Shown here piece by piece: positions 1 through 64,000 of a stretch of 64,000 nucleotides of DNA. A program made the translations under genes and the position numbers. Origin of the DNA: Pararhodobacter marinus (GTDB taxonomy: Bacteria; Pseudomonadota; Alphaproteobacteria; Rhodobacterales; Rhodobacteraceae); contig NZ_QEYD01000011.1 of assembly GCF_003122215.1 (NCBI RefSeq), positions 1 to 64,000 on the forward strand, given 5' to 3'. Numbering within the stretch: the stretch's first letter is position 1; every line of letters begins with the position of its first letter. The notes under the pieces are model-generated. The model ran no database searches and was not told the origin of the DNA. It saw only the letters and a list, made by a program, of their open reading frames with translations.

Positions 1-173
1 ATCTCGCTCGCGACACCCTTCTCCTTCAGGCGGATCGCTTCCTCGACCGCGATCTCGTCGAACGGGTTCATCGACATCTTCACATTCGCCAGGTCAACAC
101 CCGACCCGTCCGCCTTAACGCGGACCTTCACGTTGTAGTCGATTACCCGCTTCACGGGCACCAGAACCTTCAT
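1..173 (-). CDS. etfB: electron transfer flavoprotein subunit beta (5' part only)
   Basis: The gene starts at 173 and runs off the left edge, leaving 57 codons. The N-terminus [20 protein letters not shown], followed by [18 protein letters not shown], is the characteristic start of the ETF beta chain. With EtfA this subunit carries FAD/AMP and takes electrons from acyl-CoA dehydrogenases to ETF:ubiquinone oxidoreductase; two such dehydrogenases are encoded at 25275-28635. A strong AGGGAG ribosome site precedes the ATG. The upstream gene on the same strand is the cobalamin adenosyltransferase (337-909), 163 bp away, an order common in Rhodobacterales. etfA would be expected just outside the window. 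Confidence 0.93.
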
Positions 174-336
174 GGGCGTTTGTCTCCCTTTGTCTCTTTG
201 CCCGTGGGCCGACTGGACCTGTGGGCACTTGGATGTTGCCTGTTTCCTAGCCCCTCCGGGAACCGGAAAACAGGGAAAAAACGACACCTTCAGTCATGCC
301 GACGCCGCGTCGGGCGCCGCGTTAGCGGCAACGCGC

Positions 337-909
337 TCAGCGATTGGCCCCCGGCACCCACAGCACGTCGCCCGCGCCGTTGTCATTCGCCGCGCGGGAA
401 GCGACGAAGAACCAGTCCGACAACCGGTTGAGGTATTTCACCGCCGCCGGGTTCACGTCGCCCTGCCGGGCCAGAGCCACGGCAAGCCGTTCGGCGCGGC
501 GGCTGACGGTGCGGCACAGATGCAGATGCGCGGCCAGCGCCGAGCCGCCGGGCAGGACGAAACTGCGCAGGGGTTGCAGGGCCGCGTTCATCGCGTCGAT
601 CTCGGATTCCAGCCGCTCGACCTGCGCGTCGACCATCCGCAGCGGCGGGTATTCGGCCTGCGCGTCGCCGTCGAGATCGGGGCGGCACAGATCGGCGCCC
701 AGATCGAACAGGTCGTTCGAGATCCGCATCAACGCGACATCCATCTGGCCCGTGGCGTGGAGCCGGGCCATGCCGACGCTGGCATTGGTTTCGTCAACGG
801 TTCCATAGGCTTCGACCCGCAGGTCGTCCTTGGCCACGCGGTTGCCATTGCCGAGCGCGGTGTCGCCCTTGTCGCCGGTGCGGGTGTAGATCTTGTTGAG
901 CACGACCAT
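337..909 (-). CDS. pduO: ATP:cob(I)alamin adenosyltransferase, PduO type
   Basis: This 190-residue protein has the PduO-type start (NKIYTRTGDKGDTALGNGNR, residues 5-24), in which the TRTGDxGxT loop binds ATP. It is followed by RVEAYGTVDETNASVG and, near the C-terminus, the conserved CRTVSRRAER helix. The family transfers the adenosyl group of ATP to cob(I)alamin to make coenzyme B12, needed by methylmalonyl-CoA and ethylmalonyl-CoA mutases. That fits the propionate (prpE) and ethylmalonyl-CoA (ccr) genes in this window. A GGGAGC ribosome site precedes the ATG. It lies between the HIG1-like gene and etfB on the same strand. Confidence 0.95.
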   Translation of the reverse strand: MVVLNKIYTRTGDKGDTALGNGNRVAKDDLRVEAYGTVDETNASVGMARLHATGQMDVALMRISNDLFDLGADLCRPDLDGDAQAEYPPLRMVDAQVERLESEIDAMNAALQPLRSFVLPGGSALAAHLHLCRTVSRRAERLAVALARQGDVNPAAVKYLNRLSDWFFVASRAANDNGAGDVLWVPGANR

Positions 910-949
910 GGTTGAGCTCCCAGAATAGCGGGTGAGGGGAAGGGGACGG

Positions 950-1156
950 TCAGCCGCCCGAGCGGAGCCAGGCGAAGAGCACGATCAGCACCACCGCCAC
1001 GAACTGCGCGCCGATGCGCCAGCGCATGATCTTGTTGGCGTTGCGCTTGTTGAATTCGCCGCCCTTGGCGAAGGTGCCGACGCCGAACATCAGGATCCCC
1101 AGAACGATCAGGGATACAAGGGCGATGACGATGAACAGCGGGTCTCTCAGCAGCAT
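950..1156 (-). CDS. small two-TM protein, HIG1-like (twin transmembrane protein)
   Basis: This 68-residue protein has two predicted membrane helices (about residues 5-28 and 46-64). The basic loop between them contains NKRNANKIMRWRIGAQ, which resembles the HIG1-domain signature (N-K-x-M-R-x-R-x-x-A-Q) of respiratory supercomplex factors. The family is small and the exact role in bacteria is not settled; some relatives associate with cytochrome oxidase. GGAGG lies 6 bases before the ATG. It is cotranscribed, by position, with pduO 40 bp downstream. Confidence 0.8.
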   Translation of the reverse strand: MLLRDPLFIVIALVSLIVLGILMFGVGTFAKGGEFNKRNANKIMRWRIGAQFVAVVLIVLFAWLRSGG

Positions 1157-1226
1157 GGCGGCCTCCGGGTTAGGCCTTCTACTTAGCGCCTGCGGCCGAT
1201 GATGCCAGCCCCCAAAGCGTCGCGGG

Positions 1227-2066
1227 TCAAAGCCGCGACAGCAGCCGTGCCACCCGCCGCTCGGACAACAGGCGCATTGCCCAACCCATCGCCCGTGTGA
1301 GCGTGGTGATCTTGTAGGACGGGCGCGGATCGGGGTCGTCGAGCGCGCGGTTGAGCGCCTTGCACACGGCCCCGGGGCCCAGTTCCCAGCGGTCTTTCTT
1401 TGCCGGCGGCTGGTAGAGCCGGTTCAGCAGGTCGGTTTCGTATTGCGCGCGGCGGGCGCTGTTTTTCCAGTCGATGAAACGCTCGAAATGCGGGATCGAG
1501 TTCACGCGGATCTTCGTGCCGATCGGGCCGGGCTGCAGCAGCACGACCTTGATCGGCGTATCGGCCATTTCCAGCGCCAGGATCCGCGTCAGCCCCTCGA
1601 GCGCGTATTTCGACGCGCCATAGGCCCCGCGCCACCGATAGGGCACGAAGCCCAGCACGCTGGAGCAATTGACGATCCGGCCATGGCCCTGCGCGCGCAT
1701 GACGGGGATCACCCGGCGTGTCAGGTCGTGCCAGCCGAAGACATTGGCCTCGAAGATTGCGCGCAGGGCGTCGGTGGGCAGGTCCTCGACCGCGCCGGGG
1801 ATCGCGTGGGCGCCGTTGTTGTAAAGCGCGTCCAGCGTGCCGCCGGTGGCCAGCAGCACCTCGGACAGGCCCGAGGCGATGCTGTCCGCGTCGGTATAGT
1901 CGATCCGCGGGCTCTCGAACCCGTCGGCGCGCAGGCGGTCGCAATCGGCCTGCTGGCGGCAGGCGGCAAAGACCCGCCAGCCCCGCGCGCGCAGGTCATG
2001 CGCGGCGGCATGGCCGATCCCCGAGGAACATCCCGTGATCAGGATCGACCGGCTTGCGGCGGTCAT
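1227..2066 (-). CDS. short-chain dehydrogenase/reductase
   Basis: This is a 279-residue classical SDR. The N-terminal Rossmann motif is TGCSSGIG (about residues 10-17), the structural motif is in LYNNGAH, the active-site Ser is in NCSSVLGF, and the catalytic pair is in YGASK. Substrate specificity cannot be read from sequence. The ATG at 2066 is chosen because it overlaps the stop of the upstream regulator gene as ATGA (4 bp) and gives the normal SDR length. The gene is therefore translationally coupled to a LuxO-like regulator and an Hpt protein, an unusual partner for a metabolic SDR. Confidence 0.9.
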   Translation of the reverse strand: MTAASRSILITGCSSGIGHAAAHDLRARGWRVFAACRQQADCDRLRADGFESPRIDYTDADSIASGLSEVLLATGGTLDALYNNGAHAIPGAVEDLPTDALRAIFEANVFGWHDLTRRVIPVMRAQGHGRIVNCSSVLGFVPYRWRGAYGASKYALEGLTRILALEMADTPIKVVLLQPGPIGTKIRVNSIPHFERFIDWKNSARRAQYETDLLNRLYQPPAKKDRWELGPGAVCKALNRALDDPDPRPSYKITTLTRAMGWAMRLLSERRVARLLSRL

Positions 2067-3454
2067 TTCTGGCCTTCCGCCTTCTCCCAGGCATCGCGCT
2101 TGCGGTAGATGGTCGAGGCCGACACATCGAGCTCGCGCGCAGCCTTGGGCACCGAATTGTTGTGCCGCTCCAGCGCGTCCTCGATCACCATGCGTTCGAT
2201 TTCCGCCAGCGTGCGCCCGCGCAGCGATTGCAGGCCCAGCCCCTGCGGCTCGGCGGGGATATCGACATGGACCGGGCGGTCGGCCAGCAGGTCGGGCGGC
2301 AGCATCTCGACGGTGACGAGCGGCCCTTCGTTCAGCACGACGACATTGCGCAAAACGTTGATGAGCTGGCGCACATTGCCCGGCCAGGGCAGGGTGCGGA
2401 ACAGCTCGCGCACGCGCGGCGACAGGCCCGAGAAGGACTGCCCTTCCTCGCGCGCCATCTGGATGACCAGCCGTTCGGCGATTTCGTTCACGTCGTCGCC
2501 CCGGTCGCGCAGCGGCGGCAGGTGGATCGGCACGACATGCAGCCGGTAATACAGATCCTCGCGAAAGCGGCCCTGTCGCACCTCTTCCAGCGGGTTGCGG
2601 TTGGTGGCGCAGATGATGCGCACATTCACCTTGCGCGGCTTCGTCGCGCCGACCGGCGTGATGGTCGAGGTCTGCAGGAATCGCAGCAGCTTCGTCTGCA
2701 GGTTGAGGTCCATCTCGCAGACCTCGTCCAGGAACAGCGTGCCCCCGTCGGCGGCGGCGGCGGCACCGATCTTGTCGTTGATCGCCCCCGTGAAGCTGCC
2801 GCGCAGATGGCCGAACACCTCGGATTCCAGCAGATCGACCGGGATCGCGCCGCAATTGAGCGCGACGAACGGCCCCGAGGCGCGCGCCGAGGTCTGGTGC
2901 ACGGCCTCGGCGCACAATTCCTTGCCGGTGCCGCTTTCGCCGGTCACGAAAACCGTCGCCATCGAGCGCGCGACCGAGCGGATCTTGTCATAGACGTTGA
3001 GCATCGGCTGCGAGCGGCCGATGAAGGGCGGCAGGACCTGCGCGTCAAGATCGACCAGCGAAATCGCAGGTCGGTGTCGCAGCGATTTGCGCGCGTTCTC
3101 GATGGCGCCGATCAGGCGCTGATCGTCGAAGGGCTTGACCAGGAATTCATGCGCCCCGGCGCGCATCATCTCGACCGCCTTGTTGATCGACCCGTTGGCG
3201 GTGATGACGATCACGCAGGTCTGCGGCTCGTCGCGCAGGATGTCGTGCATGACGTCCAGCCCCGCCCGGTCGGGCAGCATCAGGTCGAGCAGGACAATGG
3301 ACGACCGCAGCCGCCGGAAGGCCGACAGCCCGTCGGCGCCGGTGCCGTAGCATTCCACGTCATAGCCGGCGCGGGCGAGCGCAGCCTTGTAGATCATCTG
3401 CAGTGACGGGGTATCCTCGATCAGCAGCAGCGTGTCGGAATTGGATCTGGGCAT
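2063..3454 (-). CDS. LuxO-like sigma-54-dependent response regulator
   Basis: This 463-residue protein has a receiver domain (residues 8-120, phosphoacceptor Asp57 in LLDLMLPDRAG, Lys107 in VKPFD), an AAA+ domain (about 145-375) and a Fis-type helix-turn-helix (about 420-460). The Walker A motif is GESGTGKE and Walker B is GGTLFLDE. The sigma-54 contact loop is GSFTGA, a mild variant of GAFTGA, so sigma-54 activation is expected. It overlaps the Hpt gene by 1 bp (TGATG) and the SDR gene by 4 bp, giving a three-gene operon. No histidine kinase is adjacent, so phosphate presumably arrives through the Hpt protein, as in the LuxU-LuxO relay. The target genes are unknown. Confidence 0.93.
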   Translation of the reverse strand: MPRSNSDTLLLIEDTPSLQMIYKAALARAGYDVECYGTGADGLSAFRRLRSSIVLLDLMLPDRAGLDVMHDILRDEPQTCVIVITANGSINKAVEMMRAGAHEFLVKPFDDQRLIGAIENARKSLRHRPAISLVDLDAQVLPPFIGRSQPMLNVYDKIRSVARSMATVFVTGESGTGKELCAEAVHQTSARASGPFVALNCGAIPVDLLESEVFGHLRGSFTGAINDKIGAAAAADGGTLFLDEVCEMDLNLQTKLLRFLQTSTITPVGATKPRKVNVRIICATNRNPLEEVRQGRFREDLYYRLHVVPIHLPPLRDRGDDVNEIAERLVIQMAREEGQSFSGLSPRVRELFRTLPWPGNVRQLINVLRNVVVLNEGPLVTVEMLPPDLLADRPVHVDIPAEPQGLGLQSLRGRTLAEIERMVIEDALERHNNSVPKAARELDVSASTIYRKRDAWEKAEGQK

Positions 3455-3861
3455 CAGGCCTCGGGCGTCTTGCCTGGCGCGCGCGCGTCGGGACCGCCCG
3501 TCGCGGCCTGTTTCAGGTGGTAGAGCACGGTGTCGATCTCGCTGCGCAGGGGGCGCGTGACGACGATCAGCGCGGGCGCGGCCATGCCCTCGGCGACCTG
3601 ATCCACGCTGCGCGCCATGTCCGCCAGCCTTGCCGCGCCGACAGTCGCGGCAAGCCCCTTCAGCTCGTGCGCGGCGCGGGCAATCTTGCTGCCTTCTTCC
3701 GAGTCGAGCTCGGCGGCGATGCGCTTGAAGTCGGTGATCAGCTGCGCGCACAGCTCGGCGCGCAACTCGTCCCCGCCCATCGAGAACAGGCTTTCAAGGA
3801 CTTCGAGGTCCATCGCCGGTGTCGATGGTCTGGGCACGCCCATCCTGTAAATGTCATCCAT
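3454..3861 (-). CDS. histidine phosphotransfer (Hpt) domain protein
   Basis: A 135-residue, all-helical protein with the Hpt signature AAHELKGLAATVGA; His65 is the expected phosphorylated residue. Hpt proteins relay phosphate between a hybrid kinase and a response regulator. Here the acceptor is very likely the LuxO-like regulator encoded immediately downstream (1-bp overlap). The C-terminal 20 residues are Pro/Ala/Gly-rich and probably disordered. A promoter should lie in 3862-3960, which contains no other gene. Confidence 0.9.
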   Translation of the reverse strand: MDDIYRMGVPRPSTPAMDLEVLESLFSMGGDELRAELCAQLITDFKRIAAELDSEEGSKIARAAHELKGLAATVGAARLADMARSVDQVAEGMAAPALIVVTRPLRSEIDTVLYHLKQAATGGPDARAPGKTPEA

Positions 3862-3966
3862 GCTGTTGTTTATTCACGGTCAAAACCTGAACACTCCGTA
3901 CCTGAGCATGAGATTGCGGCGTAACGTTGACACAATCAAGAGGCGAATTGGCCTCCGAGCCGCATT

Positions 3967-3994
3967 GAGCCCCGCCGGCAGGCCGACGGGGCTC
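3967..3994. terminator. hairpin between prpE and the hpt operon
   Basis: GAGCCCCG and CGGGGCTC form an 8-bp stem around a 12-base loop. It sits 26 bp beyond the prpE stop codon, so it probably ends the prpE transcript. The U-tract is weak in both directions. Confidence 0.6.
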
Positions 3995-4020
3995 GAAGAA
4001 GCCGGTTAACATGCGTAATT

Positions 4021-5913
4021 TCAGCGTTTCGGGTAACCGACCGCTTTCAGCGCCTCGGCGATCTCATCCAGAATCGCCGGGTCGTCGATGGTCGCAGGCA
4101 TCTTGAAATCCTCGCCATCGGCGATCTTGACCATGGTCGCCCGCAGGATCTTGCCCGACCGCGTCTTCGGCAGCCGGTCCACGACGCAGGCCAGTTTGAA
4201 CGCCGCGACCGGCCCGATCTGGTCGCGCACCAGCGCCACGCAATCGCGGACAACATCCTCGGCCGCGCGGTTCGACCCCTTGTTGAGACACAGGAAGCCC
4301 ATCGGCAACTGACCCTTCAGCGGGTCGCTCACTCCGATCACAGCGCATTCGCCGACATCGGGATGCGCGGCCAGCACCTCTTCCATCGCGCCGGTCGACA
4401 GTCGGTGGCCCGCGACGTTGATCACGTCATCGGTGCGCGCCATGATGTAGATGTAACCATCCGCATCGACATAGCCCGCGTCGCCGGTTTCGTAATAGCC
4501 GGGGAAATGGTCGAGATAGGATTTGCGGAACCGCGCCTCGGCATTCCACAGCGTCGGCAGCGTTCCGGGCGGCAAGGGCAGCTTGATGGCGATGGCACCC
4601 AGCTCGCCGCGGGGCAGGGGGTGGCCGCCCTCGTCGAGCACCTGCACGTCGTAGCCCGGCATCGCCACGGTGGGCGAGCCCACCTTGACCGGCAGCGGCT
4701 CGATCCCCATCGGGTTGCCCGCAATGGCCCAGCCGGTTTCGGTCTGCCACCAATGGTCGACCACCGGCACGCCCAGCTTTTCCTGCGCCCATTCCACCGT
4801 CGCCGGATCGGCCCGCTCGCCGGCCAGATACAGGGTCTGGAGGTTCTTCAGGTTGTAATCCTTCAGGAACTCGCCATTCGGATCCTCGCGCTTGATGGCC
4901 CGCAAGGCGGTCGGCGCGGTGAAGAAGCTCTTCACCTTGTGGTTCTGGATCACGCGCCAGAAAGTGCCCGCATCGGGGGTGCCGACGGGCTTGCCCTCGA
5001 AGACGATGGTGGTGCAGCCGGCGATCAGCGGGCCGTAGCAGATATAGGAATGCCCCACGACCCAGCCCACATCCGAGGCCGCCCAGAACACGTCGCCGGC
5101 CTCGACATTGTAGAGGCCCTTCATCGACCAGTTCAGCGCCACCAGATGGCCCGCCGTCGGGCGAACGACGCCTTTGGGCTGCCCGGTCGTGCCCGAGGTA
5201 TAAAGGATATAGGCCGGGTGATCGCCCGAGACCGGCACACATTCCGCCGGTTCGACGCCGTATTGGAACGTATGCCACGCGACGTCGCGGCCTTCGGTCA
5301 GCTTCGCCACTTCCTGCTCGCGCTGGAAGATGACGGTGAAGTCGGGCTTGTGGCGCGCCGCCTCGATCGCGCCGTCAAGCAGCGGCTTGTAATGCACCAC
5401 CCGCCCGGGTTCGAGCCCGCACGAGGCGGCGATGATCGCCTTGGGCTGGCAATCGTCGATCCGTACGGCCAGCTCATGCGCCGCGAAGCCGCCGAACACG
5501 ACCGAATGCACCGCGCCCAGCCGGGCACAGGCCAGCATCGCTTCCAGCGCTTCGGGGATCATCGGCATGTAGATGATGACGCGGTCGCCCTTTTCCACGC
5601 CCTTTGCCCGCAGCGCGCCCGCAAGGCTGGCCACCCGGTCGCGCAATTCGCGATAGGTGATGCCCTTGGTCGAATGTGTGATCGGGCTGTCATGGATGAT
5701 CGCCAGCTGATCGCCGCGCCCGGCCTCGACATGGCGATCGACGGCGTTCCAGCAGGTATTGACCCGGGCGTCCTTGAACCATTCGTACAAAGGCGCGTTA
5801 TCGCCGAAAAGGGCCTTCGAAGGCGGCGCGACCCAGTCGATGGCCTGCGCCTGTTCCATCCAGAAGCCTTCGGGGTCGTCGATCGAGCGGCGATACACGT
5901 CTGCGTAGCTCAT
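4021..5913 (-). CDS. prpE: propionyl-CoA synthetase
   Basis: This 630-residue AMP-forming acyl-CoA ligase activates propionate with ATP and CoA. It has the acetyl-CoA-synthetase N-terminal extension (SIDDPEGFWMEQ), the P-loop-like motif YTSGTTGQPKGVV (about 243-255), the adenylation motif YETGDAG, and the C-terminal catalytic Lys in KTRSGKILR. The segment WAASDVGWVVGHSYICYGPL and the total length fit PrpE better than Acs. ATG at 5913 follows GGAGGA. The upstream region (5914-6135) carries several TTTGC/GCAAA boxes like those bound by ScfR-family regulators of propionate metabolism. Downstream assimilation through methylmalonyl-CoA needs B12, which the nearby pduO gene would supply. Confidence 0.93.
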   Translation of the reverse strand: MSYADVYRRSIDDPEGFWMEQAQAIDWVAPPSKALFGDNAPLYEWFKDARVNTCWNAVDRHVEAGRGDQLAIIHDSPITHSTKGITYRELRDRVASLAGALRAKGVEKGDRVIIYMPMIPEALEAMLACARLGAVHSVVFGGFAAHELAVRIDDCQPKAIIAASCGLEPGRVVHYKPLLDGAIEAARHKPDFTVIFQREQEVAKLTEGRDVAWHTFQYGVEPAECVPVSGDHPAYILYTSGTTGQPKGVVRPTAGHLVALNWSMKGLYNVEAGDVFWAASDVGWVVGHSYICYGPLIAGCTTIVFEGKPVGTPDAGTFWRVIQNHKVKSFFTAPTALRAIKREDPNGEFLKDYNLKNLQTLYLAGERADPATVEWAQEKLGVPVVDHWWQTETGWAIAGNPMGIEPLPVKVGSPTVAMPGYDVQVLDEGGHPLPRGELGAIAIKLPLPPGTLPTLWNAEARFRKSYLDHFPGYYETGDAGYVDADGYIYIMARTDDVINVAGHRLSTGAMEEVLAAHPDVGECAVIGVSDPLKGQLPMGFLCLNKGSNRAAEDVVRDCVALVRDQIGPVAAFKLACVVDRLPKTRSGKILRATMVKIADGEDFKMPATIDDPAILDEIAEALKAVGYPKR

Positions 5914-6004
5914 GGGTCCTCCTCCTCGTCCTTAGCGTCAGTTACGCCGCGCAAGGCCCGCCGCGCAACTGTGTTACCGGCGGACAAGAAGGATGCAGGC
6001 GCAG

Positions 6005-6118
6005 AAATTTGCAGAATGCGGCGTGTCGTCGCAGCAAATCTTTGCAAAATATCAGGAATTTGACGGCTCCTGTGCCGAGGGCGACGGATTTGCAAATCCG
6101 CCGCCCCCGTTCTTTGCA
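6005..6118 (-). promoter_or_regulatory. TTTGC/GCAAA operator cluster upstream of prpE (ScfR/PccR-like)
   Basis: Within 115 bp there are AATTTGCAG (6006-6014), GCAAATCTTTGCAAAA (6034-6049), GGATTTGCAAATCC (6086-6099) and CTTTGCAG (6112-6119). The third lies inside a near-perfect 26-bp inverted repeat (6080-6105, one mismatch). The regulator PccR of Rhodobacter sphaeroides is reported to recognise TTTGCAAA repeats in front of propionyl-CoA carboxylase genes, so this is a plausible operator for prpE. The 26-bp dyad might alternatively be part of a maeB terminator, although no U-run follows it. Confidence 0.6.
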
Positions 6119-6135
6119 GCCCGGGCCATCGCGAC

Positions 6136-8427
6136 TCAGCTGTAATGCGAAACCGGGGTTCCGGCGATGGCTGCCACGTTCAGCAGCCCGCGCGCGGTGA
6201 TCGACGGGGTGACGATATGCGCGCGGTTGCCCATCCCCATCAGGATCGGCCCCACTTCCAGTGCGTCCGAGCGGGTCTTGAGGATGTTGCGCACCGCGCT
6301 CGCCGCGTCGGTCGAGCCGAAGACGAGGATATTCGCCGCCCCGTCCAGCCGCGATTCCGGCATCAGGCGCGCGCGGACCTCGGGCAGGAGGGCGGCATCG
6401 ACATGCATCTCGCCCTCGTATTCGAAATCGACCCCCATCTGGTCGAGGATCTCCATCGCGCCCCGCATCCGCCGCCCGCTTTCGGTATCCAGTGTGCCGA
6501 ATTGCGAATGCGAGCACAGCGCCACTTTCGGCACCACGCCGAAGCGGCGGGCATGGCGGGCGGCGCCGATCACCGTCTCGGCCACCTGCTGCGGCGTCGG
6601 TTCGTGGTTGACCTGCGTATCGGCGATAAAGAGCGGGCCTTCATCCATGATCATCAGGCTCAGCGCGCCGACCGGGCGCAACCCGTCGCGGGCCAGAACC
6701 TGCCGCACATAGTTGAGGTGCCACAGATACTGACCGAAGGCGCCGCAGATCAGGCTGTCGGCCTCGCCCCGATGGACCATGATCGCGCCGATCGCGGTGG
6801 TGTTGGTGCGCAGGATCGCTCGGGCGGTGTCGGGGGTGACTCCGCGCCGCGCCATCAGGCCGTGATAGGTCTCCCAGTAATCGCGGTAGCGCGGGTCGTT
6901 TTCGGGGTTCACCACCTCGAAATCGCGGCCCGGCTTGATCGGCAGGCCGTAGCGCTCCAGCCGGCGTTCGATCACTTCGGGGCGGCCGATCAGGATCGGC
7001 ACCTCGGTGGTTTCCTCCAGCACCGCTTGCGCCGCGCGCAAAACGCGCTCGTCCTCGCCCTCGGCAAAGACCAGCCGACGCGAGGCGGCACGGGCCGATT
7101 GGAAAACCGGACGCATCAGCATGGCCGAGCGGAACACCGAATGATCGAGGCTGCTCTTGTAGGCATCCAGATCGTCGAGCGGGCGCATGGCCACACCCGT
7201 TTCCATCGCCGCGCGCGCGACCGAGCTTGCCACCACACCCATCAGGCGCGGATCGAAGGGCTTGGGGATCAGGTAGTCGCGTCCGAAGGTCAGTGTCTCG
7301 CCCTGATAGGCGGCCGCCGTTTCAGCCGAGGTGGTGGCACGCGCAAGCCGCGCGATGCCTTCAACGCAGGCCACTTCCATCTCGTCGTTGATCTGCGTCG
7401 CGCCCACGTCCAGCGCCCCGCGGAAGATGAACGGGAAGCACAGCACGTTATTGACCTGGTTGGGGTAATCGGACCGGCCGGTGGCGACGATCGCGCCGGG
7501 TGACACCGCCTGAACCGCGTCGGGCATGATCTCGGGCGTGGGATTGGCCAGCGCGAAGACGATGGGTTCGGGCGCCATGCGCGCGACCATGTCGGGGGTC
7601 AGAACGCCGGGGCCCGACAGGCCCAGGAACAGGTCGGCGCCGTCGATCACCTCGCCCAGCGTGCGCAGGTCCGTGGCCTGCGCGAAGGCGGCTTTCTCGG
7701 GGTTCATATCCTCGGCGCGGCCCTCGTAGACCAGCCCGTGGATGTCGCACAGCCAGATGTTTTCGCGCCGCACGCCCAGCTTCAGCAGCATGTTCAGGCA
7801 GGCGATTCCCGCCGCGCCGCCCCCCGTGGACACGACCTTGATGTCCTCGAATTTACGCTTGGTGATGTGCAGCGCGTTGGTCGCGGCGGCGCCGACGACG
7901 ATGGCGGTGCCGTGCTGGTCGTCGTGAAAGACGGGAATGCCCATCCGTTCGCGGCAGATCCGTTCGACGATGAAGCAATCGGGCGCCTTGATGTCTTCAA
8001 GGTTGATCGCGCCAAAGGTCGGCTCCAGCGCGCAGACGATCTCGGCCAGCTTCTCGGGGTCGGGCTGATCCAGCTCGATGTCGAAACAGTCGATATTGGC
8101 AAATTTCTTGAAGAGCACCGCCTTGCCCTCCATCACCGGCTTCGAGGCCAGCGCGCCGATATTGCCCAGCCCCAGCACGGCGGTGCCGTTCGACACCACC
8201 GCGACAAGGTTGCCGCGGCTGGTATAGCGTGCGGCATTGGCGGGATCGGCCTTGATTTCAAGGCAGGCCTCGGCCACGCCCGGGGAATAGGCGCGGCTCA
8301 GGTCGCGGCCATTGGCCAGGGGCTTGGTGGCGCGGATTTCCAGTTTCCCGGGCTTCGGATGCTCATGGTAGAACAGCGCCGCCGAGCGGAGAGTCTGTTT
8401 CGCTTCGTCGTCCATCTGAGTGCTCAT
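6136..8427 (-). CDS. maeB: NADP-dependent malic enzyme with C-terminal phosphotransacetylase-like domain
   Basis: A 763-residue protein. Residues 1-420 are malic enzyme: [12 protein letters not shown], catalytic [18 protein letters not shown], metal-site [12 protein letters not shown], and the NAD(P) fold [12 protein letters not shown]. Residues 440-763 are a phosphotransacetylase-like domain that regulates rather than catalyses in known MaeB proteins. It converts malate to pyruvate plus NADPH and CO2, feeding gluconeogenesis and lipid synthesis during growth on acetate, propionate or fatty acids. The ATG follows GAGGAG. A gene on the same strand (prpE) lies downstream. Confidence 0.95.
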
Positions 8428-8972
8428 CGACCCCTCCTCGAAATTTTGTTCAGTATTAAACCACTTTCATCGCGCCGCCAATCCTGATCGGCGGAAGCCT
8501 GCATTTTAAAGGGGCGGACAGGGCCTCCCGCCCGGATTGAGCCCATGCCAGCAGGGCCGGGATCATCGTCTCCACCCCTCCGGTCCGGCCCCGCGCCCGA
8601 ATCCCCGCCCCGAGGTTTCCTTCGGCCACGGCGCCGCCGAATCGTCCTCCGCGTTCCGTCCGGTGCAGCCTGACGGCCCGCCGGAATGGCGCGGACAGGG
8701 TGCCGGATCTGGACGTGGCGCGGGTTCTGGGTTCCATCGGTTCGGTCTTTCCGGATTCGAAGCCCGTAGATACCACGATTGTCGCAATCGCGCGCGCGGT
8801 TGCGTTGGTTGCGACTGTTGCGTCGGTCAAACCGGTGACAGCGCGGACGCCGCCTGCGAACCGGCTCGCGGCGCTCTGGCAGGGTGACGCCGGGGCGGAT
8901 CCGGCAGCCCTTGCATCGCCCCGCGCGCTGCGCAAAGCTGGATCAATTGGTCAATTCAGCACAGGCCCCGCC
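8428..8972. other. 545-bp region between divergent maeB and cdd, no credible gene
   Basis: It must hold the promoters of maeB (minus) and of the cdd operon (plus). Open frames on both strands here have low-complexity Ala/Arg/Gly compositions and no recognisable domain. The interval contains TTGCG-rich repeats around 8777-8826 and the dyad AATTGGTCAATT at 8945-8956. Confidence 0.6.
8945..8956 (+). promoter_or_regulatory. possible operator in front of the nucleoside operon
   Basis: AATTG-GT-CAATT is a perfect 5-bp dyad 16 bp before the cdd start codon, positioned where a repressor would block transcription. The regulator is not identified. Confidence 0.35.
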
Positions 8973-9365
8973 ATGTCCCTTTCCGAGGCAGCCATCGCCG
9001 TCCAGAAGATGGCTTATGTTCCCTATTCCCGCTTCAAGGTGGGCGCGGCGATCCGGGCGGTCTCGGGGAATGTCTATTCCGGCTGCAATGTCGAGAATGT
9101 CGCCTATCCGCAGGGTACCTGCGCCGAAGCGGGCGCGATCGCGGCCATGGTGGCGGGCGGCGACACCGAGATCGCCGAGGTCGTGGTGGTCGCCGATTCC
9201 TGCGATCCGACCCCGCCCTGTGGCGGTTGCCGTCAGAAACTGCGCGAATTTGCGGGGCCGGATGTGACGGTGACGATGCTGACGCTCGACGGGCGCTCGC
9301 TGACGATGACGATGGAGGCGCTGCTGCCCGGCGCCTTCGCCAAGTCGCATATGGACCGCGCCTGA
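8973..9365 (+). CDS. cdd: cytidine deaminase
   Basis: This 130-residue zinc enzyme deaminates cytidine and deoxycytidine to the uridine forms. The motif CAEAGAIAAM carries the catalytic Glu and the first zinc Cys, and PPCGGCRQ supplies the other two zinc cysteines; the substrate motif SRFKVGAAI is near the N-terminus. The in-frame ORF extends upstream to 8700 but that part has no family resemblance, so ATG 8973 is chosen. First gene of a tightly coupled operon; its stop overlaps the deoA ATG by 1 bp. Confidence 0.95.
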   Translation: MSLSEAAIAVQKMAYVPYSRFKVGAAIRAVSGNVYSGCNVENVAYPQGTCAEAGAIAAMVAGGDTEIAEVVVVADSCDPTPPCGGCRQKLREFAGPDVTVTMLTLDGRSLTMTMEALLPGAFAKSHMDRA

Positions 9366-10693
9366 TGGAGGCCGGGGCGCCAGACGCCCGCCCGGATGCC
9401 CGCTCGGTCATCGAGGCGGTGCGCGATGGACGGGCGGAACCCGGCCATCTGGCGTGGTTCGCGAAGGGGCTGGCAAGCGGCCGCGTGACGGATGCGCAGG
9501 CCGGCGCCTTTGCCATGGCGGTTCTGTTGCGCGGCCTGTCCGAAGAAAGCCGCGTCGCGCTGACGCGGGCGATGCGCGATACCGGCGACGTGTTGCGCTG
9601 GGATTTGCCCGGCCCGGTGGTGGACAAGCATTCGACCGGCGGCGTGGGCGATTCCATCAGCCTGCTGCTGGCCCCGGCTCTGGCCTGTTGTGGCGCCTAT
9701 GTGCCGATGGTTTCGGGGCGCGGGCTGGGCCATACCGGCGGCACGCTCGACAAGCTGGAGGCGATCCCCGGCTTTACCGTCGATGTCAGCGAACCGCGGC
9801 TGCGCGCGCTCATGCACGAGACCCGCTGCGCCATCGTCAGCGCCTCGGACCGTCTGGCGCCCGCCGACAAGCGGCTTTACGCGATCCGCGACGTGACGGG
9901 CACGGTCGAGAGCCTCGATCTGATCACCGCGTCGATCCTGTCGAAGAAGCTGGCCGCCGGGCTGGGCGCGCTGGTTCTGGACGTCAAGGTCGGCTCGGGC
10001 GCCTTTCTGCCCGATGCCGAACAGGCCCGCGCGCTGGCGCGGTCGCTGGTCGATACCGCGAACGGGGCCGGGTGCCGCACCACGGCGCTGATCACCGACA
10101 TGGACCGCCCGCTGGGCCTGACCGCCGGCAACGCGGTCGAAGTGGCCGAGGTGATGGACACCCTGACCGGCCGCGCGGCCACGCCCCGTCTGGTGGACCT
10201 GACCTGCGCGCTGGGCGGCGAGGCGCTGGTGCTGGCGCGGCTGGCGCGCAATCGCGACGAGGGCGCGGCGAAGATCCGCGCGGTCCTGGAGGACGGGCGC
10301 GCGGCCGAGCGGTTCGGCGAGATGGTCACGGCACAGGGCGGACCGGCCGATTTCCTTGCCGCCTATGACCGGCATTTGCCGAAGGCGCCGGTAATCCGCG
10401 ACGTGCCCGCGCGCGGCACGGGCACGGTCGCTGCCATCGACACCCGCGCGGTGGGCACGGCGGTGGTGCATCTGGGCGGCGGAAGGCTCAAGGGCGGCGA
10501 CAGGGTCGATCCGCGCGTGGGGTTCACCGCGCTGGCCGCGCCCGGCGACAGGGTCGGGCCCGGTGCGCCGATTGCCCGCGTTCATGCGGCCGACAAGGCC
10601 GGCGCCGAGGCCGCCATCGCCGCGCTTCAGGCCGCCTACCGGCTGGGCGACGCGCCCGCCGCGGCGGCGCTGGTGCAGGAGCATGTGACATGA
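9365..10693 (+). CDS. deoA: thymidine phosphorylase
   Basis: This 442-residue enzyme phosphorolyses thymidine or deoxyuridine to the free base and deoxyribose-1-phosphate. Family motifs are KHSTGGVGDSISLLLAP (phosphate site), SGRGLGHTGGTLDKLEAIPG and SILSKKLAAGLGALVLDVK. ATG at 9365 overlaps the cdd stop (TGATG), which fixes the start. Its sugar phosphate product is the substrate of DeoB, encoded next with a 4-bp overlap. Confidence 0.96.
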   Translation: MEAGAPDARPDARSVIEAVRDGRAEPGHLAWFAKGLASGRVTDAQAGAFAMAVLLRGLSEESRVALTRAMRDTGDVLRWDLPGPVVDKHSTGGVGDSISLLLAPALACCGAYVPMVSGRGLGHTGGTLDKLEAIPGFTVDVSEPRLRALMHETRCAIVSASDRLAPADKRLYAIRDVTGTVESLDLITASILSKKLAAGLGALVLDVKVGSGAFLPDAEQARALARSLVDTANGAGCRTTALITDMDRPLGLTAGNAVEVAEVMDTLTGRAATPRLVDLTCALGGEALVLARLARNRDEGAAKIRAVLEDGRAAERFGEMVTAQGGPADFLAAYDRHLPKAPVIRDVPARGTGTVAAIDTRAVGTAVVHLGGGRLKGGDRVDPRVGFTALAAPGDRVGPGAPIARVHAADKAGAEAAIAALQAAYRLGDAPAAAALVQEHVT

Positions 10694-11916
10694 CCCGGGC
10701 CTTCCTGATCGTGCTGGATTCCGTGGGCTGCGGCGGCGCGCCCGACGCGGAGCAGTTCTTCAATGCGGGCGCGCCCGATACCGGCGCCAACACGCTGGGC
10801 CATATCGCGCAGGCTTGTGCTGAAGGACGCGCCGAGGACGGGCGCAGCGGCCCGCTGCAGGTGCCGACGCTCGACGCGCTGGGGCTGGGGCGGGCGGTAG
10901 CGCTGGCCTCGGGGCTGGACGCGCCGGGCCTGGGCGCCGCGCCGCAGGGCCGCTGGGGCGCCGCGACCGAAGTTTCGCGCGGCAAGGACACCCCCTCGGG
11001 GCATTGGGAGCTGGCCGGCGTGCCGGTGCCGTGGGACTGGACCTACTTCCCGAAAACCGAGCCTGCCTTCGATGATGAACTGGTGGCCAAGGTTTGCGAG
11101 CTGGCCGGCACCGAGGGGATCCTGGGCAATTGCCACGCCTCGGGCATCCCGATCATGCAGCGGCTGGGCGAAGAGCATCTGCGCACCGGCTGGCCCATCT
11201 GCTACACCTCGGCCGACAGCGTGTTCCAGATCGCCGCGCATGAAGAGGCGTTCGGGCTCGAGCGGCTGCTCAGGCTTTGCGAAGACCTCGCGCCGTTCCT
11301 GCATGCCCGCAAGGTGGGGCGTGTCATCGCGCGGCCCTTCATCGGTACGCCCGGCGCCTTCAAGCGCACCGGCGACCGCCGCGACTATGCCATCGCGCCG
11401 CCCGAACCCGCGCTGATGGACTGGGCGCAGGCGGATGGACGCGTGGTTCATGCGGTGGGCAAGATCGGCGACATTTTCAGCCATCGCGGCGTGAGCCATC
11501 TGCACAAGGGCAAGAGCGACGCGGATCTGGTCGATCACATGCTGCGGCTGGCGGACGAGGCCGAGGACGGCTCGCTCACCTTCGTGAACCTTGTCGAGTT
11601 CGACAGCCTCTACGGCCATCCGCGCGACGTGTCGGGCTATGCCCGCGCGCTGGAAAGCTTCGACGCGCAGGCCGCCGCGTTTCTCGACAAGCTCGGTCCC
11701 GGCGACATCGCCCTCTTCACCGCAGACCACGGTAACGATCCGACATGGCGCGGCACCGATCACACCCGCGAACGCGTGCCCGTGCTGGTGCATGGCGCGG
11801 GCGCGGGCGAGATCGGGCTGTGCGCCTTCACCGATATCGCGGCCTCGGTCGCCACCCATCTGGGCCTGTCCGAAACCGGCCCCGGCCAGTCCTTTCTGCA
11901 AGGGAGTTTCCCGTGA
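10690..11916 (+). CDS. deoB: phosphopentomutase
   Basis: This 408-residue metalloenzyme interconverts (deoxy)ribose-1-phosphate and the 5-phosphate. It belongs to the alkaline phosphatase superfamily: metal ligands are in the N-terminal LDSVGCGGAPD and in TADHGNDPT, with the following HTRERVP segment. The family cap region RGKDTPSGHWE is intact. ATGA overlap with deoA and GTGA overlap with add show translational coupling. Confidence 0.96.
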   Translation: MTRAFLIVLDSVGCGGAPDAEQFFNAGAPDTGANTLGHIAQACAEGRAEDGRSGPLQVPTLDALGLGRAVALASGLDAPGLGAAPQGRWGAATEVSRGKDTPSGHWELAGVPVPWDWTYFPKTEPAFDDELVAKVCELAGTEGILGNCHASGIPIMQRLGEEHLRTGWPICYTSADSVFQIAAHEEAFGLERLLRLCEDLAPFLHARKVGRVIARPFIGTPGAFKRTGDRRDYAIAPPEPALMDWAQADGRVVHAVGKIGDIFSHRGVSHLHKGKSDADLVDHMLRLADEAEDGSLTFVNLVEFDSLYGHPRDVSGYARALESFDAQAAAFLDKLGPGDIALFTADHGNDPTWRGTDHTRERVPVLVHGAGAGEIGLCAFTDIAASVATHLGLSETGPGQSFLQGSFP

Positions 11917-12905
11917 GCGAGTTGATCGACCCCGCCCTGCCCAAGGTCGAGTTGCACCTGCATCTGGAAGGCGCGGCGTCGCCCGCCTTCATTCGCGGGC
12001 TGGCGAAAGAGAAGGGCCTCGATATCTCGGGGATCTTCGCCGAGGACGGTGGCTACGATTACCGCGACTTCTGGCATTTCCTCGAAGTCTACGAGGCCGC
12101 GACCTCGACCCTGCAATCGCCTGAGGACTTTCGCCGCCTGGTGCTGGCCGTGCTGGAAGACAGGGCCGAGGACGGCGTGATCTATGCCGAAACCTTCGTC
12201 TCGCCCGATTTCTGCGGCGGCGGCGATCTGGGGGCTTGGCGGGAATACCTGCACGCGATCGAGGAAGCCGCCGAGCAGGCGCAGAACACGATGGGCATCA
12301 CGCTGAAGGGCGTCGTGACCTGCATCCGCCATTTCGGCCCCGAGAAAGCCCGCCCCATCGCCCTGTGCGCGGCCGAGACCAAGGGGGATTTCATCACCGG
12401 CTTCGGCATCGCGGGCGATGAGAAGATGCACCACCCCAAGGATTTCGCCTGGGCCTTCGATTGCGCGCGTGAAGCCGGGCTGCGGCTGACCGCCCATGCC
12501 GGCGAATGGGGCGGCGCGCAATCGGTCCGCGATGCGCTCGACCATCTGCGGCCCGAGCGGATCGGCCACGGCGTGCAGGCGATCGATGACCTGGCGCTGG
12601 TCGACCGGCTGGCCGAGGACGGCATCGTGCTGGAAGTCTGCCCCGGCTCGAACGTGTTCCTGGGCGTCTATCCCAGCTTCCGCGACCATCCCGTCGACCG
12701 CCTGCGCGAACGCGAGGTAAAGATCACCCTGTCGACCGACGATCCGCCCTTTTTCCGCACCACCCTGGTGCAGGAATACGAGACGCTCGCGCGGACCTTC
12801 GGCTGGACAGAGGCGGATTTCCGGTCTATCAACGCCGACGCCCTGAAGGCGGCATTCTGCGACGAAGCAACGAAACGATCGCTTCTCGACCGCCTCACGA
12901 GGTGA
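11913..12905 (+). CDS. add: adenosine deaminase
   Basis: This 330-residue zinc hydrolase deaminates (deoxy)adenosine to (deoxy)inosine. Zinc ligands are in HLHLEG (residues 13-18), HAGEW and the C-terminal STDDPPFF; the active-site HG is in RIGHGV. The GTG start at 11913 overlaps the deoB stop as GTGA, with AGGGAG 7 bases upstream. An adenine-specific (Ade) function is less likely, since it is embedded in a nucleoside operon. Confidence 0.93.
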   Translation: MSELIDPALPKVELHLHLEGAASPAFIRGLAKEKGLDISGIFAEDGGYDYRDFWHFLEVYEAATSTLQSPEDFRRLVLAVLEDRAEDGVIYAETFVSPDFCGGGDLGAWREYLHAIEEAAEQAQNTMGITLKGVVTCIRHFGPEKARPIALCAAETKGDFITGFGIAGDEKMHHPKDFAWAFDCAREAGLRLTAHAGEWGGAQSVRDALDHLRPERIGHGVQAIDDLALVDRLAEDGIVLEVCPGSNVFLGVYPSFRDHPVDRLREREVKITLSTDDPPFFRTTLVQEYETLARTFGWTEADFRSINADALKAAFCDEATKRSLLDRLTR

Positions 12906-12978
12906 CGATCAGCGTGCCGGTGCCTTGGTCTTCTCCGCCCGGTTTTCTTGGTCGTTTGGTGCTGGGAACGGACGCGCT

Positions 12979-14235
12979 GTGGTGGAAATCCTTTGTGAGA
13001 ACGCGCGGTTCCGCGCCGTCCTTAAGCGTCCGGTCGAGCCGAGCGACCTCACCGTCGTTTATTGGCCGCCGCTGATCTATCTCCGTTCGGCTACGGTTCC
13101 GTCACCTTTTCCTGGTATCCAAGCGGCAGATTTTGCGACACGGCGCGGGCTGAACAGCATCACCATCGATACCCGCTGCAACGACTGGTTTCAGGGCCCT
13201 GAAATTGACGAGATCACCGACGCGATACGGCATTTTTGCACCAGCCAGAGCGTCGTAATAAGCTATGGGATCAGTATGGGCGGGCACGCATCGGTGTCTT
13301 TTGGCCCCCTGATCGGCGCCGATTACGTGCTGGCGGTCGCGCCACAGGCTTCACTCGAGCCGAGCTACATGGCCGGCATCGGTGATACTCGCTGGCCCGA
13401 CAGCGTCCCTGTTTTCCGTCGCGACCACATCCGCGCGGGCCTGTGCCGGGATGTGCAGGGTGTCGCGCTGTTCGATCCGGCGCAGCCCCAGGACGCGCAC
13501 CATGTCGCGACCATCGTCGAGCGGACCCGGATCAAAGGGGTCGAGGTGCGCGGCGGCTGGCACCATCCGGCCCGGATCGTCAATAGGGTAGCCGGGATTG
13601 GCGATCTGGTGCGTGACATTGCGCACGAGCTCCGCGACCACGGGTCTGCGGCTTGCACACTCGACGCCCTGAATGGTGTGCTGCAACAGGGGTGGGAGCA
13701 CCGCTTTGTCACCGGAACGACAAAAGACAGGGCGGCGCTGCTGACCGAAGTCGGCGCCGCTACGCTGGTGAGGACGCTGGAATTCCGGTCGCTTGTCGCC
13801 GCTTTCCATGACGCGCCCGGCCCGGATTTCGCTGCGCAGATCCTGCCGCTTGCCGATACGCCTGCCAGACGTCGGAGCCTGGGACACGCGCTCCTGACAC
13901 ACGGGTTTGCAGAGGACGGGCTTGATCTGCTTCTGGCCGATGACAAGCCGGTCTGGGGTTTTTACCACGCCGCAAGCTGCGCCTTCCTGCGCGAGCAGGC
14001 CGAGCGACTGGGAGCGGACGCCTGGCGGCGTGAGGCGCATCGGCTCGACCGTCTGGGCGATTCCGAGGCGGCTCTTTTTTGTTTTCAGACCCTGCGCGAC
14101 GTGTTCGGAGGCGGGCAACAGCTTGACGCAAAGATCGCATCGCTTCAGCGTCAGTCGAGCGACGATAAGCCGAAGGCTCTCGTGGCCCGCCAGCGACCGG
14201 ACCCGGCTCTTGAGCCGCGGAATGCCGGACGATAG
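12979..14235 (+). CDS. alpha/beta-hydrolase-like protein of unknown function
   Basis: About 418 residues from GTG 12979 (a second GTG follows directly; a TTG at 12925 would add 18 residues). The nucleophile elbow is YGISMGG (Ser99). A possible acid residue lies in FDPAQPQD and a possible His in GGWHHPARI, so a Ser-Asp-His triad is plausible. The C-terminal 200 residues are helical and unassigned. The gene sits inside the nucleoside salvage operon between add and upp, with less GC-rich codons than its neighbours, which suggests insertion by transfer. It resembles the protein at 56948-57928 in the order of motifs around the elbow. Esterase or a non-catalytic role cannot be separated. Confidence 0.7.
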
Positions 14236-14263
14236 AGACACGAGAAATTACGCGGAGAGACCC

Positions 14264-14911
14264 TTGTCCGACAACGCCACCATTCCCCACCTCACGGTCG
14301 TCACCCATCCGCTGGTGCAGCACAAGCTGTCGATCATGCGCGACAAGTCGACCTCGACCTCGAAGTTCCGCCAGCTTCTGCGCGAGATCTCGATGCTGTT
14401 GGCCTACGAAGCCACGCGCGAGCTGCCGACCGTCAACGTCAAGATCGACACGCCGATCTGCGAGATGGACGCGCCGATGCTGCAGGGCCGGAAAATGGCG
14501 CTGGTGTCGATCCTGCGGGCGGGGAATGGTCTGCTGGACGGGGTGCTGGAACTGATCCCGGCGGCGCGGGTGGGCTTCGTGGGGCTCTACCGCGACCCGG
14601 AAACGCTGCAGCCGGTCGAATATTACTGCAAGCTGCCCTCGGAACTGGAAGAGCGCTGGACCGTGGTGGTCGACCCGATGCTGGCCACGGGCAATTCCTC
14701 GGCCGCGGCGGTCGACATGCTGAAAAAGGCGGGCGCCAGGCATATCGTCTTCATGTGCCTGCTGGCCGCGCCCGAGGGGGTGCAGCGGATGAAAGAGGCG
14801 CATCCCGATGTCCGCATCGTCACCGCCGCGCTGGATGAAAAGCTGAACGACCACGGCTATATCGTGCCGGGGCTGGGCGATGCCGGAGACCGGATGTTCG
14901 GCACCAAATAA
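14264..14911 (+). CDS. upp: uracil phosphoribosyltransferase
   Basis: This 215-residue enzyme joins uracil and PRPP to give UMP. The N-terminus [14 protein letters not shown] and the PRPP-binding loop [12 protein letters not shown] are diagnostic, and the uracil-binding end [13 protein letters not shown] is complete. The TTG at 14264 is preferred because GGAGAG lies 6 bases upstream and it gives near-normal family length; ATG 14222 would add 14 residues that overlap the upstream gene. It completes the pyrimidine salvage route begun by Cdd and DeoA. Confidence 0.94.
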
Positions 14912-15042
14912 GGGGCCGGCTTCGGAACCCGTCCCAAACTGTTGCGGTTTGTCCACAAGTGATGCGCGCGGGTGCGCCGCTTGTCCCTTTACTCGGGCGA
15001 ATCACCGGGGCATCCTTGGCGCGCGGTAACAGGGGGTCACAG

Positions 15043-16080
15043 ATGGTTGCCAGAGCGGTTTCGACGGCGGGACTTTCGGTGTTCGCGGTGCTGGCCTGTG
15101 CCGTCCTGCTGGGTGTGCCGGGCAGCGCCGGGGCGCAGTCCGGGCGCGTCCCGGCAGAGCTTCCCCCGGCCGATTACGGCGCCTCGCAATACATCGATTC
15201 CAATGGCTGCGTCTTCGTGCGCGCGGGCTTCAACGGCAGCGTCAGCTGGGTGCCGCGCTTCGACGCGAACCGCCAGCCGATGTGCGGTTATGCGCCCACC
15301 AATGGCGGCCCGGCGCCTCTTGCCGATGCCGCCCAGGCGCCCGAGGGCGGAACCACGGCCTCTGCTGCGCCGGCGCAGGCGGCTCCCCTTGCGCCCGCGC
15401 CGCCGCCCGTGACCGTCGCCGCGCCCGAGGGCACGACCTCGCGCGTGCGGGTGCGCACCGCGACCAGCGTGATGGAGACCCCGCCCAGCCAGACGCCCAG
15501 CTATCCCGCCGCGTCGCGTTCGCGCGCCGCGGCACGGGCCGCCGCCGCGCCCGTGCCCCGCATCACCGCGCCCATGGTGGTGCCCTCGGACACCGCGGTG
15601 CAGGGCCGGCGCTATCGCAGCGACTGGGCGGCATGGGACGGGCTGAACCCGCGCCGGGGCGCCCCGGGTTACGGGCATGTCATGGGCCGCGACCGCGATT
15701 CACGCTGGCAGGACGCCTATCTGCACGGCCAGATCGCCACCAACCCGACCGGCTACGTCCCGCGTCCTTCGGCGCCCGAGCCTGTGGCGGCACCCGCGCG
15801 GCCCGCTCATGCGCAGGCCGCCGCCGCGCAGCCGGCATCCGGCGGGCGGATGACGGCGGGGCAATATGTGCAGGTCGGCACCTATGGCACGACCTCGAAC
15901 GCGCAGCTTGCCATCGGCCATTTGCGCTCGAGCGGGTTCCCGGTGGCGCTGGGGCGCGCGGTGTCGGGCGGGTCGGAATACCAGATCGTGCTGGCCGGGC
16001 CGTTCAGCTCGCCGGGGCAGCTGCACGCGGCTTTGCAGCACGCGCGCGCGATGGGCTATTCGGACGCGTTCATCCGATAA
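15043..16080 (+). CDS. secreted SPOR-domain protein
   Basis: A 345-residue protein with a clear signal peptide (hydrophobic residues 8-30, cleavage near GAQS), a long Pro/Ala-rich middle region (about 90-270), and a C-terminal SPOR-type repeat starting at GQYVQVGTYGTTSNAQLAI. SPOR domains bind glycan strands lacking stem peptides at division sites. The N-terminal segment around ADYGASQYIDSNGCVFVRAG has two Cys that may form a disulfide. ATG 15043 follows AGGGGG. It is monocistronic by position. Confidence 0.88.
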   Translation: MVARAVSTAGLSVFAVLACAVLLGVPGSAGAQSGRVPAELPPADYGASQYIDSNGCVFVRAGFNGSVSWVPRFDANRQPMCGYAPTNGGPAPLADAAQAPEGGTTASAAPAQAAPLAPAPPPVTVAAPEGTTSRVRVRTATSVMETPPSQTPSYPAASRSRAAARAAAAPVPRITAPMVVPSDTAVQGRRYRSDWAAWDGLNPRRGAPGYGHVMGRDRDSRWQDAYLHGQIATNPTGYVPRPSAPEPVAAPARPAHAQAAAAQPASGGRMTAGQYVQVGTYGTTSNAQLAIGHLRSSGFPVALGRAVSGGSEYQIVLAGPFSSPGQLHAALQHARAMGYSDAFIR

Positions 16081-16110
16081 GCCACGCCGGCGATCCCGGG
16101 ACAGGCCGCG

Positions 16111-16539
16111 TCAGCGCGCGGCCTGCCATTCGGGCAGCGGAAACAGCCGGTCATAGGCCCAGTTGAAGACCAGCGCATACAGCATGTAGAAAAGCGCGAA
16201 GGACACGTCCATCACCAGCGCGTGCCACAGCGAGATGCCCAGATACCACGCGATGAAGGGCATCAGCGCGATCAGCAGCCCGATCTCGAACAGCACGGCA
16301 TGCAGCACACGCACCGGTCCCGTCTTCAGCGTTGTGCCCCGCAGCCGCTGCAAGGCATGGTCGAAAAGCAGGTTGTAGAGCATGTTCCACAGCGTCGCGA
16401 GCGTGGCGGCGACGATGCCCACGACGCCGATATCGTGCATCGGCATGCCGAAGGCGAGCGCGCCCAACGGGATCATCACCACAAGGGCGATGATTTCGAA
16501 ACTGAGCGCATGGCGGAGTCGGTCGAGCGGAGAGCGCAT
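16111..16539 (-). CDS. PACE-family small multidrug efflux protein
   Basis: A 142-residue protein with four membrane helices in two repeated halves, each opening with a conserved (R)xxHAxxFE pattern: RLRHALSFE at residues 7-15 and VLHAVLFE near residue 79. Glu15 matches the essential proton-coupling Glu of AceI, the chlorhexidine exporter that founded the family. The WNMLYNLLFDHAL segment is also typical. It likely exports biocides or polyamine-like amines; the substrate cannot be read from sequence. Confidence 0.85.
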   Translation of the reverse strand: MRSPLDRLRHALSFEIIALVVMIPLGALAFGMPMHDIGVVGIVAATLATLWNMLYNLLFDHALQRLRGTTLKTGPVRVLHAVLFEIGLLIALMPFIAWYLGISLWHALVMDVSFALFYMLYALVFNWAYDRLFPLPEWQAAR

Positions 16540-16714
16540 GGCAACCTCGGGATTAGCCGCCGGGTCGTCCCGGCCATCTGGTCCTTCGGCGGCCCGTCAG
16601 GCTGCTACGCAGCCGGGCGTCCGTCAGGGGAGGTCGTCCTCACGCCCGGGCATATGCCACCGGCGCGTCGCTTTTTCAACCCTTTCACGGGGCGCGGCTG
16701 AAGCCGGGGCCGGC

Positions 16715-17737
16715 TTACTGGGTGCAGATCGCCTGAAGCTGCAGCCATTCGCCGTCGCTCAGCAGCGGGGCGTCGCGCAGCGAGCCCGGCTCGCCGGCGT
16801 TGAGCGCCTGCGCGATGTCCTGCCGCTCGGCGGGCAGTGACGCGGCATAGGGCAGCGGCGACAGCGCCTCGGTGCGGAACCACTGGGCGATGGCGGCGGG
16901 GTCGGGGCGCGCCGGGGCCTGCGTCAGGCGTGCGCGGGCATAGCCGCGCAGCGCGTCGTCGGGCAGGGCGCCGGTGGTCAGCAGCCCCGCGGTCGCGCCG
17001 GTCCCGGCATGGTGCAACACGTCGAGCAGCGGGTCGCGCGCGCGGGCGTCCTGCGCTTCGGCAAGGATCCAGCCGGCCAGCGCCTCGGCACTGTCGAGCC
17101 GGGTGATCAGCTCTTCGCCCAGCACGATCAGCCGTCCGGGCAGATGCGCCGCCTGCGCCCCGGGCAGGCCCGCGATCACCATCACCCGCCAATCCGGCCC
17201 CAGCACGAGATTGCGCAAGGTCGCCATCGCCTGCCGTCCCTCGGGATCGGCGCAGATCCTTTCGCCCGCCGCGCTTTCCAGCATCGCGTCGATGGCGTCG
17301 CGCCCGATCTGCGCGCGGGCGGCGGGGGGCACGATGGCGGCGGTGCGCGTGACCAGCACGCGCGGCAGCATCATCAGCCCGATCAGCACCGCCAGTACGG
17401 CCAGAGCCGCCACCGCCATGCGCAGCCGCGCGAAACCCCGGCGCGGGCTGAGCGCAGCGCGGATCGTGTCCAGGGCTTCGATCAGCAGCGGATCGTCCAG
17501 TTCCAGCGTTTCGCCGGTATCGTCGCTGAGAGGGGCAAAGATCGCGGGTTTCTGGCCCCGCGTCAGACGTTGAACCGCCGGCAGGGACCAGTGGCTGAGC
17601 GGCGCGCCGCTCTTGCCGTCGGCGATGACAAGGCTGGCATTGCCCAAGGACACGACGACATCGCGGCGCTGGGCCTCAGGCCCCGCCCGCCAGACGCCCG
17701 CTCCTTCGAGCCGCGCGTATTTCTCAAGCGCCGTCAT
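16715..17737 (-). CDS. membrane protein with a degenerate M48-peptidase-like domain
   Basis: This is a 340-residue protein. Residues 1-95 are soluble, one membrane helix spans about 105-127, and the rest is extracytoplasmic. Residues around LPGRLIVLGEELITRLDSAEALAGWILAEAQ resemble the M48 core, where HExxH would follow the LAGxxxxE helix, but the zinc-binding HExxH is absent (LAEAQ at that place). It therefore looks like a non-catalytic M48-like domain. The resemblance is by eye and needs a profile search. It ends in CTQ with two distant Cys residues. Function unknown. Confidence 0.6.
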   Translation of the reverse strand: MTALEKYARLEGAGVWRAGPEAQRRDVVVSLGNASLVIADGKSGAPLSHWSLPAVQRLTRGQKPAIFAPLSDDTGETLELDDPLLIEALDTIRAALSPRRGFARLRMAVAALAVLAVLIGLMMLPRVLVTRTAAIVPPAARAQIGRDAIDAMLESAAGERICADPEGRQAMATLRNLVLGPDWRVMVIAGLPGAQAAHLPGRLIVLGEELITRLDSAEALAGWILAEAQDARARDPLLDVLHHAGTGATAGLLTTGALPDDALRGYARARLTQAPARPDPAAIAQWFRTEALSPLPYAASLPAERQDIAQALNAGEPGSLRDAPLLSDGEWLQLQAICTQ

Positions 17738-17833
17738 GCCTCAACTACCGCCCGTGGTTTTTATGAAATCGGGTCGCAGCCAGTCTAACCGAGCGCGGGG
17801 ATTGGCGCCAGTGGCTGTCCGGGACGGTCCCCG

Positions 17834-19456
17834 TTACATCGTTCTGGCCAGCGCGCGAAGCTCGAATTTCTGGATCTTCCCGGTCGATGTCTTGGGCAGG
17901 TCGTGAAAGATCACCCGCTTGGGTGTCTTGAACCCGGCCAGACGCTCGCGGCAAAAGGCGATGAGCTCGGCCTCGGTCGCCTCGGCGCCCGCTTTCAGCT
18001 CGACGAAGGCGCAGGGCACCTCGCCCCATTTGTCGTCGGGCTTGGCCACCACGGCGCAGAGCGACACGGCGGGGTGATGGGCCAGCGCGCCCTCGACCTC
18101 GACCGAACTGACATTCTCGCCGCCCGAGATGATGATGTCCTTCGAGCGGTCGGCGATCTTGATATAGCCGTCCTCGTGCATGAAGGCGATGTCGCCGGAA
18201 CGGAAATAGCCGCCCTTGAACGCTTCGCGCGTGGCTTCGGGATTGCGGAAATAGCCCTTCATCACGCCGTTGCCGCGATGCATGATCTCGCCCAGGGCCG
18301 CGCCGTCGCGCGCGACCGGAGTCATCGCCTCGTCCAGAACGGTGATGTCCTCCATGAACGGCATCTTGACCCCGGTGCGCGCCTTGACCGCGGATCGCTG
18401 ATCCTGCGGCAGGGCGTCGAACCCTTCGTGCCATGTGCATTCCGTGGCGGGGCCGTAGGTCTCGGTCAGGCCATAGACCTGCGTGACGTTGAAACCCAGC
18501 GGCTCGATCGCGGCCAGCGTCGCGGCGGGGGGCGGGGCACCGGCGGTGAAGACCTCGACGACGTGATCGAAGGGCCGCCGCTCGTCATCCTTTGCGCCGA
18601 TGATGGTGTTCAGCACGATGGGCGCACCGCCGAAATGGGTGGCGCCCTCGTCGGCGATGGCCTGATAGATGCCCCGGGCGGTGATCTCGCGCAGGCAGAT
18701 GATCGCACCCCCCAGGGCAGGGATCATCCACGGATGGCACCACGCGTTGCAATGGAACATCGGCACGATGGTCAGGTAACGCGGGTAAAGCGTCATGCGC
18801 CAGCTGATCGGCTGGGACATCGTGGACAGATAGGCGCCGCGATGGTGATAGACGACGCCCTTGGGCCGCCCGGTGGTGCCCGAGGTATAGTTCAGCGCCA
18901 GCGATTCCCATTCGTCCTGCGGCATGATCCACGCGAACGCATCGTCGCCCGAGGCGATCAGGTCCTCATAGACCAAGTGCCGCCCGCTGGGCGCGACGCC
19001 TGCCTGAGGGTCCGGCACCTCGACGATCTTCGGGCCGCCGCCGATGACGATGCAGGCCCGCTCGACCAGTTCCACCAGCGCGCTGTCGACGATCGCCACC
19101 TTGGCGCCGCCATGCTCGAGGATATAGGCGACCGTATCCAGATCGAGCCGCGTGTTGATCGAATTGAGGATCGCGCCCGCGACGGGCACGCCGAAATGGG
19201 CCTCGGCATGGGCGGGAACGTTGGGCAGAAGGACGGCCACGACATGGCCGGGCTCGACCCCCAGCTTCGCCAGGCCCGAGGCCAGCTTCGTCACCCGCTG
19301 ATGATATTGCGCATAGGTCCAGCGCTCGGTCCCGTAGACCAGCGCCTCACGCGTGGCGAACAGGTCGGCGGCGCGGTTGAGATGCGACAGAGGCGTCAGC
19401 GGCACATAATTCGCGGCGCATTTCTCCAGCCCGGATTCATCGGCCAACCATCCCAT
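17834..19456 (-). CDS. AMP-forming acyl-CoA synthetase
   Basis: A 540-residue ligase of the medium/long-chain acyl-CoA or aryl-CoA type. The P-loop-like motif is LNYTSGTTGRPKGVVYHH, the central motif is QVYGLTETYGP, the A8 motif is GDIAFMHEDGYIKIADRSKD, and the catalytic Lys is in KTSTGKIQK. ATG 19456 begins MGWLADESGLEKC, the usual start of this subgroup. It activates fatty acids for the beta-oxidation genes at 20386-28635, although DMSP-derived acids or other carboxylates are possible. The promoter lies in the 19457-19659 divergent interval. Confidence 0.9.
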   Translation of the reverse strand: MGWLADESGLEKCAANYVPLTPLSHLNRAADLFATREALVYGTERWTYAQYHQRVTKLASGLAKLGVEPGHVVAVLLPNVPAHAEAHFGVPVAGAILNSINTRLDLDTVAYILEHGGAKVAIVDSALVELVERACIVIGGGPKIVEVPDPQAGVAPSGRHLVYEDLIASGDDAFAWIMPQDEWESLALNYTSGTTGRPKGVVYHHRGAYLSTMSQPISWRMTLYPRYLTIVPMFHCNAWCHPWMIPALGGAIICLREITARGIYQAIADEGATHFGGAPIVLNTIIGAKDDERRPFDHVVEVFTAGAPPPAATLAAIEPLGFNVTQVYGLTETYGPATECTWHEGFDALPQDQRSAVKARTGVKMPFMEDITVLDEAMTPVARDGAALGEIMHRGNGVMKGYFRNPEATREAFKGGYFRSGDIAFMHEDGYIKIADRSKDIIISGGENVSSVEVEGALAHHPAVSLCAVVAKPDDKWGEVPCAFVELKAGAEATEAELIAFCRERLAGFKTPKRVIFHDLPKTSTGKIQKFELRALARTM

Positions 19457-19659
19457 TCGTCGCACTCCCTCGCTGACGCTCCCTGCGGGCCATATTGGCG
19501 ACAAGTCGGGCGCTGGGGAAGGGGCTGCGATGTGAAGGGCGCGGCGCGGGGGCGGGCTGAAATGCCTGAATTATGACGCAATTGGTCCGCGCATTTGCCA
19601 TCGCCGGAGGATTGAATGAGCGCAGGAAGCATCCCCGCTTCATCAGGGAGGGATCGGAC

Positions 19660-20307
19660 ATGCCGAAGCATCTCATCGACCGCAAGAGCACCGCCAATCG
19701 CCAGCCGCCCCTGGCGCACAACGCCCGCGCGGGCGTTTCCATGGCGCGGGACACGGTCGCCTGTGACGACGGCCTGGCGCTGGCGGGCGGGCTGATTGCG
19801 GGGACGCGGGTGGCGACCGATATGGGCTGGCTGCCGGTGGAAGAGCTGCGCGCGGGCGACCGCGTTGCGACCTTCGACAACGGGATGCGCCCGCTGAGGG
19901 CGGTGCATGTGTCCAGCCTGCATACCGATATCGCCGGCGCGCCGCGCTCGGTCTGGCCCCTGTCGCTGCCGGCGGGGGCGCTGGGCAACCGGTCGGCGCT
20001 GCGGGTGCTGCCCGGTCAGGCGGTGCTGATCGAATCGGACGCCGCCGAGGCCCTGTTCGGCGATGCGTTCACGCTTGTCCCGGCTGCCGTTCTGGACGGC
20101 CACAACGGCATCGCGCCGGTCGAGCCGGACCACGAGATTTCCATCGTCACGCTGGTATTCGACGGGGCCGAGGTGATCTATGTCGACGGCACGCTGCTGG
20201 CGCAATGCGGCGGGGAGGGTGCCGCCGCCGGGTATCCGCGCCTGTCCGAGGCGCAGGGCCGACAGCTCATCGTCGCGATGGACGCGCCGCCCTATCCGCG
20301 CGGCTGA
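19660..20307 (+). CDS. Hint (hedgehog/intein-type) domain protein
   Basis: This 215-residue protein has a Hint_2-like domain beginning about residue 44: GGLIAGTRVATDMGWLPVEE followed by LRAGDRVATFDNG. In splicing Hint domains the first residue is a nucleophilic Cys or Ser (as in CFxxGT); here it is Gly, so self-cleavage is unlikely. Such proteins are frequent in Rhodobacterales, and their role is not known. AGGGAGG lies 9 bases before ATG 19660, which is preferred over the ATG at 19573. A terminator follows. Confidence 0.85.
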   Translation: MPKHLIDRKSTANRQPPLAHNARAGVSMARDTVACDDGLALAGGLIAGTRVATDMGWLPVEELRAGDRVATFDNGMRPLRAVHVSSLHTDIAGAPRSVWPLSLPAGALGNRSALRVLPGQAVLIESDAAEALFGDAFTLVPAAVLDGHNGIAPVEPDHEISIVTLVFDGAEVIYVDGTLLAQCGGEGAAAGYPRLSEAQGRQLIVAMDAPPYPRG

Positions 20308-20333
20308 CCCGCTTTCCGCCCGTCGGACAGGCC

Positions 20334-20370
20334 AACGCCCGCCCCCTTTCAGGGGCGGGCGTTTTCATTT
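20334..20370 (+). terminator. rho-independent terminator after the Hint gene
   Basis: AACGCCCGCCCC and GGGGCGGGCGTT form a 12-bp stem followed by TTTCATTT. It may also end the convergent fadJ transcript. Confidence 0.85.
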
Positions 20371-20385
20371 CTCACCGTCCGCGGA

Positions 20386-22581
20386 TCAGGCCGCGACCTG
20401 AACCCGGTTCTTGCCGTAGAAGGTCTGCCCCTTCGCCGCCATGTCGCGCAGAAGCTGCGGGCACCGGAACCGCGCGCCGAACTTGCCTTCCAGCCGGTCG
20501 CAGATCTCGACCGCTTTGTCGGCGCCGATGATGTCCAGCCAGCCGAACGGGCCGCCCGACCACGGCGCGAAGCCCCAGCCCAGGATCGCACCCACATCGC
20601 CCTCGCGGATGTCTTCCAGCACGCCCTCTTCCAGCGCGCGGACGGCTTCCAGAACCTGCGCCATCATCAGCCGGTTCTGCACCTCGTCCAGCTCGGCGCC
20701 TTCCTTGGCGGGGAACTTTTCGTTGAAGCCCTGCCAATAGGCGCCGCGCTTGCCGGCCTCGTCATACTCGAAGAACCCGGCCTTGGATTTGCGGCCCAGG
20801 CGCCCCTCGTCGACCATCCAGAACACCACCTCGTCCACGGCGTCGTCGGGATAATCGTTGCCCATCGCCGCCTTGGTCGCCACGGCGATCTTCTTGCCCA
20901 GATCGAGCGAGGTCTCATCGACCAGTTGCAGCGGCCCGACCGGGAAGCCCAGAAGCCGCGCGGCATGATCGACCATCGGCATCGGCGTGCCCTCGGCCGC
21001 CAGCCGCATCCCCTCGTTGATATAGGGGATGATGCAGCGGTTGGCGTAAAAGAAGCGCGCGTCGTTCACCACGATCGGCGTCTTGCGGATCTGGCGCACG
21101 TAGTCCAGCGCCTTGGCCACCGCCCGTTCGCCGGTCTTGGCGCCCTTGATGATCTCGACCAGCAGCATCTTGTCGACGGGCGAGAAGAAGTGGATGCCGA
21201 TGAACTGCTCGGGCCGCTTCGAGGCCGTCGCCAGCGAGGTGATCGGCAGGGTCGAGGTGTTCGAGGCAAAGATCGCCGTTTCCGGGATCACGGCTTCGGC
21301 CTTTGCGGTGACATCGGCCTTGACCTTGGGATCTTCGAACACGGCTTCGACGATCAGGTCGCAGCCTTCCAGATCGGCGTAATCCGTGGTCGTCCTGATC
21401 TTCGACAGAAGCGCCTGTTTCTTCTCTTCGGTCGACTGCCCCCGCTTGATCGCCTTGTCGAGGATTCCGGCGGAATAGGCCTTGCCCTTCTCCGCCGATT
21501 CGAGCGCCGAATCGAGCAGCACCACCTCGATGCCGGCCTTCGCCGAGACATAGGCGATGCCCGCGCCCATCATGCCCGCGCCCAGAACGCCAACCTTGGA
21601 CACCTTCTCGTCCGGGACGTCAGGCCGGTTCGCGCCTTTTTCCAGCGCGCCCTTGTTGACAAAGAGCGAGCGGATCATCGCGCTGGACGAGGGGTTCATC
21701 AACACGCTGACGAAATGCCGCGCCTCGATCTTCAGCGCGGTGTCGAAGGGCACCTGCATCCCCTCATACACCGCCGAGAGCAGCGCCTTGGCCGCCGGGA
21801 AGGCGCCCCAGGTCTGCGCATGCACCATCACCGACGCGCCGACAAAGGTGGGGAAACCCGGCGCCGAATAGGGCGCGCCGCCGGGGATCTTGTAGCCCTT
21901 GGTATCCCAGGGCTTCACCAGGTCCGCGTCCTTGGCGCCCAGCACCCAGGCCTTGGCCTTTGCCAGCAATTCGTCCGCCGGCACGACCTCATCGATGACG
22001 CCCGCTTTCCGGGCCTTTTCGGGGGTGTTGGCCTTGCCTTCCAGAAGCAGCGGCGCGGCGGCCATCGCGCCCAGCTTCCATGACAACCGCGTGGTGCCAC
22101 CGGCGCCGGGGAAGATGCCGACCTTGATCTCGGGCAGGCCGATCTGCGCCTTAGGGTTGTCGGCGGCAAAGATCCGGTGGGTGGCCAGCGGCAGTTCCAG
22201 GCCGATCCCCATCGCCGTGCCGGGCAGGGCGGCGGCGGTGGGCTTGCCGCCTTTCTGCGTCTTGCGGTCCATGCCCGCCAGTTCGATTTTCCGCAGCAGG
22301 GCATGCATCGACATGATCCCGTCAAACAGACCCTGCGCCGGGTTGTCGCCCGCATTGTTGCGCATGTCGGCCAGCACGTTCAGATCCATGCCCCCGGCGA
22401 AATCGGCCTTGCCCGAGGTGATGACGATCCCCTTCACCGCCGCGTCGGAATGGGCCTTGTCGATGGCGGCGTCGAGTTCCTGAAGCCCCTCGAAGGACAT
22501 CACGTTCATCGACTTCCCGGGCACGTCCCAGGTGATGACGGCGACGCCGTCGCTGTCCACATCGTAATGGAATTCGGTCAT
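20386..22581 (-). CDS. fadJ: 3-hydroxyacyl-CoA dehydrogenase / enoyl-CoA hydratase (fatty acid oxidation alpha subunit)
   Basis: This is a 731-residue bifunctional enzyme. Residues 1-290 are crotonase-like, with oxyanion-hole segments in [12 protein letters not shown] and [10 protein letters not shown] and the catalytic Glu in [15 protein letters not shown]. Residues 325-510 hold the NAD fold [18 protein letters not shown] and the HAD catalytic motif [17 protein letters not shown]; the C-terminal HAD domain follows. It hydrates enoyl-CoA and oxidises the 3-hydroxyacyl-CoA product. It works with the thiolase encoded at 23072-24283. ATG overlaps the cupin gene stop by 4 bp. Confidence 0.95.
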
Positions 22582-23072
22582 TGCTTGTCTCCCTTCGGCA
22601 GATCGCGGGGCCCGGCCCAGACGCTGCCGTCGTGATAGGTGAAGCGGGCGTCACCGCCCTGCATGTGGAGTTTCATGTCGACCTCGGTATAGGTCGCGAT
22701 CTCGGCATCGGCTTTCGAGCCCACCACCAGAAACGACGCCCGCGCGTCCGAGCGGTTGACGAAGCGATGCCCCACCGGCTCGCCCGCCTTCCACGCCGCG
22801 CAATCGCCCGGCCGCATGACCGTCTCGCCCGTATCCTCGGACAGGATCAGCTCGCCCGTCAGCACCATGGCGAATTCGTCCTCGCGCAGATGCCAGTGGC
22901 GCAACGAGGCCACGGCGCCCGGTTCAAGGTAAACGATGTTCACCCCGAACTGCGAGAGCCCCGCCGCCTGTCCCAGCCGGTGCGACGAGCGACCGGCCAT
23001 CTGGCCGTTATAGGGCTCGGGATAGACCGAACCCGTCTTCAGCGGCGCGCTGTCGATGTCGATCTTCGGCAT
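22578..23072 (-). CDS. cupin-domain protein in the beta-oxidation operon
   Basis: This 164-residue single-cupin protein has motif 1, [17 protein letters not shown] (His, His and Glu metal ligands), and motif 2, [19 protein letters not shown] (His ligand). The metal site is therefore complete. It is fused into the operon by a 1-bp overlap with the thiolase gene (TGATG) and a 4-bp overlap with fadJ, so it is cotranslated with core beta-oxidation enzymes. Whether it is an enzyme, a sensor or an accessory protein is unknown. Confidence 0.85.
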
Positions 23073-24283
23073 CACACCCGCTCGATGATCGTGGCAGCCC
23101 CCATGCCGGAACCGATGCACAGCGTGGCGAGGCCCGTGCCCTTGCCGCTGCGCTCCAGCTCGTCCAGCAGCGTGCCCAGGATGATCGCCCCCGTCGCGCC
23201 CAGCGGGTGACCCATGGCGATCGAGCCGCCATTCACGTTGACCTTGTCGTGATCGACGCCGAAAGCCTGCTCGAAGCGCAGCACCACGCTGGCGAAAGCC
23301 TCGTTCACCTCGAACAGGTCGATATCCGAGATATCCATGCCGCTTTCGCGCAGGATCTTCTGCGTGACCGGAACGGGACCCGTCAGCATGATGGTCGGAT
23401 CGGTGCCGATCTTCGCCGTGGCGCGGATGCGCGCGCGGGGCTTCAGGCCGTATTTCTCGCCGAATTCCTTGTTGCCGATCAGGATCGCGGCGGCGCCATC
23501 GACGATGCCCGACGAGTTGCCGGCATGGTGGATGTGGTTCACCCGCTCGAGTTCCGGGTATTTCATCAGCGCGATCTTGTCGAAGCCGGGCATCACCTCG
23601 CCCATATCCTTGAAGCTGGGCTTCAACGCGCCGAGGCTCTGCATGTCGGTGCCCGGCCGCATGTATTCGTCGCGATCAAGGATCGTCAGGCCGTTGATGT
23701 CCTTGACCGGCACCACGGTCTTGTCGAACCGGCCCTCTTCCCACGCCTTGGCGGCGCGCTTCTGGCTTTCCACCGCCATCGCGTCGGCCATGTCACGGGT
23801 GAAGCCGTATTTGGTGGCGATGATATCGGCGCTGATCCCCTGCGGGACGAAGTAATTGTCGAAGGCGATCTGCGGGTCAACGGCGATGGCGCCGCCATCG
23901 GTGCCCATCGGCACGCGGCTCATGCATTCCACGCCGCCCGCGACATAGGCCATGCCAGCCCCGCCGCGCACCTGGTTGGCGGCCATGTTCACGGCCTCCA
24001 GCCCCGAGGCGCAGAACCGGTTGACGCTGACGCCCGGCACGGATTCGTCGAACTCCGAGGCCAGAACGGCGGTGCGGGCCAGACACGCGCCCTGCTCGCC
24101 GATCTGGGTGACATTGCCCCAGATCACGTCCTCGATCGCGCTTGTGTCCAGATCGTTGCGATCTTTCAGCGCATTGAGCGCGATGGCCGAAAGCCGGGCG
24201 GCGGTGACCTCGTGCAGGGCGCCGTCCTTGCGACCCTTGCCGCGCACCGTGCGCGCGGCGTCATAGATATAGGCGTCGGTCAT
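23072..24283 (-). CDS. acetyl-CoA C-acyltransferase (thiolase)
   Basis: A 403-residue thiolase. The nucleophilic Cys91 is in [15 protein letters not shown], the catalytic His in [16 protein letters not shown], and the second Cys in [11 protein letters not shown]. This is the FadA-like partner of the fadJ product, cleaving 3-ketoacyl-CoA to acetyl-CoA and a shortened acyl-CoA; a biosynthetic acetoacetyl-CoA thiolase is unlikely in this operon. GAGGAG precedes the ATG. Confidence 0.94.
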
Positions 24284-24295
24284 GAGATCCTCTCC

Positions 24296-24934
24296 TCAGG
24301 CCTTGGCCCGGTCGGCGGGCGATCCGGGCATCATGTCGTAGGGATGTTTCCAGCCGGGCAAAGCGGCGATATTGGCCAGCCAGCGGTCGATATTCGGCCA
24401 GTCCTTGCGGTCGAAGCCGAAGGGTTCCGGGTAGTAGAGATAACCGCAACAGGCACAATCGGCGATGGTGACGTCACGACCGACGATCCAGTCGCGGCCC
24501 TCCAGATGCGCGTCCAGCGTCGCATAGGCGGCCTTCAGGCGCCCCTGCATGAAGGCGATCACCTCGGCCGGGCGCTTGTCCTCGGGCAGGAAATTCATCA
24601 GGAACCGCGTCATGCCCGCCTGGCTCGACAACTTGTGATTGTCCCACAGGATCCAGCGCAGAACCTCGTCCTCGTCGCCCGCAGCACCGCCCAGCTTGCC
24701 GGTCGCGCGCGCGACATGCAGCTGGATCGCGCCCGACTGACTGAGCAGGCTGTCGCCCTCTACCAGCAGCGGCACTTCGCCCATCACGTTGAGCGCGCGG
24801 TAGTCCGGCGTCCGCGTCTCGCCGCCGAAGAAATCGACATAGCGCGGGGCCCAATCGTACCCGGCCAGCGTCATCGTCAGCGCCGCCTTGTAGGCATTGC
24901 CGGATTCCCCGAAGCAATAGAGCTGTGCGGTCAT
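24296..24934 (-). CDS. glutathione S-transferase family protein
   Basis: A 212-residue GST fold: thioredoxin-like N-terminal domain (1-80) with GEVPLLVEGDSLLSQSGAI (the conserved cis-Pro and the Gln-Ser that bind glutathione), then an all-helical domain containing WIVGRDVTIADCACCGYLYY, the usual N-capping motif. The catalytic residue is probably Ser11 or Tyr6 in the N-terminal CFGESGNAYK. It may detoxify reactive enoyl or epoxide intermediates in this operon; the substrate is unknown. Confidence 0.9.
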   Translation of the reverse strand: MTAQLYCFGESGNAYKAALTMTLAGYDWAPRYVDFFGGETRTPDYRALNVMGEVPLLVEGDSLLSQSGAIQLHVARATGKLGGAAGDEDEVLRWILWDNHKLSSQAGMTRFLMNFLPEDKRPAEVIAFMQGRLKAAYATLDAHLEGRDWIVGRDVTIADCACCGYLYYPEPFGFDRKDWPNIDRWLANIAALPGWKHPYDMMPGSPADRAKA

Positions 24935-24979
24935 GGCGCGATCCTTTCAAATGGGGCGCGGGTGGGAAGGGCGGAAAGT

Positions 24980-25004
24980 GAGTATTTGAAGCAGAATGAA
25001 GGGG
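24980..25004 (+). repeat. GAGTATTTG... short dispersed element, copy 1
   Basis: GAGTATTTGAAGCAGAATGA on the plus strand. It matches copy 2 (25167-25188, minus) and, more loosely, copies at 29284-29311 and 61531-61556. Similar elements are, from memory, common beside genes in Rhodobacterales. Confidence 0.6.
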
Positions 25005-25166
25005 CGCGGTCAGGGTTTCTTAACCCTTCGCCCTCCATCCTTGTCACACGGTACAGGCTGGAGAGCCGATGACCGTGCAGAGTGAAGCCATCGCTCCCTT
25101 CCCGAGAGCCGCCGAGATGATCGCTGGCACAGGCGGGGAGGGGTGTGCCCCTGTTCGCGGGATATC

Positions 25167-25188
25167 GTTCATTCTGCGGGAAATACTC
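25167..25188 (-). repeat. GAGTATTT... short dispersed element, copy 2 (inverted)
   Basis: On the minus strand it reads GAGTATTTCCCGCAGAATGA, sharing GAGTATTT and GCAGAATGA with copy 1 in inverted orientation about 190 bp away. On the same strand it follows a GC-rich hairpin. Confidence 0.6.
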
Positions 25189-25197
25189 GCGGGGGGT

Positions 25198-25219
25198 GCG
25201 GGGGGCGGCAGCCCCCCGC
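25198..25219 (-). terminator. GC-rich hairpin after the acyl-CoA dehydrogenase gene
   Basis: GCGGGGGGC and GCCCCCCGC form a 9-bp stem with a 4-base loop, 55 bp beyond the 25275 stop. No U-tract follows, so it may slow rather than end transcription into the GST gene. Confidence 0.45.
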
Positions 25220-25274
25220 CCGGCCCAACGGGAGCGAGGGGATCGACAGATCCGCGAGCGACGGGCGGGAGCCC

Positions 25275-26429
25275 TCACAGCGACCTCCCGATCAGGTCCT
25301 TCATGATCTCGTTCGTACCGCCATAGATCCGTTGCACCCGCGCGTCGGTCCACATCTCGGCCACCGCGTATTCCTGCATGAAGCCGTAGCCGCCATGCAG
25401 CTGCACGCATTCGTCGAGCACCCGGCATTGCAGGTCCGACAGCCAGTACTTGTTCATCGCCGCCATCTCGACCGTCAGGGCACCCGCCAGATGCGCGGTG
25501 ATGCACTGGTCGAGGAAGCTGCGTGCGACCACGGTGTTGGTCTTGCATTCGGCCAGTTTGAACCGGGTGTTCTGGAAGTCGATGATCGGTTTGCCGAAGG
25601 CTTCGCGTTCCTTGCAATAGGCGATGGTGCGCTCGACCGCGCCTTCCATCGCGCCGACCGCGCCGACGCCGATGATCAGCCGTTCCTGCGGCAATTGCTG
25701 CATCATCTGGTAGAAGCCCTGTCCCTCGGCGCCGCCGAGGATGTTCTCGGGCGGAACCGGGACATTGTCGAAGAACAGTTCGGACGTGTCCGCAGCCTTC
25801 AGCCCCACCTTGTCCAGGTTCCGTCCGCGGGTGAAGCCTTCGGCGCCGTCGGTTTCGACCGCGACCAGCGACACGCCGCGCGCGCCCTGCGACGGATCGG
25901 TCTTGGCCGCGACGATCACCAGATCGGCGTGCTGGCCATTGGTGATGAAGGTTTTGGCGCCGGTCACGCGGTAGACATTCCCGTCCTTCACCGCGCGCGT
26001 TTTCAGTCGCTGCACGTCGGAACCGCCCGAAGGTTCGGTCATCGCCAGCGCGCCGACCATCTCGCCGGTGGCCATTTTCGGCAGCCAGCGCTCCTTCTGC
26101 TCTTCGGTGCCGTAGGCGAGGATGTAATGCGCGACGATGCCCGAATGGATGCCCGCGCCCCAGCTGGCCAGGTTGAGCCGGGCGGCTTCCATCAGGATCA
26201 CCGCTTCGTGGCCGAAATCGCCGCCCGCGCCGCCATATTCCTCGGGGATCGAGGCGCAGAGCAGGCCCATCTCGCCCGCCTGGTTCCAGGTGTCGCGATC
26301 CATCTGGCCATTCCGGCGCCAACGGTCGACATGCGGCGTCCATTTTTCCGCGATGAAGGCGCGAGTCATCTCGGCCAGCATCTGGTGGTCGTCCTTCATC
26401 CAGGGCGAGGGCAGGATCGGGAACGTCAT
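25275..26429 (-). CDS. acyl-CoA dehydrogenase
   Basis: This 384-residue flavoprotein introduces the alpha-beta double bond in acyl-CoA. Family signatures are [36 protein letters not shown] (FAD/substrate contact), [16 protein letters not shown], and [12 protein letters not shown] followed by [12 protein letters not shown], which carries the likely catalytic Glu. Electrons pass to ETF (etfB at the left edge). A 70-codon small gene lies 30 bp upstream on the same strand, so both are in the MerR-headed operon. Confidence 0.93.
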
Positions 26430-26459
26430 CGGAAAGCCCCTCCCAAGGCTTCGGAACCG

Positions 26460-26672
26460 TTACTTCTTGCGGGCTTCCAGCTCAGAATTGAACAGCCGCA
26501 GCCGGTGCGTGAGATTGTCGCGATCGGTGACGCTGTCGAAATTCTCGAACAGGAAGGACAGCGCTTCGCCCTCATCCAGCCCGGCGTCATGCGCGAAGCG
26601 TTTCAGGCGGCGATAGCCGTCCTCGCTCATGGCGACGGGAAATCGGCGGGTCAGGCGCAGGCGTTTGGGCAT
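26460..26672 (-). CDS. small conserved protein in the beta-oxidation operon
   Basis: 70 residues from ATG 26672: basic N-terminus (MPKRLRLTRRF), then SEDGYRRLKRFAHDAGLDEGEALSFLFENF-like helical segments and an Arg/Lys-rich end. The in-frame upstream extension to 26744 is Pro/Arg-rich and not credible. The layout (short strand then two helices) could suit a ribbon-helix-helix-like DNA-binding protein, but that is inference. It sits between two acyl-CoA dehydrogenase genes, 30 bp from the downstream one. Confidence 0.7.
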   Translation of the reverse strand: MPKRLRLTRRFPVAMSEDGYRRLKRFAHDAGLDEGEALSFLFENFDSVTDRDNLTHRLRLFNSELEARKK

Positions 26673-26856
26673 CAGGTCCCCGCGAAGGGCGTGACGCGGG
26701 CGCGGCCCGGCCGGGTGACAGCCCGGGCGGCGTTGATGCCGCATGCGGCGGGCCTGGCACCTGTACTGCTGGTCATCTCCGCCTCCCCTGCGGTTGTCCG
26801 TCGTGGTCGCGTGCCGCCGGGGCGCCCGCTTTCGGGGCGCTCCGGCGGGCGCGGGT

Positions 26857-28635
26857 TCAGAACGCCTCGGCTTCCAGCGCCATGACGGGCGCGGCGCCCG
26901 ACAGGATACGCGCCAGATGCATGCCGGTGGCCGGAAGCTGCCGCGCCATATAGTAGCGGCCGGTTTTCAGCTTCGTCTCGTGGAACGTGGCGTCAGACGT
27001 GCCGGCCTTCAAGGCCGCGTCCGAGGCTTTGGCCATCAGCGCCCACATGTAGCCAAGGCAGACATGACCGAACAGGTGCATGAAGTCGCTCGACCCGGCG
27101 AGCGCGGCATTGGGATTCTTCGCGCCGTTCTCCATGAAGAACATCATCGCCGATTGCAGGTCCTTCGACGCCGCTTTCAGCGGGTCGAGGAAGCCGTCCT
27201 TCAGCGCCTCGTTCTCCGCGTTCTCCTTCAGGAAGCCCTTCACCATCTCGAAGAAAGCCATGGCCGGCTTGCCGCCCTCGGCGGCCAGTTTGCGGCCCAC
27301 GAGGTCGAGCGCCTGCACGCCGTTCGCGCCCTCGTAGATCATCGCGATCCGGGCGTCGCGAGCGAACTGGGACATGCCCCATTCCTCGATATAGCCGTGA
27401 CCGCCATAGACCTGCTGGGCCTCGACGGTCATGGCAAAGCCCTTGTCGGTCAGGAAGCCCTTGATCACCGGCGTCAGCAGCGAGATCAGGCCCTCGGCCT
27501 GCTTGTCGCCCAGCCGGTGCGCGCGGTCGATCAGGTGCGCGCCCCACAGGGTGAAGGCGCGGGCGCCTTCGACAAAGCTTTTCTGGTCCATCAGCATCCG
27601 GCGGATATCGGGGTGCACGATCAGCGGATCGGCATTGCCGCCCGGGTTCTCGGTGCCGGTCACCGCCCGGCCCTGCAGCCGGTCCTTGGCATAGGCCAGC
27701 GCGTTCTGATAGGCGACCTCGGCCTGCGCATAGCCCTGCAGGCCCACGCCCAGGCGCGCCTCGTTCATCATCACGAACATCGCCCGCATCCCCTTGTGGA
27801 GATCGCCCACAAGGTAGCCGGTCGCGCCGTCATAGTTCATCACGCAGGTGGCGTTGCCGTGGATGCCCATCTTTTCTTCGATCTTGCCGACCGAGACGCC
27901 GTTGCGCTCGCCCAGCGAGCCGTCCTCTTTCACGAGGAACTTGGGCACGATGAAGAGCGAGATGCCCTTCGTGCCCTCGCCACCGCCGGGCGCCTTGGCC
28001 AGCACCAGATGGATGACATTCTCGGCGAGGTCGTGATCGCCCGCCGAGATGAAGATCTTCTGGCCGGTGATCTTGTAGCTGCCGTCGTCCTGCGGGTCGG
28101 CCTTGGTGCGGATGAGACCCAGATCGGTGCCACAATGCGGCTCGGTCAGGTTCATCGTGCCGGTCCATTCCAGGCTGGTCATCTTCGGCAGGTAGGTCTG
28201 CTTCTGTTCATCGGAGCCAGCGGCGAGGATCGCGTTGATCGCGCCGTGGGTCAGGCCCTGATACATGTTGAAGGCCATGTTCGAGGACACGAACAGCTCG
28301 CCCACGCCGGTGGCAAGGACATAGGGCAGGTTCTGACCGCCATATTCCTCGGGCAGGTCGAGCCCGTTCCAGCCGCCTTCGCGGATCTGCGCGAATGCGT
28401 CCTTGAAGCCCGTGGGGGTGTAGACCACGCCGTTTTCCAGCCGGCAGCCCTCGGCGTCGCCGACGGCGTTGAGCGGCGTCAGCACGCCCTCGGCCAGCTT
28501 GCCGGCTTCTTCGAGGATCGCCGCGGTGAAATCGGGTTCGAGCTCGTCATAACCCGGGATCCCGGTCGCGGTGGCGTTGAGGACCTCGTGCAGCAGGAAC
28601 TGCATGTCCTTGACGGGCGCGGTATAGGTCGGCAT
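26857..28635 (-). CDS. acyl-CoA dehydrogenase, long form (DmdC/FadE-like)
   Basis: A 592-residue flavoprotein with the standard core plus a C-terminal helical extension (about 470-592). The N-terminus [20 protein letters not shown] is typical of the subgroup that includes 3-methylmercaptopropionyl-CoA dehydrogenase (DmdC). Core motifs are [52 protein letters not shown] and [21 protein letters not shown]-related role is possible, but general acyl-CoA oxidation is more likely given the operon. It follows the MerR gene by 70 bp. Confidence 0.92.
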
Positions 28636-28705
28636 CGGTCTCTCCTCTGGGGCTGGGGCGCCGCCTGACCGGGCGGGCCTGCAATCGTGAAATCCTTGCC
28701 CCGGC

Positions 28706-29098
28706 CTATTCGGCGGCGGGTCGGAAAGCGGCGAGCATCTCGGCGCCGTTCTCGAGCTGGCTTCTGAGCTCGTCGATGGCCTCGTTCAGCTCGTCGCGCT
28801 GGCGCTCCATCTGCGCGAGCCGTTCGCGCGCGGCGACGATGGTGCGCTTGAGCTGCTCTTCATTCGCGCCGCCCCGGTCGTACAGGTTCAGAAGCTGACG
28901 CATCTCTTCCAGCGCGAAGCCGAAGCGCTTGCCGCGCAGGATCAGCTTCAGCCGGCCCCGGTCGCGCCGGGTATAGAGCCGCTTCTGGCCGTCGCGGATG
29001 GGGCTGATCAGTTCCTTCGCTTCGTAGAACCGCAGGGTGCGCGGGGTGACGTCGAACGCCTCGCACATCTCGCGGATCGTCATCAGATCGTTGTCCAT
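28706..29098 (-). CDS. MerR-family regulator of the beta-oxidation operon (LiuR-like)
   Basis: A 130-residue MerR protein: winged helix ([20 protein letters not shown], about residues 6-25), the [17 protein letters not shown] segment typical of LiuR-type MerR regulators of acyl-CoA catabolism, then a long coiled coil (85-120) for dimerisation. There are no metal-sensing Cys residues. ATG 29098 is chosen with GAGG upstream; ATG 29110 is possible. First gene of the operon running to 20386; two TGACGT-NN-ACGT palindromes lie 72-123 bp upstream, suggesting autoregulation by an acyl-CoA-responsive switch. Confidence 0.88.
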
Positions 29099-29170
29099 GG
29101 CATACCTCATCTCGCCGGAACCCTGCCCGGCGGGACTCACATAGCGCTTTCGGGGAGAGTGTGTAGAAAG

Positions 29171-29221
29171 CTTGACGTTAACGTAAGTCACGACGCTGCG
29201 TCACAGGATGACGTTGACGTC
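29171..29221 (-). promoter_or_regulatory. two MerR/LiuR-type operators
   Basis: TTGACGT-TA-ACGTAAG (29171-29186) and TGACGT-TG-ACGTCA (29208-29221, perfect arms), centres 36 bp apart. The core fits the ACGT-NN-ACGT palindrome described for LiuR-type MerR regulators, and the sites lie directly upstream of such a gene. They could also serve the plus-strand gene at 29391. Confidence 0.7.
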
Positions 29222-29242
29222 AGGTAGCGGCGGAGGACGGGC

Positions 29243-29311
29243 AAGGGGGGCTGTCTGCCCCCCTCGGCGCTGCCGCGCCTCACCCCCCGAGGATATTTGT
29301 GGAACAAAGAG
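29243..29311 (+). repeat. GC-rich hairpin plus GAGGATATTTGTGGAACAAAGAG element
   Basis: AGGGGGGC/GCCCCCCT forms an 8-bp stem (29243-29263). Twenty bases later CGAGGATATTTGTGGAACAA (from 29288) resembles the GAGTATTT element near 25 kb, which is also next to a G-run/C-run hairpin. The pair recurs as a unit. Confidence 0.5.
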
Positions 29312-29390
29312 GCGCAGGACTTGCGGGGGCGGGCGGGCGCGACGCTGACGCAGCATTGTCGGAGCCCGGCGAAGGTGCCACATAAGAACG

Positions 29391-30857
29391 ATGTTCCAGC
29401 GCGTCGACCTGCCCCTGTGGCTTCTGATCCTGATCCTGCTTTTCGCGGCGGTGGCGTTCCTGTCGCATTTCCTGTTTCCCTCGGTGCGCTGGTTCCTCAG
29501 GCGGCGGATGGAGCGGGCGGTCGAAGAGCTGAACAAGCGGCTCGAACGGCCGATCCGGCCCTTCAACCTGATGCGGCGCCACGATCAGGTGATCCGGCTG
29601 GCCTATGATCCGCAGGTCATGCAGGCGGTGGCCGATTACGCGCGCGATCAGGGGATCCCGCTGTCGGTGGCGCATGAAAAGGCGCGGCTCTATGCGCGCG
29701 AGATCGTGCCGGGCTTTTCCACCGCCACCTATTTCGGCTTTGCGATCCGCGTCGCACGGGGGCTGAGCCGGCTGTTCTACAAGGTGCATCTCAACCGTGG
29801 CACGGTGCGGACGCTGCGCGACATCCATCCCGATTCGGCTGTGGTTTTCGTGATGAATCACCGCTCGAACATGGATTACGTGCTGGTCACCTGGCTGGCC
29901 GCACGGCGCTCGACCCTGTCCTACGCGGTGGGCGAGTGGGCGCGGGTCTGGCCGCTCAAGGCGCTGATCCGGGCGATGGGGGCCTATTTCATCCGGCGGC
30001 GCTATTCGACCGATCTGTATCGCGCGGTGCTGGCGCGCTACGTGCAGATGTCGGTGCAGGAGGGGGTCACGCAGGCGATGTTCCCCGAAGGCGGGCTGAG
30101 CCTGACGGGCGCGGTGGGCGGCGCGCGCAAGGGGCTTCTGACCTATATCGTGCGCGATTTCGACCCCAGCAAGGAAAAGGACGTGGTCTTCGTGCCGGTG
30201 GCGCTGAACTATGACCGGGTGCTCGAGGACGAGGTTCTGGTCAAGGCGGGCGAGACCGGCGACCGGCGCTTCCGGCTGCGGATCTTCGAGGCGCTGGGAT
30301 GGCTGATCTGGATCCTGTGGCAGAAGCTCTTGCGCCGCACCTCGACCTATGGGCACGCGGCGGTGTCCTTCGGCGAACCGCTGTCGCTGCGGGCCTATCT
30401 GGACGAACGGCCCGAAAACGGCACCGATACGCTGGCCGACGAGCTGATGGCGCGGATCCGGGGCGCGGTGCCGCTCTTGCCGGTGCCTCTGGCGGCGGCG
30501 TCGCTGGTGCGGCTGGGCGTCACGGGCGGCGCCGGGGTGTCGCGCGCGGATCTGGCGGCGCAGATGCGGGAACTGGTCGAAGAAGCCGCGGCGCTGGGCG
30601 CACAGATGCATCTGGTCAATGGCGCGATCGAACCCAGCGTCGATTTCGCCACCGAAGCGATGGCGCGCCACGGGCTGATCCGGCGGGATGGCGACGGGCT
30701 GCGTCTGCGGCCGGGCGAGGAGGCGACGCTGGGGTATTACGCGGCTTCGGTGTTGCAACGACTGGAGGAAAAGGCGCTGCCGGGCGTGCCCGAGGGCGTC
30801 TCAGAGCCCGGGGCGCCGCGCCGCGAATGGGTGATCCCGGAAGTCACCGGGACATAA
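29391..30857 (+). CDS. PlsB-like glycerol-3-phosphate acyltransferase family protein
   Basis: A 488-residue protein with an N-terminal membrane helix (7-29) and a PlsC/PlsB acyltransferase domain. The catalytic motif is NHRSNMD (His157 and Asp162, HX4D) and the acceptor motif is FPEGGLS. It is longer than PlsC and shorter than E. coli PlsB, like the alphaproteobacterial subgroup with an extra C-terminal domain. It acylates glycerol-3-phosphate or lysophosphatidate in phospholipid synthesis. It precedes ccr by 110 bp on the same strand. Confidence 0.88.
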   Translation: MFQRVDLPLWLLILILLFAAVAFLSHFLFPSVRWFLRRRMERAVEELNKRLERPIRPFNLMRRHDQVIRLAYDPQVMQAVADYARDQGIPLSVAHEKARLYAREIVPGFSTATYFGFAIRVARGLSRLFYKVHLNRGTVRTLRDIHPDSAVVFVMNHRSNMDYVLVTWLAARRSTLSYAVGEWARVWPLKALIRAMGAYFIRRRYSTDLYRAVLARYVQMSVQEGVTQAMFPEGGLSLTGAVGGARKGLLTYIVRDFDPSKEKDVVFVPVALNYDRVLEDEVLVKAGETGDRRFRLRIFEALGWLIWILWQKLLRRTSTYGHAAVSFGEPLSLRAYLDERPENGTDTLADELMARIRGAVPLLPVPLAAASLVRLGVTGGAGVSRADLAAQMRELVEEAAALGAQMHLVNGAIEPSVDFATEAMARHGLIRRDGDGLRLRPGEEATLGYYAASVLQRLEEKALPGVPEGVSEPGAPRREWVIPEVTGT

Positions 30858-30967
30858 AATTACAATAGAGGCGTTTCAGGGGTTGCATTGTTGCGCGACC
30901 GATTCTATCCATGCTGCAACTGCCGCATGGATTCTGCATCGCGGCGGGCCCAAGTCAGGAGAGAGTC

Positions 30968-32257
30968 ATGGCCCTCGATGTGAACGCCGGAATCGCCCAA
31001 TACGACGCGCCCGAGAAGGATCTCTACGAGATCGGCGAAATGCCGCCTCTGGGATACGTGCCGAAGAAAATGTACGCGTGGAACATCCGCCGCGAGCGTC
31101 ACGGCGAGCCCGACCAGTCGTTCAAGGTCGAGGTGGTCGATACCTGGGAGATCGACAGCCACGAGGTGCTGGTTCTGGTGATGGCGGCGGGCGTCAACTA
31201 CAACGGCGTCTGGGCCGGGCTGGGCAAACCGATCAGTCCCTTCGACGTGCACAAGCAGGATTACCACATCGCCGGCTCGGATGCCTCGGGCATCGTGTGG
31301 AAAGTGGGCTCGGCCGTCAAAAGCTGGAAAGTGGGCGACGAGGTCGTGATCCACTGCAACCAGGATGACGGCGACGACGAGGAATGCAACGGCGGCGATC
31401 CGATGTTCTCGCCCAGCCAGCGGATCTGGGGCTACGAGACCGGCGACGGATCCTTCGCGCAGTTCACCCGCGTGCAGGCCCAGCAGCTGATGCCGCGCCC
31501 CAGGCACCTGACCTGGGAAGAAAGCGCCTGCTACACGCTGACGCTGGCCACGGCCTACCGCATGCTGTTCGGCCATCACCCGCACGAGTTGAAGCCCGGG
31601 CAGAACGTGCTGGTCTGGGGCGCCTCGGGCGGTCTGGGATCCTACGCGATCCAGCTGGCGAACACGGCGGGCGCCAATGCGATCGGCGTGATCTCGGATG
31701 AATCGAAGCGCCAGTTCGTGATGGATCAGGGCGCCAAGGGCGTGATCAACCGCAAGGATTTCAACTGCTGGGGTCAGCTGCCCATCGTCAACAGCCCCGA
31801 ATACAACGAATGGCTGAAAGAGGCGCGCAAGTTCGGCAAGGCGATCTGGGACATCACCGGCAAGGGCGTCTCGGTGGACATGGTGTTCGAGCATCCGGGC
31901 GAGGCGACCTTCCCGGTTTCGACGCTGGTGGTGAAGAAGGGGGGCATCGTGGTGATCTGCGCGGGGACCTCGGGGTTCAACTGCACGTTCGACGTGCGCT
32001 ACATGTGGATGCACCAGAAGCGCCTGCAGGGGTCGCATTTCGCCAACCTGAAGCAGGCGGCCTCGGCCAACCGGCTGATGTGCGAGCGCCGGCTCGATCC
32101 CTGCATGTCCGAGGTCTTCCCGTGGGACGAGATCCCGGCGGCCCACATGAAGATGCTGCGAAACGAGCACAAGCCCGGCAACATGGCGGTGCTGGTGCAG
32201 GCCCCGCGTACCGGGCTTCGGACGTTCGAGGATACGCTGGAAGCCGGCAAGCGCTGA
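30968..32257 (+). CDS. ccr: crotonyl-CoA carboxylase/reductase
   Basis: This 429-residue medium-chain dehydrogenase/reductase makes ethylmalonyl-CoA from crotonyl-CoA, CO2 and NADPH, the key step of the ethylmalonyl-CoA pathway for acetate assimilation. Diagnostic segments are GEMPPLGYVPKKMYAWNIRR, AGVNYNGVWAGLG, the NADPH motif VWGASGGLGSYAIQ, and FEHPGEATFPVS, which carries CO2-pocket residues. ATG 30968 follows GGAGAG. A terminator follows directly (32280-32308), so ethylmalonyl-CoA mutase is not downstream here. Confidence 0.96.
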   Translation: MALDVNAGIAQYDAPEKDLYEIGEMPPLGYVPKKMYAWNIRRERHGEPDQSFKVEVVDTWEIDSHEVLVLVMAAGVNYNGVWAGLGKPISPFDVHKQDYHIAGSDASGIVWKVGSAVKSWKVGDEVVIHCNQDDGDDEECNGGDPMFSPSQRIWGYETGDGSFAQFTRVQAQQLMPRPRHLTWEESACYTLTLATAYRMLFGHHPHELKPGQNVLVWGASGGLGSYAIQLANTAGANAIGVISDESKRQFVMDQGAKGVINRKDFNCWGQLPIVNSPEYNEWLKEARKFGKAIWDITGKGVSVDMVFEHPGEATFPVSTLVVKKGGIVVICAGTSGFNCTFDVRYMWMHQKRLQGSHFANLKQAASANRLMCERRLDPCMSEVFPWDEIPAAHMKMLRNEHKPGNMAVLVQAPRTGLRTFEDTLEAGKR

Positions 32258-32279
32258 GCCTGCAACCACGGGGATAAAG

Positions 32280-32312
32280 AAGGGGCCGTCCATCGGGACG
32301 GCCCCTTTGCGT
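32280..32312 (+). terminator. rho-independent terminator after ccr
   Basis: AAGGGGCCGTCC and GGACGGCCCCTT form a 12-bp stem with a 4-base loop, followed by TTGCGTT. It lies between convergent ccr and a MarR gene and may serve both. Confidence 0.85.
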
Positions 32313-32326
32313 TCGGTCGGGCCGGC

Positions 32327-32776
32327 TTATTCGGACGGGGAGTCGGCCCGGTATCGGTTCGCAGCGATGATCTTCTGCATCAGCGTGGTGAATTGTTGTT
32401 GCTCGTCCTCGGTCAGACAGGCAAGGGAGGCCGCGTTCTCATCCATCGCCGCCGCTGTCGCGGGGCCGCGCAAGGCGCGGGCGCGATCAGTCAGCCAGAC
32501 CCGCTGCACCCGACCGTCGCTTGCGTCTTTCTTGCGGATGATGAGGCCGTCGCGCTCCATCCGTGCGAGGGTGTTGGCCATGGTAGCCTGCTCGATATCC
32601 AGCTTTGCCACCAGTTGCTTCTGGGTCATGCCATCGGTTTCCCACAATTCCAGCAACGCCGGAAACGTGCCGGTGGTCAGGCCCAACGGCCTGATGCGCG
32701 CCGTCAGGCCGCGCGCGAAGATGCGGGCGACGTGGTTGGCGAGATAGCCCTGCGATTGATCCTTGGTGAACTCCAT
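32327..32776 (-). CDS. MarR-family transcriptional regulator
   Basis: About 149 residues from ATG 32776 (ATGs at 32785 and 32797 are in frame, but the last lies within an operator dyad). The winged helix is TQKQLVAKLDIEQATMANTLARMERDGLIIRKKDASDGR, shown here as residues ~57-95, with the usual wing arginine. The dimer helices are at both ends. It is divergent from the membrane protein gene at 32859, and two ATAGC dyads lie between them, so it probably represses that gene and itself. Confidence 0.85.
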   Translation of the reverse strand: MEFTKDQSQGYLANHVARIFARGLTARIRPLGLTTGTFPALLELWETDGMTQKQLVAKLDIEQATMANTLARMERDGLIIRKKDASDGRVQRVWLTDRARALRGPATAAAMDENAASLACLTEDEQQQFTTLMQKIIAANRYRADSPSE

Positions 32777-32795
32777 GCGTCTCATTAGCACTTGC

Positions 32796-32829
32796 ATAGC
32801 AAGCTATACAACAATACATAGCTAGCTAT
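32796..32829. promoter_or_regulatory. two ATAGC-type operator dyads in the MarR/membrane-protein interval
   Basis: ATAGCAAGCTAT (32796-32807, near-perfect) and ATAGCTAGCTAT (32818-32829, perfect). Their centres are 22 bp apart, two helical turns. This is a typical MarR operator layout between divergent genes. Confidence 0.75.
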
Positions 32830-32858
32830 ACAAATGGTGGCGCATAAGGAGAAACCCG

Positions 32859-33305
32859 ATGACCAAGATCCTTCATCCCATAGCGGGCGCGATTGCCCTG
32901 CTCACGATCCTGACCTTCTGGCTCGCAACCGTATTGTCGGAACTCTTCGCGGGCACGGCGACCATCGTGACCGTCAAGTCACTGATCCCGTGGGGCTTTC
33001 TTGTGCTAGTGCCCGCGCTGATGGCGGTCGGCGGGTCCGGTTTCCGGCTCGGTCGAAAGATGCGCGGCCCGCTGATTACGGCCAAGACGAAACGGATGCC
33101 GTTCATTGCCGCCAACGGTATCCTGATCCTGATCCCCTCGGCGCTCTACCTGTCGTTCAAGGCACAGGCAGGGGCCTTTGATACCGCGTTCTACGTCGTT
33201 CAGGTCGTCGAACTCTGCGCGGGCGCGGTTAACCTGACGCTGCTGGGCTTGAACATGCGCGACGGGTTGCGGCTGACGGCCAAACGGCGCCGCAAGCCGG
33301 TGTGA
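32859..33305 (+). CDS. four-TM membrane protein of unknown function
   Basis: A 148-residue protein with four hydrophobic helices (about 5-30, 43-60, 82-102, 110-132) and a strongly basic tail (AKRRRKPV). AAGGAG precedes ATG 32859. It is divergent from and probably controlled by the MarR regulator. The size and MarR control would suit a small transporter or stress-response membrane protein; no family is recognised. Confidence 0.75.
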   Translation: MTKILHPIAGAIALLTILTFWLATVLSELFAGTATIVTVKSLIPWGFLVLVPALMAVGGSGFRLGRKMRGPLITAKTKRMPFIAANGILILIPSALYLSFKAQAGAFDTAFYVVQVVELCAGAVNLTLLGLNMRDGLRLTAKRRRKPV

Positions 33306-33573
33306 TCGACGATCGGCTGCGCGCGATCAACGGTCCATTATAGGTCATGCCGTCTGCGCCATGGTGACCGGGAGGTCCCTGTCTCGTGCGCTCAGGCAAT
33401 CAATGCCGCCCGATAAAGAAACCGAAAGGACAAGAGCGCAACCGCTCAGCACTGCCGGGGCTGTTCCGCACCGAGACCTTTTTTCGCTGCCCGCTGCTCT
33501 GCGGGCAGGAGGCGCGAAAGATTTGTTAACTCTGCGGCGGCAGGGTCGGGGGACAAGGAAAAGGAGTCCCGCG

Positions 33574-33735
33574 GTGCCGCATGCCTGGCTGATCAAGACG
33601 CTCGAAGACCTGTGCCGTTATGCCCGGATGAACCAGTTGACCGAGCTGAGCTTTCACCTTGAACAGGCCGTGCTACTGGCCCGGATTGAGGTCGAGAATA
33701 CCGCTCCGGCACAGGAAGACGCGCCGCATTCCTGA
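33574..33735 (+). CDS. small hypothetical protein
   Basis: 53 residues from GTG 33574, with AAGGAG 8 bases upstream. The sequence begins with PHAWLIKTLEDLCRYARMN and contains two amphipathic helices; it lacks Cys apart from one. In-frame sequence upstream to 33361 is Arg-rich and not protein-like, so the short form is chosen. Similar short proteins are, from memory, found in Rhodobacterales. Function unknown. Confidence 0.6.
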   Translation: MPHAWLIKTLEDLCRYARMNQLTELSFHLEQAVLLARIEVENTAPAQEDAPHS

Positions 33736-33921
33736 TGTCGCCGGGCCCGAACGCCTTGGCTCCCGATCGCCTTGGCCGCCGCGCCACCTTGATGCTGCCG
33801 GGCGCGCCGTGCGTCTTTTCCGGGCCCGGGAGATGGCGTTGCGAATGAACCGCCGACGGGGGCGGAGCGACATAGGAAAGCCCCGTTTGGGGGCGTCATT
33901 TTCAATCAAGGACGACTTTTC

Positions 33922-34254
33922 ATGACCCGCTTTCTGCCCCTCGCCATCACCGCCCTCGGGATTGCCGCTTCGGCCACCGCCCCGGCCCGTGCCGCGCCGA
34001 TCCATACGCTCGAGGAATGCTATACCGCCGTGATCAACTGGTGCGTCGAAACCTATCCCGACCATGCCGACCAATGCGGCAACGCGTCGGGGCTCAGCGA
34101 TTGCGATGACGAGTTCGGCAATACCGCCGCCTCGCCCACCCTGACCCTGCGCGCGCCCGCGCGGCGCACGGGACCCGCGATTTCGCCGCAGGCTTTCCAG
34201 CGCCTGATGGCCGGTGTTCCCGCCCGGACCGCTACGACCCGCGTTCTGCGCTGA
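33922..34254 (+). CDS. small secreted cysteine-containing protein
   Basis: 110 residues with a signal peptide (hydrophobic 5-24, cleavage after ARAA). The mature part has four Cys in a 33-residue stretch (ECYTAVINWC and DQCGNASGLSDC), consistent with two disulfides, followed by a Pro/Arg-rich tail. AAGGAC precedes the ATG. No family is recognised; a periplasmic or secreted role is likely. Confidence 0.65.
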   Translation: MTRFLPLAITALGIAASATAPARAAPIHTLEECYTAVINWCVETYPDHADQCGNASGLSDCDDEFGNTAASPTLTLRAPARRTGPAISPQAFQRLMAGVPARTATTRVLR

Positions 34255-34375
34255 TCCCGCCCGCGTGACCCGGCGCCCCGTCTACCCTTTCGGGTGGGCG
34301 GGGTTTTCAGCGTTCCGGGACCTCTTGTGCGCGCCCGTTCTTTACTTTGCGCGGCATACCGATTCAAAAAGCCGC

Positions 34376-34999
34376 ATGGATTATGCCTCGACCCTCACGC
34401 TCGTTGCCGGGTTTTTCACCGGCCTGTCGCTGATCGCCGCAATCGGTGCGCAGAATGCCTTCGTTCTGCGGCAGGGTCTGCGGCGCGAGCATGTCGGCAT
34501 CGTCGTGGCGATCTGCGCGGGGTCAGACGCGCTTCTGATCGCAGCGGGCGTCATGGGATTCAGCACCATGGCCGAGCGTCTGCCCTGGCTGGAGCCGGTC
34601 ATGCTGTGGGGCGGGGTGGCGTTCCTCACCGTCTATGGCGCGCTCAGGTTCCGCGCGGCGCTCAAGGGCGGCGAGGCGCTTGCCGCCGCCGCGTTCGAGC
34701 CGGTGCCCCTGCGGCGCGTGGTGCTGACCTGTCTGGCGCTGACCTGGCTGAACCCGCACGTTTATCTGGACACGCTGGCGCTTCTGGGCGCGATTTCCGC
34801 GCAATACGCGCCGCTTGAGGCTCTGTTCGGTCTGGGCGCGGTTCTGGGATCGGTGCTGTTCTTTTCCGCGCTGGGCTATTGCGCGCGGCTGCTGGCGCCG
34901 GTGCTGGCCCGGCCCGGCGCCTGGGTTGTCGTCGAAGCGCTGATCGGGTGTATCATGTGGCTGATCGCGGCATCGCTGATCTTGCAGGCGATCGGCTGA
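34376..34999 (+). CDS. LysE/ArgO-family amino acid exporter
   Basis: A 207-residue, six-helix membrane protein. The first helix carries the LysE signature GxxxGLSLIAAIGAQNAFVL, and a second conserved segment is LALTWLNPHVYLDTL. ArgO members export arginine (and canavanine); LysE members export lysine. ATG 34376 gives the usual start at the first helix. The downstream OsmC gene is 23 bp away, so they may be cotranscribed. Confidence 0.9.
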   Translation: MDYASTLTLVAGFFTGLSLIAAIGAQNAFVLRQGLRREHVGIVVAICAGSDALLIAAGVMGFSTMAERLPWLEPVMLWGGVAFLTVYGALRFRAALKGGEALAAAAFEPVPLRRVVLTCLALTWLNPHVYLDTLALLGAISAQYAPLEALFGLGAVLGSVLFFSALGYCARLLAPVLARPGAWVVVEALIGCIMWLIAASLILQAIG

Positions 35000-35022
35000 G
35001 GGAACCATTGCACGAGGGGACG

Positions 35023-35490
35023 ATGCCACACAGCTTTACCAGCCGCATCCGCTGGACCGGCAATACCGGCGACGGCACCGCGCATTACCGCGCCTATACC
35101 CGCGACTGGGCGGTGGCCGTCCCCGGCAAGCCCGAGATCCCTTGCTCCAACGATCCGGCCCTTGGCGGCAATCCCGGGCTGATGAACCCAGAGGACATGC
35201 TGCTGTCGGCACTGGCCGGCTGCCACATGCTGTGGTTTCTGCACCTGGCCTCGGAGGCGGGGATCGTCGTCACCGCTTACGAAGACGACCCCGAAGGCGT
35301 TGCCGAGGGGCGACCGGGTGGTGCGCAGCGGTTCGCCCGCGTGGTGCTGCGGCCGAAGATCACCGTGAAACCGGGTGCCGATCTGGCACGGGCCGAGGCG
35401 ATCCACCACCAGATCCACGAGGTCTGTTTCATCGCCCGCTCTGTCAATTTCCCGGTCGGCATCGAGCCGGTTTTCACGGTCGAGGGCTAA
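35023..35490 (+). CDS. OsmC-family peroxiredoxin-like protein
   Basis: This 155-residue OsmC fold protein has both redox cysteines: LSALAGCHM (first) and HEVCFIARSVNFPV (second). OsmC proteins reduce organic hydroperoxides. GAGGGGA lies just upstream of ATG 35023. Its stop overlaps the convergent ChaC gene by 4 bp. A second member of the superfamily (ohr) is encoded at the right edge. Confidence 0.88.
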   Translation: MPHSFTSRIRWTGNTGDGTAHYRAYTRDWAVAVPGKPEIPCSNDPALGGNPGLMNPEDMLLSALAGCHMLWFLHLASEAGIVVTAYEDDPEGVAEGRPGGAQRFARVVLRPKITVKPGADLARAEAIHHQIHEVCFIARSVNFPVGIEPVFTVEG

Positions 35491-36245
35491 GGCCGCCCAG
35501 CGTCCGCCGCTTCCTGAACGGCGTGTTCCGGCAAGCGCTCCAGCCGCTCGGCCACCATCGCCTGCAGGCGCCACAGATGGCGGTCATGGATGCCTGCCTC
35601 GGCCAGATGTTCGCAGGTATTGAGCAGGTATTCCGCCATTGTCCCCCGCGTGCCGACCGAACTGGCCAGGATATCCGCCAGCTCGTCGATGCCGCATTCC
35701 GGGCTGTAACCCCAATAGGACGGATGCGCGGTGAAAGCGATGGCGCGCACCACGCCGCTTGGCGTCTTGCCGCGCACCCAGACGGGCGGGCAGGGCGGTT
35801 CCAGTCGCAGCAGCGCCTCCAGATCCGCCGCCTCGTTGCAGGGCGTCATGCGCTGGACGATCCCGTGGCAAGAGCCGCCGCGATCCATCGACATCATCCG
35901 CCCGGGCCGCGAGGGCGAGCCCCGGTTGCGCCGCGACGGGCCCAGACAGAACGAACGGTGCCAGCCATGCACAAGCGCATGTCGCCGCTCGATCACCGGC
36001 ATCCGCGGGTTCCAGATCAGGCTGCCCGAGGCAAAGACCCACAGCCCGCCCGGATCGGCCTCGGCCAGCAATGTCGCGGTCATCTCGGTGTAATAGCTGT
36101 CGGGGACCGGGTCGCCCATGACCGGCCCTTCCTCGTCCACGCGGGCAGGAAGGCGGTCGACCAGCGCGCGGGTCAGGCGCAGGGGCGGGATCTTTGCGTC
36201 CCGGCCAGCGGGGCGCAGGATCGGGACGGGGGGCGTTTCGGGCAT
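35487..36245 (-). CDS. ChaC-like gamma-glutamylcyclotransferase (copy 1)
   Basis: A 252-residue protein with the ChaC start (LWVFASGSLIWNP, about 68-80), GWHRSFCLGPSRRNRG, and the conserved C-terminal WGYSPECGIDELADIL region. ChaC enzymes release 5-oxoproline from glutathione. A remote paralogue is encoded at 38874-39620; the two share the VFAxGSLxW motif and the [GN]xxxxYLxxT region. The N-terminal 40 residues are variable. Confidence 0.87.
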   Translation of the reverse strand: MPETPPVPILRPAGRDAKIPPLRLTRALVDRLPARVDEEGPVMGDPVPDSYYTEMTATLLAEADPGGLWVFASGSLIWNPRMPVIERRHALVHGWHRSFCLGPSRRNRGSPSRPGRMMSMDRGGSCHGIVQRMTPCNEAADLEALLRLEPPCPPVWVRGKTPSGVVRAIAFTAHPSYWGYSPECGIDELADILASSVGTRGTMAEYLLNTCEHLAEAGIHDRHLWRLQAMVAERLERLPEHAVQEAADAGRP

Positions 36246-36306
36246 GGGCGGTGTCCTTTCGCGGACAGGCTAGGCGAGGGCGCGCCTTGGCGGAAGCCTT
36301 CATGCG

Positions 36307-36738
36307 TCACGCTTCGGGCGCGTGCAGCGACTTGCGGGCCAGCGACAGGAAAATCCCGCGCTCGTCTTCCGACAATTCTGACAGAATCGCGTCCTGAACG
36401 CCGCGCACCACCGGCAGCATCGCCGCGAAGACGCGCTCGCCCTCGTCGGTCAGCCGGACCTCGCGCGCGCGGCGGTCGCGGCGGCTGATCTCCCGCGCGA
36501 CCAGCCCCTTGGCGACCAGCCGGTCGATCACGCCGCCGATCGTCGCGCGGTCATAGGCGATCAGTCCCGCCACCCCGGCCTGGTCGATGCCGGGATGGGC
36601 GCGGATCGCGTCCATCGCCGCGAACTGGACCGAGGTGAGGTCGAACCCGGCCTCCTTCGCGTGCTGCGTGAAAACCTGCGTCGACAGCTGATGCAGCCGC
36701 CGGATCAGGTGGCCGGCCATGCCATAGGCTTCCATCAT
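36307..36738 (-). CDS. MarR-family regulator next to an aromatic hydroxylase
   Basis: 143 residues with a standard MarR winged helix (GLIAYDRATIGGVIDRLVAKGLVAREISRRDRRAREV is the recognition helix and wing, ~63-98). It is divergent from the MobA-like monooxygenase gene, with an AT-rich 153-bp interval containing a TACTTA inverted repeat. By position it is the repressor of that gene, released by the aromatic substrate or a derivative. Confidence 0.88.
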   Translation of the reverse strand: MMEAYGMAGHLIRRLHQLSTQVFTQHAKEAGFDLTSVQFAAMDAIRAHPGIDQAGVAGLIAYDRATIGGVIDRLVAKGLVAREISRRDRRAREVRLTDEGERVFAAMLPVVRGVQDAILSELSEDERGIFLSLARKSLHAPEA

Positions 36739-36795
36739 ACCGGATCTCTGCCTTTTCCCCTTTTCGGAACAATAGCTTCCAAGAAATAAAATGTA

Positions 36796-36839
36796 TACTT
36801 ACTTTTTTGTTGACGCAAAATGATAAGTACAGATACTAA
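36796..36839 (+). promoter_or_regulatory. promoter and MarR operator of the aromatic hydroxylase gene
   Basis: TTGACG (36810-36815) and TACTAA (36834-36839), 18 bp apart, fit -35 and -10 boxes. TACTTAC (36796-36802) and its inverse TAAGTA (36824-36829) flank the -35 box. The interval is markedly AT-rich compared with its surroundings. Confidence 0.6.
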
Positions 36840-36891
36840 TTGCTGACGGCGCCGCGCAGGCGCGGTTTCCGGCGCGACATGGGAGAGAGCG

Positions 36892-38793
36892 ATGCAATAC
36901 CACCTGAACGGATTCCACCCCGGCGACCCCGATGTCTTTCCGCCTGCCGCGCGCGTGCACGACCGCTCGACCGGGTTGCCGGCAAAGGTCGACGTGCTGA
37001 TCGCCGGTTGCGGGCCGGCGGGGCTGTGCCTTGCCGCGCAGCTGGCGATGGAGCCGGGGATCCACACCATGATCGTCGAGCCCAAGATGGGGCCGATGGA
37101 AAAGGGGCAGGCCGACGGGATCTCGGTCCGGTCAATGGAGATGTTCCAGGCCTTCGGTTTCGCCGACAAGATCAAGCGCGAATCGGTCTGGATCAACGAG
37201 ACCACCTTCTGGACGCCGGGCGAGGGCGGGATCACCCGCGCCGCGCGTGTCGACGACGTGCCCGAGGGGATTTCCGAGATGCCGCACGTCCTGATCAATC
37301 AGGCGCGCATCCATGACATGTATCTCGACATCATGAAGCGCTCGCCCACCCGGCTGGAACCCGATTACGGCCTGCGCGTGCGGGACCTGTCGATCGACAC
37401 TACCACCGACGACCACCCCGTCACCGTCACGCTGGAACACACCGCGCCGGGGCGCGAAGGGCAGACCGAGACGGTGCGCGCGAATTACGTCGTGGGCTGC
37501 GATGGCGCGCGCTCGAACGTGCGCCGCGCCATCGGTGGGACGCTGCATGGCGATGCGGCGCACCATGCCTGGGGGGTGATCGACCTTCTGGCGGTCACCG
37601 ATTTCCCCGACTGGCGGATGAAGAGCTTCGTTCGCTCGGCCGAGGCGGGCACGCTGATGGTGCTGCCGCGCGAGGGCGGGCATCTGGTCCGGCTCTATGT
37701 CGAACTCGACCGTCTGGGCGAGGACGAGCGTGCCTCGGATCGCGGCATGGATGACGCCGATATCATCGCCAAGGCGCAGGCGATCCTGAAGCCCTACAGT
37801 CTCGACACGAAAGAGGTCGTCTGGTGGTCGATCTACGAGATCGGGCACCGGCTGACCGACAAGTTCGACGACGTGCCCGAAGACCAGATCGCCACCCGCA
37901 ACCCCCGCGTGATGCTGGCGGGCGACGCCTGCCACACCCACAGCCCTAAGGCAGGGCAGGGGATGAACGTGTCGATGGGCGACACGTTCAACATGGGCTG
38001 GAAACTGCGCTCGGTTCTGACCGGGCGGGCCGATCCCTCGCTTTTGCATACCTATACCGCCGAGCGGCGCGCGGCGGCCAAGGGGCTGGTCGATTTCGAC
38101 CACGAATGGTCCCGCGTCGTCGGGGCCAAGACCCATGCCGATGTCGATGGCGAATTACCGGTGGTCGCGCAGACCTTCGTGCGCAACCTGCCCTTCACCT
38201 GCGGGCTGACCATCGAATACGAGCCCTCGGCGCTGACCGGCGACACCGCGCATCAGGCGCTTGCGCCGGGCTTCGAGCTGGGCAAGCGGTTTCATTCCGC
38301 GCCGGTGATCCGCGTCGCCGATGCCAAGCCGATGGAACTGGGTCACGCGATCGAGGCAGGCACCGCGTGGCATCTCTTCGCGTTCGCGCCCGACGGCGAC
38401 AGGGGGCAGCCCGGTGGCGCGGTGGCCGATCTGTGCGACTGGCTGCAGAACGACCCCACCTCGCCCTTGCGCGTCCATACCCGGCCCGACGACGATCCCG
38501 ACGCGGTGCTGGATGTCCGCGCGGTGTTCCAGCCCGGTTTCCGCGATCTGGATTACGGGGCGATGCCGGCGCTGCTGCGGCCGCACAAGGGGACATACGG
38601 GCTGTGCGACTACGAGAAGGTGTTCAGCGTCGATTACAAGAGCGCGAACATCTTCGACGTGCGCGGCATCGACAAGGCGCAGGGCTGCCTCGTCGTGGTG
38701 CGTCCCGACCAGTATGTCGCGCAGGTCCTGCCGCTTTCGGCGCGCGAGGCGCTCGCGGCGTTCTTCGCGGGCTTCCTGAAACCCGCGGCCTGA
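36892..38793 (+). CDS. FAD-dependent aromatic hydroxylase (3-hydroxybenzoate 4-monooxygenase-like)
   Basis: A 633-residue flavin monooxygenase. The FAD motif is VLIAGCGPAGLCLAAQL (35-51), the central motif is VGCDGARSNVR, and the second FAD motif is MLAGDACHTHSPKAGQGMN. A C-terminal thioredoxin-like domain of the phenol hydroxylase type (about 445-633) is present. The length and N-terminal extension (MQYHLNGFHPGDP) fit MobA and related hydroxylases rather than PobA. It adds oxygen to a phenolic ring using NAD(P)H; substrate may be 3-hydroxybenzoate. It is controlled by the divergent MarR gene. Confidence 0.88.
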   Translation: MQYHLNGFHPGDPDVFPPAARVHDRSTGLPAKVDVLIAGCGPAGLCLAAQLAMEPGIHTMIVEPKMGPMEKGQADGISVRSMEMFQAFGFADKIKRESVWINETTFWTPGEGGITRAARVDDVPEGISEMPHVLINQARIHDMYLDIMKRSPTRLEPDYGLRVRDLSIDTTTDDHPVTVTLEHTAPGREGQTETVRANYVVGCDGARSNVRRAIGGTLHGDAAHHAWGVIDLLAVTDFPDWRMKSFVRSAEAGTLMVLPREGGHLVRLYVELDRLGEDERASDRGMDDADIIAKAQAILKPYSLDTKEVVWWSIYEIGHRLTDKFDDVPEDQIATRNPRVMLAGDACHTHSPKAGQGMNVSMGDTFNMGWKLRSVLTGRADPSLLHTYTAERRAAAKGLVDFDHEWSRVVGAKTHADVDGELPVVAQTFVRNLPFTCGLTIEYEPSALTGDTAHQALAPGFELGKRFHSAPVIRVADAKPMELGHAIEAGTAWHLFAFAPDGDRGQPGGAVADLCDWLQNDPTSPLRVHTRPDDDPDAVLDVRAVFQPGFRDLDYGAMPALLRPHKGTYGLCDYEKVFSVDYKSANIFDVRGIDKAQGCLVVVRPDQYVAQVLPLSAREALAAFFAGFLKPAA

Positions 38794-38873
38794 CGTCGCG
38801 CGAACGGTGCGCGCGGGATTGACCCCGCGGGCGTGTTCGGGCCTTGTGGCGGCGCGAAACAGAAGGCGCGCGC

Positions 38874-39620
38874 ATGTCCCCGAATGACCCCTACCGCCAC
38901 CATCCCGGTCTGCGCGGCAAGATCCGGCCCGCGGCGGAGTCGTTCTTCCGCGATCTCGACCTGGAAGAATTCGACCGCCGCATCGCCGAGAACGGGATGC
39001 CCGAGGACTGGCGCACCCCCGATGCCGAGCGCGAGGCGAAGCGGCACAACGTGCTCGAAGGGCGCTGGGACCGGGACCTGTGGGTGTTTGCGTTCGGATC
39101 GCTGATGTGGGACCCGGCGATGGAATTCGCCGAAGTCCTGCGCGGGCGAACCGAAGATTACGAACGCCGCTTCTGCCTGATCGATACGGGCGGGCGCGGC
39201 TCGGTCGAGCATCCGGCGCTGCAACTGGCCATCGACGACGTCGCGGGTGCGGCACGGGGCTGCGACGGGCTCGCCTTCCGTATCGAGGCGGACAGGATCG
39301 ACCACGAGACCTTCGTGCTGTTTCGCCGCGAGATGATCAGCCACGCCTATCGTCCGGTCTGGCTGCAGCTCGATACGGTGATCGGCCGGATCGAGGCGCT
39401 GGCCTTTGCCGCCGATCACAGCAGCGACCGGATCGACACCACGATCCCGGTGGACGAACAGGCGCGCATGATTGCCAAGGCCGAGGGCATGCTGGGCACG
39501 AACGCCGAATACCTGACCGAGACCCGCAACCGGTTGGCGATGCTGGATCTCGACGACCCCTATGTGACTGACTTGTGCGCCCGGGTCGCTTCGCTGCGCG
39601 GCGCGGACAGTTCGGCCTGA
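38874..39620 (+). CDS. ChaC-like gamma-glutamylcyclotransferase (copy 2)
   Basis: A 248-residue ChaC-type protein: LWVFAFGSLMWDPAM (about 68-82), the conserved RRFCLIDTGGRGSVEHPAL region, and LGTNAEYLTETRNRL at the end. ATG 38874 is 80 bp after the hydroxylase gene on the same strand, with weak ribosome-site signal (AAGGCG). Copy 1 lies at 35487-36245 on the other side of the hydroxylase. Glutathione turnover is the inferred role. Confidence 0.85.
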   Translation: MSPNDPYRHHPGLRGKIRPAAESFFRDLDLEEFDRRIAENGMPEDWRTPDAEREAKRHNVLEGRWDRDLWVFAFGSLMWDPAMEFAEVLRGRTEDYERRFCLIDTGGRGSVEHPALQLAIDDVAGAARGCDGLAFRIEADRIDHETFVLFRREMISHAYRPVWLQLDTVIGRIEALAFAADHSSDRIDTTIPVDEQARMIAKAEGMLGTNAEYLTETRNRLAMLDLDDPYVTDLCARVASLRGADSSA

Positions 39621-39704
39621 TCCCCTCTTGGTGGCGCTTTCCCCTAGACGCGCGCGCCTGATCCGCCATGATGCCGCCGATTGCGGGAGGACAGGGAGGG
39701 TCCG

Positions 39705-41075
39705 GTGAGCGAGACTGGCGCTCCCCACGATCCGCAGCTGACCGCGCTTCTGGCGCCGGTTCGCGTGCTGGTCGTGGATGACGAACCGGGGATGCGGAAT
39801 TTCCTCGTCAAGACGCTGGCGCCCCATTGCGCCGCCGTCGACGAAGCCGCCAATGCCGACGAAGCCGAGGCCAGGCTGGCCGCGCAGCATTTCGACATCA
39901 TGCTGCTCGACAACATGATGCCGGGGCGCAAGGGGCTCGACTGGCTGGCGGACCAGACCGTCACCGGCGGCGTCACCGATGTCATCATGGTCACCGCCTA
40001 TGCCGACCTGGAAACCGCGATTCAGGCGATGCGGGCGGGGGCATCGGATTTCATTCTGAAGCCGTTTCGCACCAACCAGCTGCTCAACGCCGTGCGCCGC
40101 TGCCAGCAGACGGCGATGCTGCGGCGCGAGAACCGGCTGTTGCGGCGGGAACTGGACCAGTCCGACCTGGGCCGCCGCCAGCGCAGCACGCTTCTGGGGG
40201 CCTCGCCCGAGGTCACGGAGATCCGCGCCACGCTGGAAAGGGTAAGGGATGTGTCGACGCCTTTGCTGATCACCGGCGCCTCGGGGAGCGGCAAAGAGGT
40301 CGCCGCGCGCCATCTGCACGCGATCTCGAAACGGGCCGCACAGCCTTTCGTGCCGGTCAATTGCGCGACCATCCCCGCCGACATGATCGAGGTCGAGCTG
40401 TTCGGCCACGCCGCCGGCGCCTTCCCGGGCGCCAGTACCGCGCGCGAGGGGCTTCTGACCTCGGCGCAGGGCGGAACGATCTTCATCGACGAGGTGGCCG
40501 AACTCTCGCCGCCCGCGCAATCGGCGCTTCTGCGCGTGCTCGAAGACGGGTTGGTCCGCCCGGTCGGAACCGCGCGCAGTCAGCAGCTGGACGTACGCTT
40601 CGTTCTCGCCACGTCGAAATCGCTGGATGCCGAGGTCGCGCAAGGCCGGTTTCGCGCCGATCTGTTCTTCCGCATCGACGTGCTGAACATCCACATGCCG
40701 CCGCTCGCCCATCGCGGCACCGACGTGATCGAACTGGCCGAGATGTTCCTGCGCGACCTGTCGCAGCGTCTGGGCCTTTCGCGGCTTGCCATCGACCCGG
40801 CCACCCGCGCGGCGATGCTGCGCCACGACTGGCCCGGCAATATCCGCGAGCTGCGCAATTTCATCGAGCGGTCGCTCATCTTCGGGCATTTCCCGCTGGA
40901 AACGCTGGGCAGCCAGCCCGGACGCGCCGCGCCGATAGAGCCGCTCGATCAGGTCGAACGCCGCGAGATCCTGCGCGCGCTGGACGCCGTCGGCGGCAAC
41001 CGGACCGAGGCCGCGCGCCGGCTGGGCGTGTCGCGCAAGACCATCGACCGCAAATGCGCGGCCTGGGGGCTCTGA
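39705..41075 (+). CDS. NtrC/DctD-type response regulator with atypical GAFPGA loop
   Basis: A 456-residue protein from GTG 39705 (AGGGAGGG upstream): receiver domain (18-135, phosphoacceptor Asp69 in LLDNMMPG), AAA+ domain (160-390; Walker A GASGSGKE, Walker B GGTIFIDE) and Fis-type HTH (415-455). The sigma-54 contact loop reads GAFPGA, with Pro241 in place of the Thr that is almost invariant in working activators, so sigma-54 contact may be impaired. The histidine kinase gene follows after 3 bp. The likely target is the OFA transporter gene. Confidence 0.9.
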   Translation: MSETGAPHDPQLTALLAPVRVLVVDDEPGMRNFLVKTLAPHCAAVDEAANADEAEARLAAQHFDIMLLDNMMPGRKGLDWLADQTVTGGVTDVIMVTAYADLETAIQAMRAGASDFILKPFRTNQLLNAVRRCQQTAMLRRENRLLRRELDQSDLGRRQRSTLLGASPEVTEIRATLERVRDVSTPLLITGASGSGKEVAARHLHAISKRAAQPFVPVNCATIPADMIEVELFGHAAGAFPGASTAREGLLTSAQGGTIFIDEVAELSPPAQSALLRVLEDGLVRPVGTARSQQLDVRFVLATSKSLDAEVAQGRFRADLFFRIDVLNIHMPPLAHRGTDVIELAEMFLRDLSQRLGLSRLAIDPATRAAMLRHDWPGNIRELRNFIERSLIFGHFPLETLGSQPGRAAPIEPLDQVERREILRALDAVGGNRTEAARRLGVSRKTIDRKCAAWGL

Positions 41076-41078
41076 GGC

Positions 41079-43055
41079 ATGGCAAGACGCTGGCCCGTTC
41101 TGCGTTCGGTCCGCGTGCGGCTGATGGTGATCGCGCTGTTGCCGATGCTGGTTCTGATGCCCTTGATGCTGGGCTCGACCATGCTGCGCTGGTCGGGGAA
41201 GATCGACGATATCCTGATCAGCAAGGTCAATGGCGACCTGACCATCGCCGAGCAATATCTGGCCCGGCTGATGGAGCTGTCGGGCGAGCGGCTGGATGCC
41301 GTGGCGGGATCGGTCACGTTGCGCGATGCGCTGGACGGGGCGGGCCGGCTGGACGCGCTGCTGACCGAGCGGCGCGAGGCGTTGCAGCTCGATTTTCTCT
41401 ACCTGACCACGGGCGATACGGGACCGCGCGGCTTCGTGCCCGACGACTGGCCGGTGGTGCGCGCGGCGCTTGACGGGCGGGCCGAAAGCGCCATCGACAT
41501 CCTGTCGGGCGTAGCGCTTGACCGGCTGGCGCCCGGCCTTGCCGCCATCGCCGCAATCCCGCTGGTGCAGACCGTGGCCGCCGTGCCCACCGACCGCGCG
41601 GTCGAGACCCGCGGCATGATCATCCATTCCGCCGCTCCCGTCACCTTGCCCGACGGGCGGCGGGCCGCTTTGGTCGGCGGGCGGCTGCTGAACCGCAATC
41701 TCGATTTCATCGACACGATCAACGCGCTGGTCTACCGCGAGCAGAGCCTGCCCCAGGGCAGCCGCGGCACCGCGACGCTGTTCCTGGACGATGTGCGCAT
41801 CTCGACCAATGTGCGGCTGTTCGAAGACGTTCGCGCGCTGGGCACCCGTGTCTCTGCCGCCGTGCGCGGGCGCGTGCTGGATGACGGCGCGGTCCGGCTG
41901 GACAGCGCGTTCGTGGTGAACGACTGGTATATATCGGCCTACCAGCCCATCGTCGACAGTTTCGGCGCGCGGGTCGGGATGCTGTATGTGGGCTTTCTGG
42001 AACGCCCCTTCAGACAGGCCAAGACCCTGTCGGTCCTGTCGGTGGTGGCCGTCTTCCTGCTGATCGCTGTCGTTTCGGTGCCTATCTTTTTGCGCTGGGC
42101 CGGGCGGATCTTCCGGCCGCTCGAAGGCATGACCCAGACCATCGCGCGGGTCGAGGCGGGCGATCTGCAGGCGCGCAACGGCGATACCGGCGACCGGGGC
42201 GAGATCGCGCAGGTCGCGGGGCATCTGGACCACCTGCTCGACGCGATCCAGGAACGCGACCGCCAGCTTCGCGACTGGGCCAACAGCCTTGAAGCCAAGG
42301 TCGAGGAACGCACCGCCGATCTGCGCGCGGCGAACCAGAAGCTGGAACAGACGACCGAGCGGCTGATCATGTCCGAAAAGCTGGCCGCCGTGGGCGAGAT
42401 CACCGCCTCGGTCGCGCACGAGATCAACAACCCCATTGCCGTGATTCAGGGCAATCTGGACGTCGCCCGCAGCCTTCTGGCCGAGAAGGCCGACGCCGTG
42501 GAGACCGAGTTCCGCCTGATCGACGATCAGGTTTATCGCATCGGTGTCATCGTCTCGAAACTGCTGCAATTCGCGCGGCCCGACGAGTATTCCGGCGCCG
42601 CCAACGTGATTTCGCCGGGCGAGGTGGTGCGCGATTGTCTGGTGCTGACGCGCCATCAGATCGAGGCGAACGGGATCGAAACACAGGTCGACATCACCTC
42701 GGATCAGCGCGTGCTGATGGCCCGGACCGAGCTGCAGCAGGTGATGGTCAACCTGATCCTGAACGCGGTCCATGCGATGCCCGAGGGCGGCACGCTGCAC
42801 TTCCGGGTGCGCGACGTCGGGGACCCGCCGCGTATCGCCATCGAGGTTCAGGACAGCGGCACCGGAATCCCGCCCGAGACGCTGCGGCGGATCTTCGATC
42901 CGTTCTTTACCACCAAGCAGGCACAGGGCACCGGGCTGGGCCTGTCGATCAGCCAGACGCTGGTGAGTCGCGCGGGCGGCGGGATCGAGGTGCGGTCCGA
43001 ACCCGGCCAGGGCAGCCGCTTCACGATTTTTCTGCCCGTCACCGATCTTCGCTGA
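41079..43055 (+). CDS. sensor histidine kinase with periplasmic Cache-like domain
   Basis: A 658-residue membrane kinase: TM1 (about 14-34), a 280-residue periplasmic domain resembling a Cache sensor, TM2 (315-339), HAMP (340-395), a coiled coil, then DHp with His447 (VAHEINNPIAV) and the ATPase domain (NLILNAVHAM; DSGTGIP; FDPFFTTK; GTGLGLS). The DctB-like organisation suggests sensing of a carboxylate. It is coupled to the response regulator upstream and lies 260 bp before the OFA transporter gene. Confidence 0.92.
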   Translation: MARRWPVLRSVRVRLMVIALLPMLVLMPLMLGSTMLRWSGKIDDILISKVNGDLTIAEQYLARLMELSGERLDAVAGSVTLRDALDGAGRLDALLTERREALQLDFLYLTTGDTGPRGFVPDDWPVVRAALDGRAESAIDILSGVALDRLAPGLAAIAAIPLVQTVAAVPTDRAVETRGMIIHSAAPVTLPDGRRAALVGGRLLNRNLDFIDTINALVYREQSLPQGSRGTATLFLDDVRISTNVRLFEDVRALGTRVSAAVRGRVLDDGAVRLDSAFVVNDWYISAYQPIVDSFGARVGMLYVGFLERPFRQAKTLSVLSVVAVFLLIAVVSVPIFLRWAGRIFRPLEGMTQTIARVEAGDLQARNGDTGDRGEIAQVAGHLDHLLDAIQERDRQLRDWANSLEAKVEERTADLRAANQKLEQTTERLIMSEKLAAVGEITASVAHEINNPIAVIQGNLDVARSLLAEKADAVETEFRLIDDQVYRIGVIVSKLLQFARPDEYSGAANVISPGEVVRDCLVLTRHQIEANGIETQVDITSDQRVLMARTELQQVMVNLILNAVHAMPEGGTLHFRVRDVGDPPRIAIEVQDSGTGIPPETLRRIFDPFFTTKQAQGTGLGLSISQTLVSRAGGGIEVRSEPGQGSRFTIFLPVTDLR

Positions 43056-43058
43056 AAA

Positions 43059-43113
43059 GGACAAAATGTCCCGGTTTCGCGGGCTTCCGCGATGGCGCCT
43101 GGACAGGATGTCC
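43059..43113 (+). promoter_or_regulatory. two GGACA-N3-TGTCC sites upstream of the OFA transporter
   Basis: GGACAAAATGTCC (43059-43071) and GGACAGGATGTCC (43101-43113) are 13-bp palindromes with identical arms and centres 42 bp apart, four helical turns. This layout fits an upstream activator site for the adjacent response regulator. Confidence 0.75.
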
Positions 43114-43192
43114 CGGAACCCGCCCAGGGGGCGTTCACATAGGGTCAGATTGTCACATAAGTCGTTGTTTCACAATAAATAATTCGTTTGAC

Positions 43193-43210
43193 ACAAGGGT
43201 GACACCTTGT
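43193..43210 (+). promoter_or_regulatory. ACAAGG-N6-CCTTGT dyad in the OFA promoter region
   Basis: ACAAGG and CCTTGT are perfect 6-bp arms around GTGACA. The dyad directly follows a TTGACA box (43188-43193), about 106 bp before the start codon, so it may be a repressor site. Confidence 0.4.
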
Positions 43211-43315
43211 CGAGAACATCCCTGTGGCATGCCGTCGCATGCCGGTTCGACCCGTCGCGCATCCTGGGGAGAGGCCGCGCGGCACAGGGTCCGACGACAG
43301 AGGGAGGACACCACC

Positions 43316-45043
43316 ATGAGCAACGCCCAAGGCGGCGGTGCGTTCGGTTTTCTGCACAAGCGGAACATCGTCGCGCAACCCGGTTTCAACCGCTGGCGCG
43401 TGCCGCCGGCATCCATCGCCATCCACCTTTGCATCGGCTCGGTCTATGCCTGGTCGGTGTTCAACCCGCCGCTGACCCGGCAGCTGGGCGTCGTCGCGCC
43501 CGCCGCCGGCGACTGGAGCCTCAGCTCGGTCGTGTGGATCTTCTCGGTCGCCATCGTCTTCCTGGGCCTTGCCGCCGCCTTCGCCGGCAAATGGCTGGAA
43601 GAGGTCGGCCCGCGCATGGTCGGCGTCGTCGCCGCATTCCTCTGGGGCGGCGGTTTCATCCTGGGCTCGGTCGGGATCTCGATGCACCAGCTCTGGCTCG
43701 TCTATCTGGGCTATGGCGTGCTGGGCGGCTGCGGGCTGGGGCTGGGATATGTCTCGCCCGTCTCGACGCTGATCCGCTGGTTTCCGGACCGTCGCGGCAT
43801 GGCCACCGGCATGGCCATCATGGGCTTCGGCGGCGGCGCGATGATCGCTGCGCCGGTCAAGGGCTGGCTGCTGGACCTGTACGAGCGCGCTCCCGACTAT
43901 CTGGGGGCGCAGGACGCGGTTCAGACTGTCGTGCAGAATGGCCGTGTCTTCGCCGAAACCGCCGCCGGTCAGGTCGAGGTGGTGATCGCCTCGGCCACGC
44001 AGGCGGCCGAACTGGGCGGTCAGGCGGGCGTCTATGTCGTGGGCACCGGCGATACCGGCGCGGCGGCCACCTTCCTGACGCTGGGCGTCGTCTATTTCGT
44101 GGTGATGATCATCGCCGCCTTCCAGTACCGCGTGCCCGCGGCGAACTGGAAGCCCGAAGGGTGGGAGCCCAAGCCCGCCGCAGCTTCGGGGCTGGTGTCG
44201 CGCAACAACGTGCATATCGATCAGGCGCTGAAGACGCCGCAATTCTGGCAGCTCTGGGTGATGCTGTGCTTCAACGTGACCGCCGGTATCGGCGTGATCG
44301 GCGTCGCCAAGACGATGATGAGCGAGATTTTCGGCTCGGTCATGCCGCTGGTGGTCACGGCCGCCTTCGCCTCGACCTATGTGCTGATGATCTCGGTCTT
44401 CAACATGGTGGGGCGGTTCTTCTGGGCCTCGACCTCGGATTACATCGGGCGCAAGGCCACCTATACCTGCTTCTTCGCGCTGGGGACGGTGCTGTACCTG
44501 TCGATCCCGTATTTCGCCAGCGCGGTCGCCACCAACCCGGCGCTGATCTACCTGATCGGCTTCTATGTCGCGACGATGATCATCTTCTCGATGTATGGCG
44601 GCGGTTTCGCGACGATCCCGGCCTATCTGGCCGATATGTTCGGCACCATGCATGTGGGCGGCATCCACGGGCGCCTGCTGACAGCGTGGTCGCTGGCCGG
44701 GGTGCTGGGGCCCTTGGCGATCACCTCGCTGCGGCAGATGTCGGTGACGAGCGCGATCGAGGATCTCGCCGCGCGCGTCGATCCGGCGGTCTTTGCCGAG
44801 ACCTTCGGTGCGCCGATCACCCAGCTTCAGGCTCTGGTCGACGCGCATACCGTCACCATCGCGCGGCTGATGGAGATCGCGCCGGCGGGCACCGTCGATC
44901 CGACGCCAAGCCTGTACAATACGACGATGTATTGCATGGCGGCGCTTCTGGTCGTGGCGTTCTTCGCCAACCTCTTCATGCGTCCGGTGAAGGAACATCA
45001 CCACCATGACGAGGCCGAGATCGCAGCCGTCCCGGGCGAGTGA
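43316..45043 (+). CDS. OFA-family MFS transporter (oxalate/formate antiporter-like)
   Basis: A 575-residue protein with about 12 membrane helices. The first loop segment HLCIGSVYAWSVFNPPLT is the OFA signature, and the MFS motif is RWFPDRRGMATGMAIMGFGGG. A large soluble insertion (about 195-245) separates helices 6 and 7. It ends in a His-rich tail (EHHHHDE). It may carry oxalate, formate or another small carboxylate; the two-component system upstream probably controls it. AGGGAGGA precedes the ATG, and a terminator follows. Confidence 0.9.
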   Translation: MSNAQGGGAFGFLHKRNIVAQPGFNRWRVPPASIAIHLCIGSVYAWSVFNPPLTRQLGVVAPAAGDWSLSSVVWIFSVAIVFLGLAAAFAGKWLEEVGPRMVGVVAAFLWGGGFILGSVGISMHQLWLVYLGYGVLGGCGLGLGYVSPVSTLIRWFPDRRGMATGMAIMGFGGGAMIAAPVKGWLLDLYERAPDYLGAQDAVQTVVQNGRVFAETAAGQVEVVIASATQAAELGGQAGVYVVGTGDTGAAATFLTLGVVYFVVMIIAAFQYRVPAANWKPEGWEPKPAAASGLVSRNNVHIDQALKTPQFWQLWVMLCFNVTAGIGVIGVAKTMMSEIFGSVMPLVVTAAFASTYVLMISVFNMVGRFFWASTSDYIGRKATYTCFFALGTVLYLSIPYFASAVATNPALIYLIGFYVATMIIFSMYGGGFATIPAYLADMFGTMHVGGIHGRLLTAWSLAGVLGPLAITSLRQMSVTSAIEDLAARVDPAVFAETFGAPITQLQALVDAHTVTIARLMEIAPAGTVDPTPSLYNTTMYCMAALLVVAFFANLFMRPVKEHHHHDEAEIAAVPGE

Positions 45044-45063
45044 GGTATCATCCCCAGAACTCA

Positions 45064-45092
45064 AAAGAGGCGCCTTCGGGCGCCTCTTTTCT
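45064..45092. terminator. rho-independent terminator between convergent genes
   Basis: AAGAGGCGCC-TTCG-GGCGCCTCTT hairpin flanked by A-run and T-run on the two sides, so it should end both the OFA transcript and the convergent regulator transcript. Confidence 0.92.
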
Positions 45093-45103
45093 TGGCCGAC
45101 GGC

Positions 45104-46825
45104 TCAGGATGGCGGACGCCCGTTCCGGTCGCCTCGCGTGCCGCCCGCCACGGGGCCGGTGTCGCGCTGCCCGGTCAGCCCCAGCTTGCGCAGCCGGTAA
45201 TCCAGCTGCGCCCGGCTCATGCCCAGGTCGCGCGCGGCCGCCGAGACATTGCCCCGAGCCGCGCTCAGGGCGCGCGAATAGGCGTCCGTCTCGATCTGCT
45301 GCATCGTGCGCCCCTCGACATGCCCGCTGGCGGTGCTGCGCATGATGCTGCCGCTGGCATGCAGGCGCTCGATGAACTCGGGCATTTCTTCAAGCCCGGC
45401 AAACAGATGCGAGATTTCCAGATCCCCGGCGGGTTCCGCAAAGATGACCCCGCGCTCGATCATGTTCGACAATTCCCGAACATTGCCGGGATAATCGTAG
45501 CGCAACAGCAGGTCCAGTGCCGGCCCGCCGATCTTGCGCAGCGGACGGCCGTGGCGTCGGGAATGGCGGGCGAGGAAATGCTCGATCAGCATCGGCAGAT
45601 CGTCGCGTCTTTCGCGGAGCGGCGGCAGCATGACCGGCAGCAGCGACAGACGATAGAACAGGTCGGCGCGGAACGCGCCCGACTGCACCGCCGCACGCGG
45701 CTGGCCCGAACAGGTCGACACGATCCGGTAATCGCTGCGCACGCCCTCGACCGGCTGAACCCGCAGCGCCAGATGGCCCTGCAGGGCGCGGGGCAGGGCC
45801 AGAAGATCGTTGAAGAACAACGTCCCGCCGCGCGCCCGTTCGATCTGGGCGTCGAGCGTCTTCATCGCCGATTGCGTGTCCTCGGCGTCGAACATGGCGC
45901 AGTTCACCGCCACGAAAGGCCCCGAGGGCCGGCGCCCGATTTCGTGCAGTCGGCGCGCGAACAGCTCTTTCCCCGTGCCCGGCTCGCCCAGCAGCATCAC
46001 CGGTTCGTCATAGCCGCCGACGCGCTCGATCAGGCGGCGCGCCCGCATAATCGCGGGCGAGCGGCCCTGAATGGTGCTGGCGCTGTCCTCGTCGGCCTTG
46101 GGCAGATCGACGGGCGGTTTCCACGGTTTCCCTCGACCGCGCGGCGTATCGAGCCCGAACTCCGCAAGCTCGGGCACATCGTCGCCCCAGGCCTCGGCAT
46201 GGCGCCCGATGATCACGCAGCGCTCGGCGCCCATCCCGGTGCATTCCACTTCGCGGAAAATGACCGGATGCCCCAGAAGCCGCGTCGTATAGCCCGAAGG
46301 CACGCCGATCAGCATCCAGCAGACCGGACAGTCGCAGACGCCGTAATGCGACAGGTGCTCGATCGCCTCGGAACTGTCGTGCCAGTAGAACTCGCCATGG
46401 TAATGCCCGCGCGCGACGTCGAACTCGAACCGCTTTGTGGTGACCTTGACGAAACCCTCCATGGTGTGGATGCGCGGGCCGGCGGCCAGCGCGGCGGTCA
46501 GGTCCTGTTGCTGGAACCGCTGCGCGATCACGTCGGCCAGGTGAATGCCCTGGTTCCAGCCGACCTGGCGGAAGATGCGGCGCGTCTGGTCCATGCCCAT
46601 CGCCTCGATCATCTCGTGGCGCAGATGACCCAGCGAGGCGGTCTGCATCATCACCATGCGGTCGTCGTTCAGCCAGATCCGCCCGTCCCCCAGCGCGAAT
46701 TGCAGCGCGCCGGCAAGGTCGGACAGCGTCGGCGGCGCCCCTTCGTCCAGCAGTTTTGAATCGCCCCGCGACAGGATGCGCGGCGCACGGCGCGAGGCTT
46801 CGGTCAGCGAGATTCGACGGGACAT
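45104..46825 (-). CDS. XylR/DmpR-like aromatic-sensing regulator lacking the GAFTGA loop
   Basis: This 573-residue protein has a XylR_N sensor (about 35-135), a V4R domain (140-212, ECTGMGAERCVIIG, with Cys164, Cys166 and Cys169), an AAA+ domain (252-475) and Fis HTH (505-550). Walker A is GEPGTGKE (280-287). The region where GAFTGA belongs is about 12 residues shorter and contains no such motif, and Walker B reads GGTLFFND rather than GGTLFLDE. Sigma-54 activation is therefore unlikely; it may be a sigma-70-type regulator, as known for TyrR. It faces the aldehyde dehydrogenase gene, with a dyad between them. Confidence 0.9.
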   Translation of the reverse strand: MSRRISLTEASRRAPRILSRGDSKLLDEGAPPTLSDLAGALQFALGDGRIWLNDDRMVMMQTASLGHLRHEMIEAMGMDQTRRIFRQVGWNQGIHLADVIAQRFQQQDLTAALAAGPRIHTMEGFVKVTTKRFEFDVARGHYHGEFYWHDSSEAIEHLSHYGVCDCPVCWMLIGVPSGYTTRLLGHPVIFREVECTGMGAERCVIIGRHAEAWGDDVPELAEFGLDTPRGRGKPWKPPVDLPKADEDSASTIQGRSPAIMRARRLIERVGGYDEPVMLLGEPGTGKELFARRLHEIGRRPSGPFVAVNCAMFDAEDTQSAMKTLDAQIERARGGTLFFNDLLALPRALQGHLALRVQPVEGVRSDYRIVSTCSGQPRAAVQSGAFRADLFYRLSLLPVMLPPLRERRDDLPMLIEHFLARHSRRHGRPLRKIGGPALDLLLRYDYPGNVRELSNMIERGVIFAEPAGDLEISHLFAGLEEMPEFIERLHASGSIMRSTASGHVEGRTMQQIETDAYSRALSAARGNVSAAARDLGMSRAQLDYRLRKLGLTGQRDTGPVAGGTRGDRNGRPPS

Positions 46826-46903
46826 GCAGAATTTGATGAAGCTGAAAGATGGATTTCATCAAGACATGAAATTTCTGCGTCTGCAATGCTCTCGTGAAAA
46901 TTG

Positions 46904-46929
46904 ATTTAAAACAGAGGCTTGTTTTAAAT
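46904..46929 (+). promoter_or_regulatory. ATTTAAAACA-N6-TGTTTTAAAT inverted repeat (regulator operator)
   Basis: Two perfect 10-bp arms around GAGGCT lie between the V4R regulator gene and the aldehyde dehydrogenase gene, in AT-rich DNA. It is the best candidate binding site for that regulator. No GG-N10-GC sigma-54 promoter was found in the interval. Confidence 0.75.
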
Positions 46930-47029
46930 TTTCGCGCCGTCGCGATTATGTCTTGCGCAAATTCTTACCCGATCCCCCAACTTGCCCCGCATCCCGGTGA
47001 GGAGCCGGGCGTCTACGGGAGGACATCAT

Positions 47030-48499
47030 ATGGACGGATCAGCAGGGGCATTCCTGAGCGAAGCTTTGTGGAGCGGGCGCATCTATTCCGGCGGCTGGAC
47101 TGCGACCGAGGCCCAGTCCGAGGTGACGGCGCCCGCCGACGGCGCCTTCGTCGCGCGGGTCGGAAAGGCCAGTGCCGCCGATCTGGCGCGCGCCGCCGCC
47201 GCCGCCGCGCAGGCGCAGCCCGGCTGGGCCGCCACGCCGCCCCAGCAGCGCGCGAAGATCCTGAGCGCCGCCGCCGACATCCTGGAAGCCAACGGGCCCG
47301 AACTCATGCCGTGGATCATCCGCGAAACCGGCTCGATCCCGCCCAAGGCCGGGATCGAGATCGAGCACAGCGCGGGTTTCATTCGGGCCGCGGCCAGCGC
47401 CGCGCTGGAACCCGCGGGGCGTATCCTGCCCAGCCCGGATGGCCGCCACGAGGAAGCGCTGCGCGTGCCGCATGGGGTGGTCGGCGTGATCTCGCCCTTC
47501 AACTTCCCGCTGATCCTGTCGATCCGCGCCATCGCCGCGGCGCTCGCCACCGGCAACACCGTGGTCCACAAACCCGATCCGCGCACGCCGATCACCGGCG
47601 GTGTCATCATCGCCCGGATCTTCGAGGAAGCGGGCCTCCCCGCGAATTGCCTGCATATCGTGCCGGGCGGCGGCGATGTCGGCGCGGCGATGTGCGAGGA
47701 CCCGCATATCGCCATGGTCAGCTTCACCGGCTCGCCCGAAGTGGGCTCGAAAGTCGGCGAGGCCTGCGGGCGCAACCTCAAGCGCGTGCAGCTGGAACTG
47801 GGCGGCAAGAACGCGCTGGTGATCATGGAGGATGCCGACCCTGAGCGGGCGGCGTCCAACGCGGCCTGGGGCGCGTGGCTGCATCAGGGGCAGATCTGCA
47901 TGGCGACGGGGCTGATCCTTGCGCCCAGGGGCATGGCCGCGGATCTGGCGGACAGGCTTGCCGCCAAGGCCCAGCATCTGCCGGTCGGGGACCCGGCCCG
48001 CGGGCAGGTGGCGCTGGGGCCGTTGATCTCGGGACAGGAGGCGCGGCGCATCGAGGGGATCGTGCAGGACGCGGTCGCCAAGGGCGCGCGACTGCTGGCC
48101 GGGGGCACGGCGGAGGGCACGATGTTCCCCGCCACGGTGCTGACCGATGTGACGCCCGGGATGCGCGCTTTCGACGAGGAAATCTTCGGCCCGGTCGCGG
48201 TTATCGCCGCCTATGACGGGGATGACGACGCGGTGCGTCTGGCCAACCTGTCCGAGTTCGGCCTTGCCGCCGGGATCATCGGCACGGATCTGGGCCGCGC
48301 GCGGGCGCTTGGCGACCGGCTTAAGGTGGGTCATCTGCACATCAACGACCAGACGGTGACGGCAAGCCCCTTCGCCCCGTTCGGCGGGCGCGGGCGCTCG
48401 GGCAACGGGACGCGGATCTCGGGTCCGGCGATCTGGGAGGAATTCACCCAATGGGTCTGGGTCACGACCCTGCCCGAGGCGCGCAGCTACCCGTTCTGA
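47030..48499 (+). CDS. benzaldehyde dehydrogenase-like aldehyde dehydrogenase
   Basis: A 489-residue ALDH-fold enzyme. The NAD-binding segment is GVISPFNFPLILSIRAIAAAL, the general base Glu256 is in LELGGKN, and the catalytic Cys290 is in HQGQICMATG. The sequence ISPFNFP...PRTPITGG and the end FTQWVWVT follow XylC-type benzaldehyde dehydrogenases. It oxidises aromatic aldehydes to acids. It is the first gene of an operon with a coniferyl-alcohol dehydrogenase-like SDR. GGGAGGA precedes the ATG. Confidence 0.88.
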   Translation: MDGSAGAFLSEALWSGRIYSGGWTATEAQSEVTAPADGAFVARVGKASAADLARAAAAAAQAQPGWAATPPQQRAKILSAAADILEANGPELMPWIIRETGSIPPKAGIEIEHSAGFIRAAASAALEPAGRILPSPDGRHEEALRVPHGVVGVISPFNFPLILSIRAIAAALATGNTVVHKPDPRTPITGGVIIARIFEEAGLPANCLHIVPGGGDVGAAMCEDPHIAMVSFTGSPEVGSKVGEACGRNLKRVQLELGGKNALVIMEDADPERAASNAAWGAWLHQGQICMATGLILAPRGMAADLADRLAAKAQHLPVGDPARGQVALGPLISGQEARRIEGIVQDAVAKGARLLAGGTAEGTMFPATVLTDVTPGMRAFDEEIFGPVAVIAAYDGDDDAVRLANLSEFGLAAGIIGTDLGRARALGDRLKVGHLHINDQTVTASPFAPFGGRGRSGNGTRISGPAIWEEFTQWVWVTTLPEARSYPF

Positions 48500-48577
48500 C
48501 CCCTCATGCCTTCGGACCGGCGGCCGCCCCCTCGGCGGGGCGGGTGGCCCCGGCTGACCTGAACAAAGGACAAGACC

Positions 48578-49342
48578 ATGAATTTGCAAGGCAAGACACT
48601 CGTCGTAACCGGCGCCTCGTCCGGGATCGGCTCGGAAGTGGCGCGGCTGGCGCGGTTTCACGGCGCGCGCGTTATCGGCATGGACCGCAATGACCCGATG
48701 GTGTCGCTCGATGGTTTCGTGACGGTCGACATGGCCGATCCCGGCTCGATCCAGGCGGCCGTCAACGAATTGCCCAGCCGTATCGACGCGCTGGTCAATT
48801 GCGCGGGGGTCTCTGGGATGGCGGATCCCGACCTCGTGGCGCGGATCAACTATCTGGGGCTGCGCCACCTGACCGAAGCGCTGGTGCCGCATCTGAAGGG
48901 TGGCGCGGTGGTCAATGTCGCCTCGATCCTGGGCGTCGAATGGCCCCGGAGACTGGACGCGCACAAGGCGCTGGCCGCCACCGCCGATTTCGACTCGGGC
49001 GCAGCGTGGCTGAAGGTGAACCCGGTCCCGCCCGAAACCTGCTACCAGTATTTCAAGGAAGCGCTGATCGTCTGGACCAAGCTGCGCGGCTACGCGCTGT
49101 TCATGCAGCACGACATCCGCATGAACGCAGTCGCGCCGGGGCCGGTGATGACGCCGATCCTTGGGGAATTCGTGCAGATGCTGGGCGAGGAGCGGGTCGC
49201 CGCCGATGCCGCCAGGATCAAGCGCCCCGCCATCCCCGACGAGATCGCGCCGCCCGTCCTCTTCCTGTGTTCGGATGCCGCGCGCTGGGTGACGGGGATC
49301 AACCTGCCCGTCGATGGCGGCATCGACGCGATGTATACCTGA
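48578..49342 (+). CDS. coniferyl-alcohol dehydrogenase-like SDR
   Basis: A 254-residue SDR: TGASSGIGSE (11-20), NCAGVSG, Ser116 in VASILGVEW, and the catalytic pair Tyr156/Lys160 in CYQYFKEALIVW. The long insertion between the Ser and the Tyr, and the CYQxxKEALIVW motif, match CalA-type coniferyl alcohol dehydrogenases. With the upstream aldehyde dehydrogenase it would oxidise an aromatic alcohol to the acid. Substrate assignment is by family only. AAAGGA precedes the ATG. Confidence 0.85.
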   Translation: MNLQGKTLVVTGASSGIGSEVARLARFHGARVIGMDRNDPMVSLDGFVTVDMADPGSIQAAVNELPSRIDALVNCAGVSGMADPDLVARINYLGLRHLTEALVPHLKGGAVVNVASILGVEWPRRLDAHKALAATADFDSGAAWLKVNPVPPETCYQYFKEALIVWTKLRGYALFMQHDIRMNAVAPGPVMTPILGEFVQMLGEERVAADAARIKRPAIPDEIAPPVLFLCSDAARWVTGINLPVDGGIDAMYT

Positions 49343-49350
49343 GCCGCGCC

Positions 49351-50260
49351 ATGTCGATTGAACAGCTGGACGCCGTGCTCGAGGCCGGGGCGCAGAACCC
49401 GCCTCCGGTCACACAAGGTCCCGCCGCCCTGCGGCAATGGTTCGAGGCGATGATGGCGCCCATGCCGGTGGCCGGAACTGTCGCGGTCGAACCGGTCGAG
49501 ATCGCCGGGAACGGCTGCGAATTCCTGTGGCCCGACGGCCCGGGCGACGGAACCGGCCCGGGCACCAATACCCGGCTGATCGTCTACGTTCATGGCGGCG
49601 GCTTCGTCTTCGGCTCACCACGCTCGCACCGGGTCATCGCCAGCCATCTGGCCCGCGCCAGCGGGATTCCCGTGTTGTCGGCGCAGTACCGCATGGCGCC
49701 CGAGCATCCCTATCCTGCCGCGCCCGACGATCTCATGGCGATCTGGCGCTGGGTGCTGGAGAGGGGCCACGCGCCGGGCACCGTCGCGCTGGCGGGGGAT
49801 TCAGCGGGTGGCACCCTGGCGCTGGGCACGGCTTGTCGGGCGCGCGATGCGGGCTTGCCGCTGCCCGCCGCGCTGGCGCTGTTGTCCCCGGCGCTGGACT
49901 TCGCCCATGACAGCGCATCGCATGTCGAGATGGCGGGAGGCGCCGCTGGTCAACCGGCCCTTCGCCGAGATGTTCACTGCGGCGTATCTCGGCGCGCGCG
50001 ACCGTCGCGACGCTGGGGTGACGCCGCTTTGCGGCGATCTGTCCGGTCTGCCGCCGATGCAGGTGCAGGTCGGCAGCCGGGAGTTCCTGCGCGACGACAG
50101 CGTGACGCTGGTCGAGCGCGTCGTGGCCGCGGGCGGCCGTGCCGAGATGATCCTCTGGGACGGCATGTGCCACAACCACCAGCTTTTCGCGCCCGTCCTG
50201 GAGGAGGGGATGGACTCGATCGAACGCGCCGCAGCGTTCCTGCGCGCCCATCTGGCGTGA
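49351..50260 (+). pseudogene. esterase/lipase (HSL-type alpha/beta-hydrolase) with a frameshift
   Basis: The first 195 codons read HSL-type esterase: the oxyanion motif YVHGGGFVFGS and the nucleophile motif AGDSAGGT. After HDSASHVEMAG the frame is lost; the continuation lies one base later (EAPLVNRPFAEMFTAAYLGA, then QVGSREFLRDDS with the catalytic Asp and the His in DGMCHNHQLF). Removing one G from the GGG at 49935-49937 restores a single 302-residue protein. A real mutation or a sequencing error is possible. It is otherwise complete and 8 bp after the SDR gene. Confidence 0.85.
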
Positions 50261-50275
50261 GGACCTGACACAGCC

Positions 50276-50297
50276 GCGCGGCCGCCGCAGGCCGCGC
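50276..50297 (+). other. intercistronic hairpin before the ABC substrate-binding gene
   Basis: GCGCGGCC and GGCCGCGC form an 8-bp stem with a 6-base loop between the esterase stop and the binding-protein ribosome site. Such hairpins often stabilise the downstream message. Confidence 0.5.
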
Positions 50298-50319
50298 AGA
50301 CAACAAGGGAGGAGCAAAC

Positions 50320-51621
50320 ATGAAAACCCACCAACCCGGCGCCCTGACGCGCCGGCATTTCACCGCACTGGGCGGGGCGGCGCTGGTCGTGCCGGCGATG
50401 GCCCGGCGCCTGCGCGCGCAGGATGCCGACACGATCCGCATCGGCTTTGTCGGGCCGCGATCGGGGCCTCTGGGCATATTCGGCGCAGGCGACGCCTTTC
50501 TGGTCGAGCATTTCAACCGCGCGCAGGCGGACGGGATCGAGATCGGCGGGCGCCGCTACGGGGTCGAGATCGTGCTGGTCGATACCCAGTCCGACCCGGT
50601 GCGCGGCAGCCTTGTGACGCGCGACCTGATCACCGGGCAGGCGCCCGACATCGTCATCACCGCCTCGACGCCCGAAACCGTCAACCCGGTCGCCGATGCC
50701 TGCGAGGCGGCGGGGATGCCCTGCCTGTCGACCACCGCGCCCTGGGAGAGCTTCTATTTCGGGCGGGGCGGGCGTCCCGGACAACCTTCGCCCTTCCGCT
50801 GGACCTATCACTTCTGTTTCGGGACCGGGAATTTCGTCACCCTCTATGATGACCAGTGGCGTCAGGTCGACACCAACCGCAAGGTCGGCATTCTGGCCCC
50901 GAACGATGCCGACGGGAACGCGATCCGCGCGGGGCTTCTGCCCGCGCTGTCGGCGGCGGGCTGGGACATTCTGGACCCCGGCCCCTACGAGAACATGTCG
51001 AGCGATTTCTCGCGGCATATCGAAGCCTTCAGATCCGCCGGGGTCGAGATCGTCAACGCCTTCCCTTTCCCGCCCGATTTCCCCGTCTTCTGGCGTCAGG
51101 CCGCGCAGCAGGGGCTGGCCCAGCAGGTCAAGGTCATGCAGATGGCCAAGGCCGGGCTGTTCGCCGCCGAACTCGATGCGATGGGCAGTCTGGGCTACGG
51201 GCTGCATGCCGGCGCCTACTGGCACCCGGTCTTCCCCTTCGCCTCGACCGCCGTGGGGCTGAGCAGCGCCGGAATCGCCCAGGGCTACGAGGCCGCCACG
51301 GGGCAGCAATGGAACCAGCAGGTCGGCGCGACGGCCAGCCTGCTCGACGCCACGCTGGCCGCGCTGCGTGCGTCGGGGGCGCCCAAGGACAAGGCCGCGC
51401 TCGCCTCGGCGCTGTCGGGCCTGCAATGCGACACGGCGGTCGGACCCGTCGATTTCGCCAATGGCCCGGTGCCCAATTGCGCCGAAACGCATCTGGTGGG
51501 CGTGCAGTGGAACCGCGCAACCAGCGGTCCCTGGGGGTATCAGCTCGATGTCGTGTCGAATGCCGATCACCCGTCGGTGCCGACCACGGCGGCGATGACC
51601 GCCTACCGGCTGGGGGGCTGA
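50320..51621 (+). CDS. ABC transporter substrate-binding protein (LivK-type, Tat signal)
   Basis: A 433-residue periplasmic binding protein of the leucine/amide-aromatic acid type. The N-terminus has a twin-arginine pattern TRRHFTALGGAALVV, then mature DTIRIGFVGPRSGPLGIFG. It binds the ligand for the four downstream ABC genes. Since it follows aromatic alcohol/aldehyde dehydrogenase and esterase genes, an aromatic carboxylate is likelier than a branched-chain amino acid. GGGAGGAG precedes the ATG. Confidence 0.92.
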   Translation: MKTHQPGALTRRHFTALGGAALVVPAMARRLRAQDADTIRIGFVGPRSGPLGIFGAGDAFLVEHFNRAQADGIEIGGRRYGVEIVLVDTQSDPVRGSLVTRDLITGQAPDIVITASTPETVNPVADACEAAGMPCLSTTAPWESFYFGRGGRPGQPSPFRWTYHFCFGTGNFVTLYDDQWRQVDTNRKVGILAPNDADGNAIRAGLLPALSAAGWDILDPGPYENMSSDFSRHIEAFRSAGVEIVNAFPFPPDFPVFWRQAAQQGLAQQVKVMQMAKAGLFAAELDAMGSLGYGLHAGAYWHPVFPFASTAVGLSSAGIAQGYEAATGQQWNQQVGATASLLDATLAALRASGAPKDKAALASALSGLQCDTAVGPVDFANGPVPNCAETHLVGVQWNRATSGPWGYQLDVVSNADHPSVPTTAAMTAYRLGG

Positions 51622-51627
51622 GATCCG

Positions 51628-52353
51628 ATGCAGGCACTCCTTTCGGGGCAGGGGCTGGTCAAGTCCTTCGGTCGCCTGCGCGCGGTGGACGGCGTCGATA
51701 TCGCCGTCCATCCGGGCGAGGCGCTGGGCATCGTCGGCCCCAACGGCGCGGGCAAGACCACGCTGTTCGGTGCGCTGGCCGGGGCCTTTCCGCTCAGCGC
51801 CGGCACGATCCGCCTGGACGGCGCCGCGATCACCGCGTTGCCCGCCGCGCGCCGCTGCGCGCTGGGCATCGCCCGCACGCACCAGATCCCGCGCCCGTTT
51901 CTGGGCCTGAGCGTGTTTGAAAACGTGCAGGTCGCCGCGCGCGCGGGCGGGGCGCTGGATGCCGACGCCTCGGTCGGGACTGCCGCGGGGATCCTGTCCC
52001 GCACCGGCCTGCACGATCTGGCCAACCGCCCCGCCGGGGCGCTGGGGCTTCTGGACCGCAAGCGGCTGGAACTGGCGCGCGCGCTGGCGACGCAGCCGCG
52101 CGTGCTGCTGCTCGACGAGATCGGCGGCGGCCTGACAGAGGCCGAGCTGGAACAGCTGGTCGCGCTGATCCTCGGGCTGAAAGCGCAGGGTCTGACCATC
52201 GTCTGGATCGAGCATATCCTGCACGCGCTTCTTCAGGTGATTGACCGGCTGGTCTGCATGGCGCAGGGCCGCGTTCTGGCCGAGGGCGCCCCCCAGACCG
52301 TGATGGCCGACGCGCAGGTGCGCGCCGCCTATCTGGGGAGCGACCCGGAATGA
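51628..52353 (+). CDS. ABC transporter ATP-binding protein (LivG-type)
   Basis: A 241-residue ATPase: Walker A GPNGAGKTT, a somewhat degenerate signature motif region at LGLLDRKRLELARALA, and Walker B LLLDEIGGGL with LivG-like ERAL-type helices. The usual LSGG is not obvious (GALGLLDRKR), as is common in LivG where it reads LxYGxQRRLEIARAL. It begins 6 bp after the binding-protein gene and overlaps the LivF gene by 4 bp. Confidence 0.92.
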   Translation: MQALLSGQGLVKSFGRLRAVDGVDIAVHPGEALGIVGPNGAGKTTLFGALAGAFPLSAGTIRLDGAAITALPAARRCALGIARTHQIPRPFLGLSVFENVQVAARAGGALDADASVGTAAGILSRTGLHDLANRPAGALGLLDRKRLELARALATQPRVLLLDEIGGGLTEAELEQLVALILGLKAQGLTIVWIEHILHALLQVIDRLVCMAQGRVLAEGAPQTVMADAQVRAAYLGSDPE

Positions 52354-53075
52354 CGCTGCTATCCGTCGAAACCCTGACCGCCCGGCACGGCTTGCTGACC
52401 GCGCTGCGCGACGTGTCGCTGAGCGTCGAGGCAGGCGAAGTCCTGTGCCTTATCGGCGCCAACGGCGCGGGCAAGTCGACGCTTCTGCGCTGTATCGCCG
52501 GGGCCCATCACGCTGCCACCGGGACGGTGCGGCTGCACGGACGGGACATGACCGCGCTGAGCGCCTTTGCCCGCGTGCGGACCGGGATCGCGCTGGCGCC
52601 CGAAGGGCGGCGCCTGTTCCCGGACATGACCCTGCGCGAGAACCTGATGCTGGCCGCCGAGAACGGGCGGCGCGGCGACTGGACCCTGACGCGCGTCCTC
52701 GACGCTTTCGACGCGCTGAAGCCGCTGCTCGACCAGCCTGCCGGGGGCTTTTCCGGCGGTCAGCGTCAGGCCGCTGCCATCGGCCGCGCGCTGATGGCCA
52801 ATCCCGACCTCCTGCTTCTGGACGAGGTTTCGCTGGGCCTGTCGCCCGCCGCGGTCGAGGGGGTCTATGCCTCGCTTGCGCAGGTGCGGGGCGGGGGGAA
52901 GATGGGGATGATCGTGGTCGAACAGGACCTGACCCGCGCGCTGTCTTTCGCCGACCGGGTGATTTGCCTGTCCGAGGGCGAGGCCGTGCTCGAGGGCCGG
53001 CCCGCCGACCTGACCCGCGCGGCGATCACCCGCGCCTATTTCGGATTGTCGCAGGGTGAGGTGACGCATGTCTGA
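52350..53075 (+). CDS. ABC transporter ATP-binding protein (LivF-type)
   Basis: A 241-residue ATPase: Walker A GANGAGKST, signature FSGGQRQAAAIGRALM, Walker B LLLLDEVSLGL, and the switch VVEQD in place of H-loop spacing typical of LivF. The GRRLFPDMTLRENL segment is characteristic. ATGA overlap with the LivG gene; overlaps the permease gene by 8 bp. Confidence 0.93.
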   Translation: MTLLSVETLTARHGLLTALRDVSLSVEAGEVLCLIGANGAGKSTLLRCIAGAHHAATGTVRLHGRDMTALSAFARVRTGIALAPEGRRLFPDMTLRENLMLAAENGRRGDWTLTRVLDAFDALKPLLDQPAGGFSGGQRQAAAIGRALMANPDLLLLDEVSLGLSPAAVEGVYASLAQVRGGGKMGMIVVEQDLTRALSFADRVICLSEGEAVLEGRPADLTRAAITRAYFGLSQGEVTHV

Positions 53076-53988
53076 GAGCCTGCTCAACGCGCTGGTGCAG
53101 GGGGTCCTGCTGGGCGGCTATTACGCGATCGTCGCGGCCGGGCTGTCGCTGATGTTCGGCGTCGTGCGGTTCATCAACCTCGCGCATGGCGATCTTCTGG
53201 TGCTGGGCGCGATGCTGGCGCTTATCGCGGTCGAGGCTCTGGGCTGGCCCGTCTGGCTGGCCGTTGCCACGGTGATTCCGCTGATGGCCGCGCTGGGCTG
53301 GGCCCTGCAGCGCCTGATGTTCGAACGCGCGCTCGCGGCCGGGCCGCTTCTGCCGATCCTTGTCACGCTGGGGTTGGGCGCGACGTTGCAAAACGGGATG
53401 TTCGGGCTTTTCGGCTCGAATACCCGCTCGCTCGGCGCGCATATCGGCGATCTGTCTTGGTCGGGCTGGAGCCTGCCGGGCGGGCTCAGGGTGGGGACGC
53501 TGCCGGTCCTGACCTTCACCCTGGCCATCGCGGTGCTGGGACTGATGCACCTGATGCTGCGCCGCACGCCGCTGGGCCGCGCGATCCGCGCCACGGCACA
53601 GGATCCGGGGGCGGCGGAGCTTTCGGGCGTCGATGCCCGCCGCGTTCACCGTGCCGCCGCCGCCATCGCCTTCGCGCTGGCCGCGCTGGGTGGCGTGCTG
53701 CTGGCCATGCGCGCGCAGGTAACGCCCTTTGCCGGGCCGCCGCAGCTGATCTTCGCCTTCGAGGCGGTGGTCATCGGCGGGATCGGCAGCCTGTGGGGCA
53801 CGCTGATCGGCGGCATCGTGCTGGGACTGGCGCAAACGCTGGGCGGCACGATCTCGGCGCAGGTCTCGCTTCTGGCGGGGCATCTGGTGCTGCTCGCGGT
53901 GCTGGGCTGGCGCGTCCTGCGCGACGAGGCGGCGGCGCGCGGCGGCTGGATAGCGCTGATGCGCGTGAAAGGACCTTCCCATGACTGA
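53068..53988 (+). CDS. ABC transporter permease (LivH-type)
   Basis: A 306-residue permease with about eight membrane helices. The start NALVQGVLLGGYYAIVAAGL and the EAA-like loop IGGIGSLWGTLIGGIVLG match LivH. It overlaps the LivF gene by 8 bp and the LivM gene by 8 bp. It forms the channel together with the next gene product. Confidence 0.92.
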   Translation: MSESLLNALVQGVLLGGYYAIVAAGLSLMFGVVRFINLAHGDLLVLGAMLALIAVEALGWPVWLAVATVIPLMAALGWALQRLMFERALAAGPLLPILVTLGLGATLQNGMFGLFGSNTRSLGAHIGDLSWSGWSLPGGLRVGTLPVLTFTLAIAVLGLMHLMLRRTPLGRAIRATAQDPGAAELSGVDARRVHRAAAAIAFALAALGGVLLAMRAQVTPFAGPPQLIFAFEAVVIGGIGSLWGTLIGGIVLGLAQTLGGTISAQVSLLAGHLVLLAVLGWRVLRDEAAARGGWIALMRVKGPSHD

Positions 53989-54973
53989 GCCCCATCTTCT
54001 TCCGATGCCGAAAGGCGACCGCCGCCTGATCCTGTCTGCCGGGGCGTTGCTGATCCTGCTGGCGCTTCTGCCGCTGGTCGCCCCCGCGCAGGCCATCGAC
54101 AAGCTGACGCAACTGGGCATCTACGTCCTGCTCGCGGTGATGTGGAACCTGCTGGCAGGCTATGCCGGGCTGGTCTCGGTCGGGCAGCAGGCCTTCGTGG
54201 GGCTTGGCGGCTATGCCATGGTGCGGCTGGTCGAGGCGGGGCTGGGCCCTTTTCCCGCGCTGGTTCTGGCGCCTTTCCTGGTGGCGCTGGTGGCCTGGCC
54301 GCTTGCGTGGTTCGTGCTGCGCCTCCGGCTGGGAGAATTCGCGATCGCGATGTGGGTCATCGCCGAGGTGTTTCGCGGGCTGGTCATGTTCGACCCCCTG
54401 GTGCAGGGCGAGACCGGCACCTCGGTTCTGGCGCTCAATGCCATCGACGCCGACACGCGGCGGCTGGCGATCTACCTTCTGTCTCTGGTCGCGGCCTCGG
54501 CCGCGCTGGCGGGCAGCTTCGTGCTTTTGCGCGGGCGGCTGGGCGCCGAGGCGCAGGCGATCCGCGACGATGAAGAGGCGGCGGCCTCGGTCGGGGTCAG
54601 CACCTTCCGCGTGAAACGGCTGATCTTCGTCGCCGCGGCGGCAGGCTGCGCGCTGGCGGGAACCCTTTGGCTGGCCAGCGCCATCACCTTCCAGCCACGA
54701 ACGGGCTTCGGCATCCAATGGACCGTGTTCATGCTGTTCATGGTGCTGACCGGCGGTCTGGGGACGTTTCTGGGACCGGTCGTCGGCGCGGTCCTGCTGA
54801 TGGGCCTGCAGGAAGCGTTCGGCGATTTCGGCGCCTGGTACCTGTTCGGCGTGGGGGCGCTGTCGGTGGCTTTCGCGCTGGCGCTGCCCGGCGGGCTGGT
54901 GGGGTTGTGGTCGGCGCGCCGGGGCCGCGAGCCTTTGTCGATGCGGCGGCGTCTGAGCGCGGGCGAGGGGTGA
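53981..54973 (+). CDS. ABC transporter permease (LivM-type)
   Basis: A 330-residue permease with 8-10 helices. NLLAGYAGLVSVGQQAFVGLG is the LivM signature; the loop GLGTFLGPVVGAVLLMGLQE is the ATPase-contact motif. It completes the LivKGFHM-type importer (50320-54973). A long hairpin (54992-55031) follows, separating it from the PLP enzyme gene. Confidence 0.92.
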   Translation: MTEPHLLPMPKGDRRLILSAGALLILLALLPLVAPAQAIDKLTQLGIYVLLAVMWNLLAGYAGLVSVGQQAFVGLGGYAMVRLVEAGLGPFPALVLAPFLVALVAWPLAWFVLRLRLGEFAIAMWVIAEVFRGLVMFDPLVQGETGTSVLALNAIDADTRRLAIYLLSLVAASAALAGSFVLLRGRLGAEAQAIRDDEEAAASVGVSTFRVKRLIFVAAAAGCALAGTLWLASAITFQPRTGFGIQWTVFMLFMVLTGGLGTFLGPVVGAVLLMGLQEAFGDFGAWYLFGVGALSVAFALALPGGLVGLWSARRGREPLSMRRRLSAGEG

Positions 54974-54991
54974 CAGGCCGGAACGCGGCGC

Positions 54992-55031
54992 AGACAGGAA
55001 CCGCAATCATCGCGTTGCGGCTTCCCTGTCT
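54992..55031 (+). terminator. strong hairpin after the ABC operon
   Basis: AGACAGGAACCGCAA pairs with TTGCGGCTTCCCTGTCT with two single-base bulges, giving about 15 bp around an 8-base loop. There is no U-run, so it may stop, or only attenuate, transcription into the PLP-enzyme gene. Confidence 0.5.
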
Positions 55032-55085
55032 GTGACGCATTCTGTCCGCTGCCATGCCAGCCCCACGCACGACAGGACATTTCGC

Positions 55086-56357
55086 ATGAATACAGGCACC
55101 ATAACGGGCAATTCGGATCTGATCGCCGCCATCCGCGACCGCTTCGCCAATGTCGACACCTGCCCCTTCCAGGGCGAGCGCATCTTTTTCGAGAATGCCG
55201 GCGGCGCGCTGACACTGAAATCGGTGGTCGAAACCTCGGCCTTCTTCGCGGGCATTCCCGACAATCAGGGCCGCGACAACGTCGCCGCCCATGCGCTGGT
55301 GGACAAGATCAACGCGGCCAAGGCCGATATGGCGCTGCTGATGAATGCTAAATCGGGGCAGTTCTTCATGGGCGAAAGCGGCACCGAATTGCTGTTCCGC
55401 CTGATCCGCACCGCCTGCGTGAACGCACCGAAAGGCGCCAAGCTTGTCGGGTCGTCGATCGAGCATCCCGCCTCGCGCAGCGCCGCGCGCCGCTGGGCCG
55501 AAATCGCCGGGCTGGATTATGTGAACGTGCCCCATAACGACGAAACCGGAACGGTGACGGCGGCCGATTACGCCGCGCTGATGACGCCCGACGTGGCGGT
55601 CGCGACGATCCTGCATGCCTCGCCCGTGACCGGAATGGGAATGGATGTGGCGGCGATTTCGAAGGCGATCCGCGCCGTGGCGCCCGATTGCGTGATCATC
55701 GTCGACGGGATCCAGCACGCGGCGCACGGCCAGATCGACCTCGCCGCGTATGACGTCGATGGTTACGTCATCTCGCCCTACAAGATGTTCTCGCGCCATG
55801 GTTACGGCATGGCCTGGATCTCGGACCGGCTGAGCGCGATGCCGCATGACATGCTGATCAATGCCCCGGCGACGGGCTGGGAATTCGGGACGCGCGATAC
55901 CGGCGCCTATGCCACGCTGTCGGATGTCGTCGCCTATTTCGACTGGCTGGGCGGCGAGGTCTCGGACGAAACCGATCCCCGCGCCCGGATCGAGGCCGCA
56001 GGCCGGGCGATCCACGATTACGAGACGCATCTCACCGACAGCATGATCCACGGCATCGGCAACCTGCCGGGCCTGAAGGACATGGCGCATGTGCAGATCA
56101 TCGCCGGGCAGGACAACCCGGCGCGCGAGGGGCTTGTGTCCATCGTGGTCAAGGGCATGCCCTCGCCCGACGTCGTGCGGCTACTCAACGAGCAGGGCAT
56201 TCGCACGCATACCCGCAAGGCGGATCATTACAGCGGCAACGTGCTTGATCCGCTGGGCCTGTCCGATTGCATCCGGATCTCGCTGTGTCATTACAACACC
56301 GAGCAGGAAGTGGCCCAGTTGCTGGCCGCGCTGAAAGGGCTGGGCGACGCGGGCTGA
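55086..56357 (+). CDS. class V aminotransferase-fold PLP enzyme
   Basis: A 423-residue PLP enzyme. Asp207 (IIVDGIQH) is the expected pyridine-nitrogen ligand and Lys233 (SPYKMFSRHGYG) the Schiff-base lysine; the N-terminal FFENAGGALTLKSVVE segment matches the cysteine desulfurase/CsdA-like subgroup. The catalytic Cys loop of desulfurases is not evident: the C-terminal region reads RKADHYSGNVLDPLG. Possible activities are transamination, lyase or selenocysteine-lyase-type chemistry. It is 112 bp after the ABC operon and 261 bp before the ACP gene. Confidence 0.85.
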   Translation: MNTGTITGNSDLIAAIRDRFANVDTCPFQGERIFFENAGGALTLKSVVETSAFFAGIPDNQGRDNVAAHALVDKINAAKADMALLMNAKSGQFFMGESGTELLFRLIRTACVNAPKGAKLVGSSIEHPASRSAARRWAEIAGLDYVNVPHNDETGTVTAADYAALMTPDVAVATILHASPVTGMGMDVAAISKAIRAVAPDCVIIVDGIQHAAHGQIDLAAYDVDGYVISPYKMFSRHGYGMAWISDRLSAMPHDMLINAPATGWEFGTRDTGAYATLSDVVAYFDWLGGEVSDETDPRARIEAAGRAIHDYETHLTDSMIHGIGNLPGLKDMAHVQIIAGQDNPAREGLVSIVVKGMPSPDVVRLLNEQGIRTHTRKADHYSGNVLDPLGLSDCIRISLCHYNTEQEVAQLLAALKGLGDAG

Positions 56358-56523
56358 CGCGCCCCGCAAGCGCGCGGAAGCGGTTGTGACGCGGGCCCCG
56401 GGGCCGGATCTGCCATCCTGCCCCGGTGCCCGCGTTTCGACGTCGCCTCACGCCCCGCCTTCGGGGCCGGAACACCGATTTCGCCGCAGGTCCACTAGGC
56501 GGAATGTCGGGTAAATAGAGATC

Positions 56524-56568
56524 GGAAACAACTTGGATACCAAGCAGGGCTGGTATCATGCCGTTTCC
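56524..56568 (+). promoter_or_regulatory. nested dyad upstream of the ACP gene
   Basis: Inner arms GATACCA (56536-56542) and TGGTATC (56551-56557) pair around an 8-base loop. Outer arms GGAAAC (56524-56529) and GTTTCC (56563-56568) pair outside a 6/5 interior loop. This could be a protein operator or an RNA leader structure; it ends 50 bp before the ACP start. Confidence 0.6.
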
Positions 56569-56618
56569 GGTTGTAGAGCCAACGCCCCAACCCAAGACCG
56601 ACAGAAAAGGATGCTGGG

Positions 56619-56873
56619 GTGCCGGAAAATACCGTTTCCGACCAGGCGATGCGCGCGTTCCTGCGGAGTTCCGTCGCGCGAATCGCCAAGCGGCCGGTCG
56701 AAGAGATCGACGATGAAACCCCGATCCAGGATTACGGGCTGACCTCGCTCGAGGTGGTGATCCTGAGCGGCAGTCTTGAAGACGAATTCGGACTCGAGAT
56801 CGATCCGGCGCTGGTCTTCGAGTTCCGCACGATCGATCTCGTCTGCGAAAGACTTGCCGGCGACCGGGGCTGA
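56619..56873 (+). CDS. free-standing acyl carrier protein
   Basis: This 84-residue acyl/peptidyl carrier protein starts at GTG 56619. The phosphopantetheine site is Ser43 in DYGLTSLEVV, followed by the acidic recognition helix LEDEFGLEID and FEFRTIDLVCERL (helix III). It differs from housekeeping AcpP, which has DSLD and a more acidic helix II, and looks like carrier proteins of secondary-metabolite or specialised lipid pathways. No ketosynthase, acyltransferase or adenylation gene lies nearby, so the loading enzyme is not in the window. Confidence 0.88.
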   Translation: MPENTVSDQAMRAFLRSSVARIAKRPVEEIDDETPIQDYGLTSLEVVILSGSLEDEFGLEIDPALVFEFRTIDLVCERLAGDRG

Positions 56874-56947
56874 GCGCTTGGCCTCAACGTTGGCCCCATT
56901 CTTGGCCCTTACCGCCTGGCCCGGACACATCTTGCCGAGGACGCCGC

Positions 56948-57928
56948 ATGACCAATCCGACTCCCCGCCTTGCCTCTGCTCTCAAGAAGGCCGGCTCGGA
57001 CGATCCCCGCACCCGGCTGGCCGCCTGCCGGACCTTGGTAGCCCATGGGGCGATAAACACCGCGGAACCCGTCCTGCAGGGCCTTGCCGGCGATGAGGCG
57101 CTCGCGGAGGATACGGCGGTGCTGCTCTCGGCTTGCCGCTACATCCGGCGAGTCCTGAAAGAAGCCGAGATGACCGACAACAGCGGCAATCCGGCGTTGT
57201 CCGAGGCGGCCGAACGGGACATCCTGCTGGGAGAAAGCTTCGACGATTTCTACCTGCTGAAGCGCGCGGAAGGCAGTGCCAACCTGATCATTGTCTTTAC
57301 CGGCATGGCGCACAGCTTCGGGGTGTCGCTCGCGCTGCTGCTGCGCATCCTGAAGCGCTTTGACAGTCATGTCATCTTTCTTCAGGACGCGCACAAGCAG
57401 TACTATTTCAACGGGGTCGCGGGGCTTGGCGGCACCTATGCCGGGACGCTGGACGCGCTGCGGCACCGCGCGGCCGAGATCGGGGCAAGCAACATCTGGT
57501 GTCTGGGCCAGTCGGGCGGCGGCTATGCCGCGATCCAGTTCGCAACGGATCTGCAGGCTCGCGGCGTTCTGGCCTTCGTGCCCGCCACGACCCTTCAACC
57601 CCTGCAGGAGGACGGGACGCTGCCTGCCGACGGACCGGACAACGAAACCGGGACGGCGCTGCCCGGTCCGCTGGATCTGGCCGTGCAACTGGCCCGGGCC
57701 GAGGTCGTCCCGCATATCTCGATCGTCTTCGGCGCCCTGTCAGAGCAGGATTCCACTCAGGCAAAGCGGCTCACGCATCCGGCGGTCGAGCGGATCCCCA
57801 TCGAGGGTTTTGCCGATCACGCGGTCTTCGCGAAGGTGGTGGCGGATCACCGTCTGGACGACATGATCCGGCACCTGTTCGCCAGCCAGCCCCACGATAC
57901 CCGCGCCGGAAGGCAGCCAAACCCATGA
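56948..57928 (+). CDS. alpha/beta-hydrolase-like protein next to the ACP
   Basis: 326 residues: a helical N-terminal segment (1-75), then an alpha/beta-hydrolase core from about 110. The nucleophile elbow is GQSGGG (Ser189, within IWCLGQSGGGYAAIQFA). A possible acid residue lies in ALSEQDSTQ and a His in EGFADHAVFAK. The core shares motif order and local sequence (YxFNG...LDALRH / ...VLAFVPATTLQP) with the gene at 12979. It may act as a thioesterase on the ACP-bound product, but that is inference. It overlaps the next ORF by 4 bp (ATGA). Confidence 0.7.
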   Translation: MTNPTPRLASALKKAGSDDPRTRLAACRTLVAHGAINTAEPVLQGLAGDEALAEDTAVLLSACRYIRRVLKEAEMTDNSGNPALSEAAERDILLGESFDDFYLLKRAEGSANLIIVFTGMAHSFGVSLALLLRILKRFDSHVIFLQDAHKQYYFNGVAGLGGTYAGTLDALRHRAAEIGASNIWCLGQSGGGYAAIQFATDLQARGVLAFVPATTLQPLQEDGTLPADGPDNETGTALPGPLDLAVQLARAEVVPHISIVFGALSEQDSTQAKRLTHPAVERIPIEGFADHAVFAKVVADHRLDDMIRHLFASQPHDTRAGRQPNP

Positions 57929-58140
57929 GGGCCACGCGCGAGATCCTGTCTCCTGCCGATACCCGGCAGCCCTGCCGCGCGATGGTCACGCCGGCCCGGC
58001 CAGCGCGGCCGCGGCTCGCCGGAACGATGCTCAACCGGATGCCGTTGTCGCACGCCAGGGGGCCGCTGGGCGGCATGCTCTGTCTGGAAGGGCCCTTTGC
58101 CCCGCGATGGCAGGACGACGGCGCAGAAAGGGAAGTCTGA
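57925..58140 (+). CDS. possible small protein between hydrolase and P450
   Basis: 71 codons from ATG 57925, which overlaps the hydrolase stop as ATGA; its own stop ends 3 bp before the P450 ATG. The close coupling on both sides favours a real gene, but the sequence is Arg/Pro-rich with only two Cys and no recognised domain. No family is assigned. Confidence 0.35.
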   Translation: MRATREILSPADTRQPCRAMVTPARPARPRLAGTMLNRMPLSHARGPLGGMLCLEGPFAPRWQDDGAEREV

Positions 58141-58143
58141 CGG

Positions 58144-59304
58144 ATGGGGGACAAGAGGCAACACGGCAAACCGGACGGCACAGGATCGTTCCGGGTCATC
58201 ACGGACCCGTCTGTCGCCCGCAAGGTGAGCCGGTCGATGGCGTTCAGCGTGGTGGATCTGCCGGGATATTATCGGGACATGGCCGCTCTTACCGGGCTGG
58301 AGCTGGACGCGCTGATCCGCGTGGTCGATGGCATCCCGTTCTTTTCGAGCGGCGCGCGTCACCTCTTGTTGCGGCGCGTCATCCTGCAGGTCTTCCGGGA
58401 AGACAGGATCGAGGCCTGGCAGCCGGTCATTGACGAACAGATCGACGCGGCGATTTCCCGCCTGAAGTCTGCGGAGATTGTCGACCTGGCCGGAGATTTC
58501 GCCGATCCGCTCTTCGCCGGGGTGATGACCCGCCTGTTCGGATTGCCGGAAGCGCAGGCGGGCAACCTGAATGGCTGGGCCGAAACCGTCCGCTTCGTGT
58601 CCGAGCTTCTTCTGCCGATCCGGCGTGTGCGGGAGATGAACGACGCGGCCGGCCAGTTCCTCGATGCGATGCGCGCCGGAGGAGAATCGGGAAGCCAGCG
58701 CGACGCGTCGCTCTCGGGCCTGCTTGAACGGGCCGCCGGGACGGAGTTGACGGCTGACGAGGTCGACGCCCTGATCGCCGCGCTGTTCATCGCGGGGCAG
58801 ACCACGGCGCATTCGCTGTCGAACATCCTGCTGCTGGTCTTGCGGCTGGAGCCGGGGCAACGACCCTTGCCCTCGGACCCGTTGCAGCGCCGGAACGCGG
58901 TCGAAGACCTGATCCGGCGGGGCGGGGCCCCGCAATACCTGCTGCGAATCGCCCGCGAAGGCGGGACATTGGACGGGCAGGCGTTGCAGGCCGGCGATCC
59001 CGTTCTGGTGCATATCCCCTCGGCCAACGGTTTGACGGAGGGCGCGGGCACGCCACCTGCGACGGCAAGCGGCTGTCCCTTCGGTCAGGCGCCGGATGTG
59101 CGATCGCATTTCAGCTTCGGCGCGGGCATCCATCATTGCCCGGGGGCGCCGCTCGCCCGGATGCTGATCGAGACGGCGCTGCACAAACTGCTGGCCGCGT
59201 TTCCGCGGATCGAATTGCTGGAGCCCGAACCCGAGATGTTCGGCACGGATATCATCAGAAGCCCGCGTTCGCTCAAGTGTCGCCTCGGTCCGACGGTCGG
59301 GTAA
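58144..59304 (+). CDS. short cytochrome P450 with an atypical ExxR
   Basis: A 386-residue P450. The I-helix motif is FIAGQTTA (Thr220/221), and the heme-binding loop is FSFGAGIHHCPGAPLAR with the axial Cys332. In the K-helix the segment EDLIR has Asp255 where the ExxR Glu is expected (only Arg258 is kept), which is very unusual. The N-terminus is short, and the CPFGQ segment before the heme loop is typical of bacterial soluble P450s. By position it may hydroxylate a substrate carried by the neighbouring ACP, as known for BioI-type enzymes. No ferredoxin gene is nearby. Confidence 0.85.
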   Translation: MGDKRQHGKPDGTGSFRVITDPSVARKVSRSMAFSVVDLPGYYRDMAALTGLELDALIRVVDGIPFFSSGARHLLLRRVILQVFREDRIEAWQPVIDEQIDAAISRLKSAEIVDLAGDFADPLFAGVMTRLFGLPEAQAGNLNGWAETVRFVSELLLPIRRVREMNDAAGQFLDAMRAGGESGSQRDASLSGLLERAAGTELTADEVDALIAALFIAGQTTAHSLSNILLLVLRLEPGQRPLPSDPLQRRNAVEDLIRRGGAPQYLLRIAREGGTLDGQALQAGDPVLVHIPSANGLTEGAGTPPATASGCPFGQAPDVRSHFSFGAGIHHCPGAPLARMLIETALHKLLAAFPRIELLEPEPEMFGTDIIRSPRSLKCRLGPTVG

Positions 59305-59776
59305 GGCGCTCTGCAATCGACGGAACCTGACGGCGATCGGTCCCGGAGGGGCAGGACGAAAGCGCGCGTGGCGAGGGTGCCGGGGGCGATTCGGCGGGAG
59401 GTCATTCAACCCGGGCGTTACATCTGAGCACAGTCTGCGCTTGGGTCGCTTCGACGGGCTTCGGGATGTGGGCGCTCACCTTCGTCCCCCGCGTTCTGCG
59501 CGGGCCAGGACTTGGAAACCAGGGGAGGGAGAGCGACCTTCGGTCGCCTGCCATGTCCGTAAGCCATTGAAATGACCGCGGCTGCTTGGCGGCCGGTGTC
59601 AAGTTCGTCGTAACGCCGTGACAGGATTGTGTCTCATTCGTCAGCGCCCCGTCGAGCGGATCGCCGTATGCATTTGGAATTCACGCGAATCCTGACACCA
59701 AGCGGCCACGCCGACCAAGGGTGCGCTTCCGCCCGGACAACGCGCTGCAAGTCTGAGGGGTCTCAGATATGCACTG
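59305..59776. other. 472-bp region after the P450 with no credible gene
   Basis: Both strands are open only in short low-complexity frames (for example 59402-59602 minus). The region includes a small hairpin GCGACC-TTC-GGTCGC (59528-59543) and a TCTGAG-GGGT-CTCAGA dyad (59753-59768) that could end the minus-strand gene at 59777. Confidence 0.5.
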
Positions 59777-60244
59777 TCAGGTCATAGGCTCGGTTCTCTG
59801 CCCGTCCTGCCCCTTCACCTCCGCCACCCTGAGTTCGAGCCGTTCCCTGAGCAGGGCGACTCCGCCTTTAACGAACGCCACACGGACGACCTTGGGCACT
59901 TCAGACTGCTTGGTTTGGATGAGCAGGAACGGCTGTCGGGCGTCCCTGACACTCCCGACTCTGCCAAGGGCAAGTTCCCCATGCAGCACGGCGACAATAT
60001 CGCGGTACCTGACCACTTCCCTGCCGACGCGAAGGTGATCGTCGTAGAGCGCCGCGAAGACATGCCGGGAAAAGGGGATGCACGCCAAGCCGATCAGCAC
60101 ACCAAAGCTCGCGAAGGACACACCCAGGTCATCTGTTATGCCCAGGGAAGTACCGTACAGGATGAAGCAAACCGCAGCGACGGCCAGGATCCATGGAAAA
60201 ATCGGATCGATGCGGAAGATCTCTGGGGGGCGGTTGCTCACCAT
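59777..60244 (-). CDS. small membrane protein with a PH-like C-terminal domain
   Basis: 155 residues with two membrane helices (about 15-35 and 43-60) and a beta-rich C-terminal part (LYDDHLRVGREVVRYRDIV) that resembles bacterial PH-like domains, then a hydrophilic tail. No catalytic motif is visible and no family is recognised. It is isolated in a gene-poor interval and lies convergent with the P450 gene. Confidence 0.6.
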   Translation of the reverse strand: MVSNRPPEIFRIDPIFPWILAVAAVCFILYGTSLGITDDLGVSFASFGVLIGLACIPFSRHVFAALYDDHLRVGREVVRYRDIVAVLHGELALGRVGSVRDARQPFLLIQTKQSEVPKVVRVAFVKGGVALLRERLELRVAEVKGQDGQRTEPMT

Positions 60245-60763
60245 GGGTCAAGGTCGCACAAGGCATAACAGGGCGCAACCAACCGTTCACAAAGCCGCCC
60301 CCTGTTTTCCAAGGCGCTGATCCATGTCCGCAGGCGCGCTTGTCGGCGTCGTGCCGGGCTTCGACGCGGGCGAACGCCAGGCCGACAGAATCCAGCCTGT
60401 CAACTGCGGCAAAATCAGCGGCACGCTCGATCGAGCATTCTTGCGGCGGGGACAATCCAATACGGGTCACCGCCTGTTTCGCCAGGGATGCAACGGGAGA
60501 TACGCGTTCGCGGCCAAGCATCGCAGGCAGTTCTCCATCAAGGCCAGACTCCACTGAGCGCTCAGTGAAATTATCGTTTGAGAGCGGGCAAGGGGCTGCG
60601 TTCGGTCAAGGGGTCGGGCTTCGGTGGAAGACGCACTTCTATCTGGCATCTCGCGTGCATTCGCGATAACGGCCCGGTTGAGGCCGCCCGCCTGACGGAG
60701 GCTGGGCAAGCGAAGACACGTGCATAGCGAAGTCGTTAGCGATGGGCCCTATCTGGAGTTGCC
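60245..60763. other. 519-bp region of degraded DNA between two small genes
   Basis: Overlapping short frames exist on both strands, but none has a recognisable domain. It contains a 16-bp perfect palindrome CACTGAGCGCTCAGTG (60552-60567) and ends in a fragment that resembles a transposase tail (60740-60856), so it is probably the scar of a mobile element. Confidence 0.45.
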
Positions 60764-60856
60764 ATGGTGGCCGCCATCCTCTTCCGTATCCATGATCGCA
60801 AGATCAACCGGCTCGTCGAGCTTCTGCCTTGGCGATGGAGCGCGGCTCGCAGGTGA
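60740..60856 (+). pseudogene. probable transposase C-terminal remnant (IS66-like)
   Basis: The frame opens after a stop at 60737 and ends at TGA 60854-60856. The last 30 residues include [21 protein letters not shown], close to the C-terminal tail of IS66 transposases (IxDHKIxRLDELLPW). There is no catalytic domain. The assignment is by eye and needs a search. It directly abuts the ynfA gene, overlapping its start by 4 bp. Confidence 0.55.
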
Positions 60857-61194
60857 CGAACGTCTTCGCCTCGATCGGCATGTATGCGCTGGCGGCTCTC
60901 GCCGAGATCGCGGGCTGCTTCGCCTTCTGGGCCTGGCTGCGTCTTGACCGTTCGGCCGTCTGGCTCATCCCGGGTGCCATCTCGCTCGCCCTGTTCGCCT
61001 ACTTGCTGACACGGGTCGAGGTCGAGTTCGCCGGTCGCGCATATGCAGCCTACGGCGGCATGTACATCGCTGCATCTATCGGCTGGCTGTGGTCCGTCGA
61101 GGGGCAGATCCCGACACGATGGGATATCATCGGAGCAGTCTTCTGTCTGACCGGCATGGCGATCATCCTGGTCGCCCCGATGCTTCAGAAGTGA
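60853..61194 (+). CDS. ynfA: YnfA-family membrane protein
   Basis: 113 residues with four membrane helices, matching YnfA (E. coli, 108 residues): [51 protein letters not shown] and [16 protein letters not shown]. YnfA belongs to the SMR-like small multidrug efflux group. The start GTG 60853 overlaps the transposase-like frame; ATG 60829 or 60835 are alternatives, with GGAG before GTG. It may have arrived with the adjacent mobile-element remnant. Confidence 0.9.
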
Positions 61195-61358
61195 CCCGCG
61201 GTCTCAATCGGGGGGTTATCATTCGCGACGATTCGTGGCTCGATGCTGCGCGCTTGTCTGCTGAAGACTGCAGGACACTGTCCCGGTAACTCACTGGTTT
61301 TCAAGGAGATCACTATTCGGGACACCATTCACCTGATTTCATTTGAAAAATGAGGTGA

Positions 61359-61442
61359 TGGTGGGCGACCCTGGAATCGAACCAGGCGTGGGTCTCCCCG
61401 GCGGAGTTACAGTCCGCTGCCGCACCTTGCAGCACGTCGCCC
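61359..61442 (-). tRNA. tRNA-Tyr (anticodon GTA)
   Basis: Read on the minus strand, GGGCGAC at the 5' end pairs with GTCGCCC at the 3' end, followed by A and an encoded CCA. The anticodon loop ACTGTAACT has GTA at its centre with a CGG/CCG stem. The T-arm TTCGATT is in place and the variable arm is long (class II, as expected for bacterial tRNA-Tyr). Length 84. Confidence 0.95.
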
Positions 61443-61530
61443 GACGCTGGAGCGGGGAATAACGGGCGCGGCGGGGGGCGTCAAGACAGGAAACGGATGG
61501 AAATCTCCGCGCGCCGTCGTGGCCTTGCTT

Positions 61531-61556
61531 GAGTATTTGCGACAAGGTGATAGGGG
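61531..61556 (+). repeat. GAGTATTTG... short dispersed element, copy 3
   Basis: GAGTATTTGCGACAAGGTGA shares GAGTATTTG with the copies near 25 kb. It lies between tRNA-Tyr and rlmB. Confidence 0.5.
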
Positions 61557-61609
61557 CAGGGGGTGCGCGGCCAAGGGGGCGCGCCGGGCGGCAAGCGCGG
61601 GGCTGGACG

Positions 61610-62404
61610 ATGAAGAAACCGACCTGGGTGATCGAGAAGGAACGCGCCAAGCGCGCGGCGGCGGCCGAGACCGTCTGGCTGTTCGGCCTGCACGCGGTGC
61701 GCGATGCGCTGCTCAACCCCAGGCGCGAGAAACTGCGTCTCTTGCTGACCCGCAACGCCGCCGACCGGCTGGCCGATGCGGTCGCGGCCTCGGGCCTGAC
61801 GCCCGAGATCGAGGATGCGCGCAAGTTCTCGGCGCCGCTCGCTGCCGATTCTGTGCACCAGGGCGCGGCGCTGGAGGTGAAGCCGCTCGACTGGGGCGCC
61901 TTCGACGATGTCTGCGCGGGCGGAAAGGGGCTGCCGCTGGTCGTGTTGCTCGACCGGGTCACCGATCCGCATAACGTGGGCGCGATCCTGCGCTCGGCCG
62001 AAGTCTTCGGCGCCCGCGCGGTGATTGCGCCGCGTCACCATTCGGCGCCCGAAACCGGCGCGCTGGCCAAGACCGCCTCGGGCGCGCTGGAGCGTCAGCC
62101 CTATCTGCGGGTGACGAATCTGGCCGAGGCGATGGAGCGCTTGAAGCGGATGGGATTCACCATACTTGGCCTGGCGGGAGAGGCGGAGCAGACGCTGGAG
62201 CAGGGGCTTGCAACCGTCGGGTCGCGGCCCGTGGCGCTGGTACTGGGCGCGGAAGGGCCGGGACTTCGGGAAAAGACCCGCGAGACCTGCGATCACCTGG
62301 TGCGGATCCCCTTCGCCGGTGACTTCGGCTCGCTCAACGTGTCGAATGCCGCTGCCGTGTCGCTTTACGCCGCTCAGGCCCGCCTGCAGGCGCCCGGAAG
62401 CTGA
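61610..62404 (+). CDS. rlmB: 23S rRNA 2'-O-ribose methyltransferase, RlmB/TrmH family
   Basis: 264 residues from ATG 61610. The N-terminal substrate-binding domain has WLFGLHAVRDALLNPRREK. The SPOUT domain carries the SAM-binding knot motifs LLDRVTDPHNVGAILRSAEV (motif 1), LVLGAEGPGLR (motif 2) and IPFAGDFGSLNVSNAAAVSLY (motif 3). It methylates G2251 of 23S rRNA in E. coli. An in-frame extension to 61529 lacks family resemblance. The T-rich stretch at 62452-62460 follows. Confidence 0.92.
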   Translation: MKKPTWVIEKERAKRAAAAETVWLFGLHAVRDALLNPRREKLRLLLTRNAADRLADAVAASGLTPEIEDARKFSAPLAADSVHQGAALEVKPLDWGAFDDVCAGGKGLPLVVLLDRVTDPHNVGAILRSAEVFGARAVIAPRHHSAPETGALAKTASGALERQPYLRVTNLAEAMERLKRMGFTILGLAGEAEQTLEQGLATVGSRPVALVLGAEGPGLREKTRETCDHLVRIPFAGDFGSLNVSNAAAVSLYAAQARLQAPGS

Positions 62405-62485
62405 CACCCGGCGCGCCGTTCACCACGATCTTCACGAATGCGCGACAGGGCTTTTTTTTTCCGGAAATGCGCTCATATTGTCACA

Positions 62486-62568
62486 TGAAGCGTTGAGTTG
62501 GAACTCTCGCGTTTCCTCCACTGTCCCTCGTTCCCAACTGCGCCCGGCCGATGTGCCGGGCGCTTTTT
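62486..62568 (+). ncRNA. candidate small RNA with CCUCC loop and terminator
   Basis: AGTTGGAAC (62496-62504) pairs with GTTCCCAACT (62530-62539, one bulge) around a loop containing TTTCCTCC, then GCGCCCGGC-CGATGT-GCCGGGCGC and TTTTT make a strong terminator (62540-62568). No protein frame fits. CCUCC-loop sRNAs that bind ribosome-site sequences are known in Rhodobacter. The 5' end is estimated from a CATATT box at 62474-62479. Confidence 0.55.
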
Positions 62569-62627
62569 CTTTCGGCCCTTGCCGTTCCCTGTCCGGCGGA
62601 TAGGTTGGGGACAAACCGGAGACCGAG

Positions 62628-63113
62628 ATGACCGAAGCCCTCCCTGACGCCCCCGACGATGCGACCCTGCGCAAGATCCTGAAAAGCGTGAAAACGGTGG
62701 CTGTTGTCGGCGTCTCGTCGAACGAGATCCGGCCCAGCTATTACGTCGCGCGCTATCTCAAGCTGAAAGGGATGCGGGTGATCCCGGTCAATCCCGGGCT
62801 GGAAGGGCAATCGCTGTTTGGGGAAACGGTCGTGGCCGATGTCACGGACGCCCCGGCCGAAACCGATATGGTCGACATTTTCCGCCGCTCCGAGCACGTC
62901 GCGCCCATCGTGCGCGCGGCGCTCGATGCGCTGCCGAACCTGCGGGTGGTGTGGCTGCAGATCGGCGTGGTCAGCGACGAGGCGCGGGCGATGTGCGCCG
63001 AGCGCGGCGTGACCTTCATCCAGAACCGCTGCCCGAAGATCGAGTATCAGCGCCTGTTCGGCGAACTCAGGATGGGCGGGTTCAATACCGGCGTGATCAG
63101 CTCGAAACTGTGA
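62628..63113 (+). CDS. CoA-binding domain protein (YccU-like)
   Basis: 161 residues of a single CoA-binding Rossmann domain: VAVVGVSSNEIRPSYYVARYL (23-43), VIPVNPGLEGQSLFGE (52-67) and the end CPKIEYQRL. The family is the stand-alone YccU/CoA-binding group; its members bind CoA but their role is not settled. Gene starts 60 bp after the sRNA terminator. Its stop abuts the convergent ohrR gene. Confidence 0.9.
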   Translation: MTEALPDAPDDATLRKILKSVKTVAVVGVSSNEIRPSYYVARYLKLKGMRVIPVNPGLEGQSLFGETVVADVTDAPAETDMVDIFRRSEHVAPIVRAALDALPNLRVVWLQIGVVSDEARAMCAERGVTFIQNRCPKIEYQRLFGELRMGGFNTGVISSKL

Positions 63114-63542
63114 TCAGGTCTTCGCGCGCATCGTCTCGCGCATCGCGTTGAGCTGATCGCGCAACGCGGCCAGTTGCGGGATCGACAGGCCCGTCGCGCG
63201 CAGGAAGCCTTCGGGCACATGCGCCGCGCGGTCCTGCATCGCGCGCCCATCTGCCGTCAGATGGACCCGCACCTGCCGCTCGTCCCTGGTGTCGCGCTTG
63301 CGGGTGACAAGGCCCGCTGTCTCCATCCGTTTCAGAAGCGGGGTGAGGGTGTTGGTTTCCAGCAGCAACTCGCCGCCCAGCTCGCCCACCTTGCACCCGT
63401 CGTTCGACCAGAGCGCGCTGAGCACCAGATATTGCGGATAGGTCAGGCCCAGCGGTTCCAGCAGCGGCTTATAGGCCGCCTGCATCGCGTGCTGGGTGGA
63501 ATACAGCGAGAAGCAGAGCATATCGGCAGGGGAAATGGTCAT
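63114..63542 (-). CDS. ohrR: OhrR-type MarR regulator of organic peroxide resistance
   Basis: 142-residue MarR protein. The N-terminal MLCFSLYSTQHAMQ carries the peroxide-sensing Cys of OhrR (LCFxLY), and the winged helix is LLETNTLTPLLKRMETAGLVTRKR. It is divergent from ohr, with two palindromic operators between them. Organic hydroperoxides oxidise the Cys and release DNA. Confidence 0.93.
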   Translation of the reverse strand: MTISPADMLCFSLYSTQHAMQAAYKPLLEPLGLTYPQYLVLSALWSNDGCKVGELGGELLLETNTLTPLLKRMETAGLVTRKRDTRDERQVRVHLTADGRAMQDRAAHVPEGFLRATGLSIPQLAALRDQLNAMRETMRAKT

Positions 63543-63556
63543 GCCCGAAAGATAAG

Positions 63557-63566
63557 TCGTGCACGA
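63557..63566. promoter_or_regulatory. OhrR operator near ohrR
   Basis: TCGTGCACGA is a perfect palindrome 15 bp before the ohrR start, sharing the TCGT half-site with the second operator. Confidence 0.65.
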
Positions 63567-63581
63567 TAGACGCGCAAGCGA

Positions 63582-63623
63582 TTGACAGAAACTCGTGGTG
63601 CGCTATTTGTATCGTATACGATA
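63582..63623 (+). promoter_or_regulatory. ohr promoter with OhrR operator
   Basis: TTGACA (63582-63587), 16 bp, TATTTG (63604-63609), then the perfect 14-bp palindrome TATCGTATACGATA (63610-63623) overlaps the expected transcription start. This is a standard repressor arrangement for ohr. Confidence 0.8.
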
Positions 63624-63648
63624 GAATCGCAAACGACAGGAGAATGAT

Positions 63649-64000
63649 ATGAGCGTCGACGTCAAATACAGCACCGAAGCCACGGCAACCGGTGGCGGCC
63701 GCGACGGCACCACCGCGCTGGCCAATGGCGAGCTGACCATCACCATGACCCCGCCCAAGGAACTTGGTGGTTCGGGCAAGGGTCATAACCCCGAAGAGCT
63801 GTTCGCGCTGGGCTATTCGGCCTGTTTCCTCGGCGCCATGCGCGCGGCGGCAGCGAAGCAGAAGCTGGGCACCGTGCCTGACGACGCGAAAGTCACGGCG
63901 AATGTCGGCATCGGCCCGCGCGACGATGGCGGTTTCGGCATCGCCGTCGAGCTGAAGGTCGAGCTTCCGGGCGTCGAGCGCGATGTCGCGCAGAAGATGG
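63649..64000 (+). CDS. ohr: organic hydroperoxide resistance protein (5' part only)
   Basis: The gene starts at ATG 63649 (AGGAG upstream) and runs off the right edge after 117 codons. The N-terminal YSTEATATGGGRDGTTAL and the first redox Cys in NPEELFALGYSACFLGAM are typical of Ohr; the second Cys is beyond the end. Ohr reduces organic peroxides with lipoyl or thiol donors and is repressed by the divergent OhrR. Confidence 0.95.
   Translation, partial: MSVDVKYSTEATATGGGRDGTTALANGELTITMTPPKELGGSGKGHNPEELFALGYSACFLGAMRAAAAKQKLGTVPDDAKVTANVGIGPRDDGGFGIAVELKVELPGVERDVAQKM

Follow-up and report, generated by a model that had tools for sequence, protein, structure and literature searches.

An acyl carrier protein, serine hydrolase and cytochrome P450 gene trio in Pararhodobacter marinus with links to carrier-associated P450-P450 clusters

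What would a free-standing acyl carrier protein (ACP), an alpha/beta serine hydrolase and a cytochrome P450 do together at a locus that holds no gene for a ketosynthase, an acyltransferase or an adenylation domain? This question is raised by three genes in a 64,000-nucleotide stretch of the Pararhodobacter marinus genome (contig NZ_QEYD01000011.1, positions 1 to 64,000; hereafter the window), where the trio is flanked by a class V PLP gene and a tRNA-Tyr gene (Table 1). The first-pass annotation had described an ACP-centred set comprising the PLP enzyme, the carrier, the hydrolase, a coupled 71-codon ORF and the P450, and had noted that none of the three domains named above was present; our Pfam search of the reported segment and an inspection by eye of the gene list for 44.5-61.5 kb both agree with this absence. 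No fatty acyl-AMP ligase (FAAL) gene adjoins the trio, no ferredoxin-like gene was noticed beside it, and the two acyl-CoA-synthetase-type genes in the window (4024-5913 and 17837-19504) are distant from it. The reading we favor, with a probability of about 0.5, is that the products of the trio make up a small acyl-tailoring unit without a ketosynthase, in which a FAAL would load the carrier in trans and oxidation and release would follow.

Table 1. Positions of the trio and of neighboring features in the window.
Feature	Position	Strand	Evidence or remark
Class V PLP gene	55086-56357		Pfam Aminotran_5, 5e-35
Free-standing acyl carrier protein (ACP), 84 aa, GTG start	56619-56873	+	PP-binding, 6.6e-16
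Alpha/beta serine hydrolase, 326 aa, N-terminal helical region	56948-57928	+	GxSxG
71-codon ORF between hydrolase and P450	57925-58140	+	ATGA overlap; doubtful gene
Cytochrome P450, 386 aa	58144-59304	+	Pfam p450, 3.4e-11
tRNA-Tyr	61359-61442
Variable stretch beside tRNA-Tyr, 16.3 kb, holding the trio	45092-61357		DNA comparison with G006

By codon use, ACP, hydrolase and P450 are genes with intact frames. Their in-frame codon scores were +0.35, +0.34 and +0.28, respectively, and for each of them the other five frames scored lower, with a training set that included the hydrolase and P450 genes themselves. The class V PLP gene is present as annotated, but no link to the trio was found, and the PLP enzyme was rejected as a member of the set: the neighborhoods of its orthologues share no other window gene, as only PLP itself was matched when 16 window genes (47-63.5 kb) were sought in 19 kb around the closest orthologues (G009 and G016, 91-92% identity). 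The gap between the PLP and ACP genes measures 261 bp and contained no promoter-like sites and two terminator-like sites, compared with 4.0 in shuffles. The neighbors of these orthologues are catabolic in appearance when viewed by eye. As to the 71-codon ORF, the claimed coupling stands insofar as its start overlaps the hydrolase stop as ATGA, but its coding signal is weak. The codon score of -0.03 falls below the minimum of 0.081 obtained for 155 equal-length stretches from training genes, its frame scores best among its own six frames, and both Pfam and NCBIfam returned zero matches. Judged on these features, the ORF is probably no gene at all, or else one that changes rapidly.

The description of the carrier protein was borne out. 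Its pantetheine serine, Ser43 in GLTSLE (codon 56745-56747), is invariant in all eight aligned ACPs. The nearest solved chain, 7wrp (8.1e-13), comes from a mycolic-acid polyketide synthase; 4hkg, 6d8i, 6c4q (Pks13), Asl1650 and 2n98 rank next, and the best NCBIfam match is the ACP end of Pks13. FAALs load the ACPs of Pks13 and those of the 2n98 type. Among 60 relatives, the window's own genome included, the three best matches to the window ACP sit directly behind three fused P450-P450 genes.

P450-P450 fusions were also encountered when relatives of the window P450 were sought. The same 60 relatives, again including the own genome, yielded no close orthologue of this protein, and the halves of three P450-P450 fusion genes matched it with 25-31% identity, the first of them being the best match overall (2.5e-38). 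The window P450 was placed in a first tree together with 10 fusion domains and 19 other P450s. It grouped with the fusion domains at 100/100 and stood outside both fusion halves at 98/96. A second tree, for which the longest row was removed and three motif stretches were dropped, returned the same grouping at 100/100 and the position outside both halves at 84/60. The end branch of the window P450 is long, and the order within the clade is tentative. The fusions of G381 and G228 are not in the trees. The rows left out are L118 and L119 from both trees, L036 from the second, and L001 and L002 as the same genes as those of the window and L033. A clade profile run against 394 family genomes separated the members (1.9e-50 or lower) from the next P450 (6.8e-38) and placed them in the own genome (twice), G381 and G228, with a broken copy in G253. 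Among 385 class genomes, only the window's genome passed 1e-42. With the top five candidates scored per genome, these 394 family and 385 class genomes contained no further intact single-domain member, the G253 copy being broken. Two plasmid records out of 72,556 carry the fusion as well, one from Phaeobacter sp. G2 and the other from Rhodobacteraceae bacterium SC52. By sequence comparison, the window P450 is a single-domain relative of ACP-linked P450-P450 fusions and belongs to a rare clade.

Closer examination of the P450 motifs showed the heme-thiolate loop FSFGAGIHHCPG (Cys332, 59137-59139), and the loop with its Cys is retained in 15 of 15 domains (the window P450 and 14 fusion domains). 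In the K-helix, where ExxR is regarded as near-universal in P450s, the window protein has DLIR (residues 255-258, 58906-58917), a change confirmed by alignments with solved P450s. In its I-helix the acid is replaced by Gln, while the Thr is retained. The 14 domains of the seven intact fusions had neither ExxR (0/14) nor the I-helix acid (0/14) nor a Thr in that column (0/14); the second domain of L119 kept the Glu of ExxR and lost the Arg. All 18 of the other P450s counted, with the very divergent L036 row excluded, had both ExxR and the I-helix acid. The fusions L060 and L061 were split at mid-length, the motif used for cutting being absent from them. A single-sequence structure model of the window P450 was discarded (pLDDT 37).

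With ExxR altered in the window P450 and gone from all fusion domains, and the I-helix acid missing from 15 of 15 domains, the P450 might be a non-oxidising partner that binds the ACP as a scaffold, similar to the P450-derived glycosyltransferase activators. The model of these activators (TIGR04515) is indeed the best NCBIfam match for the window P450 as well as for the fusion of its own genome, but the scores of 70.3 and 76 bits compare with a cut-off of 343, and the heme Cys, which the activators have lost, is kept throughout. The window P450 also retains the I-helix Thr, and CYP157 P450s without ExxR are described as functional (PMC3599690 and PMC3990721). We consider a scaffold role quite improbable and favor a P450 that would oxidise its substrate.

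The surroundings of the fusion genes were compared next. In seven of seven intact loci, the P450-P450 gene is directly followed by genes for an ACP and, after it, a carbamoyltransferase; a FAAL-like gene precedes it in six of the seven. The order FAAL-like ligase, P450-P450, ACP and NodU-like carbamoyltransferase was observed on contig C22 of the own genome, on contig 4 of G006, in Phaeobacter G2 and SC52, and in G381 and G228; in four of these six loci (L032, L034, L061 and L118), a B12 radical-SAM gene precedes the series. The window genome itself carries one P450-P450 cluster, that of C22. At the fusion locus on contig 13 of G006, no FAAL-like gene was present within 19.9 kb, and its position is occupied by a different, hydrolase-like gene; the Phaeobacter cluster has a hydrolase-like gene besides its FAAL. 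Only fragments of the fusion are found in G253, and no ACP was found between them. For comparison, an ACP gene within about 1.5 kb was detected at none of 44 control loci with other P450s (43 distinct, L017 being identical to L115); this set was obtained from 47 loci by removing the fusion loci L089 and L090, both with an ACP, and the broken fusion L091.

A search for a conserved neighborhood of the ACP and P450 genes, together with the missing loading enzyme, had been proposed in the first-pass annotation. The outcome is mixed: the sister clade of the P450 has the expected company of ACP and FAAL-like genes, but the exact ACP-hydrolase-P450 trio had no second instance in the collections searched. 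The window also differs from the sister clusters in its layout, having ACP, hydrolase and a single P450 in place of the FAAL-fusion-ACP-carbamoyltransferase order. The first-pass idea of oxidation on the carrier and hydrolytic release has partial support, with a FAAL as the likeliest candidate for the absent loading enzyme.

The hydrolase, correctly placed after the ACP by the earlier description, has a putative catalytic triad (Ser189-Asp268-His291), and alignments show the same residues in the window protein, four Azospirillum homologues and G589; GSSAG, an Asp and an EHD stretch were recognized by eye in the L085 hydrolase. Pfam and NCBIfam assigned no family. The AlphaFold2 prediction, whose confidence is moderate (pLDDT 65), shows an alpha/beta-hydrolase core, and its best Foldseek matches were generic alpha/beta hydrolases, chiefly esterases, at TM about 0.4. 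On these residues and this model, the protein is an alpha/beta serine hydrolase with a predicted Ser-Asp-His triad. Homologues were weak in the family sample (best 2.9e-16), and in the species collection a first pattern scan found none and a second only two Azospirillum proteins (30-31%). In four Azospirillum records an ATP-grasp-like gene, assigned by a weak Pfam match below the cut-off, is followed by an ACP gene and then the hydrolase gene, while in G589 and G686 the first position is taken by a 231-245 aa protein without Pfam match. A first ACP scan around distant hydrolases with a narrow model was negative (0/24 loci). With a broad ACP model, seven of 36 hydrolase-homologue loci (35 distinct, as L039 and L070 are one place) had an ACP gene within about 1.5 kb and 29 had none; five of the seven were outside the model building, and the ACPs of L068 and L069 were in the model. 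The ACP-hydrolase pairs viewed in wider context (L065, L066, L081 and L085) were free of P450s of the fusion clade. The hydrolase family thus has its own linkage to ACP genes, without a P450.

Some of these pairs occur in settings that would suit an acyl- or aminoacyltransferase moving an ACP-bound group to a sugar or lipid and so modifying a cell-surface glycan or lipid. Apart from the Azospirillum pair behind the ATP-grasp-like gene, strain TSH100 has an annotated glycosyltransferase near the pair, as well as a clear YheC/D ATP-grasp, and a Novosphingobium homologue lies amid annotated capsule and sugar genes. In G017, genes for a FAAL that ends in an ACP-like part, for a hydrolase homologue fused to TPR, for a very divergent P450-like protein (5.6e-7) and for a free ACP lie within a single 16-kb stretch, surrounded by glycan-type genes (by eye). 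In the window, however, no glycosyltransferase or sugar genes were seen by eye in the gene list for 44.5-61.5 kb, and the fold search led to generic esterases. A transferase is unlikely here, though it deserves consideration, and a hydrolase that releases the carrier-bound product is our preferred assignment.

The genomic setting of the trio was examined by comparison with G006, whose colinear DNA (89-91% identity) ends at position 61358 and picks up again at 45091, the break lying within one base of the tRNA-Tyr 3' end. A search of the contig's first 98.8 kb found no further copy of this 3' end longer than 14 bases, so that the island is shown by the G006 comparison only. An ORF that starts at the tRNA-Tyr end in G006 appears integrase-like by eye. 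A location in a 16.3-kb variable stretch at a tRNA gene, in which a hydrolase gene seems broken (by eye), the lack of orthologues of the trio and the absence of a loading enzyme nearby would all fit three orphan genes left over from an island, without a functioning pathway. Set against this are the three intact frames, their normal codon use and the retention of the expected catalytic residues, which make such a remnant improbable.

If the unit functions, its loading partners would be encoded elsewhere in the genome. One FAAL-grade gene was found, located within the P450-P450 cluster on C22; the best NCBIfam matches of its product are FAAL models, yet they stay below the cut-offs of these models. 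Six other matches in the genome had 27-34% identity (E 2e-20 to 2e-13), and two genes of the PPTase family are present. With this inventory, we infer loading in trans, carrier-bound oxidation and release as follows. One of the two PPTase-family proteins would pantetheinylate the ACP, and a fatty or other carboxylic acid would be converted to the acyl-AMP and transferred to the carrier's phosphopantetheine arm; the C22 ligase, acting in trans, is the most likely enzyme for this. The tethered chain would then be oxidised by the P450, and the serine hydrolase would cleave the thioester, so that the product is either freed or passed to some acceptor. The trio products would thus probably act on an ACP-bound molecule, oxidising and releasing it. 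G006 offers a precedent for a shared FAAL, since its contig 13 locus is without a FAAL within 19.9 kb while its contig 4 cluster has one. On the other hand, the window and C22 ACPs share just 28% identity, and one FAAL need not serve both. This weak relation between the carriers, the uniqueness of the trio and the homologous ACP-hydrolase pairs without a P450 all weigh against certainty.

Among known systems, the FAAL-ACP pathways (lipopeptides, polyynes and Pks13) resemble the loci described here in that the window ACP is of the Pks13 sort and the sister clusters pair FAAL-like and ACP genes. They differ in that no PKS, NRPS or desaturase genes were noticed in the window set or the sister clusters, which instead have a P450 in the window and a P450-P450 fusion plus carbamoyltransferase in the clusters. 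A word search of a 2025 FAAL review (PMC11837247) found no instance of P450, carbamoyl, Roseobacter or Rhodobacter, and titles and abstract openings among the matches listed contained no case of this gene set, subscription papers and preprints being outside the scope of that search. In NRPS systems with P450s acting on aminoacyl carriers, an adenylation domain adjoins the carrier, whereas none is present in the segment (Pfam) or in 44.5-61.5 kb (by eye). P450 BioI (CYP107H1) can act on fatty acyl-ACP, according to PMC11089781. It is among the solved matches of the window P450 (3ejb, 5.4e-19), with EryF, PikC and others scoring higher, and phmmer gave 71.9 bits over about 300 residues, which is a score and not an identity; members of the same CYP family share over 40% identity (PMC3599690).

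It is conceivable, although we hold this with less than even confidence, that the clade represents an ACP-dedicated P450 branch that dropped ExxR and the I-helix acid and, in all members but that of the window, was doubled into a P450-P450 protein. In rhodobacterial bacteria it would take part, alongside a carbamoyltransferase and in many cases a B12 radical-SAM enzyme, in a FAAL pathway that needs no ketosynthase and leads to oxidised, carbamoylated fatty acyl metabolites. The window would then hold the sole intact single-domain and less altered member found, together with a hydrolase for release, and may reflect a stage prior to doubling. The P450-P450 clade would indicate a FAAL-P450-carbamoyltransferase pathway that is as yet unread. 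Exceptions to ExxR are few, and CYP157, likewise without a regular ExxR, is among them (PMC3599690 and PMC3990721). CYP157 retains the Glu and alters the Arg (EVLW, EQILW), whereas the window P450 retains the Arg and has Asp for Glu; the fusion domains never have Glu and Arg together. A carrier-tied clade that keeps the heme Cys and has ExxR in neither fused half would allow a direct test of the need for this motif, for which the single-domain P450 of the window would be a simple starting protein.

Different gene content was found in the genome of a relative (G006) at the position corresponding to the strain-variable stretch of the window. By eye, an integrase-like ORF was noted in this relative at the corresponding place (locus L140, 1506-3275). 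The aldehyde dehydrogenase, SDR and LIV-type ABC transporter genes perhaps form an operon for the uptake and breakdown of aromatic compounds; their SDR is of the coniferyl-alcohol-dehydrogenase type (NCBIfam NF009092, match above cut-off). Flanked by the SDR gene and the LIV transporter genes, the two halves of the broken-looking hydrolase-like gene lie, by eye, in different frames.

Features in the window and in the loci read for comparison
Feature	Location	Strand	Setting or basis
Strain-variable stretch	window 45092-61357		3' end of tRNA-Tyr; comparison with G006
Aldehyde dehydrogenase, SDR and LIV-type ABC transporter genes	window 47027-54973		
Alpha/beta-hydrolase-like gene, apparently broken	window 49343-50268	+	inspection by eye
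P450-P450 fusion cluster	L032 8965-16339		own genome, contig C22
Hydrolase-like protein genes	L033 8522-9556; L060 7873-8871		adjoining two fused-P450 clusters
Proteins of 231 aa and 245 aa	L081 8688-9380; L085 6202-6936		immediately preceding ACP-hydrolase pairs

The 231 aa and 245 aa proteins, from two genomes of the class, resemble each other by eye, and a Pfam search returned no match for either. The hydrolase-like proteins beside the fused-P450 clusters are mutually related (5.5e-173); the L033 protein had no Pfam match, and by eye its nucleophile position is occupied by Cys (GGNCQGA). The C22 cluster, which encodes a B12 radical-SAM protein, a FAAL-like ligase, the P450-P450 fusion, an ACP and a carbamoyltransferase, followed by a TPR protein, is perhaps of greater interest than the ACP, hydrolase and P450 set of the window.
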